Positions 1 through 64,000 of a stretch of DNA of 64,000 nt are shown here, piece by piece. The first letter of the stretch is position 1. Each line of letters opens with the position of its first letter. The notes beneath the pieces are model-generated. The model had not been told where the DNA came from. It did not search any database and was given only the letters and a program-made list of their open reading frames with translations. The position numbers were made by a program, and so were the translations under genes. The stretch covers positions 1,364,001-1,428,000 of the forward strand of contig NZ_CP012996.1 in assembly GCF_001412655.1 (NCBI RefSeq), in the 5' to 3' direction. The DNA comes from Pedobacter sp. PACM 27299. Its GTDB lineage: Bacteria; Bacteroidota; Bacteroidia; Sphingobacteriales; Sphingobacteriaceae.

Positions 1-2183
1 TTACTGTGATTGAATCGCCAAGGAACGACCAGGAGATGTTGGTAGAAAGTAATCAGCAGGCATTTTACCTGAATAAAATCATTAGAGCAGATGCGAATTT
101 CTTTAAATTCTTTCCATTTGTTTTGCTGGAAGGAACTAAGCATACGGTGTTCTCAAACACCAATAGTATCGTGTTGAGCAAAGCGCTGACTGAAAAATTG
201 TTCGCTGGGAAAGAGGCTATTGGACAAACCCTGAAAACTAAAGATATTTTCAATCAAACCACTACTTATACCGTTACCGGAGTTTTAGACGAACAGAAAA
301 GTGCTTCTCATTTAGATATGAATGCCTGTGTATATACCGCTAAAAGCGATTTTCAGAAAACGGAAGGGTATGGTGTTTACAATATTTATTTCCGTTTGAA
401 ACCTGGAGCAGATCTGGCATCGGTAGATCAAACGGTAAACAGGCTAATTTCAGATAAATGGGCTAAGAAAGCAGGACTTGCCCTAGCCGGAAAATCAGCA
501 TCAAGTGATGCAAAGGTGGAAACATCTACTTCAAAAGATAAATCCCTTCCTGAAGGGGCTTTTTTAGAGAAGAGTCAGAACATTCACCTTTATCCTAAAA
601 TGGATGTGGGCAGCAACCTCCAGGTCATCAATATTCTTGGATTTCTGGCCATATTTATCCTGGTTCTGGTAGGCATTAATTTTACTAATCTATTGGTTGC
701 AAGATCTTTTAAGCGTGCTAAAGAAGTAGGAATTAGAAAAGTATTGGGCGCGCAGGTACCCGCCATTATGACTCAGTTTTTGGTAGAAGTGATGGTCCAG
801 CTATTCGCTGCATTTTTAATTGGAATGGTATTGATGGAATTCATGCTGCCCATCTTTAATGGCATGCTCGATTTGTCTTTAACCTTTTGGACCAACCCCT
901 CCATCTCGGGGATTTTAGCTCAGATTGGCCTGGTTTTACTAGGCACCTTATTGTTTACAGGAGCCTATCCAGCATGGTATCTTTCGCGTTTTGAACCTGC
1001 AAAAGTATTAAAAGGAGACATCAGCAGGAGTCAGGGGGGCAACCGTCTGAGGAATGGCCTATTGGTATTACAGTTCGCTATATCTGTGATATTTTTGGCA
1101 GGAATGCTATTGGTGAAGGAGCAGGTAAATTTCATCAGGAAACAGGATCCCGGTTTTAATGCAGCACAGGTGCTGGCGATAAAAGCACAGACGACGCCAA
1201 CAGCTTATGAAAACTATAACCGATTGAAAAGTCGTTTAGAAGCAGTTCCAGGGGTAACGCTTGTTTCTAAAACTACCTTTTTACCCGGCGCTCAGCTCCC
1301 GATTACGTTAGGGTTAAACCACAATGGAAATGTAGTACAAACGAAAAAAATTGCCGCATCCATTGGATATTTCGACGTGATGAACATTCCAATCCTGCAG
1401 GGCAGAGCCTATACAGGAAAATTTAGCAGCGATACCACGGATGCAATTGTCTTGAATGAGGCAGCGGTGAAAGCTTTAGGTATCAGTGATCCTATTGGTA
1501 AGACTGTCAGTTTTGAAAACAATAAATATGATAAATACACGACCAGGAAAATTATTGGCGTGGTAAAAGATGTGAACATGCAAGGCTTCGAAGTGGGAGT
1601 GGCTCCAGCCTTTTATGTCCCTGATCTAATGATGGGCGGAGGCTGGCAAAATCAGATTCTCGTTCGCTTAAAGGAGGGAGAGATCCAGAAAACGATGGCT
1701 GCGGTAAAAAACGTATGGGCAGAAATAGAACCAGGTTATCCAATGTCTTATGTGTTCGTAGACGAACAATTTAACCTGAGCTATGGAAAGTATATTAGAT
1801 TGAGTGAACTGTTCAGCGCTTTTACCTTTTTATCGGTCTTCATCACCATCATGGGACTGTTGGCATTGGTGGCTTTGATGACCGCTCAGCGAACCAAAGA
1901 AATCGGCATCAGGAAAGTGCTGGGAGCCTCAGAATTGAACATCATCATGATGCTGAATAAGTCATTTGTTAAACTGGTCTTTATTGGCAATATCCTGGCT
2001 TTACCAGTGGTATATATCCTGATGAAAAGCTGGTTGGACAGTTTTGCGTATCGCATGGAAATGCCGGTTTGGCCATACTTGCTGGCAGTGCTGACTTCGA
2101 TATTGCTGGCAATGCTGACGGTGTCCATGCAAACTTTTAAAACAGCCAGGAAAAACCCGGTTGATGCCCTTAAATACGAATAA
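1..2183 (+). CDS. MacB/FtsX-type ABC transporter permease (5' end outside window)
   Basis: This is an inner-membrane permease with the double FtsX layout: a MacB periplasmic core domain, a three-helix FtsX domain, a second periplasmic domain and a second FtsX domain. The reading frame is open to the left edge, so the N-terminus, including the first membrane helix, is missing. About 725 residues remain against 783-807 in the paralogues that follow. Hydrophobic segments are visible near residues 205-230, 265-290, 310-335 and 355-370 and again in the last 110 residues. FtsX-like 'KEVGIRKVLGA' and 'KEIGIRKVLGA' motifs follow helices of each half. The C-terminus NPVDALKYE is shared with all paralogues here. 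Such permeases usually work by mechanotransmission rather than as classical importers. The substrate cannot be told from sequence. Confidence 0.93.
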   Translation, partial: TVIESPRNDQEMLVESNQQAFYLNKIIRADANFFKFFPFVLLEGTKHTVFSNTNSIVLSKALTEKLFAGKEAIGQTLKTKDIFNQTTTYTVTGVLDEQKSASHLDMNACVYTAKSDFQKTEGYGVYNIYFRLKPGADLASVDQTVNRLISDKWAKKAGLALAGKSASSDAKVETSTSKDKSLPEGAFLEKSQNIHLYPKMDVGSNLQVINILGFLAIFILVLVGINFTNLLVARSFKRAKEVGIRKVLGAQVPAIMTQFLVEVMVQLFAAFLIGMVLMEFMLPIFNGMLDLSLTFWTNPSISGILAQIGLVLLGTLLFTGAYPAWYLSRFEPAKVLKGDISRSQGGNRLRNGLLVLQFAISVIFLAGMLLVKEQVNFIRKQDPGFNAAQVLAIKAQTTPTAYENYNRLKSRLEAVPGVTLVSKTTFLPGAQLPITLGLNHNGNVVQTKKIAASIGYFDVMNIPILQGRAYTGKFSSDTTDAIVLNEAAVKALGISDPIGKTVSFENNKYDKYTTRKIIGVVKDVNMQGFEVGVAPAFYVPDLMMGGGWQNQILVRLKEGEIQKTMAAVKNVWAEIEPGYPMSYVFVDEQFNLSYGKYIRLSELFSAFTFLSVFITIMGLLALVALMTAQRTKEIGIRKVLGASELNIIMMLNKSFVKLVFIGNILALPVVYILMKSWLDSFAYRMEMPVWPYLLAVLTSILLAMLTVSMQTFKTARKNPVDALKYE

Positions 2184-2202
2184 TTAAAGTAGAAATATTA
2201 AT

Positions 2203-4554
2203 ATGTTCAGACTTAACCTTAAAATCGCATTGCGTAACCTTTGGAAAACCAAAGGTTATACCTTGTTGAATATCTTCGGGCTATCCATCGGTCTTGCAGG
2301 ATTTATCATCATCCTTCTGTACGCAAATCTGGAAAAAAGTTATGATACCTGGAACCCGGAGGCGAAAAATGTATACCGTCTTTCTATTAAATGGGGCCCA
2401 GATCAGGACGAGTATTCCTCCAGTCCAGCTGAATTAGCACCTGCGTTAAAGGAAATGACCCCTGAAATTGAAGATTATGGGCGTTATTACGTATGGGATA
2501 GCTATCAGCGATTGCTGACTGCTGGTTCTAAAGAGATGTACGTAGACCATATTCTTGGGGTAGACAGTAACTGGTTTAACCTGTTCCCTTATAAATTCAT
2601 TTACGGAGATGCGAAGTCATCCATCCTATCGAATAATCAGATTGTCCTGAGCCAGCCGGTAAGTGAAAAGTTCTTTGGGAAAACGAATCCTGTAGGACAG
2701 TCTTTAGTAGTCAATGCCGATAAGCGTTATACCGTAAGCGGTGTTTATGAATTGCCAAATACACCCGAGCATATAGAAGCAGAAGGCTTTGTAAAGAAAT
2801 CTTCAAAAGGAGATGGTTGGGGCAATGGTAATTTTTATACCTACCTAAAAGCTAAACCTGGAACAGATGGGAAAATGTTGAGTCATAAGCTAAATGCCGC
2901 ATTTCAGAAATTGCCGATGGTAAGAAAAGATACGAACATGCAAAAGGTTCAATTGATCACGCTGCCAGTAACTGATGTTTATCTGCATGCCACTAGTCTG
3001 CAGGATCCTGTTAAAAGAGGAAATCCAGCAATGGTCACAATTTTGGTGTTATTCTCTTCTTTATTACTCATTATTGCCTGCATCAATTTTACGAATCTAG
3101 CGATTGCTCAATCGGTAAAAAGAGCAAAGGAAACCGGAATTCGTAAAGTATTGGGCGCTGTGAGAAGCAATCTGATCACCTATTTCTTAACGGAAACAAC
3201 GATTCAATGTTTGCTGGCCTTATTACTGGCCTTCGTATTTGCGGAAGTATCCTTGCCTATGATGAACCGTTTAATGGACATCAACCTGTCGATATTTACC
3301 TATAGTAATCCTGGGCAGCTGATCCTTCAGGTTGGTCTGGTGATGTTATTGGTGATTGTTCTTTCCGGAGGATATGCAGCTTTCTTTTTGTCGAGTTATG
3401 AACCGGTTAAGGTATTGAAGGGTAATTTTTCAAGAGGTAACGGTAGTCTATGGATGCGTAAAGTATTGATCTCAGTGCAATTTGTAGTCGCTATCGTCTT
3501 TATCATTTCTTTGATAGTGATCAAACAACAGGTGAGCTATATCAAAAATCAGGATGTAGGCTTCAAGAAAGATCATTTGCTGGTATTTAAAATTAGAAAA
3601 GCTGATACCAGAAGGAATTTTCAGCCCGTAAAAGACAGGTTGTTGAAAATTGATGGGGTAACCGGAGTAAGTCGGGTAAACTATTATCCTGGTGTAAAAG
3701 ATATGCAGGTTGTAGGAAGAGAGTTTAACGGCCAGCCTATTGAGAACATGAGTGTGGTGACGGTAGGTTTTGATTATTTCGAGGTAATGGGCATGCCTCC
3801 GATAGCTGGCAGGGTATTCTCTAATCAATTTAAAACGGATAGTACCTCCGTTGTAGTGAATGAAGCTGCGGTTAAAAAATATGGATTACAAAACCTGATT
3901 GGCAAAAAGTGGTTCGATGATAGGATTATTGTAGGTGTAGTAAAAGACCACATCCAAAAAGGGATGGAGCTTGCTGCAGAGCCGACAGCCTTTATGATAG
4001 AGAGTAAAAATTCCAATGCCGCGAATCAGGTGGTGTTGAAACTGAATGCTGAACATACACAGGCCACGATAGAAGAGGTGAAGAAACTGTGGGAATCGGT
4101 AGAACCCTTTCCATTTCAATATACCTGGCTGGATCAGAGTTTTGCCAATGTATATGTGCAGTACATCAGGCTTGATAAGATTTTCAATGTTTTCACTTAT
4201 GTCACGCTCGCACTCGCTATACTCGGTTTGTTTGCACTGGCTTCCTTTACTGTGCAGGAACGTACCAAAGAAATTGGCGTAAGAAAAGTGCTGGGTGCAG
4301 AAACCCGGGATATCCTGAAAATGATCAATAGCACTTTCCTGATCCTGGTACTGGTCGCCAATCTAATCGCCATTCCGATCGCTTATATTTTAGCCAGCAC
4401 CTGGTTGTCTGGATTTGCTTATCGCAGCTCGATCACCATCTGGCCGTTCCTTGCCGCAGCGTTCGTTTCGGTATTGGTAACCGTATTAACGGTTAGTGTG
4501 CAGACATATAAAACTGCCAACGCAAAACCAGTAGATGCACTTAAATACGAATAA
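2203..4554 (+). CDS. MacB/FtsX-type ABC transporter permease, array copy 2
   Basis: Full-length permease of 783 residues, 19 bp after copy 1. It opens with MFRLNLKIALRNLWK, a cytoplasmic amphipathic start shared with its neighbours, then a membrane helix at about 20-42. A MacB-type periplasmic domain runs to about 275. Three helices follow at about 285-400, a further helix at about 430-450, a second periplasmic domain, and three C-terminal helices from about 675. 'KETGIRKVLGA' and 'KEIGVRKVLGA' mark the two FtsX domains. The periplasmic parts differ strongly from the other copies while the ends are nearly constant, suggesting shared partners but different periplasmic ligands. Family assignment is firm; the role is unknown. 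Confidence 0.93.
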   Translation: MFRLNLKIALRNLWKTKGYTLLNIFGLSIGLAGFIIILLYANLEKSYDTWNPEAKNVYRLSIKWGPDQDEYSSSPAELAPALKEMTPEIEDYGRYYVWDSYQRLLTAGSKEMYVDHILGVDSNWFNLFPYKFIYGDAKSSILSNNQIVLSQPVSEKFFGKTNPVGQSLVVNADKRYTVSGVYELPNTPEHIEAEGFVKKSSKGDGWGNGNFYTYLKAKPGTDGKMLSHKLNAAFQKLPMVRKDTNMQKVQLITLPVTDVYLHATSLQDPVKRGNPAMVTILVLFSSLLLIIACINFTNLAIAQSVKRAKETGIRKVLGAVRSNLITYFLTETTIQCLLALLLAFVFAEVSLPMMNRLMDINLSIFTYSNPGQLILQVGLVMLLVIVLSGGYAAFFLSSYEPVKVLKGNFSRGNGSLWMRKVLISVQFVVAIVFIISLIVIKQQVSYIKNQDVGFKKDHLLVFKIRKADTRRNFQPVKDRLLKIDGVTGVSRVNYYPGVKDMQVVGREFNGQPIENMSVVTVGFDYFEVMGMPPIAGRVFSNQFKTDSTSVVVNEAAVKKYGLQNLIGKKWFDDRIIVGVVKDHIQKGMELAAEPTAFMIESKNSNAANQVVLKLNAEHTQATIEEVKKLWESVEPFPFQYTWLDQSFANVYVQYIRLDKIFNVFTYVTLALAILGLFALASFTVQERTKEIGVRKVLGAETRDILKMINSTFLILVLVANLIAIPIAYILASTWLSGFAYRSSITIWPFLAAAFVSVLVTVLTVSVQTYKTANAKPVDALKYE

Positions 4555-4571
4555 CTACTCAAATAAAAGAT

Positions 4572-6935
4572 ATGTTTAGACTAAACTTAAAAATCGCCCT
4601 GCGTAACCTTTGGAAAAACAAAGGCTATACCCTCATCAATGTAGGTGGCCTGGCTATTGGCTTGGCTAGCTGTATGCTTTTGTTATTGTATGTGGCCTAT
4701 GAATGGAGTTACGATAAACATACTTCGGGTTACGATCGTACTTATGTAGTCTATAGTAATCAGAAGAATGCAAACGATATCGTGAGTTATGCCTGGACAC
4801 CTGGTGTTATGGCGCAGACTTTGAAAGAAACAGTACCTGAGGTAGCTTATGCTTCTCATTCCACTTATCCTGATGAGTTCTTAATCAGTAACCAGAATAA
4901 ATCCTACAAGAAAAAGGGGGTGTTTGCTGATCCTTCTTTTCTTAAAATTTTCGATTATAAGTTTATTAAAGGAAATAAAGATCAGGCTTTGAACGCTCCT
5001 AATGGGATCATTCTTACTGAAAGACTGGCTAAAATTTTATTTGGAGCGGAAGATCCCCTGAATAAAACGCTGAAGTTTGCCGGTGAAGAATTGCTGACCG
5101 TGGAGGGGGTGATCGAAGATGTACCCGTAACCAGCAGCATTCAGTTCGACTACTTGCTTTCCTGGCAGTTCTACGAGAAATTAAATCCATGGAGCAAAAG
5201 GGCTGGCTGGGGAAGTAATTTCTGTTTAACCCTGCTGCAATTACGGGATAACAGTTCCTTTGAAAAGGTAAGCAAGGAAATCCATGGCGTCTATGGCAGA
5301 AACCAAAAAGATAATGACAATGCTACTATTATCCATCCTCTTGCTAAATGGCATTTATATGATCATTTTGAGCAGGGGAAATCTGTTGGAGGTAAAATTG
5401 ATATGCTGAGGATTTTCTTTATCCTTGCTTTTTGTATTCTACTGATTGCCTGTATTAATTTTATGAATCTTTCTACCGCAAGGTCTGAAAAGAGAGCAAA
5501 AGAAGTAGGGGTGAGAAAGGCCATTGGTGCAGCAAGGAAATCATTGGTTGGTCAGTTTATGCTGGAATCTATGTTACTGGCCTTTCTGGGAATGATCGTT
5601 GCTTTTGTACTCATAGAAATTAGCCTTCCTTATTTTAATAACTTACTCCATGTAACCTTAACGATCAATTATTCCGATTGGAAATTTTGGTCGGTATTAC
5701 TTGCATTGACACTTTTCACTGGTTTTATTGCCGGTAGTTATCCCGCTTTTTATCTGTCTTCTTTTGAGCCGGTAAAGGTATTAAAGGGATTCAGCAGAAG
5801 TGCTGGTACTTCTTTATCGATCAGGAAAGTATTGGTGGTCTTTCAATTTGTATTCGCTTCCTGCCTGATTATTTGTACTGCGGTGATTTATCAGCAGCTG
5901 ATGTTTATCAAGGACAAACCAATCGGGTACGATAGCAATGGTTTGATTGAAATTCCCATAGAAGGAGTGTTGAAAGATGCCTCAAAAGCATCATTATTCC
6001 GTGACAGGCTGCTAAAAAGCGGCGTAGTTAGCCATGTGAGTACTTTTAGCCGGAGCTTAACTCAAGGAGGAAATAATACGACTTCTATCGCTTGGTCCGG
6101 TAAAAATCCGAATGAAAATATCCTGTTTAACTTTAGGTTTGCCTATGATGATTTTGCAGCTACCCTGGGAGGAAATATGCTGGAAGGAAGGGACTTTTTA
6201 CCCCACTTTCAGGATTCCGCCAATGTGGTCATCAATGAAGCTGCGGTTAAAGTAATAGGACTTTCGAAACCGCTGGGCTCGGTCATTACCTGGAATGGAG
6301 ATAACTATACTGTAGTAGGGGTGATGAAAGATTTTGTAATGGAATCTCCTTATCAAAGTACTACGCCTATGGTGATCCTAAAAGGTATTGAAACAGAAGG
6401 GGTGATGGCGATGCGCTTGAATTCAGCAAAAAATCTCAGTACTGCTATCGCAGCAGTGGAAGGAATGATGAAAGAATTAAATCCTGATTTTCCAGCCTCC
6501 ATCACTTTTGTGGGAGACAGCTTTGAGGCGAAGTTCAATAATGAAAAATTAATGGGCACACTGGCCAATTGGTTTGGCGGTTTTGCAGTGTTTATTTCTT
6601 GTTTAGGACTGCTCGGACTCACGCTATTTATGGCTGAACAGCGTAAAAAGGAAATCAGCATCCGAAAAGTGTTAGGTGCAAATACTTTCCATATCCTTAC
6701 TTTATTAAATAAAGATTTTATTAAACTGGTGGTGATTGCCAACCTAATCGCCTTTCCAGTAGCCTACATTGTCATTAGTAAATGGCTTTCTAAATATGAA
6801 TTCCGGGTGGAAATCTCTTTGATCCCTTTCGCAATTGCCCTTGCCTTATCCTTGATTATTGCCCTGTTTACAGTGAGTATGCAATCTGTGAAAGTGGTGA
6901 AAGCAAACCCCGTTGATGCACTTAAATACGAATAG
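4572..6935 (+). CDS. MacB/FtsX-type ABC transporter permease, array copy 3
   Basis: 787-residue permease, 17 bp after copy 2. It shows the same eight-segment topology and the MFRLNLKIALRNLWK start and NPVDALKYE end. Its first periplasmic domain (YVAYEWSYDKH...) resembles array copy 6 more than copies 2 or 4, as does 'KEVGVRKAIGAARKSLV' after the first FtsX helix, where others have KVLGA. This suggests that copies 3 and 6 form a subgroup that arose by duplication before the ATPase gene came to lie between them. The start ATG fits the conserved N-terminus exactly. Substrate unknown. Confidence 0.93.
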   Translation: MFRLNLKIALRNLWKNKGYTLINVGGLAIGLASCMLLLLYVAYEWSYDKHTSGYDRTYVVYSNQKNANDIVSYAWTPGVMAQTLKETVPEVAYASHSTYPDEFLISNQNKSYKKKGVFADPSFLKIFDYKFIKGNKDQALNAPNGIILTERLAKILFGAEDPLNKTLKFAGEELLTVEGVIEDVPVTSSIQFDYLLSWQFYEKLNPWSKRAGWGSNFCLTLLQLRDNSSFEKVSKEIHGVYGRNQKDNDNATIIHPLAKWHLYDHFEQGKSVGGKIDMLRIFFILAFCILLIACINFMNLSTARSEKRAKEVGVRKAIGAARKSLVGQFMLESMLLAFLGMIVAFVLIEISLPYFNNLLHVTLTINYSDWKFWSVLLALTLFTGFIAGSYPAFYLSSFEPVKVLKGFSRSAGTSLSIRKVLVVFQFVFASCLIICTAVIYQQLMFIKDKPIGYDSNGLIEIPIEGVLKDASKASLFRDRLLKSGVVSHVSTFSRSLTQGGNNTTSIAWSGKNPNENILFNFRFAYDDFAATLGGNMLEGRDFLPHFQDSANVVINEAAVKVIGLSKPLGSVITWNGDNYTVVGVMKDFVMESPYQSTTPMVILKGIETEGVMAMRLNSAKNLSTAIAAVEGMMKELNPDFPASITFVGDSFEAKFNNEKLMGTLANWFGGFAVFISCLGLLGLTLFMAEQRKKEISIRKVLGANTFHILTLLNKDFIKLVVIANLIAFPVAYIVISKWLSKYEFRVEISLIPFAIALALSLIIALFTVSMQSVKVVKANPVDALKYE

Positions 6936-6938
6936 AAA

Positions 6939-9362
6939 ATGTTTAGACTCAATCTTAAAATCGCGCTGCGTAACCTTTGGAAAAATAGGATTTATACTGC
7001 CATAAATATTGGAGGATTAGCCATTGCGTTAGCTGCTTTTATTTTAGTCGCCATCTATGTACGTTTCGAAACTACTTTCGACCATAATGTCCCTAATTAT
7101 AAGCAGATCTATCAGGTGGGAAGAATATTGCCTGATCGCAAAACGAATTATACTGCGATGTCTTTGGCAAAAGCACTGAAGGATGCGATTCCGGAGATTG
7201 AAAATGTAGGGAGGAGCAGACAGACGAATTTTGAATTCGCATTTAGTACTCAGGATGGCCGAGTGTATGGAAAACAGGTGATTTCTGTAGATTATACCCT
7301 GGCTAAAATGTTTGATATCAAACCAGAAAATGGCTTGACTAAACCAGCAGGCGGAGCATTGGATTTATATGTACCGAAAGAATTTGTTTCAACCATGTTT
7401 CCAAAGAAAGCGCCATCTTTTCCTGTTAAGGTTGGTATTGGGCCGTCAAATGCGCTTCAGTACGGTGATATTATAGGAATTGTCAATCATAATTCTGCGC
7501 ATTCCAATCTGGTTTTCGATGCTTTGATCATTACCGATGACGTGGGTGCCGGACAAGAACCAAGTGCTAATAATTACCAAACCTATATTGCAGTTAAGGA
7601 AGGTACCGATCTGGATTTGCTGCAGAAAAAGGTGGATGCTGTTTTTAAGGAAGAGTTGAAAAAGTCGCGGTTGACGGCCGCTGCTGATCGGGAAGGCACA
7701 TTAAAGACTGAAACCGACGTAACGATGTCTGCTGATCTTCAGGTGCTAGATAAATCGGGTGTCTTCTTAGATCCTCTTGATAATTTACATTTAAGACCGA
7801 TTGCAGGTAGCAATACCAATTATAAAATTGTAATGGCCTTGTTGGTACTGACTATATTGGTGATGGTGATTGCCTGTATTAATTTCACCAATCTGACCAT
7901 CGCACAAACTAATAAGAGGGCAAAAGAAGTAGGGGTGAAAAAGGTATTGGGGGCATATCGCATCCAGCTGACTTTCCAGTTTCTAATAGAGATTTTTATG
8001 CAGTGTCTGGTCGCTTTGCTGATTGGAGTCTTGCTTGCAGAATTGTTCCTGCCGCTATTTAATGATGCTTTTAGTGTTTCCTTCTCCCTATGGAAAGGTA
8101 ACACTGCTCTGGCCTGGCAGCTCCCATTGGTATTGCTGATCATTACATTGATTTCCGGTGTTTACCCTGCATTAGTATTGTCAGGATTTAAACCGGCTTC
8201 TGTGTTAAAAGGGAATCTTCAAACCAGCTATAAAACCTTATGGCTCAGGAATGGCTTATTGGTGGCACAGTTTACAGTGGCGATCATTTTCATGGCTGGA
8301 TTACTGATTGTGAGCAGTCAGCTGAAATATATGAGGACAGAGGATACCGGTTTTAAAACTGGACAGGTGGTGTACATCAAAAATATGGTGTGGTTCGACC
8401 GTGGTTATTTTGAGAATATGAAAGCGCGCGTTCTGGCTATCCCTGGGGTTAATTCTTTTACCGTGGCTTCGGATGTTCCTGATGGCTCAAGGCCAGGAAG
8501 AGTCAATTACTCTGCAGAAGGTAAGGAATTAGGAATGGACATTGTTCATACCGATTTCGACTATTTCGAAACCCTTCAGCTGAAACTTAAAGACGGTCGC
8601 TTTTTTTCCAAAACTTTTCCTGCAGATGCTGAGAATGGAATTGTGCTCAACGAATCTGCAGTGTCAGCTTACGGGATTACGCATCCTGTTGGAAAGACGA
8701 TCAGGGGTTGTGATATGGACTACCGAATTGTAGGGGTGGTTAAAGATGCCAAAATGCAAGGCTTCGAATCGGCAGTTGAACCTACAGTTTATGCTGTGAA
8801 TAGCCCTTGTGCAAATGGTAAAATGAAGCTGATGGTGAATATAGACCCTGATCGTATGGCGGGTGTACTGGCCGTTCTAAAGTCAGACTGGAAGAATTTG
8901 AATAAGATGGATGGTGATGATTTCAGGTACGAGTTTATGGACGAGTTATATGGCCGCTTATTTAAAAAACAAGAGCAGCTGCAATCGGTATTTTATGGGG
9001 CAGCTTTGCTTACTATTTTCATTGCTACTTTGGGTCTTTTCGCATTTTCTGCCTTCACAATCGGTAGTAGGATGAAGGAGATTTCTATTAGAAAAGTGCT
9101 GGGCGCTACAGATTTTAATATCCTCAGCTTGCTGAATAATTTCTTTATCCGAATTGTATTCGTAGCCAATCTTATTGGCTGGCCAGTTGCTTATATCGCT
9201 GCGCAAAGATGGCTAGATACCTTCGCTTATAGAATTACAATGCCGGTATTGCCCTTCCTGATTGCCGGATTGATCAGTACCCTTTTGACTTTGTTAACCG
9301 TAAGTTTTCAAGCAAGGAATGCTATAAAAACAAGTCCTGTTGATGCTTTAAAATATGAATAA
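6939..9362 (+). CDS. MacB/FtsX-type ABC transporter permease, array copy 4
   Basis: 807 residues, the longest member. It begins only 3 bp after the stop of copy 3, so translational coupling is likely. The first periplasmic domain (about residues 45-290) is longer and does not resemble the other copies closely, whereas the helices and the terminal KTSPVDALKYE are conserved. 'KEVGVKKVLGA' and 'KEISIRKVLGA' mark the FtsX halves. Two Cys residues lie in the second periplasmic part (around 'RGCDMDY' and 'NSPCANGK') and could form a disulphide in the periplasm; that is inference. Confidence 0.93.
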   Translation: MFRLNLKIALRNLWKNRIYTAINIGGLAIALAAFILVAIYVRFETTFDHNVPNYKQIYQVGRILPDRKTNYTAMSLAKALKDAIPEIENVGRSRQTNFEFAFSTQDGRVYGKQVISVDYTLAKMFDIKPENGLTKPAGGALDLYVPKEFVSTMFPKKAPSFPVKVGIGPSNALQYGDIIGIVNHNSAHSNLVFDALIITDDVGAGQEPSANNYQTYIAVKEGTDLDLLQKKVDAVFKEELKKSRLTAAADREGTLKTETDVTMSADLQVLDKSGVFLDPLDNLHLRPIAGSNTNYKIVMALLVLTILVMVIACINFTNLTIAQTNKRAKEVGVKKVLGAYRIQLTFQFLIEIFMQCLVALLIGVLLAELFLPLFNDAFSVSFSLWKGNTALAWQLPLVLLIITLISGVYPALVLSGFKPASVLKGNLQTSYKTLWLRNGLLVAQFTVAIIFMAGLLIVSSQLKYMRTEDTGFKTGQVVYIKNMVWFDRGYFENMKARVLAIPGVNSFTVASDVPDGSRPGRVNYSAEGKELGMDIVHTDFDYFETLQLKLKDGRFFSKTFPADAENGIVLNESAVSAYGITHPVGKTIRGCDMDYRIVGVVKDAKMQGFESAVEPTVYAVNSPCANGKMKLMVNIDPDRMAGVLAVLKSDWKNLNKMDGDDFRYEFMDELYGRLFKKQEQLQSVFYGAALLTIFIATLGLFAFSAFTIGSRMKEISIRKVLGATDFNILSLLNNFFIRIVFVANLIGWPVAYIAAQRWLDTFAYRITMPVLPFLIAGLISTLLTLLTVSFQARNAIKTSPVDALKYE

Positions 9363-9376
9363 TAAATATTTCAACC

Positions 9377-11770
9377 ATGTTTAAACTGAACCTAAAAATC
9401 GCCTTACGGAACCTTTGGAAGTATAAAGGTTATACTGCGATCAACGTAATTGGGCTGTCCATAGGACTGGCGAGTTGTATTTTGATCTTTCTTTTCTTAA
9501 GATTCCAGACTAGTTTTGATGCGCACTATGATAAACAGGACCGCATTTATCGGGTGGTGTCTTACTGGACCTATCCGGATGGAGATTTCTATTCCAATGG
9601 GGTGCCTGTGCCTCTGGCTCCTGCTATGCGCAATGACTTTGCACAATTGGAACAGGTGGCTGCGGTCCGGAGCAGGAATGGGGTGGTGTTAATAAAGGCA
9701 GCTCCAGGAGTAACAGAAGTGAAAAGAAAGGAACAGCTCTTTTATGTGGAGCCTCAGTTTTTCGATATCTTCAATATAGAATGGTTGTCGGGAAAACCTG
9801 CTCAGGCATTGTCTGGTCCGGGAATGATGGCTTTGTCTGAAAAAATGGCAGTTAAATATTTCGGTTCCTGGCAGAATGCAATTGGAAAAACTTTGAATTT
9901 TAGTCAAAAAACAGACTTCAAGATCACAGGTGTTTATAAAGATATGCCTCAAAACAGCGATTTCCCATTTAAAATGATCGCTTCTTATGCTTCATTTGCG
10001 GGCAAAGATTCTAAAGCATGGGGGCAAGTAACGAACCGTTCTGAGTGTTTTGTATTGCTAAAACCTGGGGTAAACGCTGCGGATCTTGAGGCACCATTGA
10101 AAAAGTTTGTGGCAAAATATTATACAGATCCGGGACCTGGAAAAGAGAACCATATTTTCCAGCCAATGACACAGGTACACCATGATACGCGTTTCAGTAA
10201 TTTCAGTTACAATACCATTTCTTATAAGGAACTTACAGGATTAGGGGTGATTGGTCTCTTTCTTTTGATCACTGCCTGTATCAATTTTATCAACCTGGCT
10301 ACCGCACAGGCTATCAGCCGTTCTAAAGAGGTGGGGGTACGAAAAGTAATGGGCAGCCGCCGAGGTCAACTGATCTTGCAGTTTCTAAGTGAAACTACAT
10401 TGATTACCGTAATCGCCTTATTGCTGGCTTGTGTGATTACAGAATTGTCTATACCTGGGATGGAAAGCTTAATGGATGATAAGGTGTCATTCCGTTTATT
10501 TTCCGAACCTATGATTTTTGTATTTATGCTGCTACTGGTATTGGTGGTGAGCTTCCTGGCAGGTCTTTATCCGGCTTTCGTGATTTCTGGATTTAGTCCG
10601 GCACTGGCCATTAAAAACAAAATCAGCGTGGCTAATGCCGGAGGTTTAGGATTAAGAAAAACATTGGTGGTGGTGCAATTTGCCATTACTGCAGTATTGA
10701 TCATCTCTACATTGGTGGTGATCAGGCAAATGAAGTTTGTGAGAGAGCAGCCTTTGGGCTTTAACCATCAATCGGTTGCCATAATTGATGTTCCGGCAGA
10801 CAGTATCAACATGTCTAAATTGAGTGGATTCAGAGAAAGAATCATGCAATTGCCTGGCATCGAAGAAAGCAGCTATTTCAGTGCCGCCCCATTGTCGAAT
10901 GGTAATAATGAAGTTAATTTTTCTTACGATCACCGTTCGAAAGATGAAGAGTTCCAATTGAATGTAAAAGATGCTGATGAACATTATCTGAAAACGTTCG
11001 ATATGAAGTTAGTTGCCGGACGGGGTTTATCTAAAAGCGATACAGTGAAGGAATTTATGGTCAATGAGAAGTTGCTGAAACTGTTAAATGTACTGCGTCC
11101 GGAAGATGCAATTGGTAAACGGATTGTGATGAGTGCAGGGGAAGGACCTATCGTTGGGGTCATCAAGGATTTCAACAACAAATCACTCAAAGAGGCAATT
11201 GGTCCTGTGGCGATCTTCAGCAGATTGAAAGCCTACAATTCCATGGCTTTGAAGCTTGATCCGAAAAAGATCAGTACAGTAATGCCGCAGGTAGAACAAA
11301 TTTGGAATAGTACCTTTCCTAATCATGTGTATGACCTCGAGTTTATGGATCAGTCTATTGAAAGCTTTTATAGAACAGAGCAGGTGATGGGAGTACTTTT
11401 TAAAGTGTTTGCCGGAGTGATCATTTTCATCTCTTTTATTGGCTTGTTTGGACTGGTTTCTTTCATCGCTACCCAAAGAACAAGGGAAATTGCCATTCGG
11501 AAAGTATTGGGTGCTTCCACATTGGAATTGGTGAAAATGCTGAACCGTTCCTTTCTATACATGGTACTTATTGCCAACCTGGTGGCCTGGCCGCTGGCTT
11601 ATATCCTGGCTTCCAAATGGCTGGCAGGCTTTGTTTACCGAACACAGCTGAGCGTCTGGCCATTTGTTCTGGCGATGGTGCTATCGGTGCTGATTACAGT
11701 GATTACCGTAAGTTTACGGTCTTTAAAGGCCGCTAAGACCAATCCAATAGATGCACTGAAATATGAATAA
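9377..11770 (+). CDS. MacB/FtsX-type ABC transporter permease, array copy 5
   Basis: 797 residues, 14 bp after copy 4, last permease before the ATPase gene. N-terminus MFKLNLKIALRNLWK and C-terminus NPIDALKYE match the set with conservative changes. The FtsX motifs read 'KEVGVRKVMGSRRGQL' and 'REIAIRKVLGAS'. Its first periplasmic domain contains 'DMPQNSDFPFKMIASYASF', a pattern common in the MacB_PCD domains of Bacteroidota permeases. The intergenic space to the ATPase is 46 bp without a terminator, so cotranscription is likely. Confidence 0.93.
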   Translation: MFKLNLKIALRNLWKYKGYTAINVIGLSIGLASCILIFLFLRFQTSFDAHYDKQDRIYRVVSYWTYPDGDFYSNGVPVPLAPAMRNDFAQLEQVAAVRSRNGVVLIKAAPGVTEVKRKEQLFYVEPQFFDIFNIEWLSGKPAQALSGPGMMALSEKMAVKYFGSWQNAIGKTLNFSQKTDFKITGVYKDMPQNSDFPFKMIASYASFAGKDSKAWGQVTNRSECFVLLKPGVNAADLEAPLKKFVAKYYTDPGPGKENHIFQPMTQVHHDTRFSNFSYNTISYKELTGLGVIGLFLLITACINFINLATAQAISRSKEVGVRKVMGSRRGQLILQFLSETTLITVIALLLACVITELSIPGMESLMDDKVSFRLFSEPMIFVFMLLLVLVVSFLAGLYPAFVISGFSPALAIKNKISVANAGGLGLRKTLVVVQFAITAVLIISTLVVIRQMKFVREQPLGFNHQSVAIIDVPADSINMSKLSGFRERIMQLPGIEESSYFSAAPLSNGNNEVNFSYDHRSKDEEFQLNVKDADEHYLKTFDMKLVAGRGLSKSDTVKEFMVNEKLLKLLNVLRPEDAIGKRIVMSAGEGPIVGVIKDFNNKSLKEAIGPVAIFSRLKAYNSMALKLDPKKISTVMPQVEQIWNSTFPNHVYDLEFMDQSIESFYRTEQVMGVLFKVFAGVIIFISFIGLFGLVSFIATQRTREIAIRKVLGASTLELVKMLNRSFLYMVLIANLVAWPLAYILASKWLAGFVYRTQLSVWPFVLAMVLSVLITVITVSLRSLKAAKTNPIDALKYE

Positions 11771-11816
11771 TTCAATTATATATCAATAATAAAATATCAC
11801 ATTAAACAAGCTGATC

Positions 11817-12506
11817 ATGATCACACTTAAAAATATAGAGAAATATTACGCAAATAAAGGGGTTAAAAGTTACATCCTCCGCCATGTGAGCACGGAAATT
11901 AAACAAGGGGAATTTGTGTCCATTATGGGGCCTTCCGGTGCCGGGAAATCAACTTTACTGAACATATTGGGTATGCTGGAAGAGCCTACTTATGGCGAAT
12001 ATGAGTTTATGGGAGAAGATGTGCTTTCTCTTAATGAACGTAAGAGGATTGAGTTGTACAGGAACCATATCGGTTTTGTTTTTCAGGCTTATCATTTGAT
12101 TGATGAGATGACGGTAGCAGAGAATATTGAAGCGCCATTATTGTATAAAAAGGTAAGCGGAGCGGAACGTAAAAGCAGGGTTGCTGATGTATTGGATCGT
12201 TTCAACATGGTGGCTAAAAAAGACCTGTTTCCAAATCAGCTTTCTGGTGGTCAGCAGCAATTGGTGGGAATTGCAAGAGCTTTAGTGGCCCAGCCTTCCA
12301 TTATTCTGGCGGATGAGCCTACGGGAAACCTGCAATCTGCACAGGCCCTTCAAATCATGGAACTGTTTAAGAAACTAAATGAAGAAGAAGGGATCACCAT
12401 TATTCAGGTGACACATTCGGAAATAAACGCCAGTTATGGCAGCCGTATCCTTCATTTATTAGATGGGGTGATCAAAGAAGATATTGCTCTTGAGCAAGGT
12501 GTTTAG
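11817..12506 (+). CDS. ABC transporter ATP-binding protein, LolD/MacB type
   Basis: 229-residue cytoplasmic ATPase with every ABC motif: Walker A GPSGAGKST at residues 38-46, Q-loop Gln 90, signature LSGGQQQ at 142-148, Walker B IILADE at 162-167 and the switch His 200 (VTHSE). Length and motif spacing fit the LolD/MacB/FtsE group, which pairs with FtsX-type permeases. It is the only ATPase in an array of six permeases, so it probably energises several of them in alternative complexes. The signature is QQQ where most family members have QQR, a mild deviation. The ATG sits 46 bp after copy 5. Confidence 0.95.
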   Translation: MITLKNIEKYYANKGVKSYILRHVSTEIKQGEFVSIMGPSGAGKSTLLNILGMLEEPTYGEYEFMGEDVLSLNERKRIELYRNHIGFVFQAYHLIDEMTVAENIEAPLLYKKVSGAERKSRVADVLDRFNMVAKKDLFPNQLSGGQQQLVGIARALVAQPSIILADEPTGNLQSAQALQIMELFKKLNEEEGITIIQVTHSEINASYGSRILHLLDGVIKEDIALEQGV

Positions 12507-12582
12507 CTGGAGGTTTTAACTCCAGGTAGGAATTGAATCATAAATAAGAAATGTTTTTTTTTACAACTAATCCGGACGATCG

Positions 12583-14961
12583 ATGTTTAAATTGAACTTT
12601 AAGATTGCGCTCAGAAATTTATTGAGAAATAAGACTGCATCGATGATTAACATTAGTGGTCTGGCGATCGGCCTTGCTGCTTGTCTGATGTTATTAATGT
12701 ACGTAGCCTACGAATGGAATTATGATCGCGGCTATAAAAATAAGGACAATATTTACCAGGTGATGGTCAATTTTTCTGATCAGAATAAACAGGTGACGGC
12801 AACTGGGGATCAGGCACCAAATGTCCTTGCTAAAACTTTAAAGCAAGAAATTCCTGAGATTGAACACATTGCTAGAGTCCTATGGCCTATAAAACGTCTC
12901 CTTGTAAATGGAGAAAATACGTTTAAAGTAGAAGGCAGGTCCGCAGATGCTGAAATATTAAAAATCTTTGATTATAAATTTATCACTGGCAGTCCAGAAA
13001 CTGCTTTTAAGGATCCTAATTCGGTTATTCTGACTGAAAGTACGGCAAAAAAACTGTTCGGAAGTACTGATGTATTGAATAAGGTATTGAAATATGAAAA
13101 TCAGGCAGATGTGAAGGTCGGTGGGGTAATCAAAGACCATGAGCCAAATACAACCTATCAGTTTGATTGTTTAATTCCATGGACTTTACAAGCAAAGCTG
13201 GATGACTGGGTTGAAAAACCAAATTGGGGAAATTTCGCCTTTTATACGTTGCTGACTTTGAAAGAAGGGGTTAATGTAGACCATTTTAATACTAAGATTA
13301 GCAATATCATAGTTAAGCACGCACCAAGCGATAATATAGACCCTAGCGTTTTTGTACAGCCATTGGTGGATCTTCATCTATATGGAGAATTTAAAAATGG
13401 ACATCCTTCAGGAGGGAGAATTGAGCAGCTGCGTTTCTTTGTTGCGCTTGCCTTAGGAATTTTAATCATTGCCTGCATTAACTTTATGAACCTGGCTACT
13501 GCAAGGTCTCAGAAGAGAGCAAAAGAAGTGGGTATAAAGAAGACGATTGGAGCATCGAGAAAATCACTGGTCGTACAGTTTCTATTGGAATCGTTATTGC
13601 TCACCTTTGTGAGTGTGGTACTGGCAGTAATGCTGGTGGAGCTGGCCTTGCCTAAGTTTAATCATTTGCTGAATATTCAGCTGGAACTTAATTACGGAAA
13701 CCCATTTGCCTGGTTAACTGCAATTGCATTGATTTTAGTAACGGGTGCATTGGCAGGAAGCTATCCAGCTTTTTACCTTTCTTCTTTTAACCCGATTCAG
13801 ACGATGAAAAAGGCGGTAAATGCGAAGCAAGGTTTTTCATTGTCGTTCAGACAAGTGTTGGTCGTAGTTCAATTTAGTTTTGCAATTGTACTCATTGTGG
13901 GGACGCTGATTGTGTATCAGCAGCTTCAATACCTTAAGAATAAACCATTGGGATATGAGGTGAATTCCTTATTGGAGATGCCTCATGAGGGTAATTTATA
14001 CCCGAAGTTCGACTTGCTAAAGGAACGACTTCTGGCTTCTGGTGCGGTAACAAGCGTATGCCAGTCGTCGGGAAGTATTTCTATGCCCAATTCAAATGGT
14101 TCAGGAATGGAGTGGAAAGGGATGTCTGAGGATGGTAAACGAATGTCTTTTAACCAGATTTATACCAGCTATGATTTCATTAAAACAAATGGGATAAAAC
14201 TAATAGAAGGTCGGGATTTTGACCCTAAAATTGCTTCAGATAAAATGGCTTTGATGCTCAGTGAAACTGCGATTAAAACCATGGGTTTAAAAGATCCTAT
14301 AGGTCAGAAGATTAAACTATGGGGTGCGGACAGGACTGTTGTAGGGATCTTTAAAGACCTTACCTGGGGAGATCCAGCAAAAATGAACCTGCCAATGATG
14401 ATTGGTTTTAATCCACTGAATAGTGATGTGATTAATATGCGAATGAATACTTCAAATCCTACATCTGAAAATATAGAAACTATCAGCAGGATTACAAAAG
14501 AAATTAATCCTGAATTCCCTGTCGACATTAAGTTTGTAGACCAGCTGATTCAGGCAAAATTTGAAAATGAAATGATCCTTGGTGTGCTGTCTAATCTGTT
14601 TGGCGGACTGGCGATATTCATTTCCTGCCTGGGCTTATTTGGCTTGTCTGCATTCAGTGCGGAACAACGTACAAAAGAGATTGGGGTGCGAAAAGTACTG
14701 GGTGCCTCTGTAGGAGGGCTGATGAAACTATTGTCGTTGAATTTTGTGAAAATGGTATTGATTGCCTTAATTATAGCGATGCCGATCGCCTATTTGATGA
14801 TGGACAAATGGTTGTCGAAGTTTGATTTCCATATTGCTATTGGCGTTCCTGTTTTTGTGGTGACAGCGCTGTTAACACTCCTGGTGGCGCTGCTGACGGT
14901 GAGTTGGCAAGCTTACAAAGCCGCGAAAACAAATCCAGTAGAAGCGCTTAAATACGAATAG
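12583..14961 (+). CDS. MacB/FtsX-type ABC transporter permease, array copy 6
   Basis: 792 residues, 76 bp downstream of the ATPase gene. The start MFKLNFKIALRNLLR is the most diverged of the set, and the end is NPVEALKYE. It shares the 'YVAYEWNYDRG' opening of the periplasmic domain and 'KEVGIKKTIGASRKSLV' with array copy 3. Eight hydrophobic segments are visible, as in the others. Its position after the ATPase suggests either a rearranged array or insertion of the ATPase gene into an older permease series. The substrate is not deducible. Confidence 0.93.
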   Translation: MFKLNFKIALRNLLRNKTASMINISGLAIGLAACLMLLMYVAYEWNYDRGYKNKDNIYQVMVNFSDQNKQVTATGDQAPNVLAKTLKQEIPEIEHIARVLWPIKRLLVNGENTFKVEGRSADAEILKIFDYKFITGSPETAFKDPNSVILTESTAKKLFGSTDVLNKVLKYENQADVKVGGVIKDHEPNTTYQFDCLIPWTLQAKLDDWVEKPNWGNFAFYTLLTLKEGVNVDHFNTKISNIIVKHAPSDNIDPSVFVQPLVDLHLYGEFKNGHPSGGRIEQLRFFVALALGILIIACINFMNLATARSQKRAKEVGIKKTIGASRKSLVVQFLLESLLLTFVSVVLAVMLVELALPKFNHLLNIQLELNYGNPFAWLTAIALILVTGALAGSYPAFYLSSFNPIQTMKKAVNAKQGFSLSFRQVLVVVQFSFAIVLIVGTLIVYQQLQYLKNKPLGYEVNSLLEMPHEGNLYPKFDLLKERLLASGAVTSVCQSSGSISMPNSNGSGMEWKGMSEDGKRMSFNQIYTSYDFIKTNGIKLIEGRDFDPKIASDKMALMLSETAIKTMGLKDPIGQKIKLWGADRTVVGIFKDLTWGDPAKMNLPMMIGFNPLNSDVINMRMNTSNPTSENIETISRITKEINPEFPVDIKFVDQLIQAKFENEMILGVLSNLFGGLAIFISCLGLFGLSAFSAEQRTKEIGVRKVLGASVGGLMKLLSLNFVKMVLIALIIAMPIAYLMMDKWLSKFDFHIAIGVPVFVVTALLTLLVALLTVSWQAYKAAKTNPVEALKYE

Positions 14962-14980
14962 ATTTTTGGGGAATGACATG

Positions 14981-14988
14981 TATCTTTG
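14981..14988 (+). promoter_or_regulatory. Possible -7 element, TATCTTTG
   Basis: Matches the Bacteroidota TAnnTTTG consensus and lies 5 bp before the preferred start codon of the BtuF-like gene. If used, the mRNA would be essentially leaderless. No clear -33 element is visible. Confidence 0.35.
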
Positions 14989-14992
14989 TGGG

Positions 14993-15790
14993 ATGCAACG
15001 TCATTTTACAGATCAGCTTAATCGCAGTATAGCTATTAATTATCCTCCAAAAAGGATCATCTCACTAGTCCCATCTCAGACTGAATTATTGTTTGAGTTG
15101 GGATTGGATACAGAATTGATTGGGATTACCAAATTCTGTATCCATCCGGAAGCGAGGTTGAAGGAAAAGACTAAAATCGGCGGTACCAAGAAACTAAATA
15201 TGGAGCTGATCAGGAGCCTGAAACCTGATTTGATCATTGGGAATAAGGAAGAGAACGAACAAGGGCAGATTGAGGAATTAATGGCCGAATTTCCGGTTTG
15301 GATGAGCGATATTCATGATTTGGATGGGGCGAAAAGAACGATTACAGAAATAGGAGTGCTGGTAGACCGGCAGCCCGAATCTGCGTACCTTAATCACCTG
15401 ATTACCGCTGGATTCAATGATCTGCAAACTTTAGCCCTGCAAAATGGCCTGAATAAATCAGTGGCTTACCTGATATGGAAGGGACCTTACCTGTTTGCTG
15501 GAAGAAATACGTTTATCAATCAGATGCTGGCCATGAATGGCCTGAATAATGTGGTTAAAGAAAACCGTTATCCCGAAATGGATTTGGAAACACTCGCAGG
15601 GCTGAATCCTGATCTGGTATTTTTATCCTCAGAACCTTATCCTTTTAAAGAAAAACATCTAGAAGAAATCAGAGCGGCATTACCCAATGCAAAGGTGATG
15701 CTGGTGGATGGGGAAATGTTCTCCTGGTATGGCAGCAGACTGGTAAAAGCTGTTCAGTATTTATTTCAATTGCAGAAAGAATTGTACTAA
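14993..15790 (+). CDS. BtuF-like helical-backbone metal receptor / ABC substrate-binding protein without signal peptide
   Basis: About 265 residues of the periplasmic binding protein class that carries cobalamin, haem or siderophores (BtuF/FhuD fold). The typical opening 'PKRIISLVPSQTELLFELGL' is near residues 19-38, followed by 'IGITKFCIHP' and 'IGGTKKLN'. The C-terminal half holds 'LNPDLVFLSSEPYPF'. No signal peptide or lipobox is visible, which is common for this Bacteroidota subgroup. In-frame TTG (14966) and ATG (14978) codons lie upstream. I chose ATG 14993 because the family normally starts a few residues before 'FTDQLNR' and because a TAnnTTTG element (14981-14988) overlaps the upstream choices. 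No transporter partner specific to it is adjacent. Confidence 0.8.
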   Translation: MQRHFTDQLNRSIAINYPPKRIISLVPSQTELLFELGLDTELIGITKFCIHPEARLKEKTKIGGTKKLNMELIRSLKPDLIIGNKEENEQGQIEELMAEFPVWMSDIHDLDGAKRTITEIGVLVDRQPESAYLNHLITAGFNDLQTLALQNGLNKSVAYLIWKGPYLFAGRNTFINQMLAMNGLNNVVKENRYPEMDLETLAGLNPDLVFLSSEPYPFKEKHLEEIRAALPNAKVMLVDGEMFSWYGSRLVKAVQYLFQLQKELY

Positions 15791-15920
15791 TTTCATTGAT
15801 TTTAGTTTTGATTTTAAAGAGCTGAAAAAAAGATTGAAAATTAAATCCTGCAAGATCAATAGGTTAGCTAAAGTGGTGCTGAATAATTGAAAAAGAGTTT
15901 TTAAGTATAAAAACAATATC

Positions 15921-15928
15921 TATATTTG
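15921..15928 (+). promoter_or_regulatory. -7 promoter element of first tRNA-Leu(TAG)
   Basis: TATATTTG, a perfect TAnnTTTG match, ends 27 bp before the tRNA. The following 'CAATCCCGAAAGGGAA' is repeated in the second unit. Confidence 0.7.
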
Positions 15929-15954
15929 CAATCCCGAAAGGGAACATCCTAACT

Positions 15955-16036
15955 GCGGAAGTGGCGTAATTGGTAGCCGCACCAGACTTAGGATCTGGCG
16001 CTTCACGGCGTGGGGGTTCGAGTCCCTTCTTCCGCA
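15955..16036 (+). tRNA. tRNA-Leu (anticodon TAG), copy 1
   Basis: 82-nt class II tRNA. The acceptor GCGGAAG pairs with CTTCCGC, with discriminator A at 16036. The anticodon stem CCAGA/TCTGG encloses the loop CTTAGGA, giving anticodon TAG. There is a long variable arm (GCGCTTCACGGCGT region) and a T-loop TTCGAGT. The CCA end is not encoded. The tRNA sequence is identical to the copy at 16454. Confidence 0.96.
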
Positions 16037-16051
16037 CAACAATTGAAAAAT

Positions 16052-16076
16052 CAGCCCCGAAAGGGCTGTTTTTTTT
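16052..16076 (+). terminator. Rho-independent terminator of tRNA-Leu copy 1
   Basis: Stem CAGCCC/GGGCTG with loop CGAAA followed by eight T. Confidence 0.85.
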
Positions 16077-16419
16077 ACCCAAAAATTTCAGTTTTTTTCG
16101 CTCAGGACAGTTTTTTCAGGTGATAGACTATTGTGGTTGTGCTCCATGTTTTTACAGCCCTGGCTAAGTTTTGGTAGAGGGCTGATAGGGCCCTGCTAGG
16201 GCCAAAGGCCCTGTTAGAGCTGTTTTAGTGACTTAGCAGATCTTGGGTAAAGAAGACTCAGGGCAGGTCTATTCATTTGTCCATTATTTGTGGTACCGAT
16301 TCGGAAGGATTGACCGGTTAAATATCTGATTGTTTGAGGTTAAAAGAAAGGCTGCTTATTGGGTGTCAAAAAAACATATTTTTTATTTAAAATATTTATG
16401 AGTTTTTAAAAAACTATTC
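16077..16419. other. Intergenic spacer between the tRNA-Leu units
   Basis: About 340 bp without a convincing gene. A GC-rich patch around 16180-16220 has repeated GGGCC/GGCCC words and a small hairpin AGGGCC-AAA-GGCCCT. Short open frames across the tRNAs on both strands are by-products of the tRNA sequence. Confidence 0.6.
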
Positions 16420-16427
16420 TATCTTTG
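16420..16427 (+). promoter_or_regulatory. -7 promoter element of second tRNA-Leu(TAG)
   Basis: TATCTTTG, a TAnnTTTG match, lies 27 bp before the tRNA, exactly as in copy 1. Confidence 0.7.
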
Positions 16428-16453
16428 CAATCCCGAAAGGGAATATCCTAACT

Positions 16454-16535
16454 GCGGAAGTGGCGTAATTGGTAGCCGCACCAGACTTAGGATCTGGCGC
16501 TTCACGGCGTGGGGGTTCGAGTCCCTTCTTCCGCA
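16454..16535 (+). tRNA. tRNA-Leu (anticodon TAG), copy 2
   Basis: 82 nt, identical in sequence to copy 1. About 30 bp upstream is nearly identical as well, so the promoter leader was duplicated with the gene. Downstream sequence is unrelated to copy 1. Confidence 0.96.
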
Positions 16536-16540
16536 CAAAA

Positions 16541-16575
16541 AAAGGTGATAACTTGCAAAAGTTATCACCTTTTTT
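16541..16575 (+). terminator. Rho-independent terminator of tRNA-Leu copy 2
   Basis: Perfect stem AAGGTGATAACTT/AAGTTATCACCTT with loop GCAA, followed by a T-rich tail. Confidence 0.85.
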
Positions 16576-16752
16576 ATTTTCAGGTAATTTAAAGGCCTTT
16601 TTCTTCATAGCTGCTCAGCAATTGAAGGTGCAAATGGAGCTGTGTTTTCAGTGAGGTATATCCACTGTTTATTTAATCTTTGGGAGGCTGAGATTCAGAT
16701 ACTCAGTAGCGTAATATTTTCAATTATAGGCTTTGAAATCAACAAAAAAGAA

Positions 16753-16760
16753 TATATTTG
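16753..16760 (+). promoter_or_regulatory. -7 promoter element of decayed third tRNA unit
   Basis: TATATTTG, a perfect TAnnTTTG match, is followed by 'CTCGAAAGGGAA', which corresponds to the leader of both intact tRNA-Leu units. Confidence 0.55.
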
Positions 16761-16782
16761 CGCCCTCGAAAGGGAAATTTGA

Positions 16783-16810
16783 GCGGTGGATTGGAGTCAA
16801 TTCTTCCGCA
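16783..16810 (+). pseudogene. Remnant of a third tRNA-Leu(TAG) gene
   Basis: The 5' end GCGG and the 3' end 'GAGTCAATTCTTCCGCA' match the ends of the intact tRNA-Leu genes. The central part, including the anticodon arm, is gone and only about 28 nt remain. A -7 element and a terminator flank it as in the intact units. It cannot make a functional tRNA. Confidence 0.7.
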
Positions 16811-16818
16811 ATAAAAGT

Positions 16819-16843
16819 TCCTCCGGAACACGGGGGATTTTTT
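16819..16843 (+). terminator. Terminator after the tRNA remnant
   Basis: TCCTCCG pairs with CGGGGGA (one T-G wobble) around loop GAACA, followed by six T. The unit can still terminate transcription. Confidence 0.6.
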
Positions 16844-16877
16844 GTATATAGACATTAATAATTATTGATTCAGAAAG

Positions 16878-18224
16878 ATGAACATTACACAGGAAAAAAT
16901 TAACGACTTAAACGCGGTTGTAAAAATTAAGATTTCACCTGAAGATTATACTGAAAAGGTTGATAAATCTATAAGAGAACAAGCTAAAAAATCAAACCTT
17001 CCTGGTTTTCGTAAAGGAATGGTTCCTGCAGCACATATTAAGAAAATGTTCGGCAGAAACATTTTAGTGGAAGAAATCAATACCCTATTGAGCGAAACTT
17101 TAAGCAAGCACCTTGCAGATAATAAAGTAGAAGTTCTTGGTCAGCCATTACCAATCATGGATGATACTAAAGAATACAAATGGGATGGTACTGATGAATT
17201 CGAGTTTGACTATGAATTAGGTCTTGCACCAGCAGTAGAGGTAAAAATCACAGCTAAAGATAAATTTACACAATACGTTGTTAAAGCAGATGCTGAAACA
17301 TTGGCTTCACGTATCAAAAATATCAGAAGAAGCTATGGCAAAATGACAAACCCTGAAGTTTCGGCAGAAGATGACGTCCTTTATGCCGATTTAGCACAAC
17401 TTTCTGCTGATGGTTCAGTTTTTGAAGGTGGCATCACCAGTACAGGATCTATTCGTTTAGATCAGGTAGCTGATAAAAAGATTTTGAAAACCTTAGTTGG
17501 TTTGAAAAAAGACGATGTTGTGGAATTAGATGTTCAGAAAGCGTTTGATAACAATGAGGTGATCATTGCCAAATTGTTAAACATTCCTGAAGAAGAAGCT
17601 AAAGAAGTAAAATCGAAATTCCAGGTAACGGTTAAAAATGTAAACCGTTTAGAGGAATCTGATTTAAATCAGGAGTTCTTTGATAAATTATTTGGTGAAG
17701 GCGTAGTTACTGATGAGGCTGGTTTTACCGCTAAAATCACAGAAGAAGTAGAAGGAATGTTCAAGCAGGATGCAGATCGCAAATTGCAGAATGACATCTA
17801 CACAAAACTAACTGAATCCGTGAAAATGGAATTGCCAGATGAGTTTTTACGTAAGTGGTTAAAAGCAACTAACGAAAAACTAACTGACGCTGAATTGGCT
17901 GAAGGATATGATGATTTCGCTAAAAACCTGAAATGGACTTTAATTGAAAATAAATTAATTAAAGACAATAGCATCGAAATCAAATATGAGGATGTATTCC
18001 AAACTGCTAAACAACGTTTAGATGCACAGTTCAGAATGTACAGCCCAAGTCCAATGCCAGAAGATCAATTGGCCCAGTATACGGCTACTTTCTTGAAAGA
18101 GAAAGACAATGCAAACCGTATTTTTGATGAAGTAAAAGCGATTAAAGTTTTTGAATACATCAAATCTGTAGCTACTATTGAAGAAAAAGAAATAGCTTAT
18201 AATAAGTTCATCGAAATGAAGTAA
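16878..18224 (+). CDS. tig: Trigger factor
   Basis: 448-residue ribosome-associated chaperone with peptidyl-prolyl isomerase activity, acting on nascent chains in the cytoplasm. The ribosome-docking signature GFRKGMVP is at residues 43-50 in the N-terminal domain. The middle part (about 150-245) has the FKBP-like layout with low conservation, and the helical C-terminal arms fill the rest. Length matches the family. It lies directly upstream of clpP-clpX, the conserved tig-clpP-clpX order that links folding and degradation of new proteins. A strong terminator after tig suggests separate transcription from clpPX here. Confidence 0.97.
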   Translation: MNITQEKINDLNAVVKIKISPEDYTEKVDKSIREQAKKSNLPGFRKGMVPAAHIKKMFGRNILVEEINTLLSETLSKHLADNKVEVLGQPLPIMDDTKEYKWDGTDEFEFDYELGLAPAVEVKITAKDKFTQYVVKADAETLASRIKNIRRSYGKMTNPEVSAEDDVLYADLAQLSADGSVFEGGITSTGSIRLDQVADKKILKTLVGLKKDDVVELDVQKAFDNNEVIIAKLLNIPEEEAKEVKSKFQVTVKNVNRLEESDLNQEFFDKLFGEGVVTDEAGFTAKITEEVEGMFKQDADRKLQNDIYTKLTESVKMELPDEFLRKWLKATNEKLTDAELAEGYDDFAKNLKWTLIENKLIKDNSIEIKYEDVFQTAKQRLDAQFRMYSPSPMPEDQLAQYTATFLKEKDNANRIFDEVKAIKVFEYIKSVATIEEKEIAYNKFIEMK

Positions 18225-18259
18225 TCCGGGGTAAAACCAGATAATTTAATCGATATTAG

Positions 18260-18290
18260 AATAAGGCGGCTTTATTAAGGCCGCCTTATT
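18260..18290 (+). terminator. Rho-independent terminator of tig
   Basis: 11-bp stem AATAAGGCGGC/GCCGCCTTATT with loop TTTATTAAG. Confidence 0.8.
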
Positions 18291-18339
18291 TATATAAAGA
18301 CATTACAGAATTTTACAATACCACAATAATTTACCAATT

Positions 18340-18347
18340 TAGTTTTG
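18340..18347 (+). promoter_or_regulatory. Probable -7 element for clpP-clpX
   Basis: TAGTTTTG matches TAnnTTTG, 51 bp before the clpP start and after the tig terminator. Confidence 0.45.
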
Positions 18348-18398
18348 CTAATTTGGTGAAATTCGAAGGGTAGAATTAAATATAAAATAGACATACTG

Positions 18399-19109
18399 AT
18401 GAAAATAGACAAAGACGAATTTAGAAAATACGCTGTTAAACACCATCGTATTAATGGTTTAAACGTGGATCGTTTTATTGGTGCTACCAATAATTCTCCA
18501 AAAAGTATGACTCCTTATATTATTGAAGAGCGTCAGCTTAACGTGGCACAAATGGATGTGTTTTCACGTTTAATGATGGACCGTATCATATTTTTAGGTG
18601 ATGCGATCTATGATGGTAACGCAAACATTATACAAGCACAATTACTGTTTTTACAGTCTACCGATAACAATAGAGACATTCAGATTTATATCAATTCACC
18701 AGGTGGTTCTGTATATGCAGGATTAGGTATCTATGATACGATGCAATACATTACACCAGATGTGGCGACTATCTGTACCGGTATGGCTGCCTCTATGGGC
18801 GCTGTATTACTTGTAGCGGGGGCTAAAGGAAAACGTGCTGCATTGCCACACTCACGTGTGATGATCCACCAGCCATCAGGCGGTGCTCAAGGTGTTGCTT
18901 CGGATATGGAGATCAACCTGAGAGAAATGTTGAAACTGAAAAAAGAATTATATGATATCATTTCTAACCACTCCGGACAAGATTACGAATGGGTAGAAAA
19001 AGCTTCAGACCGTGATTACTGGATGAAAGCTGATGAAGCCAAAGGCTTTGGAATGATTGATGAAGTGCTGGGAGCGAATAACAAAGAAAAAAATGGCGAA
19101 ACAAAATAA
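18399..19109 (+). CDS. clpP: ATP-dependent Clp protease proteolytic subunit ClpP
   Basis: 236 residues. This serine protease forms the tetradecameric chamber that degrades proteins fed by ClpX. The catalytic triad is visible: Ser 132 in GMAASMG, His 157 in MIHQPSGG and Asp 206 in SDRDYWM. The N-terminal 40 residues are longer than in E. coli and may include a propeptide. The 3' end overlaps clpX by 17 bp, so the two are translationally coupled. Confidence 0.98.
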   Translation: MKIDKDEFRKYAVKHHRINGLNVDRFIGATNNSPKSMTPYIIEERQLNVAQMDVFSRLMMDRIIFLGDAIYDGNANIIQAQLLFLQSTDNNRDIQIYINSPGGSVYAGLGIYDTMQYITPDVATICTGMAASMGAVLLVAGAKGKRAALPHSRVMIHQPSGGAQGVASDMEINLREMLKLKKELYDIISNHSGQDYEWVEKASDRDYWMKADEAKGFGMIDEVLGANNKEKNGETK

Positions 19110-20334
19110 AGAATCCCGTTGCTCTTTTTGCGGATCAGGTAAGCAGGATACTTTAATGCTTATTGAAGGTCTTGATGCCTACATTTGCGATAAATGTGTG
19201 ACTCAAGCCAATCAATTACTGGCTCAGGAACTGGGAAGCAAAAAAGGGAAACCAATGGATACCTCAATTACCTTATTGAAACCAATGGAAATCAAAGCGC
19301 ATATTGACCAATACGTAATCGGTCAGGATGATGCCAAGAAAGTACTTTCTGTAGCGGTATACAACCACTATAAGAGATTGGGCCAATCGGTAGACCAGGC
19401 AGACGAGGTGGAGATTGAGAAATCAAACATCATGCTGGTAGGGGAAACCGGAACTGGAAAAACCTTATTGGCGAAAACTATTGCGAAGATCTTACACGTT
19501 CCTTTCTGTATTTGCGATGCGACGGTATTAACCGAAGCCGGATATGTTGGAGAGGATGTGGAAAGTATATTAACCCGTTTATTGCAGGCTGCGGATTACG
19601 ATGTGGCATCGGCAGAACGTGGTATCGTTTACATTGATGAGGTGGATAAAGTGGCGCGTAAAAGCGATAACCCTTCTATTACCAGAGATGTATCGGGAGA
19701 AGGCGTACAACAGGCTTTATTGAAGATTTTAGAGGGTACTGTAGTCAATGTTCCACCTCAGGGTGGACGTAAACACCCGGATCAGAAAATGATTCCTGTA
19801 AATACCAACAATATATTGTTCATCTGTGGTGGTGCTTTCGATGGTATCGAACGTAAAATCGCGAACAGATTGCGTACACAGGCAGTAGGTTATAAAGTGA
19901 AAAAGGACGAAGAAGAATTAGACCTTAAAAACCTTTATAAATACATCACACCTCAGGATTTAAAATCTTTTGGTTTGATTCCTGAGTTAATTGGACGTGT
20001 GCCGGTGTTGACTCACTTGAATCCTTTAGACAAAGCCGCATTGCGTAACATCCTGACTGAACCTAAGAACTCTTTGTTCCGTCAGTACGTAAAATTGTTT
20101 GAATTTGAAGGTGTGAAATTGACTTTCGAAGATGATGTTTTAGACTTCATCGTAGATAAAGCAATGGAATATAAATTGGGTGCCAGGGGCTTGCGCTCGA
20201 TCTGTGAAGCAATTATGCTGGATGCCATGTTTGACATTCCTTCCGATCCTAGCATTAAGGAGTTGAGCATTACGCTCGAATACGCGCTGGAGAAATTTGA
20301 GAAGGCTGATTTTAAAAAGCTGAAAGCTGCCTAA
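19093..20334 (+). CDS. clpX: ATP-dependent Clp protease ATP-binding subunit ClpX
   Basis: 413-residue AAA+ unfoldase that recognises substrates and feeds them to ClpP. The N-terminal zinc-binding domain has four Cys (10, 13, 32, 35). Walker A GETGTGKT is at 117-124, Walker B 'VYIDEVDK' near 187-194, and sensor and C-terminal small domains follow. I chose ATG 19093 ([10 protein letters not shown]) rather than the in-frame ATG at 19057, because ClpX normally starts just before the zinc finger. This gives a 17-bp overlap with clpP. Confidence 0.97.
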
Positions 20335-20341
20335 ATAATTT

Positions 20342-20368
20342 AATCCCCGTTTTACGGGGATTTTTTTT
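20342..20368 (+). terminator. Rho-independent terminator of clpX
   Basis: AATCCCCGT/ACGGGGATT stem with three-base loop and a run of eight T. Confidence 0.88.
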
Positions 20369-20446
20369 AACTTGTTATTTTAGGATTTGAAATAAATTGT
20401 GACATTTCCTAGCGGCAATAAAATATGAATACAACTATACTAGAAA

Positions 20447-20452
20447 AAGGAG
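20447..20452 (+). promoter_or_regulatory. Shine-Dalgarno site of amn
   Basis: AAGGAG lies 4 nt before ATG 20457. Such a complete site is unusual in this window, where most starts lack one. Confidence 0.6.
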
Positions 20453-20456
20453 ATAT

Positions 20457-21320
20457 ATGAACGAAGAATTAGAAGTAAACAAAGACGGACAAGAGGGTAA
20501 AAAAATAAAGAAAGTTAAAGAGGTCGAAACTCCCGTAAAATCTGGTTTGAAATCTAAAGGTGATATCGTTAAAAACTGGCTTCCAAGATACACAGGTAGG
20601 GCATTAGAAGATTTTGGACAATACATCTTATTGACCAATTTCAGCAAATACGTCCACATGTTTTCTGAATGGAATGGTGATGCCCCGATTATGGGTTTAG
20701 ACAAACCAATGCAGAGCGTCACTGCTAATGGGATCACCATTATTAATTTTGGAATGGGCAGTCCGATGGCAGCGACGATGATGGATTTGCTGACTGCAAT
20801 CGAGCCTAAAGCTGTGTTGTTTTTAGGGAAATGCGGTGGTTTGAAAAAGAAAAACCAGTTGGGTGATTTGATCTTACCCATTGCGGCGATCAGAGGAGAG
20901 GGGACTTCTAATGATTACCTGCCTGCTGAAGTACCGGCATTACCGGCCTTCGCCTTACAGAAAGCGATCTCTACAACCATTCGCGACCATTCCAGAGATT
21001 ACTGGACCGGAACATGTTATACCACTAACCGCAGGGTTTGGGAGCATGATAAAGCGTTTAAAAAGTATTTAAAAACTTTACGTGCGATGGCTGTTGATAT
21101 GGAAACTGCTACAATTTTCACCACAGGATTTGCCAATAAAATTCCTACCGGAGCATTACTGCTGGTTTCTGATCAGCCAATGATTCCTGAAGGAGTGAAA
21201 ACAGCAGAAAGCGATAGCTCAGTAACCAGCAATTATGTGGAAACACATTTAAGAATTGGAATTGATTCCTTAAAGCAGTTGATTAATAATGGATTAACAG
21301 TGAAACACTTGCATTTTTAG
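20457..21320 (+). CDS. amn: AMP nucleosidase, short form
   Basis: 287 residues of the nucleoside phosphorylase fold. The enzyme hydrolyses AMP to adenine and ribose 5-phosphate. 'GMGSPMAATMMDLL' and 'FLGKCGGLK' are the phosphate and purine pocket segments, and 'AVDMETATIF' near the C-terminus carries the Met-Glu ribose-binding pair. It lacks the N-terminal domain of the long E. coli Amn, as is usual in Bacteroidota. Residues 1-35 are charged and probably disordered. The stop codon overlaps that of the convergent sixA by 4 bp. Confidence 0.85.
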   Translation: MNEELEVNKDGQEGKKIKKVKEVETPVKSGLKSKGDIVKNWLPRYTGRALEDFGQYILLTNFSKYVHMFSEWNGDAPIMGLDKPMQSVTANGITIINFGMGSPMAATMMDLLTAIEPKAVLFLGKCGGLKKKNQLGDLILPIAAIRGEGTSNDYLPAEVPALPAFALQKAISTTIRDHSRDYWTGTCYTTNRRVWEHDKAFKKYLKTLRAMAVDMETATIFTTGFANKIPTGALLLVSDQPMIPEGVKTAESDSSVTSNYVETHLRIGIDSLKQLINNGLTVKHLHF

Positions 21321-21820
21321 TCTTCATCAGCGCTTTTGGGAAAATCAAAAGCCAATAAATTACCGGTATGGTGGCTTATCTGTGCCCATTTTTCAAATGG
21401 AAACTCTATAAGCACTGTACCACAAGTAGGGATATTATAGAGGTTCGCACTACTCAGGTAATTAGCGAATTCTGTAAGTCCCGGATTGTGACCAAATAGG
21501 GCTGCTGTATCATGTTTGTCGCTCAGCTTATTTAGCACATTCAGCAATGCTGTCACATTGGCTTCATAAATTGATGTTTCTTCCTGAATCTGTGTCAAGG
21601 GTTTGTTCCAAACTTCAGCAAAATACTTTGCAGTAGTTAGTGCGCGAACAGCCGGGCTGCTCACTAATAACTGAGGAACCTGATCTTTTTTTAAGATCCT
21701 GTCCGCCATTTCAGGTGCATTTCTAAGCCCGCGGGCGTTTAATGGTCTGTCAAAGTCGGAAATATGGCTATTTCCCCAATCAGATTTTCCGTGTCGTATC
21801 AATAGAAGTTGCTTGCCCAT
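21317..21820 (-). CDS. sixA: SixA-type histidine phosphatase
   Basis: 167 residues of the branch 1 histidine phosphatase superfamily. The catalytic 'LIRHGKSDW' (His 10 is the phosphate acceptor) is at the N-terminus and 'FGHNPGLTEF' supplies the second His. SixA removes phosphate from phosphohistidine in HPt proteins. A lone HPt protein is encoded at 27.7 kb, but a link is only a guess. The gene starts inside the 3' end of the glycosyltransferase gene (41-bp overlap), so the two are coupled. Confidence 0.85.
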   Translation of the reverse strand: MGKQLLLIRHGKSDWGNSHISDFDRPLNARGLRNAPEMADRILKKDQVPQLLVSSPAVRALTTAKYFAEVWNKPLTQIQEETSIYEANVTALLNVLNKLSDKHDTAALFGHNPGLTEFANYLSSANLYNIPTCGTVLIEFPFEKWAQISHHTGNLLAFDFPKSADED

Positions 21821-22844
21821 GAATTAGTTTATTTAAAACACTATTTATAACAGTTGATTCGGTTAAATTGTTCATGCAGGCAAAATCACCTCTGTAGCAT
21901 GGAATATTGCCATAAACAGAGCATGGGCGACAATACAAATCGATTTGTACTGCGTCATGAATAGATTGTCCGTAGCCCAAAAATCCAGCATAAGGATGTG
22001 TAGCTCCCCATACAGAGACTACAGGGATGTTTTTAAGCGATGCCAGGTGCATTCCTGAGGAATCCATACTGAGCATCACATCCAGGTTTGATATAAAATC
22101 TAATTCTTCATCCAGCTTGATTTTCCTCACCAGAGAAGTGATATTTTCGTGTTTGGCAGCCCAGCTATCGGCAGTTGCTGCTTCTTCCGGTGATCCGCCA
22201 AAAATAAAGAGGTGGTGTCCCAGACCTGCCAGTCTAAGTACTACATTTTCCATTTTGTGCAGCGGATATACCTTTTGTAAATGCTGGGCAAATGGGCTTA
22301 CACCAATCCATTTTTGCGTTTTCTCTGGGAATAACACGTTATTTAATGGCGCTGGATGAGGTTTTTTTAAGGTGTTGGAAGGCGTAAAAGGGAAGCCTAA
22401 TTTTTGGAATACTTTTGCATAACGTGCAACCGTCAATTCGAGAGGGATGAAAACTTTATCAGCTTTTCGCGTTAATGCAGCTTTCTCCTTTCTTCCTTTG
22501 TCGACAGACACAGATTTAATTCCTTTTAACAGAAAGAGGAAACATAATATTTTACTCCTGAGGTTGCTGTGTAAATCAGCAATTGCGGTAATGTCCTGTC
22601 TGCTCAGTTCCCGGAAAAGTTTTAATAACCCGAAAAAACCTTTGTGTGTCCCTTTAGGATCAAAAGCATGAAAGCTCAGTCGATCCACTTCATTAAAAAA
22701 AGGCTTAAAAAAAGGTCTGCTGACTACCAGCAGCTGATGTGAAGGATAATGTTCGGTAAATTCTTTTAGAATGGGGGCAGTCATAGCGACATCCCCCATT
22801 GCTGAGAAACGGATTACTAAGAGCTTAGCAGTTTCCTTAGGCAT
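21780..22844 (-). CDS. Glycosyltransferase family 9 (heptosyltransferase-like)
   Basis: 354 residues with the GT-B fold of LPS heptosyltransferases. The N-terminal 'KLLVIRFSAMGDVAMTAPIL' binds the acceptor side. The C-terminal 'SMDSSGMHLASLKNIPVVSVWGA' is the nucleotide-sugar site (canonical DSGxxHxA). It probably adds a sugar to lipid A-core or another cell-surface glycan at the inner face of the membrane. The exact donor is not deducible. A Cys-rich C-terminal stretch ('CRPCSVYGNIPCYRGDFAC') is typical of the Bacteroidota members. Confidence 0.88.
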   Translation of the reverse strand: MPKETAKLLVIRFSAMGDVAMTAPILKEFTEHYPSHQLLVVSRPFFKPFFNEVDRLSFHAFDPKGTHKGFFGLLKLFRELSRQDITAIADLHSNLRSKILCFLFLLKGIKSVSVDKGRKEKAALTRKADKVFIPLELTVARYAKVFQKLGFPFTPSNTLKKPHPAPLNNVLFPEKTQKWIGVSPFAQHLQKVYPLHKMENVVLRLAGLGHHLFIFGGSPEEAATADSWAAKHENITSLVRKIKLDEELDFISNLDVMLSMDSSGMHLASLKNIPVVSVWGATHPYAGFLGYGQSIHDAVQIDLYCRPCSVYGNIPCYRGDFACMNNLTESTVINSVLNKLIHGQATSIDTTRKI

Positions 22845-22847
22845 TAA

Positions 22848-23450
22848 TTACTTGTTGTTATAAAGCACAGGGTTCATGCTTGGATCATTGTACATTTTCA
22901 TCTGCTTATAAACTTTCATGTATTTTGCACCACTTTCAATATCAGCGATCAATTCATCTAAACTAGCAGAAAGATCTGTCCTTTGGTTTAACAGAATGTT
23001 AAGTTTTGCAGTACAGCTGATTTTATGTTCTTCAGACGCATCTTCACGAAGGGTCTCTTCGTTCATGTGGTAGATTTTTAAAGCTAAGATCGATAACCTG
23101 TCGATTACCCATGCCGGGCTTTCAGAATTGATCTTTGCATTTGCTGCTGGTGTGATGTTTTTATATTCTTCCAGGAAGTAGCTGTCGATATATTCGACTA
23201 CGTCTGTACGTTCCTGATTCGAAGCATCAATGCGGCGTTTCCATTGCAGTGCGATGACCGGATCAATTTCCGGATTGCGAATCACATCTTCCATGTGCCA
23301 CTGTGCAGTATCGATCCAGCATTTCATGTACAGTAAATGTTCTAGTGTACCAATTGGGAAGGGATTTTCAATGGGTTGATCTATATTGTTGTGAACGTGA
23401 TAATCATTGATCACATCTTGAAATATTTTATTACAAAGCTGGCTAATCAT
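22848..23450 (-). CDS. DUF4254 family protein
   Basis: 200-residue, helix-rich cytoplasmic protein without signal peptide. It is of a family found next to family 9 glycosyltransferases in Bacteroidota, as here (3-bp gap to the GT9 gene). 'YHVHNNIDQPIENPFP' near residues 17-33 and 'WHMEDVIRNPEIDPVIALQWKRRID' are the conserved parts. Function is unknown; the context suggests glycan or envelope synthesis. Confidence 0.8.
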   Translation of the reverse strand: MISQLCNKIFQDVINDYHVHNNIDQPIENPFPIGTLEHLLYMKCWIDTAQWHMEDVIRNPEIDPVIALQWKRRIDASNQERTDVVEYIDSYFLEEYKNITPAANAKINSESPAWVIDRLSILALKIYHMNEETLREDASEEHKISCTAKLNILLNQRTDLSASLDELIADIESGAKYMKVYKQMKMYNDPSMNPVLYNNK

Positions 23451-23469
23451 GGCTCAAAGGTAAGGATAA

Positions 23470-25146
23470 CTATTTTTTATTGTCGAAGTATTCTGAGATA
23501 TCTTGGAGCGTCATGGCGTTTAAACACTGTTTTGCTTCAAGGCCGCCTTTTCTACCGATCAGTACGCCATAGTGCATGTCATAGAAGCCTTCCATTCTAT
23601 GGGCATCTGGGTTAACGGATAATAAAACACCTTTTTCTAAGGCGTAGCGGTGCCAGCGCCAGTCGAGGTCTAAACGTAAAGGATTGGCATTGATTTCGAT
23701 GACAACTTTATTGGCTGCGCAGGCATCGATCACTTTTGCATAATCAATTGGATAACCTTTTCTGCTCAGTAGTAACCTGCCGGTAGGGTGTCCAAGAATC
23801 GTTGTATAAGGGTTCTCTGTGGCTTTAATTAGCCTTGCTGTGGCTTTCTCTTCATCCATTCTTAGATTGCTGTGCACAGAGGCTACGACAAAGTCGAATG
23901 TTTTCAAAATATCATCACTATAGTCTAAAGATCCATCGTTTAAGATGTCACTTTCAATTCCTTTAAAGATTTTGAAAGGGGCAAGTTTGGCGTTTAGGGC
24001 GTCAATTTCCTGATGCTGTGCATATAAGCGCTGTTCGTTTAATCCATTGGCATAGAATGCTGATTTGGAGTGGTCGCAGATTCCGAAGTATTCCATTTTC
24101 AGGTTGTCCTTGCAGAAAGTGGCCATTTGTTCCAGGGTATGTACACCATCGCTCCAGGTGGAGTGGTTGTGTAAGCTCCCTTTCAGGTCTTCGTAGCTGA
24201 TCAGCGTTGGCAGTTTGTTTTCTTTTGCCAATTGTACTTCGTTTAATCCTTCGCGGATTTCAGGAGCTACAAATGCGAGTCCAGCGGCTCTATAAATGGC
24301 TTCTTCAGTTTCAAAAGGACCATTTCCTGCCAGGGCAAGCACTTCATTCACATGATGTTCGTTGCCGGTTAGCTTAAACCAATTCAGATAGAATGCTTCT
24401 TTCGGACAGAGGTGTATTAGTATTTTTAATCCGGAGAGGGTAGTGGTATGAAAAGTTCCATCCGCCTGCTCTTCAAAAGTAAGGCCGTCAAATGAGCTGA
24501 TTTTCTCCTGAACTTCTTCAGGGCTAGTGGCCCCTATCAGGAAAGGAACATTTTCAATGATCTCCATGCAACGTCTGTATTCTCCGGCAATACCTAATAA
24601 TGGCGTTCCAGAAATCTGGTTTAACCATACCGCAAGTTCTGCATATAGCTTATTTACGGTGCTTTCTGCATGGGCGTATAGGAATTTCCCTAGTCCGGCC
24701 ATCCTAAACTCAATGATCTTTTTGATCTCTTCCTGGGTTTTCAATCCAAAGCCTTTGGCTTCGATCAGGCGATTTTCATTACAGGCGTAATAAAGTTCTC
24801 CGATGTTTTCAATACCAAGGTCTTTCCAGATCACGAGGATCTTTTTAGGTCCAATACCTTTGATGCCCAGCATTTCGACAATACCTTCTGGTGTTCTTTC
24901 CAGAATTTCTTGTAGATCACTCATCGTGCCTGTTTCCAGGAGTTCCCAGACTTTGGCAGAAATGCTCTTTCCAAGTCCGTCGATCTGTGCGATTTCCTCC
25001 AGACTTTTACCTTGAATGGCAAAAGGAAGTTTATCTACTTTTAAACCAGCATTAGCTACTGATTTGATCTTAAAAGGGTTCTCATTGTGTAATTCCATCA
25101 ATTGAGAAAGCAGTCGCAAATTGCGTGAAATGGTCTTATTTTCCAT
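23470..25146 (-). CDS. polX: PolX-like protein: HhH plus degenerate polymerase core plus PHP phosphoesterase
   Basis: 558 residues with the domain order of bacterial family X DNA polymerases. There is an N-terminal 8-kDa/HhH region (1-150, 'GLGKSISAKVWELL', 'IKGIGPKKILVIW'), a polymerase palm (about 150-300) and a PHP domain (from 321). The PHP metal ligands look complete: HNHSTWSDG, 'CDHSKSA', 'GIESDIL', 'SVHSN', 'GHPTGR' and 'NPDAHR'. The palm does not look active. The usual GSYRRGxExxGDIDxL reads GEYRRCMEIIENVPFL at 188-203, so both Asp are replaced by Asn 199 and Pro 201. The third Asp (GLKVDLR) is Leu 243. I infer a nuclease or structural role without polymerase activity. Confidence 0.85.
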   Translation of the reverse strand: MENKTISRNLRLLSQLMELHNENPFKIKSVANAGLKVDKLPFAIQGKSLEEIAQIDGLGKSISAKVWELLETGTMSDLQEILERTPEGIVEMLGIKGIGPKKILVIWKDLGIENIGELYYACNENRLIEAKGFGLKTQEEIKKIIEFRMAGLGKFLYAHAESTVNKLYAELAVWLNQISGTPLLGIAGEYRRCMEIIENVPFLIGATSPEEVQEKISSFDGLTFEEQADGTFHTTTLSGLKILIHLCPKEAFYLNWFKLTGNEHHVNEVLALAGNGPFETEEAIYRAAGLAFVAPEIREGLNEVQLAKENKLPTLISYEDLKGSLHNHSTWSDGVHTLEQMATFCKDNLKMEYFGICDHSKSAFYANGLNEQRLYAQHQEIDALNAKLAPFKIFKGIESDILNDGSLDYSDDILKTFDFVVASVHSNLRMDEEKATARLIKATENPYTTILGHPTGRLLLSRKGYPIDYAKVIDACAANKVVIEINANPLRLDLDWRWHRYALEKGVLLSVNPDAHRMEGFYDMHYGVLIGRKGGLEAKQCLNAMTLQDISEYFDNKK

Positions 25147-25279
25147 GGGGATGCTAAATTAAATAAAAAGCCCCGATTTTCCGATTAAACTGGAAATGCC
25201 TGGACTTTCCTGCTTTCTAATGTTGGGAATCGGTAGCAGCGGCTGGATTGTGAATTGGAGAAATAGGCTGGATCGGCCA

Positions 25280-25335
25280 TAAAAAAAGGTCTAATCTTTA
25301 ATCCGCTATTCAGGGATCAAAAGATTAGACCTTTT
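25280..25335 (-). terminator. Rho-independent terminator of sppA
   Basis: The minus strand has AAAAGGTCTAATCTTT pairing with AAAGATTAGACCTTTT, followed by a T-run. It lies just after the sppA stop. The stem is symmetrical, but the long T-run is on the minus strand. Confidence 0.8.
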
Positions 25336-25351
25336 GAATTTTTAAATCTGT

Positions 25352-27127
25352 TTAGTTCACTGTGATGTCAAATGGCATTCTTGCCTGTACACCTGATTTC
25401 GAAACTGCAGTTTTAATTTGCTCATAGATCAGGTAATTGGCACCTAGTTCCTGTTTGGCATAATAGCTTTTTATTTTATCAGTTGAAGTTTCCAGTAATG
25501 CTTTGATCGGGTCAATCATTTCTGGGTATTCTACGATTCTATAGTCGGTGATTTTAGCTTTTTTAGCAGCGGCTTTGATGGCATCTTCGAAGCTACCTGT
25601 TCTATCGGCCAGGCCAATTTTAACGGCATCAGTTCCAACCCAAACACGGCCACCGGCGATGCTGTCGATATAGGTTTTACTTTTCTTGCGTCCTTCTGCT
25701 ACACGGGTAATGAAACTATCATACACATGGTTTACGCTATTTTGAATGATCAGTCTTTCTCCGGCAGTCATTGGGCGGTTGGTACTCATGATGTCTGCAT
25801 ATTGTCCGGTTTTTACTCCATCAAATGTAACTCCAAGATGGGTATTCAGTAATTTCTGTAAGTTAGGAATCATACCGAATACACCTATTGAGCCGGTAAT
25901 GGTATTTGGCTGTACAAAGATAGAATCGGCAGCACAGGCGATATAATATCCGCCGGATGCGGCTACGTTACCAAAAGAAGCGATTACTGGTTTTACTTTT
26001 TTAGTCAGCACCACTTCTCTCCAGATCACGTCTGAAGCAAGGGCGCTGCCACCTGGTGAATTTACCCTTAAAACAATGGCTTTAATACTCGTATCAGTTC
26101 TGGCTTTTCTGATGGCTCTGGAAATTCTTTCCGAACCGATCTGGTCATTGCCGCCTTCGCCGCCCATGATATCGCCATTAGCATAGATCACCGCAACTTT
26201 GGTTCTGTTGGTATTTCCTTTGCTGCCCATGATGACATTTTTCGCATAATCATTGATAGAGATGGTGGTTATATTTTTGCTTTTACTTGTTCCGCTTAAA
26301 GATTTTAACTCATCAAGAATTTCGTCTTTATACCTCAGTCCATCCACCATTTTATATTTTTCTGCATCTTTAGGCTGCTGAATTTTATAGTCATTGGCAA
26401 TCTGGAAAAGACTGTCTTTAGAAATGTTTCTGCTTTTTGAAATGTCATTCAGGAAGGTTGCATACAGTCCGTTTACATAAGCTGTTACCTGCTCCCGGTT
26501 TTTATCACTCATTTTGGTATCGATAAAAGGCTCTACAGCACTTTTATAACTACCTACGCGAACGATTTGCATTTCCACACCTAACTTATCTAATGCGCCT
26601 TTAAAGAAGGGCATCTGTGAGCTTAATCCTTTAAATTCCAATGCACCTTCAGGATTGATGTATACTTTATCGGCCACTGAGGCTAAGTAATAAGCTCCTT
26701 GGGTATAGACTTCGCTATAGGCGATAATTTTCTTTTTACTGGTTTTAAAGTCGATCAGGGCTTCTCTGATTTCTCTCATGTTGGCATAGCCTGCATTTGG
26801 AGAAGAGACACTCAGGTAGATACATTTAATATTGTCATCATACTTTGCTGATTTCAGGGCTTTGATGATGTCAGTAAAACCGATGCTTTTTTTTCCTTCA
26901 TCGCCTACGATAGGTAATTCAGATAGCGGATCGCTATAAGTACGTTCAGTAACAGCCTGGTCCAGGTTGAGGTAAAGTACAGAGTTATTGTCGACTACCA
27001 CCGTTTTATCTTCCCCAATAGAAGAAACGACGCCTACGATAATTGCGATGAACAAGAATAAAAACACCACTACCGATAAAATAACTCCTACGACAGTTGC
27101 AAAAACATACTTAAAAAATTCTTTCAT
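25352..27127 (-). CDS. sppA: Signal peptide peptidase SppA, 67K type
   Basis: 591-residue membrane-anchored serine protease that degrades leftover signal peptides. One N-terminal membrane helix (about 8-36) holds it with the protease domains on the periplasmic side. The Lys-Ser dyad is visible: Lys 195 in 'GSYKSAVEPF' and Ser 391 in 'NVAASGGYY'. There are two tandem S49 domains, as in E. coli SppA. The neighbouring folK gene is divergent and the sppA terminator follows. Confidence 0.95.
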   Translation of the reverse strand: MKEFFKYVFATVVGVILSVVVFLFLFIAIIVGVVSSIGEDKTVVVDNNSVLYLNLDQAVTERTYSDPLSELPIVGDEGKKSIGFTDIIKALKSAKYDDNIKCIYLSVSSPNAGYANMREIREALIDFKTSKKKIIAYSEVYTQGAYYLASVADKVYINPEGALEFKGLSSQMPFFKGALDKLGVEMQIVRVGSYKSAVEPFIDTKMSDKNREQVTAYVNGLYATFLNDISKSRNISKDSLFQIANDYKIQQPKDAEKYKMVDGLRYKDEILDELKSLSGTSKSKNITTISINDYAKNVIMGSKGNTNRTKVAVIYANGDIMGGEGGNDQIGSERISRAIRKARTDTSIKAIVLRVNSPGGSALASDVIWREVVLTKKVKPVIASFGNVAASGGYYIACAADSIFVQPNTITGSIGVFGMIPNLQKLLNTHLGVTFDGVKTGQYADIMSTNRPMTAGERLIIQNSVNHVYDSFITRVAEGRKKSKTYIDSIAGGRVWVGTDAVKIGLADRTGSFEDAIKAAAKKAKITDYRIVEYPEMIDPIKALLETSTDKIKSYYAKQELGANYLIYEQIKTAVSKSGVQARMPFDITVN

Positions 27128-27184
27128 TTGACGGTTAAATATTTAATTTGTAAATATAGTTAAAAAAATGCCTAAGGCTTTTAT

Positions 27185-27679
27185 ATGGAGTTGGATAGTA
27201 AAAATGTTTATTTGTTACTGGGAAGTAATTTAGGGGATCGGGAAGCGCTGTTAACAGAAGCCATTGTAGAAATTGGGAATCAGGTTGGTGCAATATTTGC
27301 GCAATCGTCATTTTATGAGACAGCTGCCTGGGGTAAAACTGATCAGCCAGCCTTTTTAAATCTGGCTTTAGGCTTGAAAACGACGATGGGTCCATTGGAG
27401 GTTTTGAAAGCGGTATTGGGAATTGAAGCTGAATTGGGCCGGGTGAGGAAGGAAAAATGGGGGGCTCGACTGATTGATATTGATGTGATGTTTTATGGTG
27501 AGGAAGTGGTAGATCTGGGTGAAGAACTTCAAATACCTCATCCTCAGCTACAATACAGAAAGTTCGTATTGGTTCCTTTAGCAGAGATTGCAGGTGAGAT
27601 AATTCATCCCCTTATCGGAAAACGTGTATCAGAAATATTAGCTATATTAGAGGATAATTTAACTGTAACAAAAATTTAA
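27185..27679 (+). CDS. folK: 2-amino-4-hydroxy-6-hydroxymethyldihydropteridine pyrophosphokinase
   Basis: 164 residues. It transfers pyrophosphate from ATP to the pterin in folate synthesis. Motifs are 'LLLGSNLGDRE' at the N-terminus, 'FLNLALGL' and the metal- and ATP-binding 'RLIDIDVMFYG'. Length is typical. It is followed 18 bp later by the HPt gene on the same strand. Confidence 0.95.
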   Translation: MELDSKNVYLLLGSNLGDREALLTEAIVEIGNQVGAIFAQSSFYETAAWGKTDQPAFLNLALGLKTTMGPLEVLKAVLGIEAELGRVRKEKWGARLIDIDVMFYGEEVVDLGEELQIPHPQLQYRKFVLVPLAEIAGEIIHPLIGKRVSEILAILEDNLTVTKI

Positions 27680-27697
27680 TTTATTAGATTTGTTTTA

Positions 27698-28075
27698 ATG
27701 ATCGACCAGAATAAAAACAACGAACCACTTGACCTGACTTATCTGAAGGATATGTCAGGGGATAGCGCCGAATTTATTATAGAGATGCTAGACCTTTTTA
27801 AAGCACAAACTCCTGCTTATGTTGCGGATTTGGGCAGGGCTTTGGCAGATGAAGATTGGGCAAGGGCATCGAGCTGTGCGCATAAAATCAAACCTACATT
27901 TGCGTATGTAGGACGTGAAGATGCGAAAGACCACATGCAGATGATGGAAAGAAATGCCAGAGAACTCACTAATATTGAAGGATTGCCAGCTGCATTTGAA
28001 GAGCTTAACGCATTTGTTGCAGTGTTGTACAGACAACTGGATGAAGCTAAAGCCGATCTTAAGAAACGGCTTTAA
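27698..28075 (+). CDS. HPt (histidine phosphotransfer) domain protein
   Basis: 125-residue single-domain protein. Its four-helix HPt bundle includes the phospho-acceptor motif 'CAHKIKPTFAYVG' around residue 66. Such proteins relay phosphate from a hybrid kinase receiver to a final response regulator. No kinase or regulator lies beside it. The last 17 bp overlap the end of the convergent pssA gene. Confidence 0.85.
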   Translation: MIDQNKNNEPLDLTYLKDMSGDSAEFIIEMLDLFKAQTPAYVADLGRALADEDWARASSCAHKIKPTFAYVGREDAKDHMQMMERNARELTNIEGLPAAFEELNAFVAVLYRQLDEAKADLKKRL

Positions 28076-28775
28076 CTTTTGTCGTTCTATTCTCTATAAT
28101 GGATAGAACGATATACAATACCAGAATAAGTGGGATCGCCACAAATTTGAAGATCACTAATAGTAGTATAGAAGCGATAATCAGGATATATCTGAAGCTA
28201 TTTTCAGCAAAGCCGAAGCTTTTAAATTTTAAAGCGATTAGTGTAATTTCACTCACCAGTAAATAGCATGCCAGGGGAATAAAGGCCAGGTATACTACTA
28301 TGGTAGTTGTAGAACTGTCTAAATAAAACGAATCACTTTCATAGATAAAAGGTACGGATGCAATCACTGCGGAGATAGCCGGAGTGGGTACGCCTATAAA
28401 TTTATCAGTCTGCCTGGTATCAAGATTGAATTTCGCCAGTCGGTAGGCTGAAAATACCGCAATAAAGAATGCCAGGTAGGAAAGGATCGAGTAGTTCCCA
28501 TATATATACATAGCTTTTGGTGCGATATGGAACAGGATCACTGAAGGCAATACACCAAAGCTTACCATATCTGCTAAGGAATCCAGTTCCTTACCCATAG
28601 GTCCGCTTACGTTTAAAAGGCGTGCGGCAAAACCATCAAAAAAGTCGATGAAGAGGGAGATAAGAATGCAGAGTGCAGCCATTCTTAAATCGCTGTTAAA
28701 TGCGAAAACAATACCAATACATCCACTAAAAAGGTTAGCGGAGGTAATGGCATTGGGTATCTGTTTTATGATCAT
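28059..28775 (-). CDS. pssA: CDP-diacylglycerol--serine O-phosphatidyltransferase
   Basis: 238-residue integral membrane enzyme of the CDP-alcohol phosphatidyltransferase family, making phosphatidylserine, the precursor of phosphatidylethanolamine. The catalytic motif DGx2ARx8Gx3Dx3D is present as 'DGFAARLLNVSGPMGKELD' followed by SLAD. Six to seven hydrophobic segments are visible. The serine specificity is inferred from similarity to Bacteroidota PssA. Confidence 0.9.
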   Translation of the reverse strand: MIIKQIPNAITSANLFSGCIGIVFAFNSDLRMAALCILISLFIDFFDGFAARLLNVSGPMGKELDSLADMVSFGVLPSVILFHIAPKAMYIYGNYSILSYLAFFIAVFSAYRLAKFNLDTRQTDKFIGVPTPAISAVIASVPFIYESDSFYLDSSTTTIVVYLAFIPLACYLLVSEITLIALKFKSFGFAENSFRYILIIASILLLVIFKFVAIPLILVLYIVLSIIENRTTKVKAVS

Positions 28776-28781
28776 TTCAAA

Positions 28782-30458
28782 TTAGCTATTCATAGAAATC
28801 AAAAACTCTTCGTTGGTTTTTGTATTTCTGATTTGCTGTTGTACAAATTCCATGGCTTCCTGAGCGTTCATGTCGGCCAGATGATTACGTAAGATCCATA
28901 CACGTTGTAAAGTGTCTCTATCGTGTAGTAAATCGTCTCTACGTGTACTTGATGCTGTGATGTCAATAGCAGGGAAGATACGTTTGTTAGATAATTTACG
29001 ATCCAACTGTAATTCCATGTTACCAGTTCCTTTAAATTCTTCAAAGATTACCTCGTCCATTTTCGAACCGGTATCTGTTAAAGCAGTAGCAAGAATGGTT
29101 AATGAACCACCTCTTTCGATGTTACGTGCCGCACCGAAGAAACGCTTAGGTTTGTGCAATGCATTGGCATCCACACCGCCTGATAATATTTTTCCTGAAG
29201 CAGGAGCAGTGGTATTATAAGCTCTGGCTAATCTGGTGATGGAGTCTAATAAGATCACTACATCATGACCGCATTCTACCAGGCGCTTAGCTTTTTCCAA
29301 AACGATATTGGCAATTTTAACATGTCTTTCTGCAGGCTCATCAAAAGTAGAGGCGATAACCTCAGCTCTTACGCTTCTTGCCATATCTGTTACCTCTTCC
29401 GGACGCTCATCGATCAATAAAATGATCAGGTATACTTCTGGATGGTTTTTAGCAATCGCATTTGCAACTTCTTTCAGTAAATTAGTTTTACCTGTTTTTG
29501 GTTGTGCAACGATCAGACCACGCTGTCCTTTACCGATTGGAGTAAACAAGTCGATGATTCTGGTCGAGTAGTTGTTGCTTTCCGTGAACAGGTTTAATCT
29601 TTCTGTTGGGAATAATGGGGTCAGGTAGTCGAAAGGAACACGGTCCCTTACATCAGCAGGTAAACGTCCGTTGATGGTTTCTACCCTCACTAATGGGAAA
29701 TATTTTTCGCCTTCTTTTGGAGGACGGATACTTCCTTTTACGGTATCACCAGTTTTCAAACCAAATAATTTGATCTGAGATTGTGATACGTATATATCAT
29801 CCGGAGAAGACAGGTAATTATAATCCGCAGACCTTAAGAAACCGTAACCATCAGGCATAATCTCTAATACCCCTTCATTGGTGATGGTATTGTCGAAATC
29901 CAGGTTTGAATAGCTGTTTTCGCTTTGTTTCTGATTGGCGTTGTGGTTAGGTGTTTTTTGTGGCCTGTTGTCTTCTCTTACTGGACGTTGTTTTTTGCTT
30001 TCCGTTTGAGGGTTTGAAGCGGTTTCGGTTTTTACTTCTGCAGCAGTTGCTGTTCCTGGTGCTGTAGCTTGTTCCTGCGCGGATTCTGGAGCGTTAGTAA
30101 TTTTCTCTTCTGCAACTGGTGCTGGTGCTTTCGATTGCGCCTGGGATGGCTCATTTTCGAATAATGCAGCTCTGTTAAAGTTGTTGTTCTTGCTTTCTTC
30201 TTCCTCTTTAGGCGTAATTCTGATCCTTTTTCTGGTAGATTTTTCAGCAGGGCTTTCTTTTACAGCTTTTACTTTTGGCGCTTTTGCAGGTGCTTCACTT
30301 TCAACAGGTGCAGCAGCTGGTTCTTGCTCTGCCATTTGAGAGATGATTTCAACCAGTTCAGCTTTACGCAACTCATCGGCATTTAGGATACCTTGAGTTT
30401 TAGCTATCTCCCGCAATTCGGCGGTGAGCTTTTCATTTAATTCTGTTTTGTTAAACAT
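28782..30458 (-). CDS. rho: Transcription termination factor Rho
   Basis: 558-residue hexameric RNA-dependent ATPase. The Rho N-domain (about 1-50) is followed by a low-complexity insertion of about 140 residues rich in Ala, Pro, Glu, Lys and Asn (about 50-190). Next come the cold-shock-like RNA-binding domain ('[10 protein letters not shown]', about 200-265) and the ATPase with P-loop 'AQPKTGKT' and '[10 protein letters not shown]'. E. coli Rho has 419 residues; the extra length is this insertion, which is typical of Bacteroidota. The gene is 6 bp upstream of pssA on the same strand. Confidence 0.97.
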
Positions 30459-30729
30459 TATATGGGTGTAGAGAATATTTTAAATAAAATTGTTTATCCA
30501 ATTGAACAGAGCAAAAAATGCATTTATAAAAGATGGTATGGAACAAAATTTTATGAGATTTTCTGGAATGGTCAGATAAACTTTAGGGAATTATGCCACA
30601 ATTGTATGTATTTGTAAATTAATCTCCAAGAAAAACTTTCAAATGTTTATAAAAATTACATTGAAAAGTTTAAAAACAAGATTAAATTCCTACGAAATTT
30701 GGCATCTTTGCACACAAAATTACGCATAG

Positions 30730-31560
30730 ATGAATAAAAAACAGCTATTTGAGCAGATCCAGATTAAAAAATCTTTTTTGTGTGTTGGGCTTGATCCGGT
30801 ATTAGAAAATATCCCTCCTCACCTTCTAAAATATGAAAATCCAGTTTTAGAATTCAATAAGCAGATTATTGATGCTACGAAAGATTTGTGTGTGGCGTAT
30901 AAACCGAACACTGCTTTTTATGAATGTATGGGACTGAAAGGTTGGGAAACATTGATCAAAACCTGGCAATATCTGCCGGAAGATATTTTCAGTATTGCAG
31001 ATGCAAAAAGAGGAGATATTGGCAATACTTCTGCGATGTATGCGGATGCTTTTTTCAATGAGGCTAAGTCGGACATGAGTTTTGACTCGGTTACCGTGGC
31101 ACCATATATGGGTAAGGACTCCGTAAGCCCGTTCTTAAATTACAAAGATAAATGGGTGATTTTATTGGCACTGACCTCGAATGCTGGTCATGGTGATTTT
31201 CAATTACACCAGACTCCAGAAGGAAAATTATACGAAGAAGTGATTCGTATTTCTTCTCAATGGGCAGACAGTGAGCAGTTGATGTATGTTGTTGGTGCAA
31301 CCAGGGGTTCAGAATTTAAAAATATCAGAAGATTGGCACCAGATAATTTCTTGTTGGTACCAGGGGTTGGCGCGCAAGGCGGAAGTTTGGCCGATGTATG
31401 CGAGTATGGCTTAAATAAAGAGTGTGGCTTATTGGTGAATTCTGCCAGAGGCATTATTTATGCAAGTAAAGGGGAAGATTTTGCAGAACGAGCAAGAGAA
31501 GAAGCATTGAAATTACAGCAGGAAATGGAAGTAATTCTATTGGCTGCGAAATTGATATGA
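30730..31560 (+). CDS. pyrF: Orotidine 5'-phosphate decarboxylase, type 2
   Basis: 276 residues. It catalyses the last step of UMP synthesis. The active-site motif '[10 protein letters not shown]' near residues 91-100 and the C-terminal phosphate-binding segments 'VPGVGAQGG' and '[12 protein letters not shown]' are present. The length places it in the longer type 2 group of Bacteroidota and Actinobacteria. A -7-like CATCTTTG lies about 25 bp before the start. The stop overlaps the start of the next gene by 4 bp. Confidence 0.96.
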
Positions 31561-32447
31561 CCCAAAAGACCGATGTAAAGCTGATCGGGGCTTTATTGGT
31601 AGTTGCCATTGTATGGGGGACTACCTACCTTAGTATTCGTGTGGCGGTAGAAACGATTCCTGCCTGGTTTGTGGCAGCGATGCGACAAACCATCGCTTCA
31701 TTGATTCTGATGACTATTTTGATCTATAGAAAAGAACTGGTCTGGATGGGCTGGCCCTATCTGCGTCGTCAGATTGTACTCTCTACGTTAATGGTGGTGA
31801 TGGCCAATGGTATGGTGACCGTGGCAGAAGAAACGATTCCCAGTGGTTTAACTTCCCTGTTGAATTCCTTAAATCCTCTGGTTGTTTTTCTGGCCTGTGT
31901 GGCTGTTGGTTTACAAAAACCAAGCTGGAAGGGGTTTATAGGTGTTATGATTGCTTTTCTTGGAGTAGTGTTTATTTTTAGAGATGGCATTAGTGAATTG
32001 CTGGATCCAAACTATAAAACGGGGATCATGTTCCTTTGTTTCGCCATCAGTGGCTGGACTATAGGAACAATTTATACAAAGAAAAATAGTCATAAGTCAG
32101 ATCATATTTTACTGGACCTGTTTTATCAGTTTGCATTTTCAGCAGTAGCGCAGTTTACGCTGGCTTTCCTGTTTTCAGGATCTACTTCGCTGAGCAATTG
32201 GAGTTTGCATAGCCTGATGGCAGTGACCTATCTGGCGGTATTTGGTTCTGTGTTGACTTTTTTCTGTTATCATTACGCCTTAAAAAGGGTTTCGCCTACT
32301 GAGGTTTCTATCCTTACTTATTTTAATACAGTGATTGCCTTGTTTTTGGGCTGGCTGATTCTAGATGAGGTGATTACGAAAGACATTGTCATCGCAACGG
32401 TATTGATTATTACCGGCGTATTTATTACAAATTATAGAAGAAAATAA
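31557..32447 (+). CDS. EamA/DMT-family membrane exporter
   Basis: 296 residues with about ten hydrophobic segments and two EamA repeats ('[20 protein letters not shown]' in the first, '[20 protein letters not shown]' in the second). DMT proteins export amino acids, nucleosides or metabolites. The 4-bp overlap with pyrF suggests coupled expression but does not fix the substrate. Confidence 0.88.
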
Positions 32448-32498
32448 CTTATTGATTCTTTGGTGATAATTTAACTCTTTATAGTTAAGTTAGACTGC

Positions 32499-33779
32499 AT
32501 GAGATTCCTTGAAAGTTTTCTTCATTTTATTTGGCAATTCCGACTGTTCCAGGTTTTGAATTTGTTTTGTACCACAGGGGAGAGCTTGTGTATCCTGGGC
32601 GTTGGAATGGCCAACAAGCATGCAGGGCCGGATTTCAATCAATCGAAACTGTGCATCGGCGACCGTACCTGGATTGGTGATGTAGAAATTCATTTGAAGT
32701 CATCCGACTGGTTGTTACATGGTCATCAGGATGATCCAGCTTATGACGCCGTGATTTTACATGTGGTTTATGAGCATGATCAGGTGATTTACCGGAAGGA
32801 TGGCAGCTTGATTCCGGTGTTGATCCTGAAAGAACTGTTTCCAGAGCACCTTTTGCTGCATTATGAAGGGCTAATCCATTCTATCCATTCTTTTCCCTGT
32901 GAAAAACAAATTCATAGTATAGATCCGATCATCATAAATGGTTTTTTATCCAGAATGATGATTGAACGGCTGGCGCAAAAATCAGACCTGGTGTTTGACC
33001 ACCTGGCTAAAGTAAAAGGGGATTGGGAAGGTACTTTTTATCATTTCCTGGCTAAGAGCTTTGGTTTTAAGGTGAATGAGATTCCTTTTGAACTTCTAGC
33101 GACTTCATTGCCTTTGTCGGTGATTCGGAAACACCTGGATCATCCTTCGCAAGTAGAGGCTTTGGTATTTGGACAGGCTGGGTTTTTATTCGGATCTTTT
33201 AAAGATGCGTATCCCCGGAAATTGAAAAAAGAATACCGGTTTCTACAAAAGAAGTATGGATTGAGACCTATTGGTGTAGGGGCCTGGCGGTTTTTGAGAA
33301 TGCGGCCGCAGAATTTCCCAACGTTGAGGTTGGCGCAATTTTGCGCTTTGCTGTTAAAATCAGATCGTTTATTTTCCAGGGTGCTTGAGCTGGAAGAATT
33401 GGCGGAATTAAAGCTGCTGCTGCAAGAACTACCTGTCAATCCTTATTGGAAAACCCATTATCACTTTCAGAAAGAGACAAAAAAAGTAAAGATTCAACTG
33501 GGACAGCGCTCCGTTTTACACCTGATTATGAATGCGGTTTGTCTTTTTGCAGCGGCTTATGGTAAATATTCAGATCAGCCGGATTTGATGAATCGTGGCT
33601 TGCAGTTGTTGGAACAAATGCCTGCTGAAAGCAATGTGATCATCAGGCATTACCAGCAAGCAGGTGTCGTGGTAGAGAACGCTTTTTTCTCTCAAGCAGT
33701 CCTTCAACTAAATAAATATTATTGTGCTCAAAAAAAATGCTTAAATTGTGGTATCGGAATTAAGATATTAAACCAATAA
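32499..33779 (+). CDS. DUF2851 family protein
   Basis: 426-residue cytoplasmic protein of a family confined largely to Bacteroidota, of unknown function. The conserved opening 'GPDFNQSKLCIGDRTWIGDVEIHLKSSDW' is split here as GPDFNQSKL, then TWIGDVEIHLKSSDW, then 'HGHQDDPAYDAVILHVVYEHD'. The C-terminal 'CAQKKCLNCGIG' is a conserved Cys cluster that may bind metal. It is followed 1 bp later by the PspC gene. Confidence 0.85.
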   Translation: MRFLESFLHFIWQFRLFQVLNLFCTTGESLCILGVGMANKHAGPDFNQSKLCIGDRTWIGDVEIHLKSSDWLLHGHQDDPAYDAVILHVVYEHDQVIYRKDGSLIPVLILKELFPEHLLLHYEGLIHSIHSFPCEKQIHSIDPIIINGFLSRMMIERLAQKSDLVFDHLAKVKGDWEGTFYHFLAKSFGFKVNEIPFELLATSLPLSVIRKHLDHPSQVEALVFGQAGFLFGSFKDAYPRKLKKEYRFLQKKYGLRPIGVGAWRFLRMRPQNFPTLRLAQFCALLLKSDRLFSRVLELEELAELKLLLQELPVNPYWKTHYHFQKETKKVKIQLGQRSVLHLIMNAVCLFAAAYGKYSDQPDLMNRGLQLLEQMPAESNVIIRHYQQAGVVVENAFFSQAVLQLNKYYCAQKKCLNCGIGIKILNQ

Positions 33780-33780
33780 G

Positions 33781-34002
33781 ATGTTCCAACGTATCATTAC
33801 ATTTTTTGAAAAGCAAAGTTTTGGGGTGTGTACCTATCTTGCTGAACGATTTAACATATCGATCAGTAAAATCAGGCTGTTTTTTATTTATTCTTCTTTT
33901 CTGGCAGTTGGTTTTCCAATTATTTTTTACATTCTAGCGGCATTGGTGCTGGATGTGAGACATTATGTGAAAAAAATCAGGCTGCGCATCTGGGATGTTT
34001 AA
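33781..34002 (+). CDS. PspC-domain membrane protein
   Basis: 73 residues. It matches the PspC domain: a short amphipathic N-terminus with 'GVCTYLAERFNISISKIRLFF', then one or two hydrophobic segments (about 36-57). PspC proteins are involved in envelope-stress responses. It probably shares a transcript with the DUF2851 gene. Confidence 0.8.
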   Translation: MFQRIITFFEKQSFGVCTYLAERFNISISKIRLFFIYSSFLAVGFPIIFYILAALVLDVRHYVKKIRLRIWDV

Positions 34003-34040
34003 TTTCTTTTATGACTCCTTTTCCTGTGGTTTGGAAAGCT

Positions 34041-34691
34041 TTAAACTTTCAAAATAGCCGCAATTTCCGGAAATCCTTTTTCGTCAGCAAGGTCTGTTGG
34101 CAGTTTGCCGCCTTCCATTCTAATGTCCAAAGCTGCTCCATGTTCCAATAATAGGATAATGATCTCTATATTTCCAATTTGTGCAGCGGCATGTAATGCG
34201 GTTAGTCCGGCTTGTTGTTTTGCATTGACATCAGCACCGGCCTCTAAAAGCATTTTGGTAATGGCAAAGCTTTTTGCCGCAACGGCGGAATGAATTGGGA
34301 AAACGCTGAATCCATTACTGGCAGGAATGTTTGCGTCTGCTCCTTTGAAAAGTAATAATCTGGTGATTTCTTCATGGCCGAAATAAGCGGCTAGTCCTAA
34401 AGCAGTGAAACCATCTTTTGAAGTAGTATTGAGCAGTTCTGGCTGCTGTGCTAATAGCTGATCTGTTTCCTGAAATTTGCCTAGTGCACAAGCTTCAAAA
34501 AGCGTAATGTTTTTCGCAAAGCCAGCGATTATCCCTGCAGTGACAGGTTTTTTATAATAACAGGCGAGTAGTAGTGGTGATATCCCATGACTGGTTTCCT
34601 GGCTGGTTAGTTCCGGATGCTTGGTCAGCAAATCAGAAATCTCTTGTTTATTGTCTGTTTCTATTAGTGTTTCGAGCTGAGAGATGTCCAT
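34041..34691 (-). CDS. Ankyrin-repeat protein
   Basis: 216 residues made almost wholly of ankyrin repeats (about six). Clear units are 'DGFTALGLAAYFGHEEITRLLLFKGADAN' shortened to GFTALGLAAYFGHEEI, 'NGFSVFPIHSAVAAKSF' and 'AGLTALHAAAQIGNIEIIILL'. No signal peptide, so probably a cytoplasmic protein-binding scaffold. The partner is unknown. Confidence 0.88.
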   Translation of the reverse strand: MDISQLETLIETDNKQEISDLLTKHPELTSQETSHGISPLLLACYYKKPVTAGIIAGFAKNITLFEACALGKFQETDQLLAQQPELLNTTSKDGFTALGLAAYFGHEEITRLLLFKGADANIPASNGFSVFPIHSAVAAKSFAITKMLLEAGADVNAKQQAGLTALHAAAQIGNIEIIILLLEHGAALDIRMEGGKLPTDLADEKGFPEIAAILKV

Positions 34692-34749
34692 TGTTAGATT
34701 TAGATCTTAAAATACGGGAATAAATTAACAAATTTTAAATGACATCAAC

Positions 34750-34789
34750 ATAAAAAAAATCCCAGCAGATAAAAATACCTGCTGGGATT
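34750..34789 (-). terminator. Rho-independent terminator on the minus strand
   Basis: AATCCCAGCAG pairs with CTGCTGGGATT and is followed on the minus strand by eight T. On the plus strand there is no T-run. No gene lies directly upstream on the minus strand, so it would end an unidentified transcript from 34790-35000. Confidence 0.65.
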
Positions 34790-34977
34790 AACCTTAAAAC
34801 AAAACTTATCTCTAATTAAAACTTAAACGCTACAGGTATGACTATGATTGCTTTAGAAGGTTTAATCGGTATTGAAATGGAGTTCAGCTTTCTCTATTTA
34901 AGCAGTTAAGAATTTTTGTTTAATAAGTATACGTTTAAATGTATTTATAATAACTTAGTACATACAAGGATATGTTT
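34790..34977. other. Gene-free spacer, possible small RNA on the minus strand
   Basis: About 190 AT-rich bases between the terminator and the ftsK promoter without a credible protein gene. A -7-like TATCCTTG on the minus strand (around 34965) and the minus-strand terminator would delimit an RNA of about 200 nt. This is inference from two signals only. Confidence 0.3.
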
Positions 34978-34985
34978 TATATTTG
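34978..34985 (+). promoter_or_regulatory. -7 promoter element of ftsK
   Basis: TATATTTG, a perfect TAnnTTTG match, 25 bp before the ftsK start codon. Confidence 0.6.
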
Positions 34986-35010
34986 TTGTGTATAATATTA
35001 GTCACGAAAA

Positions 35011-37713
35011 ATGTCGGTAAGGGGAAATCAATTCAGGTCCAATTCGTTTAAAAACGAATCTGGCGATAAACAGAGCTCGAAGTCAACAACGTCCAGACCA
35101 TCAACAGAAAGATTTAACATCATGCCGCGCCTGGATTTTCAGAATGGCAGGTTGTTTAAGATCATCGGGTTAGTGTTTGTGGTATTGTCTTTATATTTTC
35201 TAATTGCTTTTACTTCTTACCTTTTTACCTGGCAGGAAGATCACAGTTATGTGATTGATGCTAATGGCGGATGGAGTAATCTTTTTAAGACTTATGAAGA
35301 GCTGCAACAGGTAAATATCAATCCAGTGGTGTCTAATTGGCTAGGTAAAATCGGGGCTTTACTGGCACATCAGTTTATTTATGAATGGTTTGGTTTAGCT
35401 TCTTTTTTGTTCATATTTGTATTCTTTGTGATTGGCTACCGCCTCCTGTTTAAGGTGAAAATATTCTCTATTGAAAAAACATTGGCTTATAGTCTTTTCT
35501 TTTTATTGTTCATCTCTTTAACCTTTGGTTTTGCACATTCTTTTATCAGCGATGCACCTCATTTCTTTGAAGGTGAGTTTGGATACTGGACCAATAAATT
35601 ACTTACTGCACAAATTGGAAAGGCCGGTGTAGCTGGATTAATTGGCTTTTTAGGCTTATCAATCCTGATCATTGCCTATAACATTGACTTTAAATTGCCG
35701 GAACGTAAGAAAAAAGAAACGATTTTACCTGATCTTTCAGAAGAAGATGTATTAGGAACTGATAATGAAATGCGCTCAGAGCCGGTAGAATTTACTTTAA
35801 ATGACCGGTTGGCAAGAGATCAGAAAAGAGAACAGCAAACGATCAGGCCTTCCAGCAGGTTTGAAGAAGCCGAAGAGCGGGAATTGGATCGAGATCCCAT
35901 TCGAGAATATCGTGCTGCAAATTCACCCGCGGCCTCGCCATTGGCTAATGTACAGTTGGAAACCACTCCAGTAACTCCAATACCACCGGTGCCTGTAGTG
36001 CCACCGGTAGCGCCAGTATTGCCACCAGCTCCACTAATGTCGGCAGTAACGATGCCTATGGAAATTACACCAGCTCCCGAACCGGAGCCGGAATTAGAGC
36101 TTACACCAGAATTAGTGCCAGAGGAAGAACCCGAATTGGAATTGGTGATTGAAAAGTCGGAGGATGAAAAAACTTCTGATGAGCTGGTGAAACAGTTTGG
36201 TAATTATGATCCTACTTTAGATCTTGCGAGTTACAAATATCCTGGGCTTGATTTATTAGAGAATTACGGTTCCAACAAGATTCCTGTGAATACGGACGAG
36301 TTGGAAGCGAATAAGAATAAGATTGTCAATACGCTGCTTCATTACAATATTGAGATAGATAAGATTAAAGCAACGATTGGTCCAACGGTTACCTTATATG
36401 AGATTATACCTGCACCAGGAGTGAGGATTTCCAAGATTAAAAATCTGGAAGATGATATCGCTTTAAGTTTAGCGGCTTTGGGAATCAGGATTATCGCTCC
36501 AATGCCAGGAAAAGGTACAATTGGTATTGAGGTGCCTAATTTACACCCAGAAATGGTGTCTATGAAAAGTATTCTGGCAACAGAGAAATTCCAGACCACC
36601 ACTATGGAACTGCCAATTGCCATGGGTAAAACCATTTCCAATGAGGTTTATATAGGTGATTTGGCGAAAATGCCCCATTTGTTGGTGGCTGGTGCTACGG
36701 GGCAGGGTAAATCGGTGGGGATTAACTCCATTCTGGTTTCGCTGCTTTATAAGAAACACCCTTCGCAGTTGAAATTTGTATTGGTCGATCCTAAGAAAGT
36801 AGAGTTAACCTTGTTCAATAAAATTGAACGTCACTTCCTGGCTAAACTTCCAGGAGAAGCAGATGCGATTATTACGGACACCAAAAAGGTGATCAATACA
36901 CTGAACTCTTTGTGTATTGAAATGGATCAGCGTTACGATTTGCTGAAAGATGCGCAGGTGAGAAACCTGAAAGAATACAATGAGAAGTTTATTAAAAGAA
37001 AACTGAATCCGAATAATTCACACCGTTTCCTTCCATACATTGTATTGATTGTGGATGAGTTTGCGGATTTAATGATGACTGCCGGTAAAGAGGTGGAAGC
37101 ACCGATTGCCCGTTTGGCACAGCTGGCACGTGCGATAGGGATTCACCTTGTGCTGGCTACGCAGCGTCCTTCAGTAAACATCATAACGGGTACAATTAAA
37201 GCGAATTTCCCTGCCCGTTTGGCCTTTAGGGTATTGTCGAAAATTGACTCCAGAACGATCCTTGACAGTGGCGGTGCCGATCAGCTGATTGGTAGAGGAG
37301 ATATGTTATTGTCTACAGGAAATGACCTGATCCGCTTGCAGTGTGCTTTTGTCGATACACCAGAAGTAGATCGCATTTCGGAGTTTATTGGCAATCAAAG
37401 AGGTTATCCGGAGGCTTATCAGCTGCCTGAATATGTAGATGAAGCTGCAGAATCGGCGAAATTGGACTTCGATCCTAAAGATCGTGATTCAATGTTTGAA
37501 GATGCTGCACGCTTAATTGTAATGCATCAGCAAGGTTCTACTTCCTTGATTCAAAGGAAGTTGAAGTTGGGTTATAATAGGGCAGGCAGGATCATTGATC
37601 AGCTGGAAGCCACAGGTGTGGTAGGGCCTTTTGAAGGTAGTAAAGCCAGAGAGGTACTGATTCCAGACGATTATGCTTTGGAACAGTTCTTGAATGACCT
37701 GAAGAATAACTAA
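35011..37713 (+). CDS. ftsK: DNA translocase FtsK
   Basis: 900 residues. It anchors at the division septum and pumps chromosomal DNA during segregation. There are four N-terminal membrane helices (about 48-72, 108-145, 152-175 and 205-225), then a Pro/Glu-rich linker (about 230-400). The alpha-beta motor has Walker A 'GATGQGKSVGIN' near residue 560 and Walker B 'IVLIVDEFADLM'. The winged-helix gamma domain (last about 65 residues) reads the KOPS polarity sequence. It probably shares a transcript with lolA, 16 bp downstream. Confidence 0.96.
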   Translation: MSVRGNQFRSNSFKNESGDKQSSKSTTSRPSTERFNIMPRLDFQNGRLFKIIGLVFVVLSLYFLIAFTSYLFTWQEDHSYVIDANGGWSNLFKTYEELQQVNINPVVSNWLGKIGALLAHQFIYEWFGLASFLFIFVFFVIGYRLLFKVKIFSIEKTLAYSLFFLLFISLTFGFAHSFISDAPHFFEGEFGYWTNKLLTAQIGKAGVAGLIGFLGLSILIIAYNIDFKLPERKKKETILPDLSEEDVLGTDNEMRSEPVEFTLNDRLARDQKREQQTIRPSSRFEEAEERELDRDPIREYRAANSPAASPLANVQLETTPVTPIPPVPVVPPVAPVLPPAPLMSAVTMPMEITPAPEPEPELELTPELVPEEEPELELVIEKSEDEKTSDELVKQFGNYDPTLDLASYKYPGLDLLENYGSNKIPVNTDELEANKNKIVNTLLHYNIEIDKIKATIGPTVTLYEIIPAPGVRISKIKNLEDDIALSLAALGIRIIAPMPGKGTIGIEVPNLHPEMVSMKSILATEKFQTTTMELPIAMGKTISNEVYIGDLAKMPHLLVAGATGQGKSVGINSILVSLLYKKHPSQLKFVLVDPKKVELTLFNKIERHFLAKLPGEADAIITDTKKVINTLNSLCIEMDQRYDLLKDAQVRNLKEYNEKFIKRKLNPNNSHRFLPYIVLIVDEFADLMMTAGKEVEAPIARLAQLARAIGIHLVLATQRPSVNIITGTIKANFPARLAFRVLSKIDSRTILDSGGADQLIGRGDMLLSTGNDLIRLQCAFVDTPEVDRISEFIGNQRGYPEAYQLPEYVDEAAESAKLDFDPKDRDSMFEDAARLIVMHQQGSTSLIQRKLKLGYNRAGRIIDQLEATGVVGPFEGSKAREVLIPDDYALEQFLNDLKNN

Positions 37714-37729
37714 TCCGAAATAGAAATAG

Positions 37730-38380
37730 ATGAAAAAGATAATATGGTCGTTACTGGTATTGACAGGTTTTGGATCTTCCAGTTACGCACAGCAGGATGC
37801 GAAGGCAAAAGCAATATTAGCAGAAGTAAGTAAGAAATATCGTTCTTTTGATGTGGTTAAGGCAGATTTTACCTTTTCTTTAGACAATCCACAGGCTAAA
37901 CTCAAGGAGAGTCAGCAAGGTACTATCATCGTCAAAGCGAAAACAAATAAGTACCGGGTGACGATGACGAAACAGGAATTGATTAGCGATGGTAAAACGC
38001 AATGGACTTATTTAAAAGAAGATAAAGAGGTGCAGGTAACAGATGCAGACCATAGCGGTGATGCACTAAATCCTGCTCAGCTGTTCACGATTTACGAAAA
38101 AGGCTTTAAATATGGTTATACCGGCGAAAGTAAGGTCGGAGGCAAAGTTTATCAGATGATTGACCTGGCACCTATAGATGTCAGCAAATCTTATTTTAAG
38201 ATCCGTCTGGGAATTGATAAGGTCGCAAAACAGATTGGTACTGTAGTTATTTTTGATAAAGGCGGAAACAAATACGGCTATAACGTGAGCAAAATGGTGA
38301 CCAACCTGAAGGTTCCGGAAAGTACTTTTTCTTTTGATCCTAAGAAGTATCCTGGAGTAGAAGTTGTAGACTTAAGGTAA
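37730..38380 (+). CDS. lolA: Outer-membrane lipoprotein carrier LolA-family protein
   Basis: 216 residues with a Sec signal peptide (about 1-20, cleavage after SSYA). The mature part has the LolA/LolB half-barrel pattern ('VKADFTFSLDNPQAKLKES', 'QGTIIVKAKTNKYRVTM', 'DGKTQWTYL'). LolA carries lipoproteins through the periplasm from the LolCDE complex to the outer membrane. Placement after ftsK is the usual Bacteroidota and proteobacterial order and supports the call. Confidence 0.88.
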   Translation: MKKIIWSLLVLTGFGSSSYAQQDAKAKAILAEVSKKYRSFDVVKADFTFSLDNPQAKLKESQQGTIIVKAKTNKYRVTMTKQELISDGKTQWTYLKEDKEVQVTDADHSGDALNPAQLFTIYEKGFKYGYTGESKVGGKVYQMIDLAPIDVSKSYFKIRLGIDKVAKQIGTVVIFDKGGNKYGYNVSKMVTNLKVPESTFSFDPKKYPGVEVVDLR

Positions 38381-38385
38381 TTTGT

Positions 38386-38393
38386 TATTTTTG
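38386..38393 (+). promoter_or_regulatory. -7 promoter element of the MBL hydrolase gene
   Basis: TATTTTTG matches TAnnTTTG, 25 bp before the TTG start. Confidence 0.45.
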
Positions 38394-38418
38394 AAGATAT
38401 GGTCTCAACTCATCAATT

Positions 38419-39183
38419 TTGAAGGTTACATTTTTAGGCACAGGTACTTCCCAGGGGATTCCAGTTATCACTTGTAATTGTGCGGTTTGTCAGTCGGCAG
38501 ACCATAAAAATAAGCGGTTAAGGGTTTCTGTACTGTTGGAAATGGGAGATAAGACGATCGTTATTGATAGCGGGCCTGATTTCCGTTACCAGATGCTGCG
38601 CGCAAATGTAAAAGACCTGGATGCGATCTTATATACACATGAACATAAAGACCATGTGGCGGGTTTAGATGACATCAGGCCTTTTAATTACCTGCTGAAA
38701 AAGAACATCGACATCTACGCAACCACTAGAGTTCAGGATGCTTTAAAAAGAGAGTTCTCCTATATTTTTGCAGATACGCATTATCCAGGCTTGCCTCAGA
38801 TAGAGCTGCATACGATTACAGATCAACCTTTTGAAATTGGTCATACAACAGTGATTCCATTAAATATCATGCATTATAAGCTGCCAATTTTGGGCTTCCG
38901 GATTCATGATTTTACGTACATTACTGATGCGAAAACGATTTCTGAAGAAACAATAGCAAAAGTAAAGGGTACAAAGATTTTGGTGATCAATGCATTACAG
39001 CATGAAGAGCATATTTCTCATTTTACACTAAAGGAAGCAGTCGCTTTTGCGCAAAAGATAGGGGCAGAAATGACCTATCTAACTCATATCAGTCATAATT
39101 TAGGCTTGCATGAGGAGGTAGAACGCGAATTACCAGGAAATATTAAATTAGCTTACGATGGTTTAAGTTTATTCTCCGAATAA
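38419..39183 (+). CDS. MBL-fold metallo-hydrolase (PhnP-like)
   Basis: 254 residues of the metallo-beta-lactamase fold. The metal motif is 'THEHKDHVAG' near residues 75-84, with further ligands 'LNIMHYK', 'ITDAKT' and 'LTHISHNLG'. An N-terminal 'CNCAVCQSADHKNKR' segment resembles the structural zinc site of PhnP phosphodiesterases. The start is TTG at 38419: the family opens 'MKVTFLGTGTSQG' exactly here, and no in-frame ATG lies near. Likely a cyclic phosphodiesterase; the substrate is unknown. Confidence 0.88.
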   Translation: MKVTFLGTGTSQGIPVITCNCAVCQSADHKNKRLRVSVLLEMGDKTIVIDSGPDFRYQMLRANVKDLDAILYTHEHKDHVAGLDDIRPFNYLLKKNIDIYATTRVQDALKREFSYIFADTHYPGLPQIELHTITDQPFEIGHTTVIPLNIMHYKLPILGFRIHDFTYITDAKTISEETIAKVKGTKILVINALQHEEHISHFTLKEAVAFAQKIGAEMTYLTHISHNLGLHEEVERELPGNIKLAYDGLSLFSE

Positions 39184-39186
39184 ATA

Positions 39187-39194
39187 TATATTTG
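39187..39194 (+). promoter_or_regulatory. -7 promoter element of tRNA-Leu(GAG)
   Basis: TATATTTG, a TAnnTTTG match, ends 10 bp before the mature tRNA. Confidence 0.65.
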
Positions 39195-39204
39195 CGATAG
39201 AAAT

Positions 39205-39288
39205 ACCCAGGTGGCGAAATTGGCAGACGCACCACCTTGAGGGGGTGGCGCTTGAAAAGGCGTGGCAGTTCGAATCTGCTTCTGGGTA
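39205..39288 (+). tRNA. tRNA-Leu (anticodon GAG)
   Basis: 84-nt class II tRNA. The acceptor ACCCAGG pairs with TCTGGGT and the discriminator is A 39288. Anticodon stem CCACC/GGTGG surrounds loop TTGAGGG, giving anticodon GAG. There is a long variable arm and T-loop TTCGAAT. CCA is not encoded. It forms the left border of the accessory region that follows. Confidence 0.96.
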
Positions 39289-39315
39289 CTAACCAGATTC
39301 ATGGTTAATTTTTTG

Positions 39316-39344
39316 AAGGGTTGCTCGTTAAAAAAGCAGCCCTT
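39316..39344 (+). terminator. Terminator of tRNA-Leu(GAG)
   Basis: AAGGGTTGCT pairs with AGCAGCCCTT (one wobble) around an A-rich loop, followed by TCTTGTT. Confidence 0.7.
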
Positions 39345-39480
39345 TCTTGTTGACTTTCAATAGGTTATCGTGGAAGGTTCTGTCTAGATATTTTGTTCTA
39401 AATGAACCCTGCCCCCATAGCAGACTATCTTTGAACAAACCTTGCACTAAAGTATGCTTTTGAGTCACATTTGCCTTATC

Positions 39481-39765
39481 CTATAAACGGAAAAGATTCT
39501 CAAGTCTAGGCAATAAACGCTCAACCAATCGTTTTTCAAGTTGAAGCTTTTTGAACCATGTGTTATAGGTAGATGTTTCAATTTCATCATTTATCATTCT
39601 TTCTTCCAACTTATAAATTTTGTTGTTGATCTCTTGAAGTTCCTTTAGTTTTAGACCATGACGCTCATTTTTCATTTTAATGGGTTCTTTCAGCATCACT
39701 TTTGAAGCCTCAATGATAAAACGTTCTGACCCGATAGCTATCGGGTGACAAAAAATATAAATCAC
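39481..39765 (-). pseudogene. Serine-recombinase C-terminal fragment
   Basis: 94 codons. The helical, charged stretch 'LEERMINDEIETSTYNTWFKKLQLEK' (quoted in parts: LEERMINDEIETSTY, then NTWFKKLQLEK) resembles the coiled-coil C-terminus of large Bacteroidota serine recombinases, whose catalytic N-domain is absent. The N-terminal 10 codons run through an 18-bp palindrome and are probably not original. Between it and the P450 gene a second short frame (MQFKIIAQIEKLGQG..., about 39793-39870, minus) may be another scrap. This is most likely debris of an element that entered next to tRNA-Leu. Confidence 0.5.
39729..39746. repeat. 18-bp perfect palindrome
   Basis: ACCCGATAGCTATCGGGT is its own reverse complement. 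I saw it once in this window. Its core, CCCGATAGCTATCGGG, is of the kind found as dispersed repeats in Bacteroidota genomes (recollection, not checked). Confidence 0.85.
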
Positions 39766-39969
39766 AAAACTATTAAGTGCTTAAGTCTAAATAGTTAAGG
39801 GGTCTGTTTTTTTGAATTCTAAACCTTGTCCAAGTTTTTCTATTTGGGCAATAATTTTAAACTGCATATTATTTCGGTTCACCCTCGACTCGCTCAAGTC
39901 TTAAGCGCAGCGTGATTTGTGCATTCAAAATCTGGAACAAGACAGGTATTCGGTGGTTGAGGCATAGGA

Positions 39970-41139
39970 TTAGGGCAGTTTGAGGAGTACAATCATATTT
40001 TGGATACCTTGGAATCCAAATTCCTCTCTATGATTGATGTTCTTTACTTTAATGGATGCCTTGTACTCTGTTAGATAGTTATCTAAGCTCTTATAAAATT
40101 CCATAACAATGGTAATGCTCCAGTTTCTGCCAGGGCAGCTGTGTTGGCCAATTCCAAAGGAAAAATTTTTCAAATTTGGTATACTTTGTATTTCGGCTAC
40201 ATCTCTTTTCGGCGTGTTTGAGTTCGCCGCTCCAATCATTAGTGAAACTTTGTCTCCATACTGAAAATCCAATTCAGGAAAATGAGTGATAGGATTGATT
40301 ACTTTCCTGTTGCAGACTTGAAAGGGTGAATAAAGTTTAATGAGATCAAGCAGTTTTTCTTGCTGAATTTTGATGTTTTGTTGTTGTTTTAGCGCAGCGT
40401 AATCAATTACCACCCTTCCACATAGGGCAATCAACGCATCAACTACATCTAAAAAAGGTAGAAGGCCGACTGCGAGACCAAGTTTGCCTGTTTTAGCCAG
40501 TTGACTTAAAAAACCCTGCTTAGTTAATTTTTGTTCACGAGTTAAACGTTCGATTATTGTTGACCATTCGTCTAATGCATTGTGTTTGGTAGTTGGATTA
40601 TCTACCTGTCCGCGGCCATGTAATAGCTGCAGTATAGGATTTATCAAATGGTAAGCATTCTGAAATGCTGTAACCTTCATACCAGCAATTTCGCAGAGCA
40701 TATGAACCACATAAGGATTAATCACCTGTTTTATAAGGTCAAATTCTTTGATTGAAGTTCCTATCGCGTTCGCCATATCAAAATATTTGTAGGACAGCTC
40801 CATACGCTTTGGAAAACAAGCTATGAATTTTTCTCTCCAAAATTGGTGTTCAGCACCGCTCATATACATTAACCAGTTTTGATAGAAAAAATTGATCGAA
40901 TCTGGAGTTCCTTGGCCAATTAATAACTTTTTTAGGTTCTGTCGATTGGAATCTAGGCTAGGTTCATGAAACAATTGGGTAATTAAATTTGGAGAATTGA
41001 TCAGCCAATGCCTGTCTTCCTCGATTAAGAAGGCATCACCAGTCTCATTCAGTTTTCTGTAAAATAATGCCCTGTCATGATTTGCGAGCAAAAGTGCTAA
41101 TCTTGGTAGTTTATGAACTTTTACGGGTGTTGTTGACAT
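39970..41139 (-). CDS. Divergent cytochrome P450, last gene of the peptide-modification operon
   Basis: 389 residues. The haem-binding motif is perfect: FGIGQHSCPG at 328-337 with Cys 335 as the thiolate ligand, and the C-helix His 98-x3-Arg 102 is present. Two other hallmarks are missing. The K-helix ExxR reads D265-L-I-K268, and the I-helix region (about 222-240, 'GLLPFLDVVDALIALC') lacks the AGxxT oxygen-activating site. It may therefore bind haem but do unusual chemistry. The start overlaps the end of the asparagine-synthetase-like gene by 19 bp, so it belongs to the operon. The likely role, by inference, is oxidation of the modified peptide. No ferredoxin gene is nearby. Confidence 0.85.
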   Translation of the reverse strand: MSTTPVKVHKLPRLALLLANHDRALFYRKLNETGDAFLIEEDRHWLINSPNLITQLFHEPSLDSNRQNLKKLLIGQGTPDSINFFYQNWLMYMSGAEHQFWREKFIACFPKRMELSYKYFDMANAIGTSIKEFDLIKQVINPYVVHMLCEIAGMKVTAFQNAYHLINPILQLLHGRGQVDNPTTKHNALDEWSTIIERLTREQKLTKQGFLSQLAKTGKLGLAVGLLPFLDVVDALIALCGRVVIDYAALKQQQNIKIQQEKLLDLIKLYSPFQVCNRKVINPITHFPELDFQYGDKVSLMIGAANSNTPKRDVAEIQSIPNLKNFSFGIGQHSCPGRNWSITIVMEFYKSLDNYLTEYKASIKVKNINHREEFGFQGIQNMIVLLKLP

Positions 41140-42803
41140 ACTAGCGGTTCTTTATCATAACTCAAAGAAGTGTATTGGTAATGGATTTTAGCAGATTTAC
41201 AGGTTTTGTAAAGGATAGTAGGAAGCGCAGCAACTTGGATAATCGTTCTGGCAAGGATCTCCCTCAATTCCTTTGCTAGCGTTTCTGGAAGAAGTGCTAT
41301 TTTTTTTAAATTATTTTCGCATTGCTCCCTGAAATATGATGGAATTTGAGGTTGAAGACAGGAAAAATCCTGATTACAAATTTCCAGTAGGAGGTTATCG
41401 GAAAAAATACCGCAGGGAACGAACAGTCCCTGTTTTGATCTATACTGATCTGAGCCGATCGGAAGGAGATCTTTTAAAGGTTTTTTTGGTATGCTGAGTT
41501 CACCTGGATCATTAACCTGGAATGCTACTAAATCTAAAAAAGGCAACCTTGCTTCCAGCTGGTTGACTAAAGAAGTGCAATCGGTATGGAGCAGGGTCAG
41601 ATGTTGAGGTAATCTAGTCCAACGATCAAACTTTAACCAGTCTGATGGAGCCATTGAATTTGTAAATGGTTCAAAAAAGGAAGCGGTCTGATCCAGTTTA
41701 ATGTGGGAAAGTTTCTTTGCTATTTCAAAGGAGTGCTTATGTCTTTTTAATACGGGATGGCCCATTGATTTCTTATAATAATGCGGATATCCGCAGAAAA
41801 TCTCATCTGCACCTTCACCACTAAGTACATTTTCTATCCCATCTTTTCTCATTTCTTCCATTAAAATGCTCATCGCAACGGTAGAAAGTGTAGAAAATGG
41901 CCGGTCTATGTAGTTCCATAATTTCTTTAGATGATCCAGTAAGTTCATTTCGTTTATCAAAACTGTTCTCTGATTTTTTTCTGGTTCTTCTGGTTTTTGC
42001 ACAATGGTGTAACACGGGATCTCAGGAGCTACTAGTTTGATCAGTGAAGAATCTACACCTCCGCTGAATGCCAAAGCCGTTTTTCCAGGTTCATAACGAT
42101 TGTGGACTGCGGTAGCTAGTTGATCTAAAATAGAGGTATCGCCGAGATGCTTAATAACGTTGCTAGAAGACCTAGTGGAGTGGAGGTTATTATCAAAAAA
42201 TATGATCTCACCAGGTTGTACTGAATAAACGCCTTCAAATGCGTTTGCCGAAGGGGTAACTCCGAATTCAAATACATGCTGTATACTCAGCCAATCAGGA
42301 ACCTGCCCTGTGTTAGTTATTAAGGAAACGGCTTTTGCAGATGACGCGAAGGATACTTGGTTATGGTTATGGGAATAAAATAAAGGTTTGGTCCCCATGA
42401 TATCCCGAGCTAAAATTAACTCATTCCGTTCTTGGTCGTAAAGCGCCAACGCGAATTCGCCATCGATCATTTTAATCACCTCGATTTTGTCTTGGCTGCT
42501 GGACAGGATCAATGCCAAAGCCTCTGTATCAGAAAGATTTCCTTCAAAACAGACTTTGTCACTATTTACCAGTCTTTTTAATTCATGTATATTGTAAATT
42601 TCACCGTTAAATGAAAGAACGTATCGCTTATTAACGACCACGGGTTGGGGGCGGAGACGGTCACCGGATCTTGCTAACCTAGCGGATAGCATGCTACAAT
42701 GATCGGATTGCCAAGCCCCGTATACATTTCCTCTCCAACTAGTCGCGTTCCAGGCTTGTAGCAAATTATGCTGATAATTAATTGCTCCGACAAAACCACA
42801 CAT
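41121..42803 (-). CDS. Asparagine-synthetase-like amidotransferase of the peptide-modification operon
   Basis: 560 residues with both AsnB domains. The class II glutaminase has the N-terminal nucleophile Cys 2 (MCGFVGA) and 'FNGEIYN' at 65-71. The synthetase has the pyrophosphate loop SGGVDSS at 247-253 and 'LSGEGADEIFCGYP' at 328-340. Where AsnB has RGPD this protein has 'WRGNVYG'. In peptide clusters such enzymes activate a carboxylate by adenylation and attach an amine or close a ring. With an intact glutaminase half, amidation of an Asp, Glu or C-terminal carboxylate is the simplest guess. Its ATG coincides with the HIT stop (1-bp overlap). Confidence 0.88.
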   Translation of the reverse strand: MCGFVGAINYQHNLLQAWNATSWRGNVYGAWQSDHCSMLSARLARSGDRLRPQPVVVNKRYVLSFNGEIYNIHELKRLVNSDKVCFEGNLSDTEALALILSSSQDKIEVIKMIDGEFALALYDQERNELILARDIMGTKPLFYSHNHNQVSFASSAKAVSLITNTGQVPDWLSIQHVFEFGVTPSANAFEGVYSVQPGEIIFFDNNLHSTRSSSNVIKHLGDTSILDQLATAVHNRYEPGKTALAFSGGVDSSLIKLVAPEIPCYTIVQKPEEPEKNQRTVLINEMNLLDHLKKLWNYIDRPFSTLSTVAMSILMEEMRKDGIENVLSGEGADEIFCGYPHYYKKSMGHPVLKRHKHSFEIAKKLSHIKLDQTASFFEPFTNSMAPSDWLKFDRWTRLPQHLTLLHTDCTSLVNQLEARLPFLDLVAFQVNDPGELSIPKKPLKDLLPIGSDQYRSKQGLFVPCGIFSDNLLLEICNQDFSCLQPQIPSYFREQCENNLKKIALLPETLAKELREILARTIIQVAALPTILYKTCKSAKIHYQYTSLSYDKEPLVCQQHP

Positions 42804-43336
42804 TATTTTACCTTGGATGTTTTTAAAAGTTTGAAAATTCTGTTCATTTCGTCATCGCTTGCGCGGGGGCCGTCATGAGACGAAATGTAGCCAGGGTAAG
42901 TTTCAAACGTTACCGCAAGACTACTGTTAATCGGCTTCCATTCTCCTTCTGGAATACCAAAAAGAGGTATTAGTTTAATGTGTGCATGATTTACGCCCAT
43001 ACCTTCAGCAATTAGTGCAGTCCTTTTGGTACTTAATTTTGCATTAAGTATTTTGGAAACCTCTTTGCCAGCGCTTATTAAACTAAATAGTTTATCTTGT
43101 GGTAGTTGAAGTACGTCACTGTCAAGATGCAGTTTTGTGGCTACTACGGTAAAGCCTGGAGTATTCGGGAATGGGGTTAGGAATGCGAGATGATCCTCAT
43201 CTTCCCAAATTGTCCAGCTAAAAATTTCTCGGCTTGCAATTTTACAAAAAAGGCAGTCCTCTTGTTCCATCAGGTTTTTGATTTTAATGCCATGGCCATT
43301 TGTTAACTTCCCAAATTCGTTCTCCATGTCCCTCAA
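42803..43336 (-). CDS. HIT (histidine triad) family protein, candidate immunity or processing hydrolase
   Basis: 177 residues. A zinc-type 'CLFCKI' (Cys 28, Cys 31) precedes the HIT fold. The triad motif reads H117-A-H119-I-K121, so the catalytic middle His is kept but the third His is Lys. HIT enzymes hydrolyse nucleoside phosphoramidates, and HIT proteins are known to give resistance to microcin C-like peptide-nucleotides by cutting their N-P bond. Position directly after the ThiF gene (3-bp gap) suggests self-immunity or control of the intermediate. Start codons at 43336, 43327 or Met 23 are all possible; I chose the first because it follows the upstream stop closely. Confidence 0.82.
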   Translation of the reverse strand: MRDMENEFGKLTNGHGIKIKNLMEQEDCLFCKIASREIFSWTIWEDEDHLAFLTPFPNTPGFTVVATKLHLDSDVLQLPQDKLFSLISAGKEVSKILNAKLSTKRTALIAEGMGVNHAHIKLIPLFGIPEGEWKPINSSLAVTFETYPGYISSHDGPRASDDEMNRIFKLLKTSKVK

Positions 43337-43339
43337 CTA

Positions 43340-44227
43340 TTAATCCCCCATCAACAGTAGCAGATAGGAGGATGCCGCCCCCGCGATCTCTACATTGGTA
43401 GGGCCGAAACTTGGCGCAATCTTCTGAGGTAAAGGTAAGATATCACGTTCATCAGTCATACGTTCTTGAGAAGATAAAGATAGGATAGCCTCTGACATGA
43501 AGTAACCCGCACCTATGAACTTTTTGTTATGTTTTTCTGAAAATATTCGAGCCTTACGAAGGAGGCCGATTGGCTCATCTGCAGTGAACAACACGGCATC
43601 GACTGATGCAATAATCGTTTCCAAATTGTTATCAGTGATTTTTTCCTTATGTACACTTATATTTAATTCTGGATAGCGCTCGTGAAGATTTTCTTTTAGA
43701 ACTTCAACCTTGGATCTGCCTATATCTTTCAAGGTCCAAAAATATTGACGGTTAAAATTACTTTTCTCAATCTGATCATGGTCTGCGAGGACGATCGATT
43801 TGATGCCTCCACCGGCGAGAATTTGAGCGGACAAAGATCCGATTCCTCCGCAACCAACTACGGCAATTGAACACGCTTCGATTTTGGCGTAAAATTGCAT
43901 AATTTGGTCGCAGTCGTCAGCAATGCAGCATAAATAAGCTGCAGTTCTGCTGGTCTCATCGGTAAGTAATTTTTCCTGAACAAATAATATTGAGACTTCG
44001 TCACCTGTTAATATGGCATTGACAGCAATTAAGCTGGTGAGGAAGTCTGCTGATTCATTCGGATTTATTGTTGCGGTACCCCTTGGGCCGGTGACTTGTA
44101 TTTTGTTCGTGGTGTCAAAAAAAGACAATTGAACTGCTGGATTTAGGATTGCAGCGGCTTTTTGCTCTTTGAGAATGACATGTTTATCTAAGCGGTAAGG
44201 TTCAGGTAGCTGTGGGAATTTCCTCAT
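43340..44227 (-). CDS. ThiF/MccB-like adenylating enzyme
   Basis: 295 residues of the E1/ThiF family. The C-terminal adenylation domain has GCGGIGS at 125-131, the acidic 'LADHD' at 147-151, NFNRQ at 157-161 and DIGRSK at 168-173. These are the ATP-binding and Arg-finger elements of ThiF, MoeB and MccB. No CxxC zinc pair of MoeB/ThiF type is visible. The N-terminal 110 residues have no ThiF counterpart and match in size the peptide-binding domain of MccB, the enzyme that adenylates the C-terminal Asn of the microcin C peptide. It follows the precursor gene after a hairpin. Substrate assignment is inference. Confidence 0.82.
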   Translation of the reverse strand: MRKFPQLPEPYRLDKHVILKEQKAAAILNPAVQLSFFDTTNKIQVTGPRGTATINPNESADFLTSLIAVNAILTGDEVSILFVQEKLLTDETSRTAAYLCCIADDCDQIMQFYAKIEACSIAVVGCGGIGSLSAQILAGGGIKSIVLADHDQIEKSNFNRQYFWTLKDIGRSKVEVLKENLHERYPELNISVHKEKITDNNLETIIASVDAVLFTADEPIGLLRKARIFSEKHNKKFIGAGYFMSEAILSLSSQERMTDERDILPLPQKIAPSFGPTNVEIAGAASSYLLLLMGD

Positions 44228-44239
44228 GACGAAAGTATG

Positions 44240-44272
44240 AATGAAAAGACCTGCATCGCAGGTCTTTTCATT
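44240..44272 (-). terminator. Attenuator-like hairpin between peptide and ThiF genes
   Basis: Two perfect 15-bp arms (AATGAAAAGACCTGC and its complement) enclose a three-base loop, and the 3' arm ends in TTTTCATT on the minus strand. Such partial terminators keep precursor mRNA in excess of enzyme mRNA; microcin C operons have one at the same place. Confidence 0.7.
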
Positions 44273-44279
44273 GTTGTGA

Positions 44280-44441
44280 TTAGTTAACTGAAGCGTTGGC
44301 TTTTAAATAGCCGGCTAGTTTTTCAATCTCAATGGATTCGATCCTTGAGACAATCTCTTCTCCAAATACAGTTGAGAGCTGGGCAATTTGCTCGGCAGTC
44401 AAAACGATTTGTACTTTCTCTTCGTTTTCTTTTTGAGGCAT
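44280..44441 (-). CDS. Candidate RiPP precursor peptide with C-terminal Asn
   Basis: 53 codons. The first 43 residues are charged and helix-forming ('LTAEQIAQLSTVFGEEI', 'SRIESIEIEKL') and look like a leader. The end, KANASVN, is small, polar and finishes in Asn, the residue that MccB converts in microcin C (MRTGNAN). I chose ATG 44441 (MPQKENEEK) over the in-frame start 13 codons upstream, since the latter adds only a hydrophobic stretch unlike a leader. No Cys is present. Context is the strongest evidence: it is the first gene of a five-gene operon with a ThiF enzyme and is set off by a hairpin. No similarity search was possible. Confidence 0.65.
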   Translation of the reverse strand: MPQKENEEKVQIVLTAEQIAQLSTVFGEEIVSRIESIEIEKLAGYLKANASVN

Positions 44442-44789
44442 AATTAAGATATTTAAGTTTATAATATGAAAATAACACATTTATTTGATAAAAACAAAAA
44501 AAATAAGTTGTTACTCGCTGATTATTAATAAGGTATGGTTTTTTTTGGGTCTATTCGAATATTTTAGTAAGCATCTTGTTTTCTTAAAATACCTATACTC
44601 AACCATGCTTCCCAAAATATCTGGTCGGTTATCAATAAAATTTGATAATTTGGATCCCTTTTTTATTTGCTGGTGAGATATGTATCAGAACCTCAGACAG
44701 TTTTTTGTTTTGTTGTTATGGTGAGTTTGTATACTAGTGTATCAGATCTCACTAAAACTGATCTGAACGCTAAATTAATCTCGAAACTC
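44442..44789. other. Divergent regulatory spacer, no gene seen
   Basis: About 350 bp, very AT-rich, between the minus-strand peptide operon and the plus-strand disrupted gene. It must hold the operon promoter, but I see no clear TAnnTTTG on the minus strand. A dyad TCAGATC-N11-GATCTGA (44742-44766) could be an operator. A 63-codon frame at 44485-44676 has no coding look. Confidence 0.5.
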
Positions 44790-45933
44790 ATGAACCAACA
44801 AATAACATTAAAAAAATGCTGTATGCTTACCGCATTTTTCATGCTGAGCAGTTATTGCTTTGCCCAAACTGAAACAAAAGCACGTGTGCGTATCCCGGAA
44901 AATGAAAAGTTATCAAAATGGTCAAGGCGGCCGATTGTGACGAAACTTTCCCTCAAGGGGGCGAACTCAAAACTGAGTATATAAAAAAGAATAAGGAAGT
45001 AACCTACACGTCCAGTACCGTGGATAAACCTGCTGTCTCTAAGACCGTTAAAATTGAAAAAACTATTGAAAAGCCAATGCATCCCAATCTAGTGGACGGG
45101 CAAATATTAGGGCTGATGAAAAAGATCCTTCCATACTTCATGTTAATTACTGGCTTGCCAGCGCTGTGGTAGTGAAGAAGGGTACCAACATCATCAACAT
45201 CAAACGGGTGCTAGAATGCAGCGGAACTTATACAGAAACAAGGTTGCCCATCCAGACGCTTACGAATAATACCACTTATCATCTTGCTAAAGTAATGGCT
45301 GCTGACCTTGTAGCTATACAACTCGCTAAATGGTATGTGAATGCGGATGAGATTATAGAGGTGTTAGATAAGCAGGGCAAAATCGTATATTATCTTATTG
45401 ACCGGTACGACAGGGATGCTGACTACCAAATTAAACTTGAAAATCGGGGCTTTGTGTCTTTTACTAAAAAAAGCTTGGAGTATGGGCCGGTTGTGATTCC
45501 TATCAAGTATCGTTTATCGAGAGAAAGAGGCGCGATCAAAGTGAAGGATGAATTTACCACTGACTTGAACCTTGGGGTATACGGTGCCTACAGGTTTAGG
45601 AAGTATGGGGTACGTTATCTGACTGGTGAAACCTTAAAAGAGGTGCCGTCGGTTTCATTTAGTATTGCTGGGTTCATTAACCTTGGGACTGTCACACTAG
45701 ATTCCCTATCCACTACCTTAGGCACAGCACCCTTAAAAGGTGAAGAAGAGGAAACAATTGGAGTGTTTTCTTCTGGTTTGGGAACGATGTTGTCCTTGGG
45801 AGATCTTCAAGTAGGACTTTATTCTGGTATTGACTTTGGTTTTGGCCAAAATGCCAAAAACTGGAATTATAACAATAGACTTTGGCTTGGTTTCGGGGTA
45901 ACATACAACGTGAATCGGTTTTGGAAAAAGTAG
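44790..45933 (+). pseudogene. Frame-shifted gene for an exported, possibly outer-membrane protein
   Basis: Three consecutive reading frames read as one protein of about 380 residues. The first has a good signal peptide (MNQQITLKKCC..., cleavage after SYCFA). The second joins at about 44905-44915 (an A-run) and continues 'CDETFPQGGELKTEYIKKNK'. The third joins between 45070 and 45112, where frame 1 is open upstream of its first ATG ('ADEKDPSILHVNYWLASAVV'). The last 250 residues are intact and end in beta-strand-like repeats ('VGLYSGIDFGFGQNAKNW'). I recognise no family. Two frame changes make decay, or sequencing errors, more likely than programmed shifting. Confidence 0.6.
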
Positions 45934-46152
45934 TAGTACTAAAGGCACTTCTTAGCGAAGATCTTAAAAGTGCTCAACGTTAAATTTATCTCCCTACATG
46001 ATACCTTAAATTTAAACTTCTTTATTACTTATTGTTAAAAATATAGAATTAACAGATAATTAATTTTCAAGTTTTTGTTAACTTGCTTGTGCGACTAATG
46101 TTAGCGTAAAAAAAAACATATAAATAGCTCATCTTAATTATCTCCTCTCGAT

Positions 46153-47691
46153 ATGATTTATAGAAAATTGTTAGACCAATATGCTGAACTCAAACACCTG
46201 GAGAAAGCAGTTGCAACCCCGAAAACTAGTGAATATATAGAACTTATCAGACACTTAAGGGCCATAAAGCCTGGTCAGTTTGGCGGTCAAACCGTAATAA
46301 TTGGCGGTGCTGGGATGGCTGGTCTCTGCTCTGCATATGAATTGTCGAAATTAGGATTTGACGTGGTTTTACTTGAAGCACAAAAAACACATATTGGAGG
46401 AAGGGCGCGTACTTTCAGATTGTCAGAACATGTTTATGGTGAATTTGGAGCAATGCGTATTCCTGAAAAGCACGAACTGACTAGATTTTATATTTCAGAG
46501 TTTAAGTTAGAGTTAAGAAAATTTGTTCAAGCAAATCCTGAGGCGATTTCCTATGTGAGGGGAAAGCGGTTAAAGGTTGCGGATGTAGAACAGATTAAAA
46601 AATCATTTAAACTGAGCGAAGAAGAAGCTGGAAAAAGTACTTTGGATTATTGGCTCGAGATTATAGTAGCGCTAATTGCCTCTTTAAATGAACTCCAAAA
46701 GGATGAACTTTTCAATTCTGAAATAACTGATGCGACCATTAAGGAGTTGGATAACAAATCTTTATATGAGGTTCTTCTGCAAGGAGGGTTTTCGAAAGAG
46801 GCAATAGAAATGCTGGTCTCTACTTGGGGTTTTGAAACTTCTCTTCAATTTTCATTACTTGAATTCTTAAGAGAGGAAATCGAAGGAATTTGGAGCGGAG
46901 AGTTTGATGAAATTGTAGGGGGGACAGACTTATTAGCGAAAGCATTTCATGAAGAATTAAAAATATGTACATTTCAGAACGCTATTATTACAAATGTAGA
47001 ACAAAGTTCTAATTCAGTTACTGTAAATTACAAAAATAGTGATGGTGAAAAAGATAGCGTAACTGGCAATTGGTTTATTTGTACACTGCCTTTAGGGGTT
47101 TTGGATAAAGTTTCTTTCGAACCGGCACTTTCATTTGCAAAATCTGAAGCGATAAGGAGGGTAAATTATGATTCTTCAACCAAGATTTTGGCTCATACAA
47201 CCAAGAGATTTTGGGAGTTAGATGATCAAATTTATGGTGGAGGAAGCAGTTCAGACAGTTTGATTGGGTCAACTTGGTATCCATCAGACAATCCCGATAA
47301 GGATGTTAAAGTGTCTAATTCAGAATCTATGTTTTTAAGCTCGTACACTTGGGGTCAATCGGCGCGACGTATGGATCAAATACCCGAAGCAGATTTGAAA
47401 GAGTATATGACTAATGAATTGGGTAATTTGCATCCAAGCTTATTAAAAGATCCTTCAGCAATTAAAATGTTTTATCGTTGGAGCTGGACAAATTGTCAAT
47501 GGAGTAATGGTGCTTATTCTTTTTTTATGCCTAATGAACATTCAGAATTTTATAAAGATCTGATCGAACCAGAAGGCAAAATACTTCTAGCCGGAGAACA
47601 TGCCTCACTTACTCATTCTTGGATGCAGGGAGCGTTTGAGTCTGCATTGAGGGTGGTGTCGCATATTGTCGATACTTTCAAAGCACCATAA
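46153..47691 (+). CDS. Flavin-dependent amine oxidase (L-amino-acid/monoamine oxidase family)
   Basis: 512 residues. The FAD-binding Rossmann motif 'VIIGGAGMAGLCSAYELSKLGF' begins near residue 50 (GxGxxG as GGAGMAG). 'EAQKTHIGGRARTF' follows, and the C-terminal 'LLAGEHASLTHSWMQGAFES' contacts the isoalloxazine. The family oxidises amino acids or amines with H2O2 release. About 45 residues precede the FAD motif and there is no signal peptide. It lies alone in the accessory region, so a link to the peptide operon is possible but unproven. Confidence 0.88.
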   Translation: MIYRKLLDQYAELKHLEKAVATPKTSEYIELIRHLRAIKPGQFGGQTVIIGGAGMAGLCSAYELSKLGFDVVLLEAQKTHIGGRARTFRLSEHVYGEFGAMRIPEKHELTRFYISEFKLELRKFVQANPEAISYVRGKRLKVADVEQIKKSFKLSEEEAGKSTLDYWLEIIVALIASLNELQKDELFNSEITDATIKELDNKSLYEVLLQGGFSKEAIEMLVSTWGFETSLQFSLLEFLREEIEGIWSGEFDEIVGGTDLLAKAFHEELKICTFQNAIITNVEQSSNSVTVNYKNSDGEKDSVTGNWFICTLPLGVLDKVSFEPALSFAKSEAIRRVNYDSSTKILAHTTKRFWELDDQIYGGGSSSDSLIGSTWYPSDNPDKDVKVSNSESMFLSSYTWGQSARRMDQIPEADLKEYMTNELGNLHPSLLKDPSAIKMFYRWSWTNCQWSNGAYSFFMPNEHSEFYKDLIEPEGKILLAGEHASLTHSWMQGAFESALRVVSHIVDTFKAP

Positions 47692-47806
47692 TTATAGCCT
47701 TTGCGAAAATGCAAATGAACTTCTGTCAGATTTACCAATTTTTTTGTTCTATTATAATCTGGTCAGGGTGGTCTAATCAAAAATCACCTTGATTTTTAAC
47801 GGCTGA

Positions 47807-47947
47807 TTATATGAATCCTTTTCTCTCCAAATCTTCAATTATAGGTTCAATAAGCAATAAAAAGCGATTTAAATGTTCAAAGTATTCCTGCTGATTAGTA
47901 CTTAGTAAAGCCTTAGAGAAATCTAAGGCTTTTTGCTTTTCGGCCAT
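47807..47947 (-). CDS. Possible small protein of 46 residues
   Basis: Starts MAEKQKALDF and continues as an amphipathic, acidic helix ('STNQQEYFEHLNRF', 'IEPIIEDLERKGFI'). No family recognised. A short hairpin with T-run on the minus strand (47779-47797) follows it, which favours a real gene. A plus-strand terminator-like hairpin within its 5' codons weakens the case. Confidence 0.35.
   Translation of the reverse strand: MAEKQKALDFSKALLSTNQQEYFEHLNRFLLLIEPIIEDLERKGFI
47907..47940 (+). terminator. Terminator-like hairpin upstream of icd
   Basis: AAAGCCTTAGA pairs perfectly with TCTAAGGCTTT around GAAA, followed by a T-rich tail on the plus strand. It may end the amine-oxidase transcript. The remaining 47691-48160 interval holds only the possible small gene and this hairpin. 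Confidence 0.55.
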
Positions 47948-48139
47948 TTAGCTCTTAAGCGATATTTCACAATAGCATCTGAACATCTCCTGTCCATATC
48001 GGTCAAAAAAATGCAATTTACAGGCTATATTAATCCCATAAAATACATTACTATGTTCCTTTAGTCGATCGTTTATTTTATATTTAGGCGATTTTAAAAT
48101 ATGGATAGGTTTACCATTAAGAATCTATCGAATAATTAA

Positions 48140-50380
<2,241 letters not shown>

Positions 50381-50397
50381 GCTAATTGAATAATATC

Positions 50398-50429
50398 AGC
50401 GTCCTGATATTCTTCAGGGCGCTTTTTTT
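50398..50429 (+). terminator. Rho-independent terminator of icd
   Basis: 10-bp stem AGCGTCCTGA/TCAGGGCGCT (one wobble), then seven T. Confidence 0.85.
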
Positions 50430-50495
50430 ATAGGTTAATTTTTACATTAAAGGAATCTCTAATTAAAACGCAGCTCATTTGGAGTGTCATCGCAT

Positions 50496-50533
50496 ATCAA
50501 TCTAAATAAAATAACTATTTTATTTAGATTGAT
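50496..50533. promoter_or_regulatory. Long palindrome upstream of the FecI-type sigma gene
   Basis: Arms of 17 bp (ATCAATCTAAATAAAAT and its complement) are separated by AACT, 38 bp before the sigma start. The right arm runs into a second partial dyad (TTATTTAGA...TCCAAGTAA). Candidate metalloregulator (Fur-like) operator, given the iron-type genes downstream. Confidence 0.55.
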
Positions 50534-50571
50534 TCCAAGTAATTAATTAGCTTTGGGCAAATTTAATCACC

Positions 50572-51123
50572 GTGCCCGGATCTCCTTCAAGTCAGGATCA
50601 ACTTCCCTTTAATATTCATCAAATCGATGAGCAAGGCTTTGAGCGTATTTATAGAGACTGCTGGAAAACTGTTTTTGGGATCATCTATAATTATACCCGG
50701 GATGAAGAAATTGCAGAAGAAATCAGTCAGGATTTATTCGCTTCACTTTGGGAACGTCGGGAGAAAATCATTATCAAAACTACAATTGAGCAGTATTTAT
50801 ATCGCGCAGCAAAGCTGGAAGCATTTGAATATTTGCGTAGCAGCAGCAGTCATCGGGAACACATCAATTGCGCTTTAAAGAGCCATTGTGGATCAAGAAA
50901 CTGTACAGAAGACCAGGTATTATTTAATGAGTTGAACGGAAACCTTAACCTGTTGGTAGCTGAATTGCCTTGCAGGTGTCGGGAAGTGTACCGTTTAAGT
51001 CAGGACCAGGGGATGAACAATAAAAAAATCGCCACTATTTTATTGATATCGGAAAAAACGGTGGAGTACCACCTGTATAAAGCGATGAACTACTTGAGAA
51101 ATAATTTACAGGAATTCAGGTAG
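50572..51123 (+). CDS. ECF RNA polymerase sigma factor, FecI-like
   Basis: 183 residues with region 2 ('FERIYRDCWKTVFGIIYNYT', 'DEEIAEEISQDLFASLWERR') and region 4 ('CREVYRLSQDQGMNNKKIATILLISEKTVEYHL'; first part CREVYRLSQDQGMNNKKIA). It directs transcription of the receptor operon when released by FecR. The start is GTG at 50572; no ATG fits the family N-terminus. It is followed 97 bp later by fecR, the classic order. Confidence 0.93.
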   Translation: MPGSPSSQDQLPFNIHQIDEQGFERIYRDCWKTVFGIIYNYTRDEEIAEEISQDLFASLWERREKIIIKTTIEQYLYRAAKLEAFEYLRSSSSHREHINCALKSHCGSRNCTEDQVLFNELNGNLNLLVAELPCRCREVYRLSQDQGMNNKKIATILLISEKTVEYHLYKAMNYLRNNLQEFR

Positions 51124-51220
51124 TTATAATATATTTCCGTTTTTTTTGATTTTCCACCTAGGGAAAATCGGGACTTATCCGGCTTAAGGTATATGAGCAC
51201 ATTTAAAGGGCTCTTTGCTT

Positions 51221-52189
51221 ATGCGGATTACTAAAGAACTTATTGAATGTTATCATCAGGGGCGATGCGATCCAAATGAAAAGGATGCCGTTGAAAAATG
51301 GCTGGAATCTGATGAATTGGAAATGAGTTTTCCAGCAAATTCCGATCTGTCTTCCATAGAAGATAAAGGATGGAGGAGGATTTCAGCCCGTTACGATATT
51401 TCAGTTCAGCCAGCAGCAAGCAAGTCCTTTAAATTGAACAATTATCGTTATATCTGGCAGTTGGCTGCATGTTTCTTATTATTAGTAGGTATTGGAATCA
51501 CCTATTATTTAAACAATGAGGGGAATAACAGTCATCAATCTGCACTGATTTATAAAACGATAATTACGTCTAAAGGTCAGAAACTCCAGGTAACGTTACC
51601 GGATGGTACGATGGTATGGCTGAATTCTGAAAGCGTTTTACGTTTTCCTGAAAGATTTAGAGGTAACCTGAGAAAGCTGGAGTTTTCCGGAGAAGCATAT
51701 TTCGATGTCGCTAAAGATCCATCTAAACCTTTTATCATCCATACTTCAAAGACAAAAGTGCAGGTGCTTGGTACCCGGTTTAACTTAAGGGCATTGGCTA
51801 CAGAAACAGCTACATCAGTTGTGGTAGAGGAAGGGAAGGTGAAATTTATTGGTCTACTTGGCAAGCAGGAAACGATCCTTACTGCGAATAGGAGGGGAAT
51901 CTTTGAAGCATTATCGGTTCCGGCTATGATTGTTCATGAGGTATCTGCAGGACAATATATAGCTTGGAAAAACAATGAGTTACTGCTCGATAATTTGACT
52001 ATTGAGGAGGTTGCTCAGACCCTTGAACGCTGGTACAATGTGAAGATTAAGGTCAATAGCGCAGATTTGGCCCATGAACGTTATACTGGAAACTTTAAGA
52101 ATCCAAGCTTAAAACAGGTGCTGGAAAGCATGAGTTTTGCTGTAAAATTCAACTACAGGCAGGAAGAACAAACCTATGTTTTTTATTGA
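51221..52189 (+). CDS. FecR-family anti-sigma regulator
   Basis: 322 residues. A cytoplasmic N-domain (1-75) holds the sigma factor, a single membrane helix is near 80-100 ('IWQLAACFLLLVGIGITYYL'), and the periplasmic FecR domain ('GQKLQVTLPDGTMVWLNSES', 'FSGEAYFDVAKDPSKPF') senses the receptor signal. The C-terminal part resembles a secretin/STN-like domain. I chose ATG 51221 rather than the TTG two codons upstream; an AAAGG lies about 12 nt before it. Confidence 0.93.
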   Translation: MRITKELIECYHQGRCDPNEKDAVEKWLESDELEMSFPANSDLSSIEDKGWRRISARYDISVQPAASKSFKLNNYRYIWQLAACFLLLVGIGITYYLNNEGNNSHQSALIYKTIITSKGQKLQVTLPDGTMVWLNSESVLRFPERFRGNLRKLEFSGEAYFDVAKDPSKPFIIHTSKTKVQVLGTRFNLRALATETATSVVVEEGKVKFIGLLGKQETILTANRRGIFEALSVPAMIVHEVSAGQYIAWKNNELLLDNLTIEEVAQTLERWYNVKIKVNSADLAHERYTGNFKNPSLKQVLESMSFAVKFNYRQEEQTYVFY

Positions 52190-52294
52190 TTTATCCCCAA
52201 AACAATTACATAAACAAACCCGGTTTCAGTCGGCAAACTTCACACCGGGCTATTGAAAAATCAACTCATCATCAATTTAACAACAAACAAAAGT

Positions 52295-54985
52295 ATGTAC
52301 AAAGGATGTACCCCAAAGAAACAATTTGTAAAATTCCTGCTATTGATCTGCAGTTTACTATATCTGCCTTGCAGCAGTTATGCCAGACAGCAGTCGGTTT
52401 TGGAAAAGCCAGTCACCATTCAATTGAATAATGTGAGTCTTAATGATGCATTAAAGGCAGTTGGCGATGCTGCAGGTGTTCAATTTTCCTACAGCAGCAC
52501 GCAGCTTAATTTACAGAAAAAAGTAAACCTGAACTTTAAAAATAAAACTTTGAATGAAATATTGTCGGAACTGCTGGGTGGGCAGTTAAAGGGTTTAAGC
52601 GTAAATGGTACGCAAATTACCATACAAACTTCAGGAGCAAAAGGAAATATTAAAGGAAGCGTTAAAACTAAAGACGGTAAACCTGCTGAGTTTGTTACTG
52701 TGGGAATTAAGGGATTAAAAAGCGTTCAGGTAGATTCAAAAGGTAACTATTTGCTGAAAGACATTGAAGCAGGTACGTATAAATTGATTGCTAGTTTTGT
52801 AGGATTAACTTCACAGCAGAAGGAAATAAAAGTAATTGCAGGAGAAGCAGTTTCAGTCAACTTTGTGCTGCTAGAAAACAATGAACAGCTAGATGAGGTA
52901 GTCATCAATGGTGGCGGTATCAATAAGTTTTCAGTTAAGAAAACGACGACTTCCGCAAAAATGCCATTGGGAAACCTGGAGAATCCACAAGTGTATACGA
53001 CTATTCCAAAGGCTTTATTGACTGAACAGATGGTAACTGAGTTTAGTATGGCATTAAAAAATAGTCCGGGTGTCTATAAAATTCAAGGCAGTAGAGGTAT
53101 CAATACTGCAGGAGCTACTTTTTATAGTATGCGTGGATTTCGTGTGGAGGCTGCGCTGAGTGATGGCGTGCCTTCACAAACAAATGGTGAAATAGATCCG
53201 GCGAATATTGAGCGTGTGGAGCTGATTAAAGGCCCTTCAGGAACTTTGTTTGGTGGTTCCGTGGTTTCTTACGGAGGACTGATCAACATTGTAACGAAAA
53301 AACCTTTAGATACTTTAGGAGGAGAGCTGAGTTACACTACTGGTAGTTATGGTTTAAACCGTTTTTCTGCAGATGTGTATGGACCTGTCACTAAAGATAA
53401 AAAGCTACTTTTCAGATTGAATTCTGCCTATCAGCATCAAAATAGCTTTCAGGATGTGGGTTTCAGGAAGTCGATATTTGTAGCACCCGTGTTAGAATAT
53501 AAGGTCAATGATAGACTGAATATCAGCCTGAATACAAGTTTTGCTACCTTGAAGAGTACAAGTCCAGCGGTGATTTTTCTACCAAGGACACGCCAATTTA
53601 TTGCCACCAGACCTGAGGAATTGAACTACGACTGGAAACGTTCTTATACCAATAAGGACTTAACGATGAAGAACCCTACATTAAATGCAAAAGGACAGGT
53701 AAATTACAAGCTGTCAGATCAATGGGCTTCTCAAACTATTTTCTCTACAAATAGCCGTAAATCAGATGGTTTTTATCAATACCAATTTATAAGAGGAGCC
53801 ACAGATGAAATGCTGGAAAGAAATGTCTCTTTGCAGAATTCTACGAATACCTCCACAGACCTGCAGCAGAATTTTAACGGTGATTTTAAGTTGTTTGGAA
53901 TGCGCAACAGGGTTGTTGTTGGGTTAGATTATTTACATCAGACCGTTAAAAACAACAATTCCCCAAACATCGTATTTGACAATGTGAGCGGAACAAATCC
54001 GAATGATCCGAATTACTCCAACATTTCCCGTTCTGCGGTGGAGGCGAAGATAGCGGCAAGCACGGCATTGCCGACTAAAAACCATGCAGAAAACAATGTC
54101 TACAGTGTGTATGCTTCAAATGTGTTGAACCTGACTGACAGGTTAATTACTATGCTGAGCCTTCGCGTGGATCGTTTTCAAAATAAAGGAACATTCAATG
54201 AGAACACGAATCTTCGATCCGGTGAATTTATGCAGACGGCAGTTTCGCCAAAACTTGGCCTGGTGTACCAGGTCGTAAAAGATAGGGTTTCCTTATTTGG
54301 TAACTATATGAACGGATTTACTAATGTTGCACCTATTACACAGCCAGAAGGTTCAGGCGCTTCCGGAACTTTTAAACCGGAACATGCCAATCAGTTCGAA
54401 GCGGGGGTAAAAACAGATCTTTTGGATGGTAAATTAAGTTTTACGGCTAGTCTATATGATATTAAAGTGGAAAACACCACTTATACGGAACCAGTAACAG
54501 TGAATGGGGCAAATTATGTAATTACCGTACAAAATGGTACACAGAAGAGCAGAGGACTTGAATTGGAATTGATTGCCAACCCAATAGAAGGTTTGAATGT
54601 GATCGCTGGTTACAGCTATAATTATAGCAAATTGACTGATGGTAATCCTGATCTTAAAGGTCGCAGACCAGCCTCAGCTGGCCCCTCTACTTTGATCAAC
54701 TCCTGGATTAGTTATGCTATTCCACATGGTGAGATCAAAGGATTAGGTCTGGGTGTAGGAGTTAATTATATCGGAAAGCACTTAACAGGGAATTCCGCGA
54801 AAACAGGTGTGTTTACCTTACCTTCCTATATTATGGCAACCGCTACAGTGTTTTATGACAAGCCAAAGTATAGGTTAGGATTTAAAGTCGATAACCTGGC
54901 CAATGAAGTATATTTTACGGGCCAGGGGGTATTGAGCCCACAAATGCCAAGAACCTTTGCTGCAAATGTCACTTTCAAGTTTTAA
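52295..54985 (+). CDS. TonB-dependent siderophore receptor with N-terminal STN and carboxypeptidase-like domains
   Basis: About 896 residues. The signal peptide spans about 1-30 (ending SSYA). An STN domain ('NNVSLNDALKAVGDAAGVQF', about 40-110) can talk to FecR. A CarboxypepD_reg-like domain runs about 118-200. The plug follows with 'MRGFRVEAALSDGVPSQ' and 'IERVELIKGPSGTLFGG', then a 22-strand barrel ending in the C-terminal Phe of outer-membrane proteins (VTFKF). The plug motifs are those of ferric-siderophore receptors. A TTG start 14 codons upstream is possible; ATG gives a better signal peptide. The ligand is unknown. Confidence 0.93.
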   Translation: MYKGCTPKKQFVKFLLLICSLLYLPCSSYARQQSVLEKPVTIQLNNVSLNDALKAVGDAAGVQFSYSSTQLNLQKKVNLNFKNKTLNEILSELLGGQLKGLSVNGTQITIQTSGAKGNIKGSVKTKDGKPAEFVTVGIKGLKSVQVDSKGNYLLKDIEAGTYKLIASFVGLTSQQKEIKVIAGEAVSVNFVLLENNEQLDEVVINGGGINKFSVKKTTTSAKMPLGNLENPQVYTTIPKALLTEQMVTEFSMALKNSPGVYKIQGSRGINTAGATFYSMRGFRVEAALSDGVPSQTNGEIDPANIERVELIKGPSGTLFGGSVVSYGGLINIVTKKPLDTLGGELSYTTGSYGLNRFSADVYGPVTKDKKLLFRLNSAYQHQNSFQDVGFRKSIFVAPVLEYKVNDRLNISLNTSFATLKSTSPAVIFLPRTRQFIATRPEELNYDWKRSYTNKDLTMKNPTLNAKGQVNYKLSDQWASQTIFSTNSRKSDGFYQYQFIRGATDEMLERNVSLQNSTNTSTDLQQNFNGDFKLFGMRNRVVVGLDYLHQTVKNNNSPNIVFDNVSGTNPNDPNYSNISRSAVEAKIAASTALPTKNHAENNVYSVYASNVLNLTDRLITMLSLRVDRFQNKGTFNENTNLRSGEFMQTAVSPKLGLVYQVVKDRVSLFGNYMNGFTNVAPITQPEGSGASGTFKPEHANQFEAGVKTDLLDGKLSFTASLYDIKVENTTYTEPVTVNGANYVITVQNGTQKSRGLELELIANPIEGLNVIAGYSYNYSKLTDGNPDLKGRRPASAGPSTLINSWISYAIPHGEIKGLGLGVGVNYIGKHLTGNSAKTGVFTLPSYIMATATVFYDKPKYRLGFKVDNLANEVYFTGQGVLSPQMPRTFAANVTFKF

Positions 54986-56078
54986 AATCACCATCAGACA
55001 AATACACCTCTGGCTCGGATTAGCTTCCGGGCTGGTGGTGTTTGTATTGGGGCTAACGGGCGCCATATATGCTTTTCAGGACGAAATAAAAGAGCTGGTT
55101 TATAAAGATCGGCTGTATGTTGAACCTGGAAAATCAAGACTGCCCTTGAGCGTACTGCTGCCCATTGCAAAACAAGCTATAACTGAGGATCGTAAAATCT
55201 CGCGCGCCGAACTTTCTCAATCACCAGGACGCACCTATATGTTCCGGGCTTTAAAAGTAGATAAAAAAGCTTTCGGTTATTGGAACTATTATCAGTATTA
55301 TGATAAAGTTTACCTGAATCCTTATACCGGTAAAGTGGTATTTAAGGAGAACGCAAAAGCGGAGTTTTTTACTGTTGTCCTGGCCCTTCACATGAATTTG
55401 CTACTGGGTGATGCGGTAGGACATTTTATCATCCGATGGTCTGTAGTCTGTTTTGTGATTTTACTCTTGTCAGGAATGGTGCTCTGGTGGCCCAAAAACT
55501 GGAAGTTTAAACAGTTGAAGAAAAGTTTTCAGGTCAAATGGAATGCGAAGTTTAAAAGATTGAACTATGATCTGCACAATGTATTTGGCTTTTATAGTTT
55601 TCTGATCTTGATGATCATCGCATTAACAGGATTGATGTGGTCTTTTGAGCTGACGACTGAAAAGAAAGGAAAAACACTTTCTGATACCAGTCAGGCGTTG
55701 GGGATGATACCTGTAGATCAGATTCTGGATCAAGCCCTAAAAGCCTCCCCTGAAACAGCTTATTTTTTATATAATTTTCCTGCAGCTAAAAGTGGAACAG
55801 TGAATGTTTCAGCTTACCAGGATAAAATAAGGTTATACGATCGACAGCAGTATAAATTTGACAGGTACAGCGGAGAGTTACTGCAAAAAGGAGTCAGTTT
55901 TGGCCAGCTGCCTGTCGGGGAGAAACTCATTGCAATGAATTATGACCTTCATACAGGAAGCGTACTTGGGCTTGCTGGAAAAATCCTGGCTTTTTTTGCA
56001 GGATTAATTGCCGCAGGATTACCAGTTACCGGATTTTTAATCTGGTGGAAAAAAGGAAAAACTGCTAAACTTAACTAA
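54966..56078 (+). CDS. PepSY-associated TM-helix protein (siderophore reductase-like)
   Basis: 370 residues with four membrane helices: about 13-35, 140-165, 195-220 and 335-360. A PepSY periplasmic loop lies after the first helix. Conserved His residues sit at helix ends ('HLWLGLASGLVVF', 'LHMNLLLGDAVGHF', 'LHNVFGFYSF', 'DLHTGSVLG'). FoxB/PiuB-like members reduce ferric siderophores in the inner membrane. It overlaps the receptor gene by 20 bp, which fits a joint iron-uptake operon. I chose ATG 54966 over TTG 54957. Confidence 0.9.
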   Translation: MSLSSFKITIRQIHLWLGLASGLVVFVLGLTGAIYAFQDEIKELVYKDRLYVEPGKSRLPLSVLLPIAKQAITEDRKISRAELSQSPGRTYMFRALKVDKKAFGYWNYYQYYDKVYLNPYTGKVVFKENAKAEFFTVVLALHMNLLLGDAVGHFIIRWSVVCFVILLLSGMVLWWPKNWKFKQLKKSFQVKWNAKFKRLNYDLHNVFGFYSFLILMIIALTGLMWSFELTTEKKGKTLSDTSQALGMIPVDQILDQALKASPETAYFLYNFPAAKSGTVNVSAYQDKIRLYDRQQYKFDRYSGELLQKGVSFGQLPVGEKLIAMNYDLHTGSVLGLAGKILAFFAGLIAAGLPVTGFLIWWKKGKTAKLN

Positions 56079-56107
56079 GGCTGATCAGGAGCTGGTTTTG
56101 GATAATT

Positions 56108-56644
56108 CTAGATAGACATTTTACGGTATTGGTGCATCACTTGATCAAAGCATATTTTTAGCCATTCCGTATAGACGTCCTTATGGTTTTTTAAATCTAA
56201 CTCCAGCTCCTCCATGTTGATGTATTTAAAGTCTGCCACTTCCACAGGATTGGGCATTGGCAGTGTATCGCTGCTGCCAAAATAAACATGATCATATTCG
56301 TTTTCCACTAGTTCATTTTCAACTTCAGCACGATAAGCAAAACTAAAAACAGGTCTTAATTCACATTCCATACCCATTTCTTCTTTTAACCTTCTTTTCG
56401 CAGCATCCGCAGTAAGTTCTCCAGGTCTGGGGTGACTGCAGCAGGTATTGGTCCATTTTCCTGCAGAATGGTATTTATCAAGTGCACGCTGCTGCAGTAA
56501 AAGTGCTCCTGAGCTGTTGAAGATAAAAACGGAGAATGCCCTGTGGAGCTCGCCTTCAAGGTGTGCCTTTAATTTTGGCATAGTGCCAATTGGATTGTCA
56601 TTTTCATCAACCAGGATTACTTCTTCTTCTCTCATCAAGTTCAT
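56108..56644 (-). CDS. idi: Isopentenyl-diphosphate delta-isomerase, type 1
   Basis: 178 residues of the Nudix superfamily. It interconverts IPP and DMAPP in isoprenoid synthesis. The catalytic Cys is in 'TNTCCSHPRPGE', the Nudix box is 'AAKRRLKEEMGM', and the Glu pair is in 'NEYDHVYFG'. Full length for the family. It ends 30 bp from the convergent PepSY gene. Confidence 0.95.
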   Translation of the reverse strand: MNLMREEEVILVDENDNPIGTMPKLKAHLEGELHRAFSVFIFNSSGALLLQQRALDKYHSAGKWTNTCCSHPRPGELTADAAKRRLKEEMGMECELRPVFSFAYRAEVENELVENEYDHVYFGSSDTLPMPNPVEVADFKYINMEELELDLKNHKDVYTEWLKICFDQVMHQYRKMSI

Positions 56645-56810
56645 CTTTTCTTTTTCTTCAGCTGCAATTTTATATACCTAATAATGGGGAGCTGCGAAGT
56701 TCAGCATTTTTCTTAATGAAAGCATTAAATGGATGGTTTTTTCTGAGAAGCCTGATCAATGAATGTTGATTTCCTCTTTTTTCTTTGTACTAATCTTTAT
56801 TATAATGAGT

Positions 56811-56830
56811 ATATTAGTTTACACTAATAT
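56811..56830. promoter_or_regulatory. Operator-like inverted repeat
   Basis: ATATTAGT-TTAC-ACTAATAT, 8-bp perfect arms, ends 7 bp before the preferred start of the small exported protein gene. A related half-site TACTAAT lies about 22 bp upstream. It looks like a binding site for a dimeric repressor. Confidence 0.5.
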
Positions 56831-56837
56831 GACTATT

Positions 56838-57374
56838 ATGAAAAGATTGCTCCTTCCAATGCTGGTTTTACTGCCATTTAGCGTGTTGTATGCTGTGGAA
56901 AGTCATCCTAAGGCTACTGTAAAAAGTAAGATTTCTATAATTGATGCCTCGGTCCCTACTGTGGATACAGCAAAAAAAGAATCCAGAGCTACAGAATGGG
57001 CGAAAATGGAAAGGCAGCTTAAAAAACAAATGCCAAAGGATCTGGCCAAAATCATGGTCAAACAAATGAGGTCAGTGATGCCTGGTAACGGCGGTTTGAT
57101 TGATGCGGCCTCTCTGTCTAAATTTGCCATACAAAGTGAGGCTTTTTCCACTGAGATGAATGCTTCATTGGATAAATCAGATTATGAATTAGAGCGTAAA
57201 GAAATCATAGCGGGATTTAAAAGTCTTGAGTTTGAGAATGCTTCCGACCGTAGAGCGGCCAGAAAAGAGATGAAACAAGACCTTAAACGCATTAAAGAAG
57301 CCTACCAACGATCAATAAGCGGGTTAAATTCGCAGAATAAGGAAGTTATAGCACTTAATATATCACCCCGTTAA
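56838..57374 (+). CDS. Small exported protein of unknown function
   Basis: 178 residues from ATG 56838. A signal peptide MKRLLLPMLVLLPFSVLYA is followed by a charged, helix-rich mature part with no Cys and many Lys, Arg and Glu ('ATEWAKMERQLKKQMPKD', 'SDRRAARKEMKQDLKRIKEA'). An upstream in-frame ATG at 56763 would add 25 residues, but these run across the inverted repeat at 56811-56830, so I reject it. No family recognised. The neighbouring sensor kinase may regulate it, but nothing shows this directly. Confidence 0.7.
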   Translation: MKRLLLPMLVLLPFSVLYAVESHPKATVKSKISIIDASVPTVDTAKKESRATEWAKMERQLKKQMPKDLAKIMVKQMRSVMPGNGGLIDAASLSKFAIQSEAFSTEMNASLDKSDYELERKEIIAGFKSLEFENASDRRAARKEMKQDLKRIKEAYQRSISGLNSQNKEVIALNISPR

Positions 57375-57523
57375 CGATGATAAAAATGGGATTCTAGCTA
57401 AATCTGGTTAGAATTTATTGCAGTTATTTGCTTGATTTACTGTTCTTTCTTCTATTATAGCGGATAAATATTAATAAATTTGCGCTCTTATGAAATTTTT
57501 GGGAGGAAACATTACATCATACT

Positions 57524-59260
57524 ATGCTCGTTAACAAATCAGGTGAAACGTCTAATAATCTGCGTAAACTTTTCGTTTTATTTCTCGCTTTCACTTTTTT
57601 AATAGCCGCAGGGTCTTTATTACTGAGGCACTCTATCTTTAAAAAATTGGATACACTCGCAGAGCAATTGCGGGGACATGCACAGAATCAGGAAATCAGC
57701 AATATCCTGCTCGATTTAAATGGTGCTGAAAGTGATTTTCAGCAGGCGATTTTATATGGGGAGAGTCAGAAGCTGGAAGATTATAAAACTAAACTGACCC
57801 GAACATTTAATCAGATTGAAGTTATACTGAAAAAGTATGATCTGGATAGTACAAGGATGTTATCTGCGAATAAAGTGCAGCTTGGAAAAGCATTTGATGA
57901 TAAGCTGTTGATTTCTAATGAAATTTTTAGTCTCAAACATAATTTTGATTCTTTGCTAAGAATCACGAATATTCAAAATATTGGAGGAAAACCCTCTAAA
58001 GACATTATTGAAAAGTATAAGGTCAATACTACCATAAAAAGAAGCACTGGAAAGGCAGATACTTCTGTACGTGTCATTAAGCCTGAAGCTAAGAAAAAAG
58101 GGCTTTTTAAACGTCTTCAAGATGCTATAGAAAACAAACAGGAAAGTTCACAATCTGTTAAAGTGGTGACGGTAAATCGTGAAAAGCAGATTCGAGATTC
58201 GGTAAACCGGTCTGTACTTAGAAAACAGAGCAATTCTCAGGGAGATATTCTACGAAAACTAAATGAAGAAAATGGGCGGTTAGCGAAATCCAACCAACAG
58301 CTCATTTCTGCAAACCTTAGTTTGGTGATTCAATTACACCAATTGGTGCAGGAGTTGAAAGATATTCATTTGAATGACTGGGAAAAGGCGAGGGCAGAAA
58401 TGCTCAATCAATATCAATCGGCTACAAATGATATGAATAGCTTTACTGGGGTAGCAGTATTGATGATTTTGATTTTTATTGTATTGCTGATTATTTATAT
58501 CCGCAAAGCAGGGAAATCTGAAGACAATTACATTCGTGAAAATGAACGTGCAGTGGCATTGGCAGAACAAAAATCAGAGATGCTGGCCATTATGAGTCAT
58601 GAAATTAGAAATCCACTGACCACCATTACCGGTCTAATTTACCTCCTGAACCGAAGTCCGCTTACTGATGATCAAAAGAAAAAACTTAATTCTATCAACT
58701 TATCCTCAAGTATGCTGATGAATACCATTAATGATATTCTTGATGTCAGCAAAATTGATCATCAAAAAGAAACTGCTTTGAATGTTGTTTCTTTTCAGCC
58801 TTGCGCAGAGATTAAAGAGACGATTGCTGCCATGACTTTCATCGCTGAAAGGAAGCAGATCTCTTTAACCGCAGAATTCAGCGGGATAGAAGAAGCCACG
58901 GTTAAAGGTGATCCTTTCCGCCTAAAACAAATCATGATCAATCTATTGAACAATGCAGTAAAGTATACGGATCAAGGTGGGGTAGTGGTAAAAGTAGAAC
59001 TATCCGAGAGGAATGAACAGCAGATGCTGTTGAATGTCAGTATCATTGATACCGGAATTGGCATTCCTAAAGATCAGCAGGGAAAACTCTTTACCAGGTA
59101 CTATCAGGCGAACAGATCCTCAGGGAAACCAGGAACAGGATTAGGTCTTTACATCTGTAAACAGTTGATTGACCTTCAAAATGGGCAGATCAACGTGGAG
59201 AGTGAAGCTGGAAAAGGATGTCATTTTAAATTCTCGATTCCTTATCAAAAACCAGCGTAG
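57524..59260 (+). CDS. Membrane sensor histidine kinase
   Basis: 578 residues. Helix 1 is at about 15-34, a mostly helical sensor region of about 265 residues contains a Lys-rich part, helix 2 is at about 308-328, a short coiled coil follows, then the HisKA domain with 'MSHEIRNPLTTITGL' (phospho-His near 359) and the HATPase domain with N-box 'NLLNNAVKYT', G1 'DTGIGIPKDQQ' and G2 'GTGLGLYI'. It has no receiver domain. No response regulator is adjacent, so the partner is elsewhere. The input is unknown. Confidence 0.93.
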   Translation: MLVNKSGETSNNLRKLFVLFLAFTFLIAAGSLLLRHSIFKKLDTLAEQLRGHAQNQEISNILLDLNGAESDFQQAILYGESQKLEDYKTKLTRTFNQIEVILKKYDLDSTRMLSANKVQLGKAFDDKLLISNEIFSLKHNFDSLLRITNIQNIGGKPSKDIIEKYKVNTTIKRSTGKADTSVRVIKPEAKKKGLFKRLQDAIENKQESSQSVKVVTVNREKQIRDSVNRSVLRKQSNSQGDILRKLNEENGRLAKSNQQLISANLSLVIQLHQLVQELKDIHLNDWEKARAEMLNQYQSATNDMNSFTGVAVLMILIFIVLLIIYIRKAGKSEDNYIRENERAVALAEQKSEMLAIMSHEIRNPLTTITGLIYLLNRSPLTDDQKKKLNSINLSSSMLMNTINDILDVSKIDHQKETALNVVSFQPCAEIKETIAAMTFIAERKQISLTAEFSGIEEATVKGDPFRLKQIMINLLNNAVKYTDQGGVVVKVELSERNEQQMLLNVSIIDTGIGIPKDQQGKLFTRYYQANRSSGKPGTGLGLYICKQLIDLQNGQINVESEAGKGCHFKFSIPYQKPA

Positions 59261-59340
59261 CAAACAAAGCGTTAATTTTTCTGTTCTCTCAATAATCTAG
59301 GGGCTATTTAGTAACTTTAGATACATTTAAAATATGAAAT

Positions 59341-59772
59341 ATGAGATACATTTCGCTGTTACTTCTATTCACTGCAATTTCATTTTCCGGATTCTCTCAA
59401 ACGAGCGATGCTATTTTGGGACAATGGGTTAATTCTTCCGGTGAAGCACACATTGAGATTTTTAAAAAGGGAAGTCAATTCTTTGGTAAAATCGTTTGGT
59501 TAAAGGAACCGAAAGATGAGAAAGGCAACCCTAAATTAGACGTGAAAAATCCTGCTGAAAACCTAAAATCCAGACCAATATTGGGCCTTGAAATGCTGAA
59601 GGGTTTTGCTTACGACAATGGTAAGTGGGTAGATGGGACTATCTATGACCCGAAAGTAGGAAAAACCTACAGCTGTAATATGAGCCTGAAAAGCAATGGG
59701 GATTTAAATGTTAGAGGTTATATCGGTTTCTCACTGATTGGTAGGACGGATGTTTGGAAAAGATTTAAATAG
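59341..59772 (+). CDS. DUF2147 family exported protein
   Basis: 143 residues with a signal peptide (about 1-19, cleavage near SGFSQ). The mature part is the DUF2147 beta-barrel: 'GQWVNSSGEAHIEIFKKG', 'RPILGLEMLKGFAYDNGKW', 'GYIGFSLIGRTDVWKR'. Function unknown; members are periplasmic or secreted. The stop is directly followed by the next start, with no gap. Confidence 0.88.
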   Translation: MRYISLLLLFTAISFSGFSQTSDAILGQWVNSSGEAHIEIFKKGSQFFGKIVWLKEPKDEKGNPKLDVKNPAENLKSRPILGLEMLKGFAYDNGKWVDGTIYDPKVGKTYSCNMSLKSNGDLNVRGYIGFSLIGRTDVWKRFK

Positions 59773-60795
59773 ATGAGAGGACTTATTTTTTGTTTATTAT
59801 TTTTTCCTCTATACTCATTTTCACAAACTTATGATCTGGTTCCAGTCACTTCAGGTGAGAATACCAGTCTGCGGGGAATGAGTATAGTTTCTGATCAGGT
59901 GGCCTGGGTAAGTGGTAGTAATGGCCATATTGGCAAAACGACCGACGGGGGTAAAACCTGGCAATGGATTAAACCTGAAGGTCGCGAAAAACTTGACTTT
60001 AGAGATATCGAAGCCTTTGATGCGGATAAAGCAATTGTGGTAAATGCAGGTTCTCCAGCCTATATTCTACAAACTAATGATGGTGGTAAAACTTGGTCTG
60101 AGCGGTATAAAAACCTGGATTCTGCCATATTTCTAGATGGAATGGGGTTTTGGAATGACCAGCGTGGGATCGTATTCGGTGACCCTATTAATAGTAAGAT
60201 GCAATTGTTGAGGACAATTGATGGCGGCCTTTCCTGGAATGATATTTCTGAAAACCTTCAAGCCAAAATGGGATTAGGTGAAGCAGCATTTGCTGCCAGC
60301 GGAACCACAATTAAAACCCTCGGTAATGGGAAAGTCTGGATCGCTACCGGAGGTAAGGTGTCAAATATTTATTATTCCAGTAATTTTGGCTCTACCTGGC
60401 AAATTTTTGAATGTCCAATTCTTCAGGGAGAAAGTAGTACCGGCCCCTTCTCTATGGATTTTTATGATGATGACCATGGGGTAATTGTTGGGGGTGATTA
60501 TCTAAAAGATAAGGAAAATGAGAACAATGTTTTACTGACCAGCAATGGCGGTAAAACCTGGATAAAACCAGCGAAACCAGTAGATGGCTATCGCTCTGGA
60601 GTTGCCTATATTACCGATAAAACACTGGTCGCTACTGGCAGTTCAGGGACAGATGTTTCTTCAGATGGCGGTAGAAATTGGTATAATATTTCTGTGGTAA
60701 GCATGAACGTGATTCAAAAATCAAAAAGCGGTAGCTTAATTCTGTTAGCAGGTAATAAAGGACAGATTTATCAGTTAACCATTACTACAAAGTAA
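59773..60795 (+). CDS. YCF48-like/BNR-repeat exported beta-propeller
   Basis: 340 residues with a signal peptide (about 1-17). Six Asp-box repeats are visible: TTDGGKTW, TNDGGKTW, TIDGGLSW, SSNFGSTW, TSNGGKTW and SSDGGRNW. The fold is a beta-propeller like the photosystem assembly factor Ycf48 and sialidase-type repeats. No catalytic residues of sialidases are apparent. It is coupled to the DUF2147 gene. Function unknown. Confidence 0.85.
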   Translation: MRGLIFCLLFFPLYSFSQTYDLVPVTSGENTSLRGMSIVSDQVAWVSGSNGHIGKTTDGGKTWQWIKPEGREKLDFRDIEAFDADKAIVVNAGSPAYILQTNDGGKTWSERYKNLDSAIFLDGMGFWNDQRGIVFGDPINSKMQLLRTIDGGLSWNDISENLQAKMGLGEAAFAASGTTIKTLGNGKVWIATGGKVSNIYYSSNFGSTWQIFECPILQGESSTGPFSMDFYDDDHGVIVGGDYLKDKENENNVLLTSNGGKTWIKPAKPVDGYRSGVAYITDKTLVATGSSGTDVSSDGGRNWYNISVVSMNVIQKSKSGSLILLAGNKGQIYQLTITTK

Positions 60796-60799
60796 TTCT

Positions 60800-61183
60800 A
60801 TGTTAAATAAAGTTCATCATGTTGCAATTATATGCAGCGATTATAATGTTTCTAAGAATTTTTATACGGATGTATTGGGGTTAACCATCATTCGTGAGGT
60901 GTATAGAGCAGAGAGAGCATCTTATAAATTGGATCTCGCGTTGAATGGGGAGTATGTAATAGAGCTTTTCTCTTTTCCAAATCCACCCGCTCGTCCTTCC
61001 AGACCGGAATCGGTAGGCTTAAGACATCTGGCTTTTCAAGTCGAGGATCTGGACAAAGTGATGACCAGGTTAAAAGAAAAAGGGGTAGAACCGGAGCCCA
61101 TTAGAGTGGATGAGTTTACCGGTAAGCGATTTACTTTTATTGCAGATCCTGATTTATTACCTGTAGAGTTCTATGAGCAATAA
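60800..61183 (+). CDS. VOC-family protein (glyoxalase I-like)
   Basis: 127 residues, two betaalphabetabetabeta modules. Metal-ligand candidates are 'HHVAIICSD' (His 7), 'YVIELFSFP' (Glu), 'GLRHLAFQVED' (His) and 'LLPVEFYEQ' (Glu). It is closest in pattern to the YaeR/SMU1112c group of lactoylglutathione-lyase-like proteins. Substrate not known. Confidence 0.88.
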   Translation: MLNKVHHVAIICSDYNVSKNFYTDVLGLTIIREVYRAERASYKLDLALNGEYVIELFSFPNPPARPSRPESVGLRHLAFQVEDLDKVMTRLKEKGVEPEPIRVDEFTGKRFTFIADPDLLPVEFYEQ

Positions 61184-61253
61184 TATTTTTTAGGAGGCAT
61201 ACAATAATTGGATGATTTAATCGTCTTATTATGTGAGAGCGTTAATTTAGATG

Positions 61254-61297
61254 ACGGGGATGTGGCTGGAAGCTATATCCCCGTTTCTTTTTTGCTT
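61254..61297 (+). terminator. Rho-independent terminator after the VOC gene
   Basis: ACGGGGAT pairs with ATCCCCGT around a 15-base loop, followed by a T-rich tail. Confidence 0.7.
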
Positions 61298-61310
61298 TTT
61301 TTATACAAAT

Positions 61311-61339
61311 AAAAAAAGCCTGCCTAGAGGCAAGCTTTT
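61311..61339 (-). terminator. Rho-independent terminator of tRNA-Cys
   Basis: The minus strand has AAAAGCTTGCC pairing with GGCAGGCTTTT (one mismatch), then further T. It begins 5 nt after the tRNA end. Confidence 0.75.
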
Positions 61340-61343
61340 AAAG

Positions 61344-61414
61344 ACGTCATGGGCGGATTCGAACCGCCGTAAAAGGTTTTGCAGACCCATACCTAACCAC
61401 TCGGCCACATGACT
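61344..61414 (-). tRNA. tRNA-Cys (anticodon GCA)
   Basis: 71 nt. Anticodon loop CTGCAAA gives GCA. T-stem GGCGG/CCGCC with loop TTCGAAT is perfect. The discriminator is T, as expected for Cys. Acceptor pairs 2-7 are good, but the terminal pair reads A1-G72, and the 27-43 position is T-T. CCA is not encoded. Confidence 0.92.
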
Positions 61415-61517
61415 TTTTATAGTCTAAGACGCTGACAGCGGTAAATATAAATAAAGTATACTAAAATAGTAGTATTTATTTTAACTATTTTATTTCCCTG
61501 GTTTTTTAATAGAGCTG

Positions 61518-61832
61518 CTACATCATTCCCAATTCAAATCGGGCACTTTCCGACATCATATCCCTGTTCCATGGTGGGTCCCAGGTTACCACAACAGACA
61601 CCTCATTTACTCCTTCAATATTTTTCACCTTTTCTTCCACTTCCAGTGGAATACTTTGTGCGGCAGGGCAGCCTGGTGCAGTGAGTGTCATCACGATTTG
61701 AACATTATTGAATGGAGCCATCACTGTTGTTTCATAAATAAGCCCTAATTCATAAATATTAACCGGTATCTCCGGGTCATATATGGTCTGCAAGCAGTCA
61801 ATCACTTTTTGTTTCAATTCATCCTGATCCAT
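61518..61832 (-). CDS. sufT: SufT-like DUF59/MIP18-family iron-sulfur assembly protein
   Basis: 104 residues of the MIP18 domain. Conserved parts are 'DPEIPVNIYELGLIY', 'LTAPGCPAAQSIP' with the reactive Cys, and 'VVVTWDPPWNRDMMS'. These proteins help mature Fe-S proteins. It is the last gene of the SUF operon here, 3 bp after sufE. Confidence 0.9.
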   Translation of the reverse strand: MDQDELKQKVIDCLQTIYDPEIPVNIYELGLIYETTVMAPFNNVQIVMTLTAPGCPAAQSIPLEVEEKVKNIEGVNEVSVVVTWDPPWNRDMMSESARFELGMM

Positions 61833-61835
61833 GAT

Positions 61836-62279
61836 TTATTTATTTTCAAGCTCTTCAATGGATTGAAAAGCCAATGCATAATTTTTCATTTGTTTGATCA
61901 TTGCTAATAATCCGTTAGACCTGGTCTGCGCCAGATGGCTGAACATGCCGATTTCTTTGATAAATTCCAGCTTGGCCTCCAGAATGGCTTTAGGAGGCTG
62001 ACCAGACAATACTTTGATCAACATGCTCACTAGACCTTTCACAATCATCGCATCACTATCTGCTTTAAAAAATACTTTCCCATCCTGGTAGGAAGCTATC
62101 AGCCATACGCTCGACTGACATCCTTTTATCTTATGATCGTTAGTTTTATAAGCTTCCTCTAATTCCGGTAATTGTTTTCCTAAATCAATCAGGTATTCGT
62201 ATTTGTCCTCCCAGCTGTCAAACATGGAAAAATCGGAGATGATTTCTTTTTCTATTTCGGAGATGTTCTTTTGATTCAT
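61836..62279 (-). CDS. sufE: SufE-family sulfur acceptor
   Basis: 147 residues. It takes persulfide sulfur from SufS and passes it to the SufBCD scaffold. The acceptor Cys is in 'DHKIKGCQSSVWL' near residue 51. Opening 'FSMFDSWEDKYEYLIDLGK' is diagnostic. Its start overlaps the sufS stop by 1 bp. Confidence 0.95.
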   Translation of the reverse strand: MNQKNISEIEKEIISDFSMFDSWEDKYEYLIDLGKQLPELEEAYKTNDHKIKGCQSSVWLIASYQDGKVFFKADSDAMIVKGLVSMLIKVLSGQPPKAILEAKLEFIKEIGMFSHLAQTRSNGLLAMIKQMKNYALAFQSIEELENK

Positions 62280-63586
62280 TAGGATAACATTTTAATAGCT
62301 TTATAAATTCCTGCAATAAGCCCATCTATTTCTTCTTTCGTATTATAAACTGCAAAAGAAGCCCTTACTGTGCCGGGAATACCAAATCGCTTCATCAATG
62401 GCTGAGTGCAATGGTGCCCGGTTCTGACGGCTATTCCCAGGTTGTCCAGTAGGATACCCATGTCTTGAGGGTGGGTGTTTTTGATGATGAATGAAACCAG
62501 GCTTACTTTTTCTTTTGCTTTTCCGATGAGTTTTAAACCCGGTATGTTTTCTAGCTGACCTGTTGCATAATGAAGTAATTCATGCTCATGTTTTCTGATT
62601 TGATCTTTTCCTATGCTTTTGATAAAGTCGAAAGCTGTTTTTAAAGCAATGGTATCGGCAATATTTGGTGTTCCGGCTTCATATTTATAGGGAAGGTCAT
62701 TGTAGGTAGTCAGTTCAAAACTCACTTCTTTAATCATTTCACCACCACCTTGAAAAACAGGCATCGCTTCCAAAAGCTCCTGTTTTCCATAAAGCACTCC
62801 TATGCCAGTAGGAGCGTATAACTTATGTCCCGAAAAAGCGAAAAAATCACAGTCCAGATCTAGCACATCAATGTCCAGATGTACTGCGGATTGGGCACCA
62901 TCTACCAATACTTTTGCCCCAAATTGATGCGCCATTGCAATCATTTCTTTTACAGGATTAACAGTTCCCAAAGCATTTGAGACATGTACAATGGCAACGA
63001 TTTTTGTTTTTTCGCTGAGTAACTGCTGATATTGGTCCATAGAAAGGGTTCCATCATCCAATACAGGAATCACCTTTAAAACCGCATTTTTCTCCTGACA
63101 TAGCATCTGCCAGGGTACAATATTAGAGTGATGTTCCATTCCTGAGATTAAAATTTCATCTCCGGCTTTGATATTTTGCCTGCCCCAGGTATAGGCAACC
63201 AGGTTGATTGCTTCAGTGGTTCCCCGGGTAAAAACTATTTCTTCTACCATTGCTGCCCCAATGAACTCCTGAACCGCATATCGACTCGCTTCATAAGCTA
63301 ATGTAGCTTCTTCTGCCAACGTATGTATTCCGCGGTGGATATTGGCGTTATAGCGGCTGTAATAATCGCTTAGCGCATCTATGACAGCCTGAGGTTTTTG
63401 AGAAGTTGCCGCGTTATCAAAATAAATCAGATTTTTCTCATTCACCTTTCTACTTAGAATGGGGAATTGTGTTCTGATGGCTTGTACATCAAAAGAGACC
63501 TTTTTGTAATCAGCAATACTGGCTTGTTCGTCTGATTCAATGTGTTTGTCTATTGATAGAGAAGATTTGGAGGCTGGCGTTTTCAT
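62279..63586 (-). CDS. sufS: Cysteine desulfurase SufS
   Basis: 435-residue PLP enzyme that releases sulfur from cysteine for Fe-S assembly. The PLP Lys is in 'FSGHKLYAPTGIG' and the active Cys in 'RTGHHCTQPLM'. The N-terminus carries about 30 extra residues before 'QFPILSRKV'. It lies 1 bp after sufD. Confidence 0.96.
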   Translation of the reverse strand: MKTPASKSSLSIDKHIESDEQASIADYKKVSFDVQAIRTQFPILSRKVNEKNLIYFDNAATSQKPQAVIDALSDYYSRYNANIHRGIHTLAEEATLAYEASRYAVQEFIGAAMVEEIVFTRGTTEAINLVAYTWGRQNIKAGDEILISGMEHHSNIVPWQMLCQEKNAVLKVIPVLDDGTLSMDQYQQLLSEKTKIVAIVHVSNALGTVNPVKEMIAMAHQFGAKVLVDGAQSAVHLDIDVLDLDCDFFAFSGHKLYAPTGIGVLYGKQELLEAMPVFQGGGEMIKEVSFELTTYNDLPYKYEAGTPNIADTIALKTAFDFIKSIGKDQIRKHEHELLHYATGQLENIPGLKLIGKAKEKVSLVSFIIKNTHPQDMGILLDNLGIAVRTGHHCTQPLMKRFGIPGTVRASFAVYNTKEEIDGLIAGIYKAIKMLS

Positions 63587-63587
63587 T

Positions 63588-64000
63588 TTATGAACTGGCT
63601 AAGTGAGCTAAAATTAATTGTTCAACATGCTTGCGTAAAGGTTCCAGTTTGATTTGATTTAAAATATCTGATGAAAAGGCCTGTAATAATAAGGACTCCG
63701 CGGATTTTAAAGGAATTCCCCTTGCTCTTAAATAGAACATCGCTTCTTCATCCAGCTGTCCAACGGTACAGCCATGAGAACACTTAACATCATCGGCAAA
63801 GATCTCCAGCTGCGGCTTGGCATTTATCGTGGCCAGGTCTGACAAAATGATATTTTTGCTGGATTGATAAGCATTGGTCTTTTGCGCATCCGGCTGTACA
63901 ATGATTCTTCCACTGAAAATTCCGGTTGCAGTATCATTCGCTATTCCTTTGTAAAGCTGATTACTGAAGCAATTTGGCTGCTTATTGTCCACCAAAGTGT
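63588..64000 (-). CDS. sufD: Fe-S assembly protein SufD, C-terminal part (cut by window end)
   Basis: About 137 residues of the SufB/SufD beta-helix C-terminus: 'GIFSGRIIVQPDAQKTNAYQ', 'EIFADDVKCSHGCTVGQLDE', 'FYLRARGIP'. The frame is open to the right edge and the N-terminal two thirds lie outside. SufD forms the scaffold with SufB and SufC. The full protein is normally about 440 residues. Confidence 0.94.
   Translation of the reverse strand, partial: TLVDNKQPNCFSNQLYKGIANDTATGIFSGRIIVQPDAQKTNAYQSSKNIILSDLATINAKPQLEIFADDVKCSHGCTVGQLDEEAMFYLRARGIPLKSAESLLLQAFSSDILNQIKLEPLRKHVEQLILAHLASS

Follow-up and report, generated by a model that had tools for sequence, protein, structure and literature searches.

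The window analyzed here, a 64,000-nucleotide stretch of Pedobacter sp. PACM 27299 (contig NZ_CP012996.1), contains five minus-strand genes at positions 39970-44441 that encode a small precursor peptide, a ThiF-type enzyme, a HIT protein, an AsnB-like protein and a P450-like protein (Table 1). ORF calls bear out the coordinates given in a preliminary description of this DNA, which had also reported overlaps or tiny gaps between all five genes. Overlaps are indeed seen between the HIT and AsnB-like genes (1 base) and between the AsnB-like and P450-like genes (19 bases), but the likely HIT start leaves 69 bases after the ThiF stop. A mechanical call of this start at a TTG (43336) was set aside, the relatives beginning near the ATG at 43270. 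As the preliminary description had remarked of a dedicated exporter, Pfam and NCBIfam profile matches reveal none in the operon proteins or in the three neighbors scanned. The export pump is part of the minimal microcin C (McC) cluster set (PMC6495379, section 4) and is treated here as usual for McC clusters, not as class-defining.

Table 1. Features of the operon and their positions in the window.
Feature	Position	Strand	Description
MccA-type precursor gene	44280..44441	-	53 aa, C-terminal Asn, ends KANASVN; ORF and homologue comparison
Hairpin between precursor and mccB-type gene	44240..44272	-	15-bp stem, loop of 3; shuffle test
MccB-type ThiF adenylyltransferase	43340..44227	-	295 in-frame residues, with an N-terminal domain (1-110) and a ThiF domain starting at 112
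ThiF tail remainder, out of frame, GGLIVEGHGERIWEVNKWPWH	43284..43350	-	stop at 43286-43284; matches the tail of relatives
MccH-type HIT phosphoramidase (predicted)	42803..43270	-	155 aa; E89-x5-H95-x-H97-x-K99; presumed self-immunity
AsnB-like glutamine amidotransferase	41121..42803	-	560 aa; Cys2, NGEIYN, SGGVDSS and SGEGADE all present
P450-like protein	39970..41139	-	389 aa; heme motif FGIGQHSCPG; ExxR and I-helix motifs absent from their usual places

A search of 5.8 billion database proteins found two homologues of the precursor, at 76 and 80% identity. All three end in Asn, and an alignment reveals the conserved tail that had been anticipated: the last 18 residues (SIEIEKLAGYLKANASVN) are identical in the two relatives, while the remainder diverges. 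The contigs that carry these homologues have the same lengths as the contigs carrying the nearest homologues of ThiF and AsnB, which argues that the operon association is more than chance. The hairpin that follows the precursor gene (-24 kcal/mol, z -4.37, none of 200 shuffles as good) occupies the position at which a terminator is drawn between E. coli mccA and mccB in the available portion of PMC6495379. A terminator scan reported it on the plus strand only and called no terminator on the minus strand of the operon; it is a possible attenuator.

The Pfam match of the ThiF domain, which begins at residue 112, agrees with the 110-residue N-terminal extension noted previously, and the sequence match to MccB spans the adenylation part only (profile positions 91-250). 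Because the window ThiF is cut at its C-terminus, the fold was predicted for an intact relative (P0003). This model, N-terminal domain included, aligns best with E. coli MccB, its closest solved structure, whereas ThiF and MoeB structures align to it only from residue 82 on; two eukaryotic E1 entries also extend into its N-terminal part, at lower Z than MccB. The predicted fold thus points to an MccB architecture, with an N-terminal peptide clamp and an adenylation domain, and favors the proposed likeness of the N-terminal domain to MccB over one to ThiF/MoeB. The ThiF family (19 of 22 matches aligned, the three weakest being left out) branches deeply, as a clade separate from E. coli-type MccB, and the CxxC of the latter is absent from the window ThiF. 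We know of no assayed member of this family.

Relatives P0002-P0006 carry some 20 residues beyond the point at which the window ThiF frame ends, and a matching tail (...ERIWEVNKWPWH) is encoded in a different frame, mostly within the 69 bases past the ThiF stop and immediately downstream of five consecutive Gs. The family is as first described, but this frame break, about 20 codons before the end, was absent from that account. The break is either a mutation or a sequencing error. In MccB the C-terminal residues form part of the peptide clamp (PMC12250964, section 4), and the window copy, having lost about 20 of them, may be inactive. It is quite possible, if on balance less than probable, that the break is a true mutation and that the operon in this strain is a decaying remnant. 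The persistence of the conserved tail out of frame past the G run and the presence of ThiF in one of 145 genomes of its genus, that one being its own, would fit such decay, but the four remaining genes have uninterrupted frames, a single homopolymer indel is also a typical sequencing error, and the codons at the break, read by eye, do not resemble a recoding site. Programmed frameshifting was discarded as a first choice, there being no convincing slippery site and the frame of the relatives being continuous. A family-wide genome search returned matches at 1e-15 in 264 of 301 genomes, the best one outside the strain's own genome reaching 2e-25, against 3e-122.

At all 11 Pseudomonas and Variovorax loci of the same ThiF family an upstream ORF ends in Asn, as do the precursors of the window and its two homologues, in agreement with the expectation that small genes beside ThiF homologues would do so. 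Among the unfiltered ORFs of at least 40 aa at these loci, 12 of 18 end in Asn and six do not; the background, counted at 50 aa or more, is 4 of 679 ORFs. The corresponding chance figure, 0.0059 to the 11th power, ignores the several eligible ORFs per locus and the kinship of the loci and is not relied on. An immunity-type gene is likewise present at all 11 loci (MccH at eight, GNAT at two, S51-like at one). The relatives listed by a scan of genome contigs are a lower bound. Two observations named beforehand as arguing against a microcin C-type assignment, the lack of a conserved C-terminal Asn and a ThiF/MoeB-like N-terminal domain, both failed to occur.

The HIT protein carries ExxxxxHxHxKxx, the published MccH signature (PMC7157772, section 10), with the N-terminal His lost, and shows 51% identity with the HIT encoded by a different mcc-type operon. 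It shares with MccH phosphoramidases the E-x5-HxHxK arrangement and a Phe at the spacing of MccH Phe44, and has Met, Ile and Trp at the spacing of Met95, Leu110 and Trp115, differing by Ile for Leu. In an alignment of nine HITs, including six of the eight from Pseudomonas, the Phe44 position holds F, V or A, and the invariance of the signature is partly by choice, the HITs of loci L007 and L019 having been picked by it. Because this motif marks the immunity enzyme MccH, the HIT protein is better read as a putative self-immunity protein than as a biosynthetic step, and the part in making the product first assigned to it is abandoned.

The gene set and its order, the family and motif memberships, the conservation of the C-terminal Asn and the link of this ThiF to McC immunity-type genes form the observed basis of our main reading: with a probability of roughly 0.85, the five genes form a microcin C-type operon, of the peptidyl-nucleotide RiPP class, with HIT immunity and AsnB and P450 additions. 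As far as sequence can indicate, the product of the gene set is very probably a peptide-nucleotide antibiotic of the microcin C-like "Trojan horse" kind. The preliminary proposal of an MccB-type enzyme turning a C-terminal Asn into a peptide-nucleotide draws support from both the Asn-ending small genes and the MccB-like fold. In the proposed pathway, the ribosome would make the 53-aa precursor, which the N-terminal domain of ThiF would bind, and the C-terminal Asn would be activated with ATP (succinimide); nucleotide transfer by ThiF would then yield a peptidyl-aspartamide N-P nucleotide. A recipient cell would import and trim this product, and the toxic aminoacyl-nucleotide so released would block an aminoacyl-tRNA synthetase; in the producer, HIT would give protection by cleaving the N-P bond once the product has been trimmed. 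The likeliest task of the AsnB-like protein would be to amidate a carboxylate, either of the peptide or of the warhead, the Asp side chain that MccB exposes being one candidate. The P450-like protein may contribute an oxidation.

The AsnB-like protein is complete, as first claimed, and keeps the GATase Cys, the PP-loop and the SGEGADE motif. It resembles asparagine synthase and AsnB-like amidotransferases in its Cys2 GATase, ATP PP-loop and GEGADE, but falls below the curated cut-off for asparagine synthase (TIGR01536, 187.1 against 267.1 bits) and far below that for lasso cyclase (NF033535, 54.4 against 525 bits), and was assigned to neither on these scores. Its nearest solved structure is 7ylz, a 'hydroxyamidotransferase', with asparagine synthetase B close behind, and it belongs to a small subfamily of its own (nine aligned, the others 29-54% identical to the window's protein). 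It accompanies the ThiF family in at least four clusters, judging by equal-sized contigs among the best 120 of 7386 AsnB matches; within those 120 there is no contig matching ThiFs P0004 and P0005, which lie inside the clade. The open-access literature searched yielded no McC cluster with AsnB or P450, in line with the earlier contention that these partners are foreign to known McC clusters, and the association of AsnB with an MccB-type ThiF would thus be a new pairing.

The textbook reaction of AsnB converts Asp to Asn. Were the enzyme to amidate the Asp side-chain carboxylate left free by MccB, the warhead would mimic asparaginyl-adenylate and address AsnRS instead of AspRS; the extra enzyme might, in other words, change the target of the antibiotic. 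We consider this unlikely. The reaction would be the ordinary one, performed on a peptidyl Asp by a protein that retains the necessary motifs and scores higher against asparagine synthase (187 bits) than against lasso cyclases (54 bits), and the producer genome encodes both AspRS and AsnRS. The score, however, stays under the asparagine synthase cut-off, the operon comes without a spare AsnRS, and HIT has Met, Ile and Trp (placed by spacing) at positions corresponding to the Met, Leu and Trp for which aspartamide binding is proposed in Hyalangium minutum MccH, which suggests an unchanged or isosteric warhead. That the lineage makes a peptide-nucleotide against asparaginyl-tRNA synthetase, the first natural target switch inside the microcin C class, is improbable to the same degree. 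If true, it would mean that nature retargets this drug class by a single amidation, and the addition to the cluster of an enzyme with that textbook reaction makes such retargeting directly testable. The available text of PMC9239234 states that all microcin C-like compounds studied to date target AspRS, and no AsnRS-directed McC was found in the open-access literature searched.

Equally doubtful is the notion that, within a McC-type operon, AsnB acts as a bond-former, closing a Lys-Glu macrolactam or isopeptide of the core as lasso cyclases do, or amidates an internal core Glu. Lasso cyclases do appear among its weaker NCBIfam matches, the nearest solved structure is the hydroxyamidotransferase 7ylz, and the conserved precursor core contains K, E and Y and extends far past the seven residues of McC; yet lasso cyclase models match much more weakly than asparagine synthase, and profile scans recognized no lasso-type protease gene in the operon. 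The least tenable reading, in which ThiF performs another RiPP reaction (an imide, thiolactone, indolylamide or pantocin-type ring) beside an unrelated housekeeping HIT, appeals to the chemical diversity of ThiF-like RiPP enzymes described in the available portions of PMC12250964 (sections 4 and 17) and PMC12150305, but is very improbable given the conserved C-terminal Asn, the adjoining MccH signature and the MccD/MccE-type genes in one locus of the same ThiF family. PaaA (pantocin A) matches ThiF more weakly than MccB does, and modification of a C-terminal Asn is not reported for PaaA, EnfB (enterofaecin), IndF or other ThiF-type RiPP enzymes in the available portions of the literature searched. 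For AclA, a ThiF of Tenacibaculum that appears in the fold list, no relevant open-access paper was found.

Judged by its motifs, the P450-like protein is atypical. P450s are marked by a heme motif FxxGxxxCxG, a K-helix ExxR and an I-helix AGx(D/E)T. The gene had been called a P450, and the heme motif is present (at residue 328), but the K-helix place holds DLIK, the sole ExxR lies at residue 40, and the I-helix motif was not found in the protein. Pfam gives no P450 match at E 0.5, the NCBIfam P450 match (E 5e-6) is far below cut-off, and CYPX reaches E 2.4e-4. A fold predicted from one sequence (pLDDT 34) was not used. The protein is seen in this genome only; the related clusters, known from protein records alone, showed neither it nor HIT.

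Compared with E. coli microcin C, mccABCDE(F), the operon shares a small Asn-ending precursor, a hairpin and an MccB-type ThiF directly downstream, but the precursor has 53 rather than seven residues, ThiF belongs to a separate clade, and HIT, AsnB and P450-like genes stand in place of an MFS pump and MccD/E/F, none of which is seen. The mcc cluster of H. minutum encodes MccA1 and MccA2 of 36 and 46 aa, MccB1/B2 and MccH (PMC7157772, section 6). Compared by description, it is similar in its long precursor, ThiF and MccH-type HIT with HxHxK, and differs in that the Pedobacter operon has a single precursor and a single ThiF, lacks an ABC/HlyD/C39 transporter, and carries AsnB and P450-like additions. 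A separate MccB-type family with long precursors is thereby outlined.

Searches of mobile elements found no relatives of the precursor in viral contigs and no P450 match in plasmids, where the 292 records matched by AsnB (P0030) all cover less than 80% of the query. AsnB in viral contigs reached 29% identity at best in the top row, and no AsnB match at 1e-60 came from 397 genomes belonging to the same order as a Bartonella genome, a search that had no positive control. ThiF matched 56 loci in viral contigs, the top rows at 31-41% over part of the protein; these loci were scanned for HIT, AsnB and P450 motifs only. Compared with two MFS references (known McC-operon pumps), the ORFs of the nine Pseudomonas loci belonging to the ThiF family gave no match, and no signal-peptide precursor in the McC class was found in the open-access literature searched. 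The Pseudomonas precursors have a secretion-signal-like N-terminus, and this feature, together with the missing pump match, suggests that a signal may replace the dedicated exporter there.

Judged from predicted gene content, the window ThiF family is tied to microcin C (McC) chemistry, because its loci elsewhere carry ORFs ending in Asn, HIT- or S51-type genes, MccD/MccE-like genes and a GNAT fusion. In partly overlapping genome sets, the family was detected in 1 of 145 genomes of the genus (E 1e-40) and in 1 of 300 and 1 of 395 genomes sampled from the order and the phylum (E 1e-32), each time in its own genome, and the best non-own ThiF match among 301 genomes of the taxonomic family was 2e-25. 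Of 398 Pseudomonas genomes searched at the same E 1e-40, 10 carry it. We studied 11 loci: nine from Pseudomonas (L190-L198), together with Pseudomonas sp. PD9R (L005) and Variovorax sp. IB41 (L004), the latter two taken from the matches listed in a contig scan. The expectation that small genes near ThiF end in Asn was borne out in both homologues of the window precursor and in all 11 loci, where such an ORF lies directly upstream of the ThiF gene; the same ending is seen in 12 of 18 eligible upstream ORFs of at least 40 aa in these loci, against a background of 4 among the 679 ORFs of 50 aa or longer in the rest of their sequence. A HIT gene related to that of the window adjoins ThiF in 8/9 Pseudomonas loci (L190-L198); the remaining one, L190, carries an S51-type gene there instead. 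S51 peptidases are described as McC immunity enzymes (PMC9239234). L005 encodes an MccE-like decarboxylase-GNAT fusion and a methyltransferase that shares 53% identity with the one occupying the place of MccD in an mcc operon of E. coli, and in L004 the ThiF enzyme itself is fused to a GNAT domain.

The order mccA-mccB-mccH is found in a row in 8/9 Pseudomonas loci (L190-L198). All 11 Pseudomonas/Variovorax precursors display a hydrophobic stretch and an AxA-type site, and their N-terminus appears secretion-signal-like. They carry a Cys two or three positions ahead of the terminal Asn (-2 or -3) and a second one further upstream, which lies at -13 to -19 in 10 of 11 and at -43 in L005; a possible product is a peptide-nucleotide exported via Sec, with a disulfide formed. 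In L005, genes for a cytochrome c and for the flavoprotein of a flavocytochrome c sulfide dehydrogenase separate the mccB-type gene from the mccD/mccE-type genes.

In Hyalangium minutum, MccH provides self-immunity through cleavage of the aspartamide-adenylate N-P bond, and the MccH clade has ExxxxxHxHxKxx and has lost an N-terminal His (Yagmurov et al., 2020, PMC7157772). The window HIT carries EGMGVNHAHIKLI at this signature, and its Phe40, Met91, Ile106 and Trp111 correspond, as placed by spacing, to Phe44, Met95, Leu110 and Trp115 of the H. minutum enzyme. It shows 51% and 45% identity to the HIT proteins of two MAG operons (L019 and L007), which were picked out by the MccH signature itself and have plausible 7-aa precursors (MNTVPGN and METEIGN).

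Two homologues (55 and 54 aa) of the 53-aa window precursor were found, and aligning the three, as the preliminary description had proposed, revealed a conserved tail: the last 18 residues, SIEIEKLAGYLKANASVN, are identical, and the remainder is divergent (20/37 columns invariant). Both homologues lie on contigs (8,557 and 7,371,961 bases) of the same sizes as those of the closest ThiF homologues, P0002 and P0003, and of the AsnB homologues P0024 and P0025, the closest among the matches listed (120 of 7386). Downstream of the precursor stop codon lies a hairpin whose stem spans 15 bp, and the terminator scan made no terminator call there on the operon strand. In the E. coli operon, a terminator hairpin separates mccA from mccB (PMC6495379).

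The AsnB-like protein keeps the Cys after Met1 and the NGEIYN, SGGVDSS and SGEGADE motifs. Among NCBIfam models it matches asparagine synthase best, although its 187 bits fall short of the 267-bit cut-off, and the lasso cyclase model scores far lower (54 of 525 bits). The solved structures nearest to it are those of a hydroxyamidotransferase and of asparagine synthetases. Nine members of its small subfamily were aligned, and the closest of them lie on contigs equal in size to those of ThiF relatives in the clusters of P0001 (window), P0002, P0003 and P0006; equal contig sizes thus suggest that AsnB accompanies window-type ThiF in four clusters, window included. No AsnB on a contig sized as those of the ThiF relatives P0004 or P0005 appeared among 120 of 7386 AsnB matches listed, and no AsnB or P450-like relatives were detected in the nine Pseudomonas loci at 1e-8 (all ORFs). 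The MccB product has its C-terminal Asn converted to isoaspartate, with the nucleotide attached through nitrogen (PMC12250964). Judging by the known structure of McC, a side-chain carboxylate is thereby left free, and AsnB could amidate it. We tentatively assign a probability of about one in four to this conversion of an aspartyl warhead into an asparaginyl-adenylate mimic. AsnB might instead form a ring or amidate internally, two options that are doubtful and, jointly, just as likely as Asp side-chain amidation. The producer genome encodes AspRS, LysRS and AsnRS.

The proposed P450 was upheld in its heme motif, but ExxR is out of its usual place, the I-helix motif is absent, Pfam gives no match, and NCBIfam and PDB matches to P450s are weak. 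Given the displaced ExxR and missing I-helix motif, oxidation by this protein is only a guess. ThiF relatives run about 20 residues longer than the window ThiF, the closest ones showing W.V.KWP or a comparable motif close to their C-terminus, and the matching tail in the window lies in another frame, past a run of five G. Because this tail is out of frame and the 20 C-terminal residues of E. coli MccB belong to the peptide clamp (PMC12250964), the window copy may be inactive or its sequence in error.

The five minus-strand genes were recovered in the order first described, with Pfam matches to ThiF (2e-33), HIT (9e-6) and, on the AsnB-like protein, asparagine-synthase (8e-21) and GATase (3e-26). 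Their reported 1-19 bp overlaps or tiny gaps hold for HIT/AsnB (1 base) and AsnB/P450 (19 bases), but 69 bases separate the ThiF stop from the likely HIT start. As in the first description, no dedicated exporter is visible: scans of the operon proteins and of three adjacent proteins recovered no transporter.

Features of the window and of related loci, in the coordinates of each
Feature	Sequence	Coordinates	Strand	Remarks
Five-gene operon: 53-aa ORF, ThiF, HIT, AsnB-like, P450-like, in that order	window	44441-39970	minus	ORF calls
tRNA-Leu(GAG)	window	39205-39289		edge of variable DNA
Six tandem MacB/FtsX-type ABC permease genes	window	6-14961		725-807 aa; accompanied by a single ATPase gene (11817-12506)
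Two identical tRNA-Leu(TAG) genes	window	15955-16037 and 16454-16536		about 417 bases apart
S51 peptidase-like gene in place of MccH, beside mccB-type gene	L190	8183-8908	minus	cyanophycinase and PepE models, below cut-off
mcc-type operon: ThiF, MFS, ATP-grasp, HIT (MccH-like)	L019	6615-10773		alphaproteobacterial MAG
mcc-type operon with MccH-like HIT	L007	165-2910		chlamydial MAG
McC-type precursor	L005	9711-9947
McC-type precursor	L004	9668-9904
Cytochrome c and flavoprotein genes	L005	11533-13284

The MacB/FtsX permease array, 25 kb from the operon, gives no evidence of a link. To the left of the operon, a block with tRNA-Leu(GAG) and a hydrolase-like gene of the metallo-beta-lactamase fold is present in relatives. 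None of the operon genes lies in the 10 kb past this tRNA in 8/8 relatives examined, which argues that the operon sits in variable DNA.
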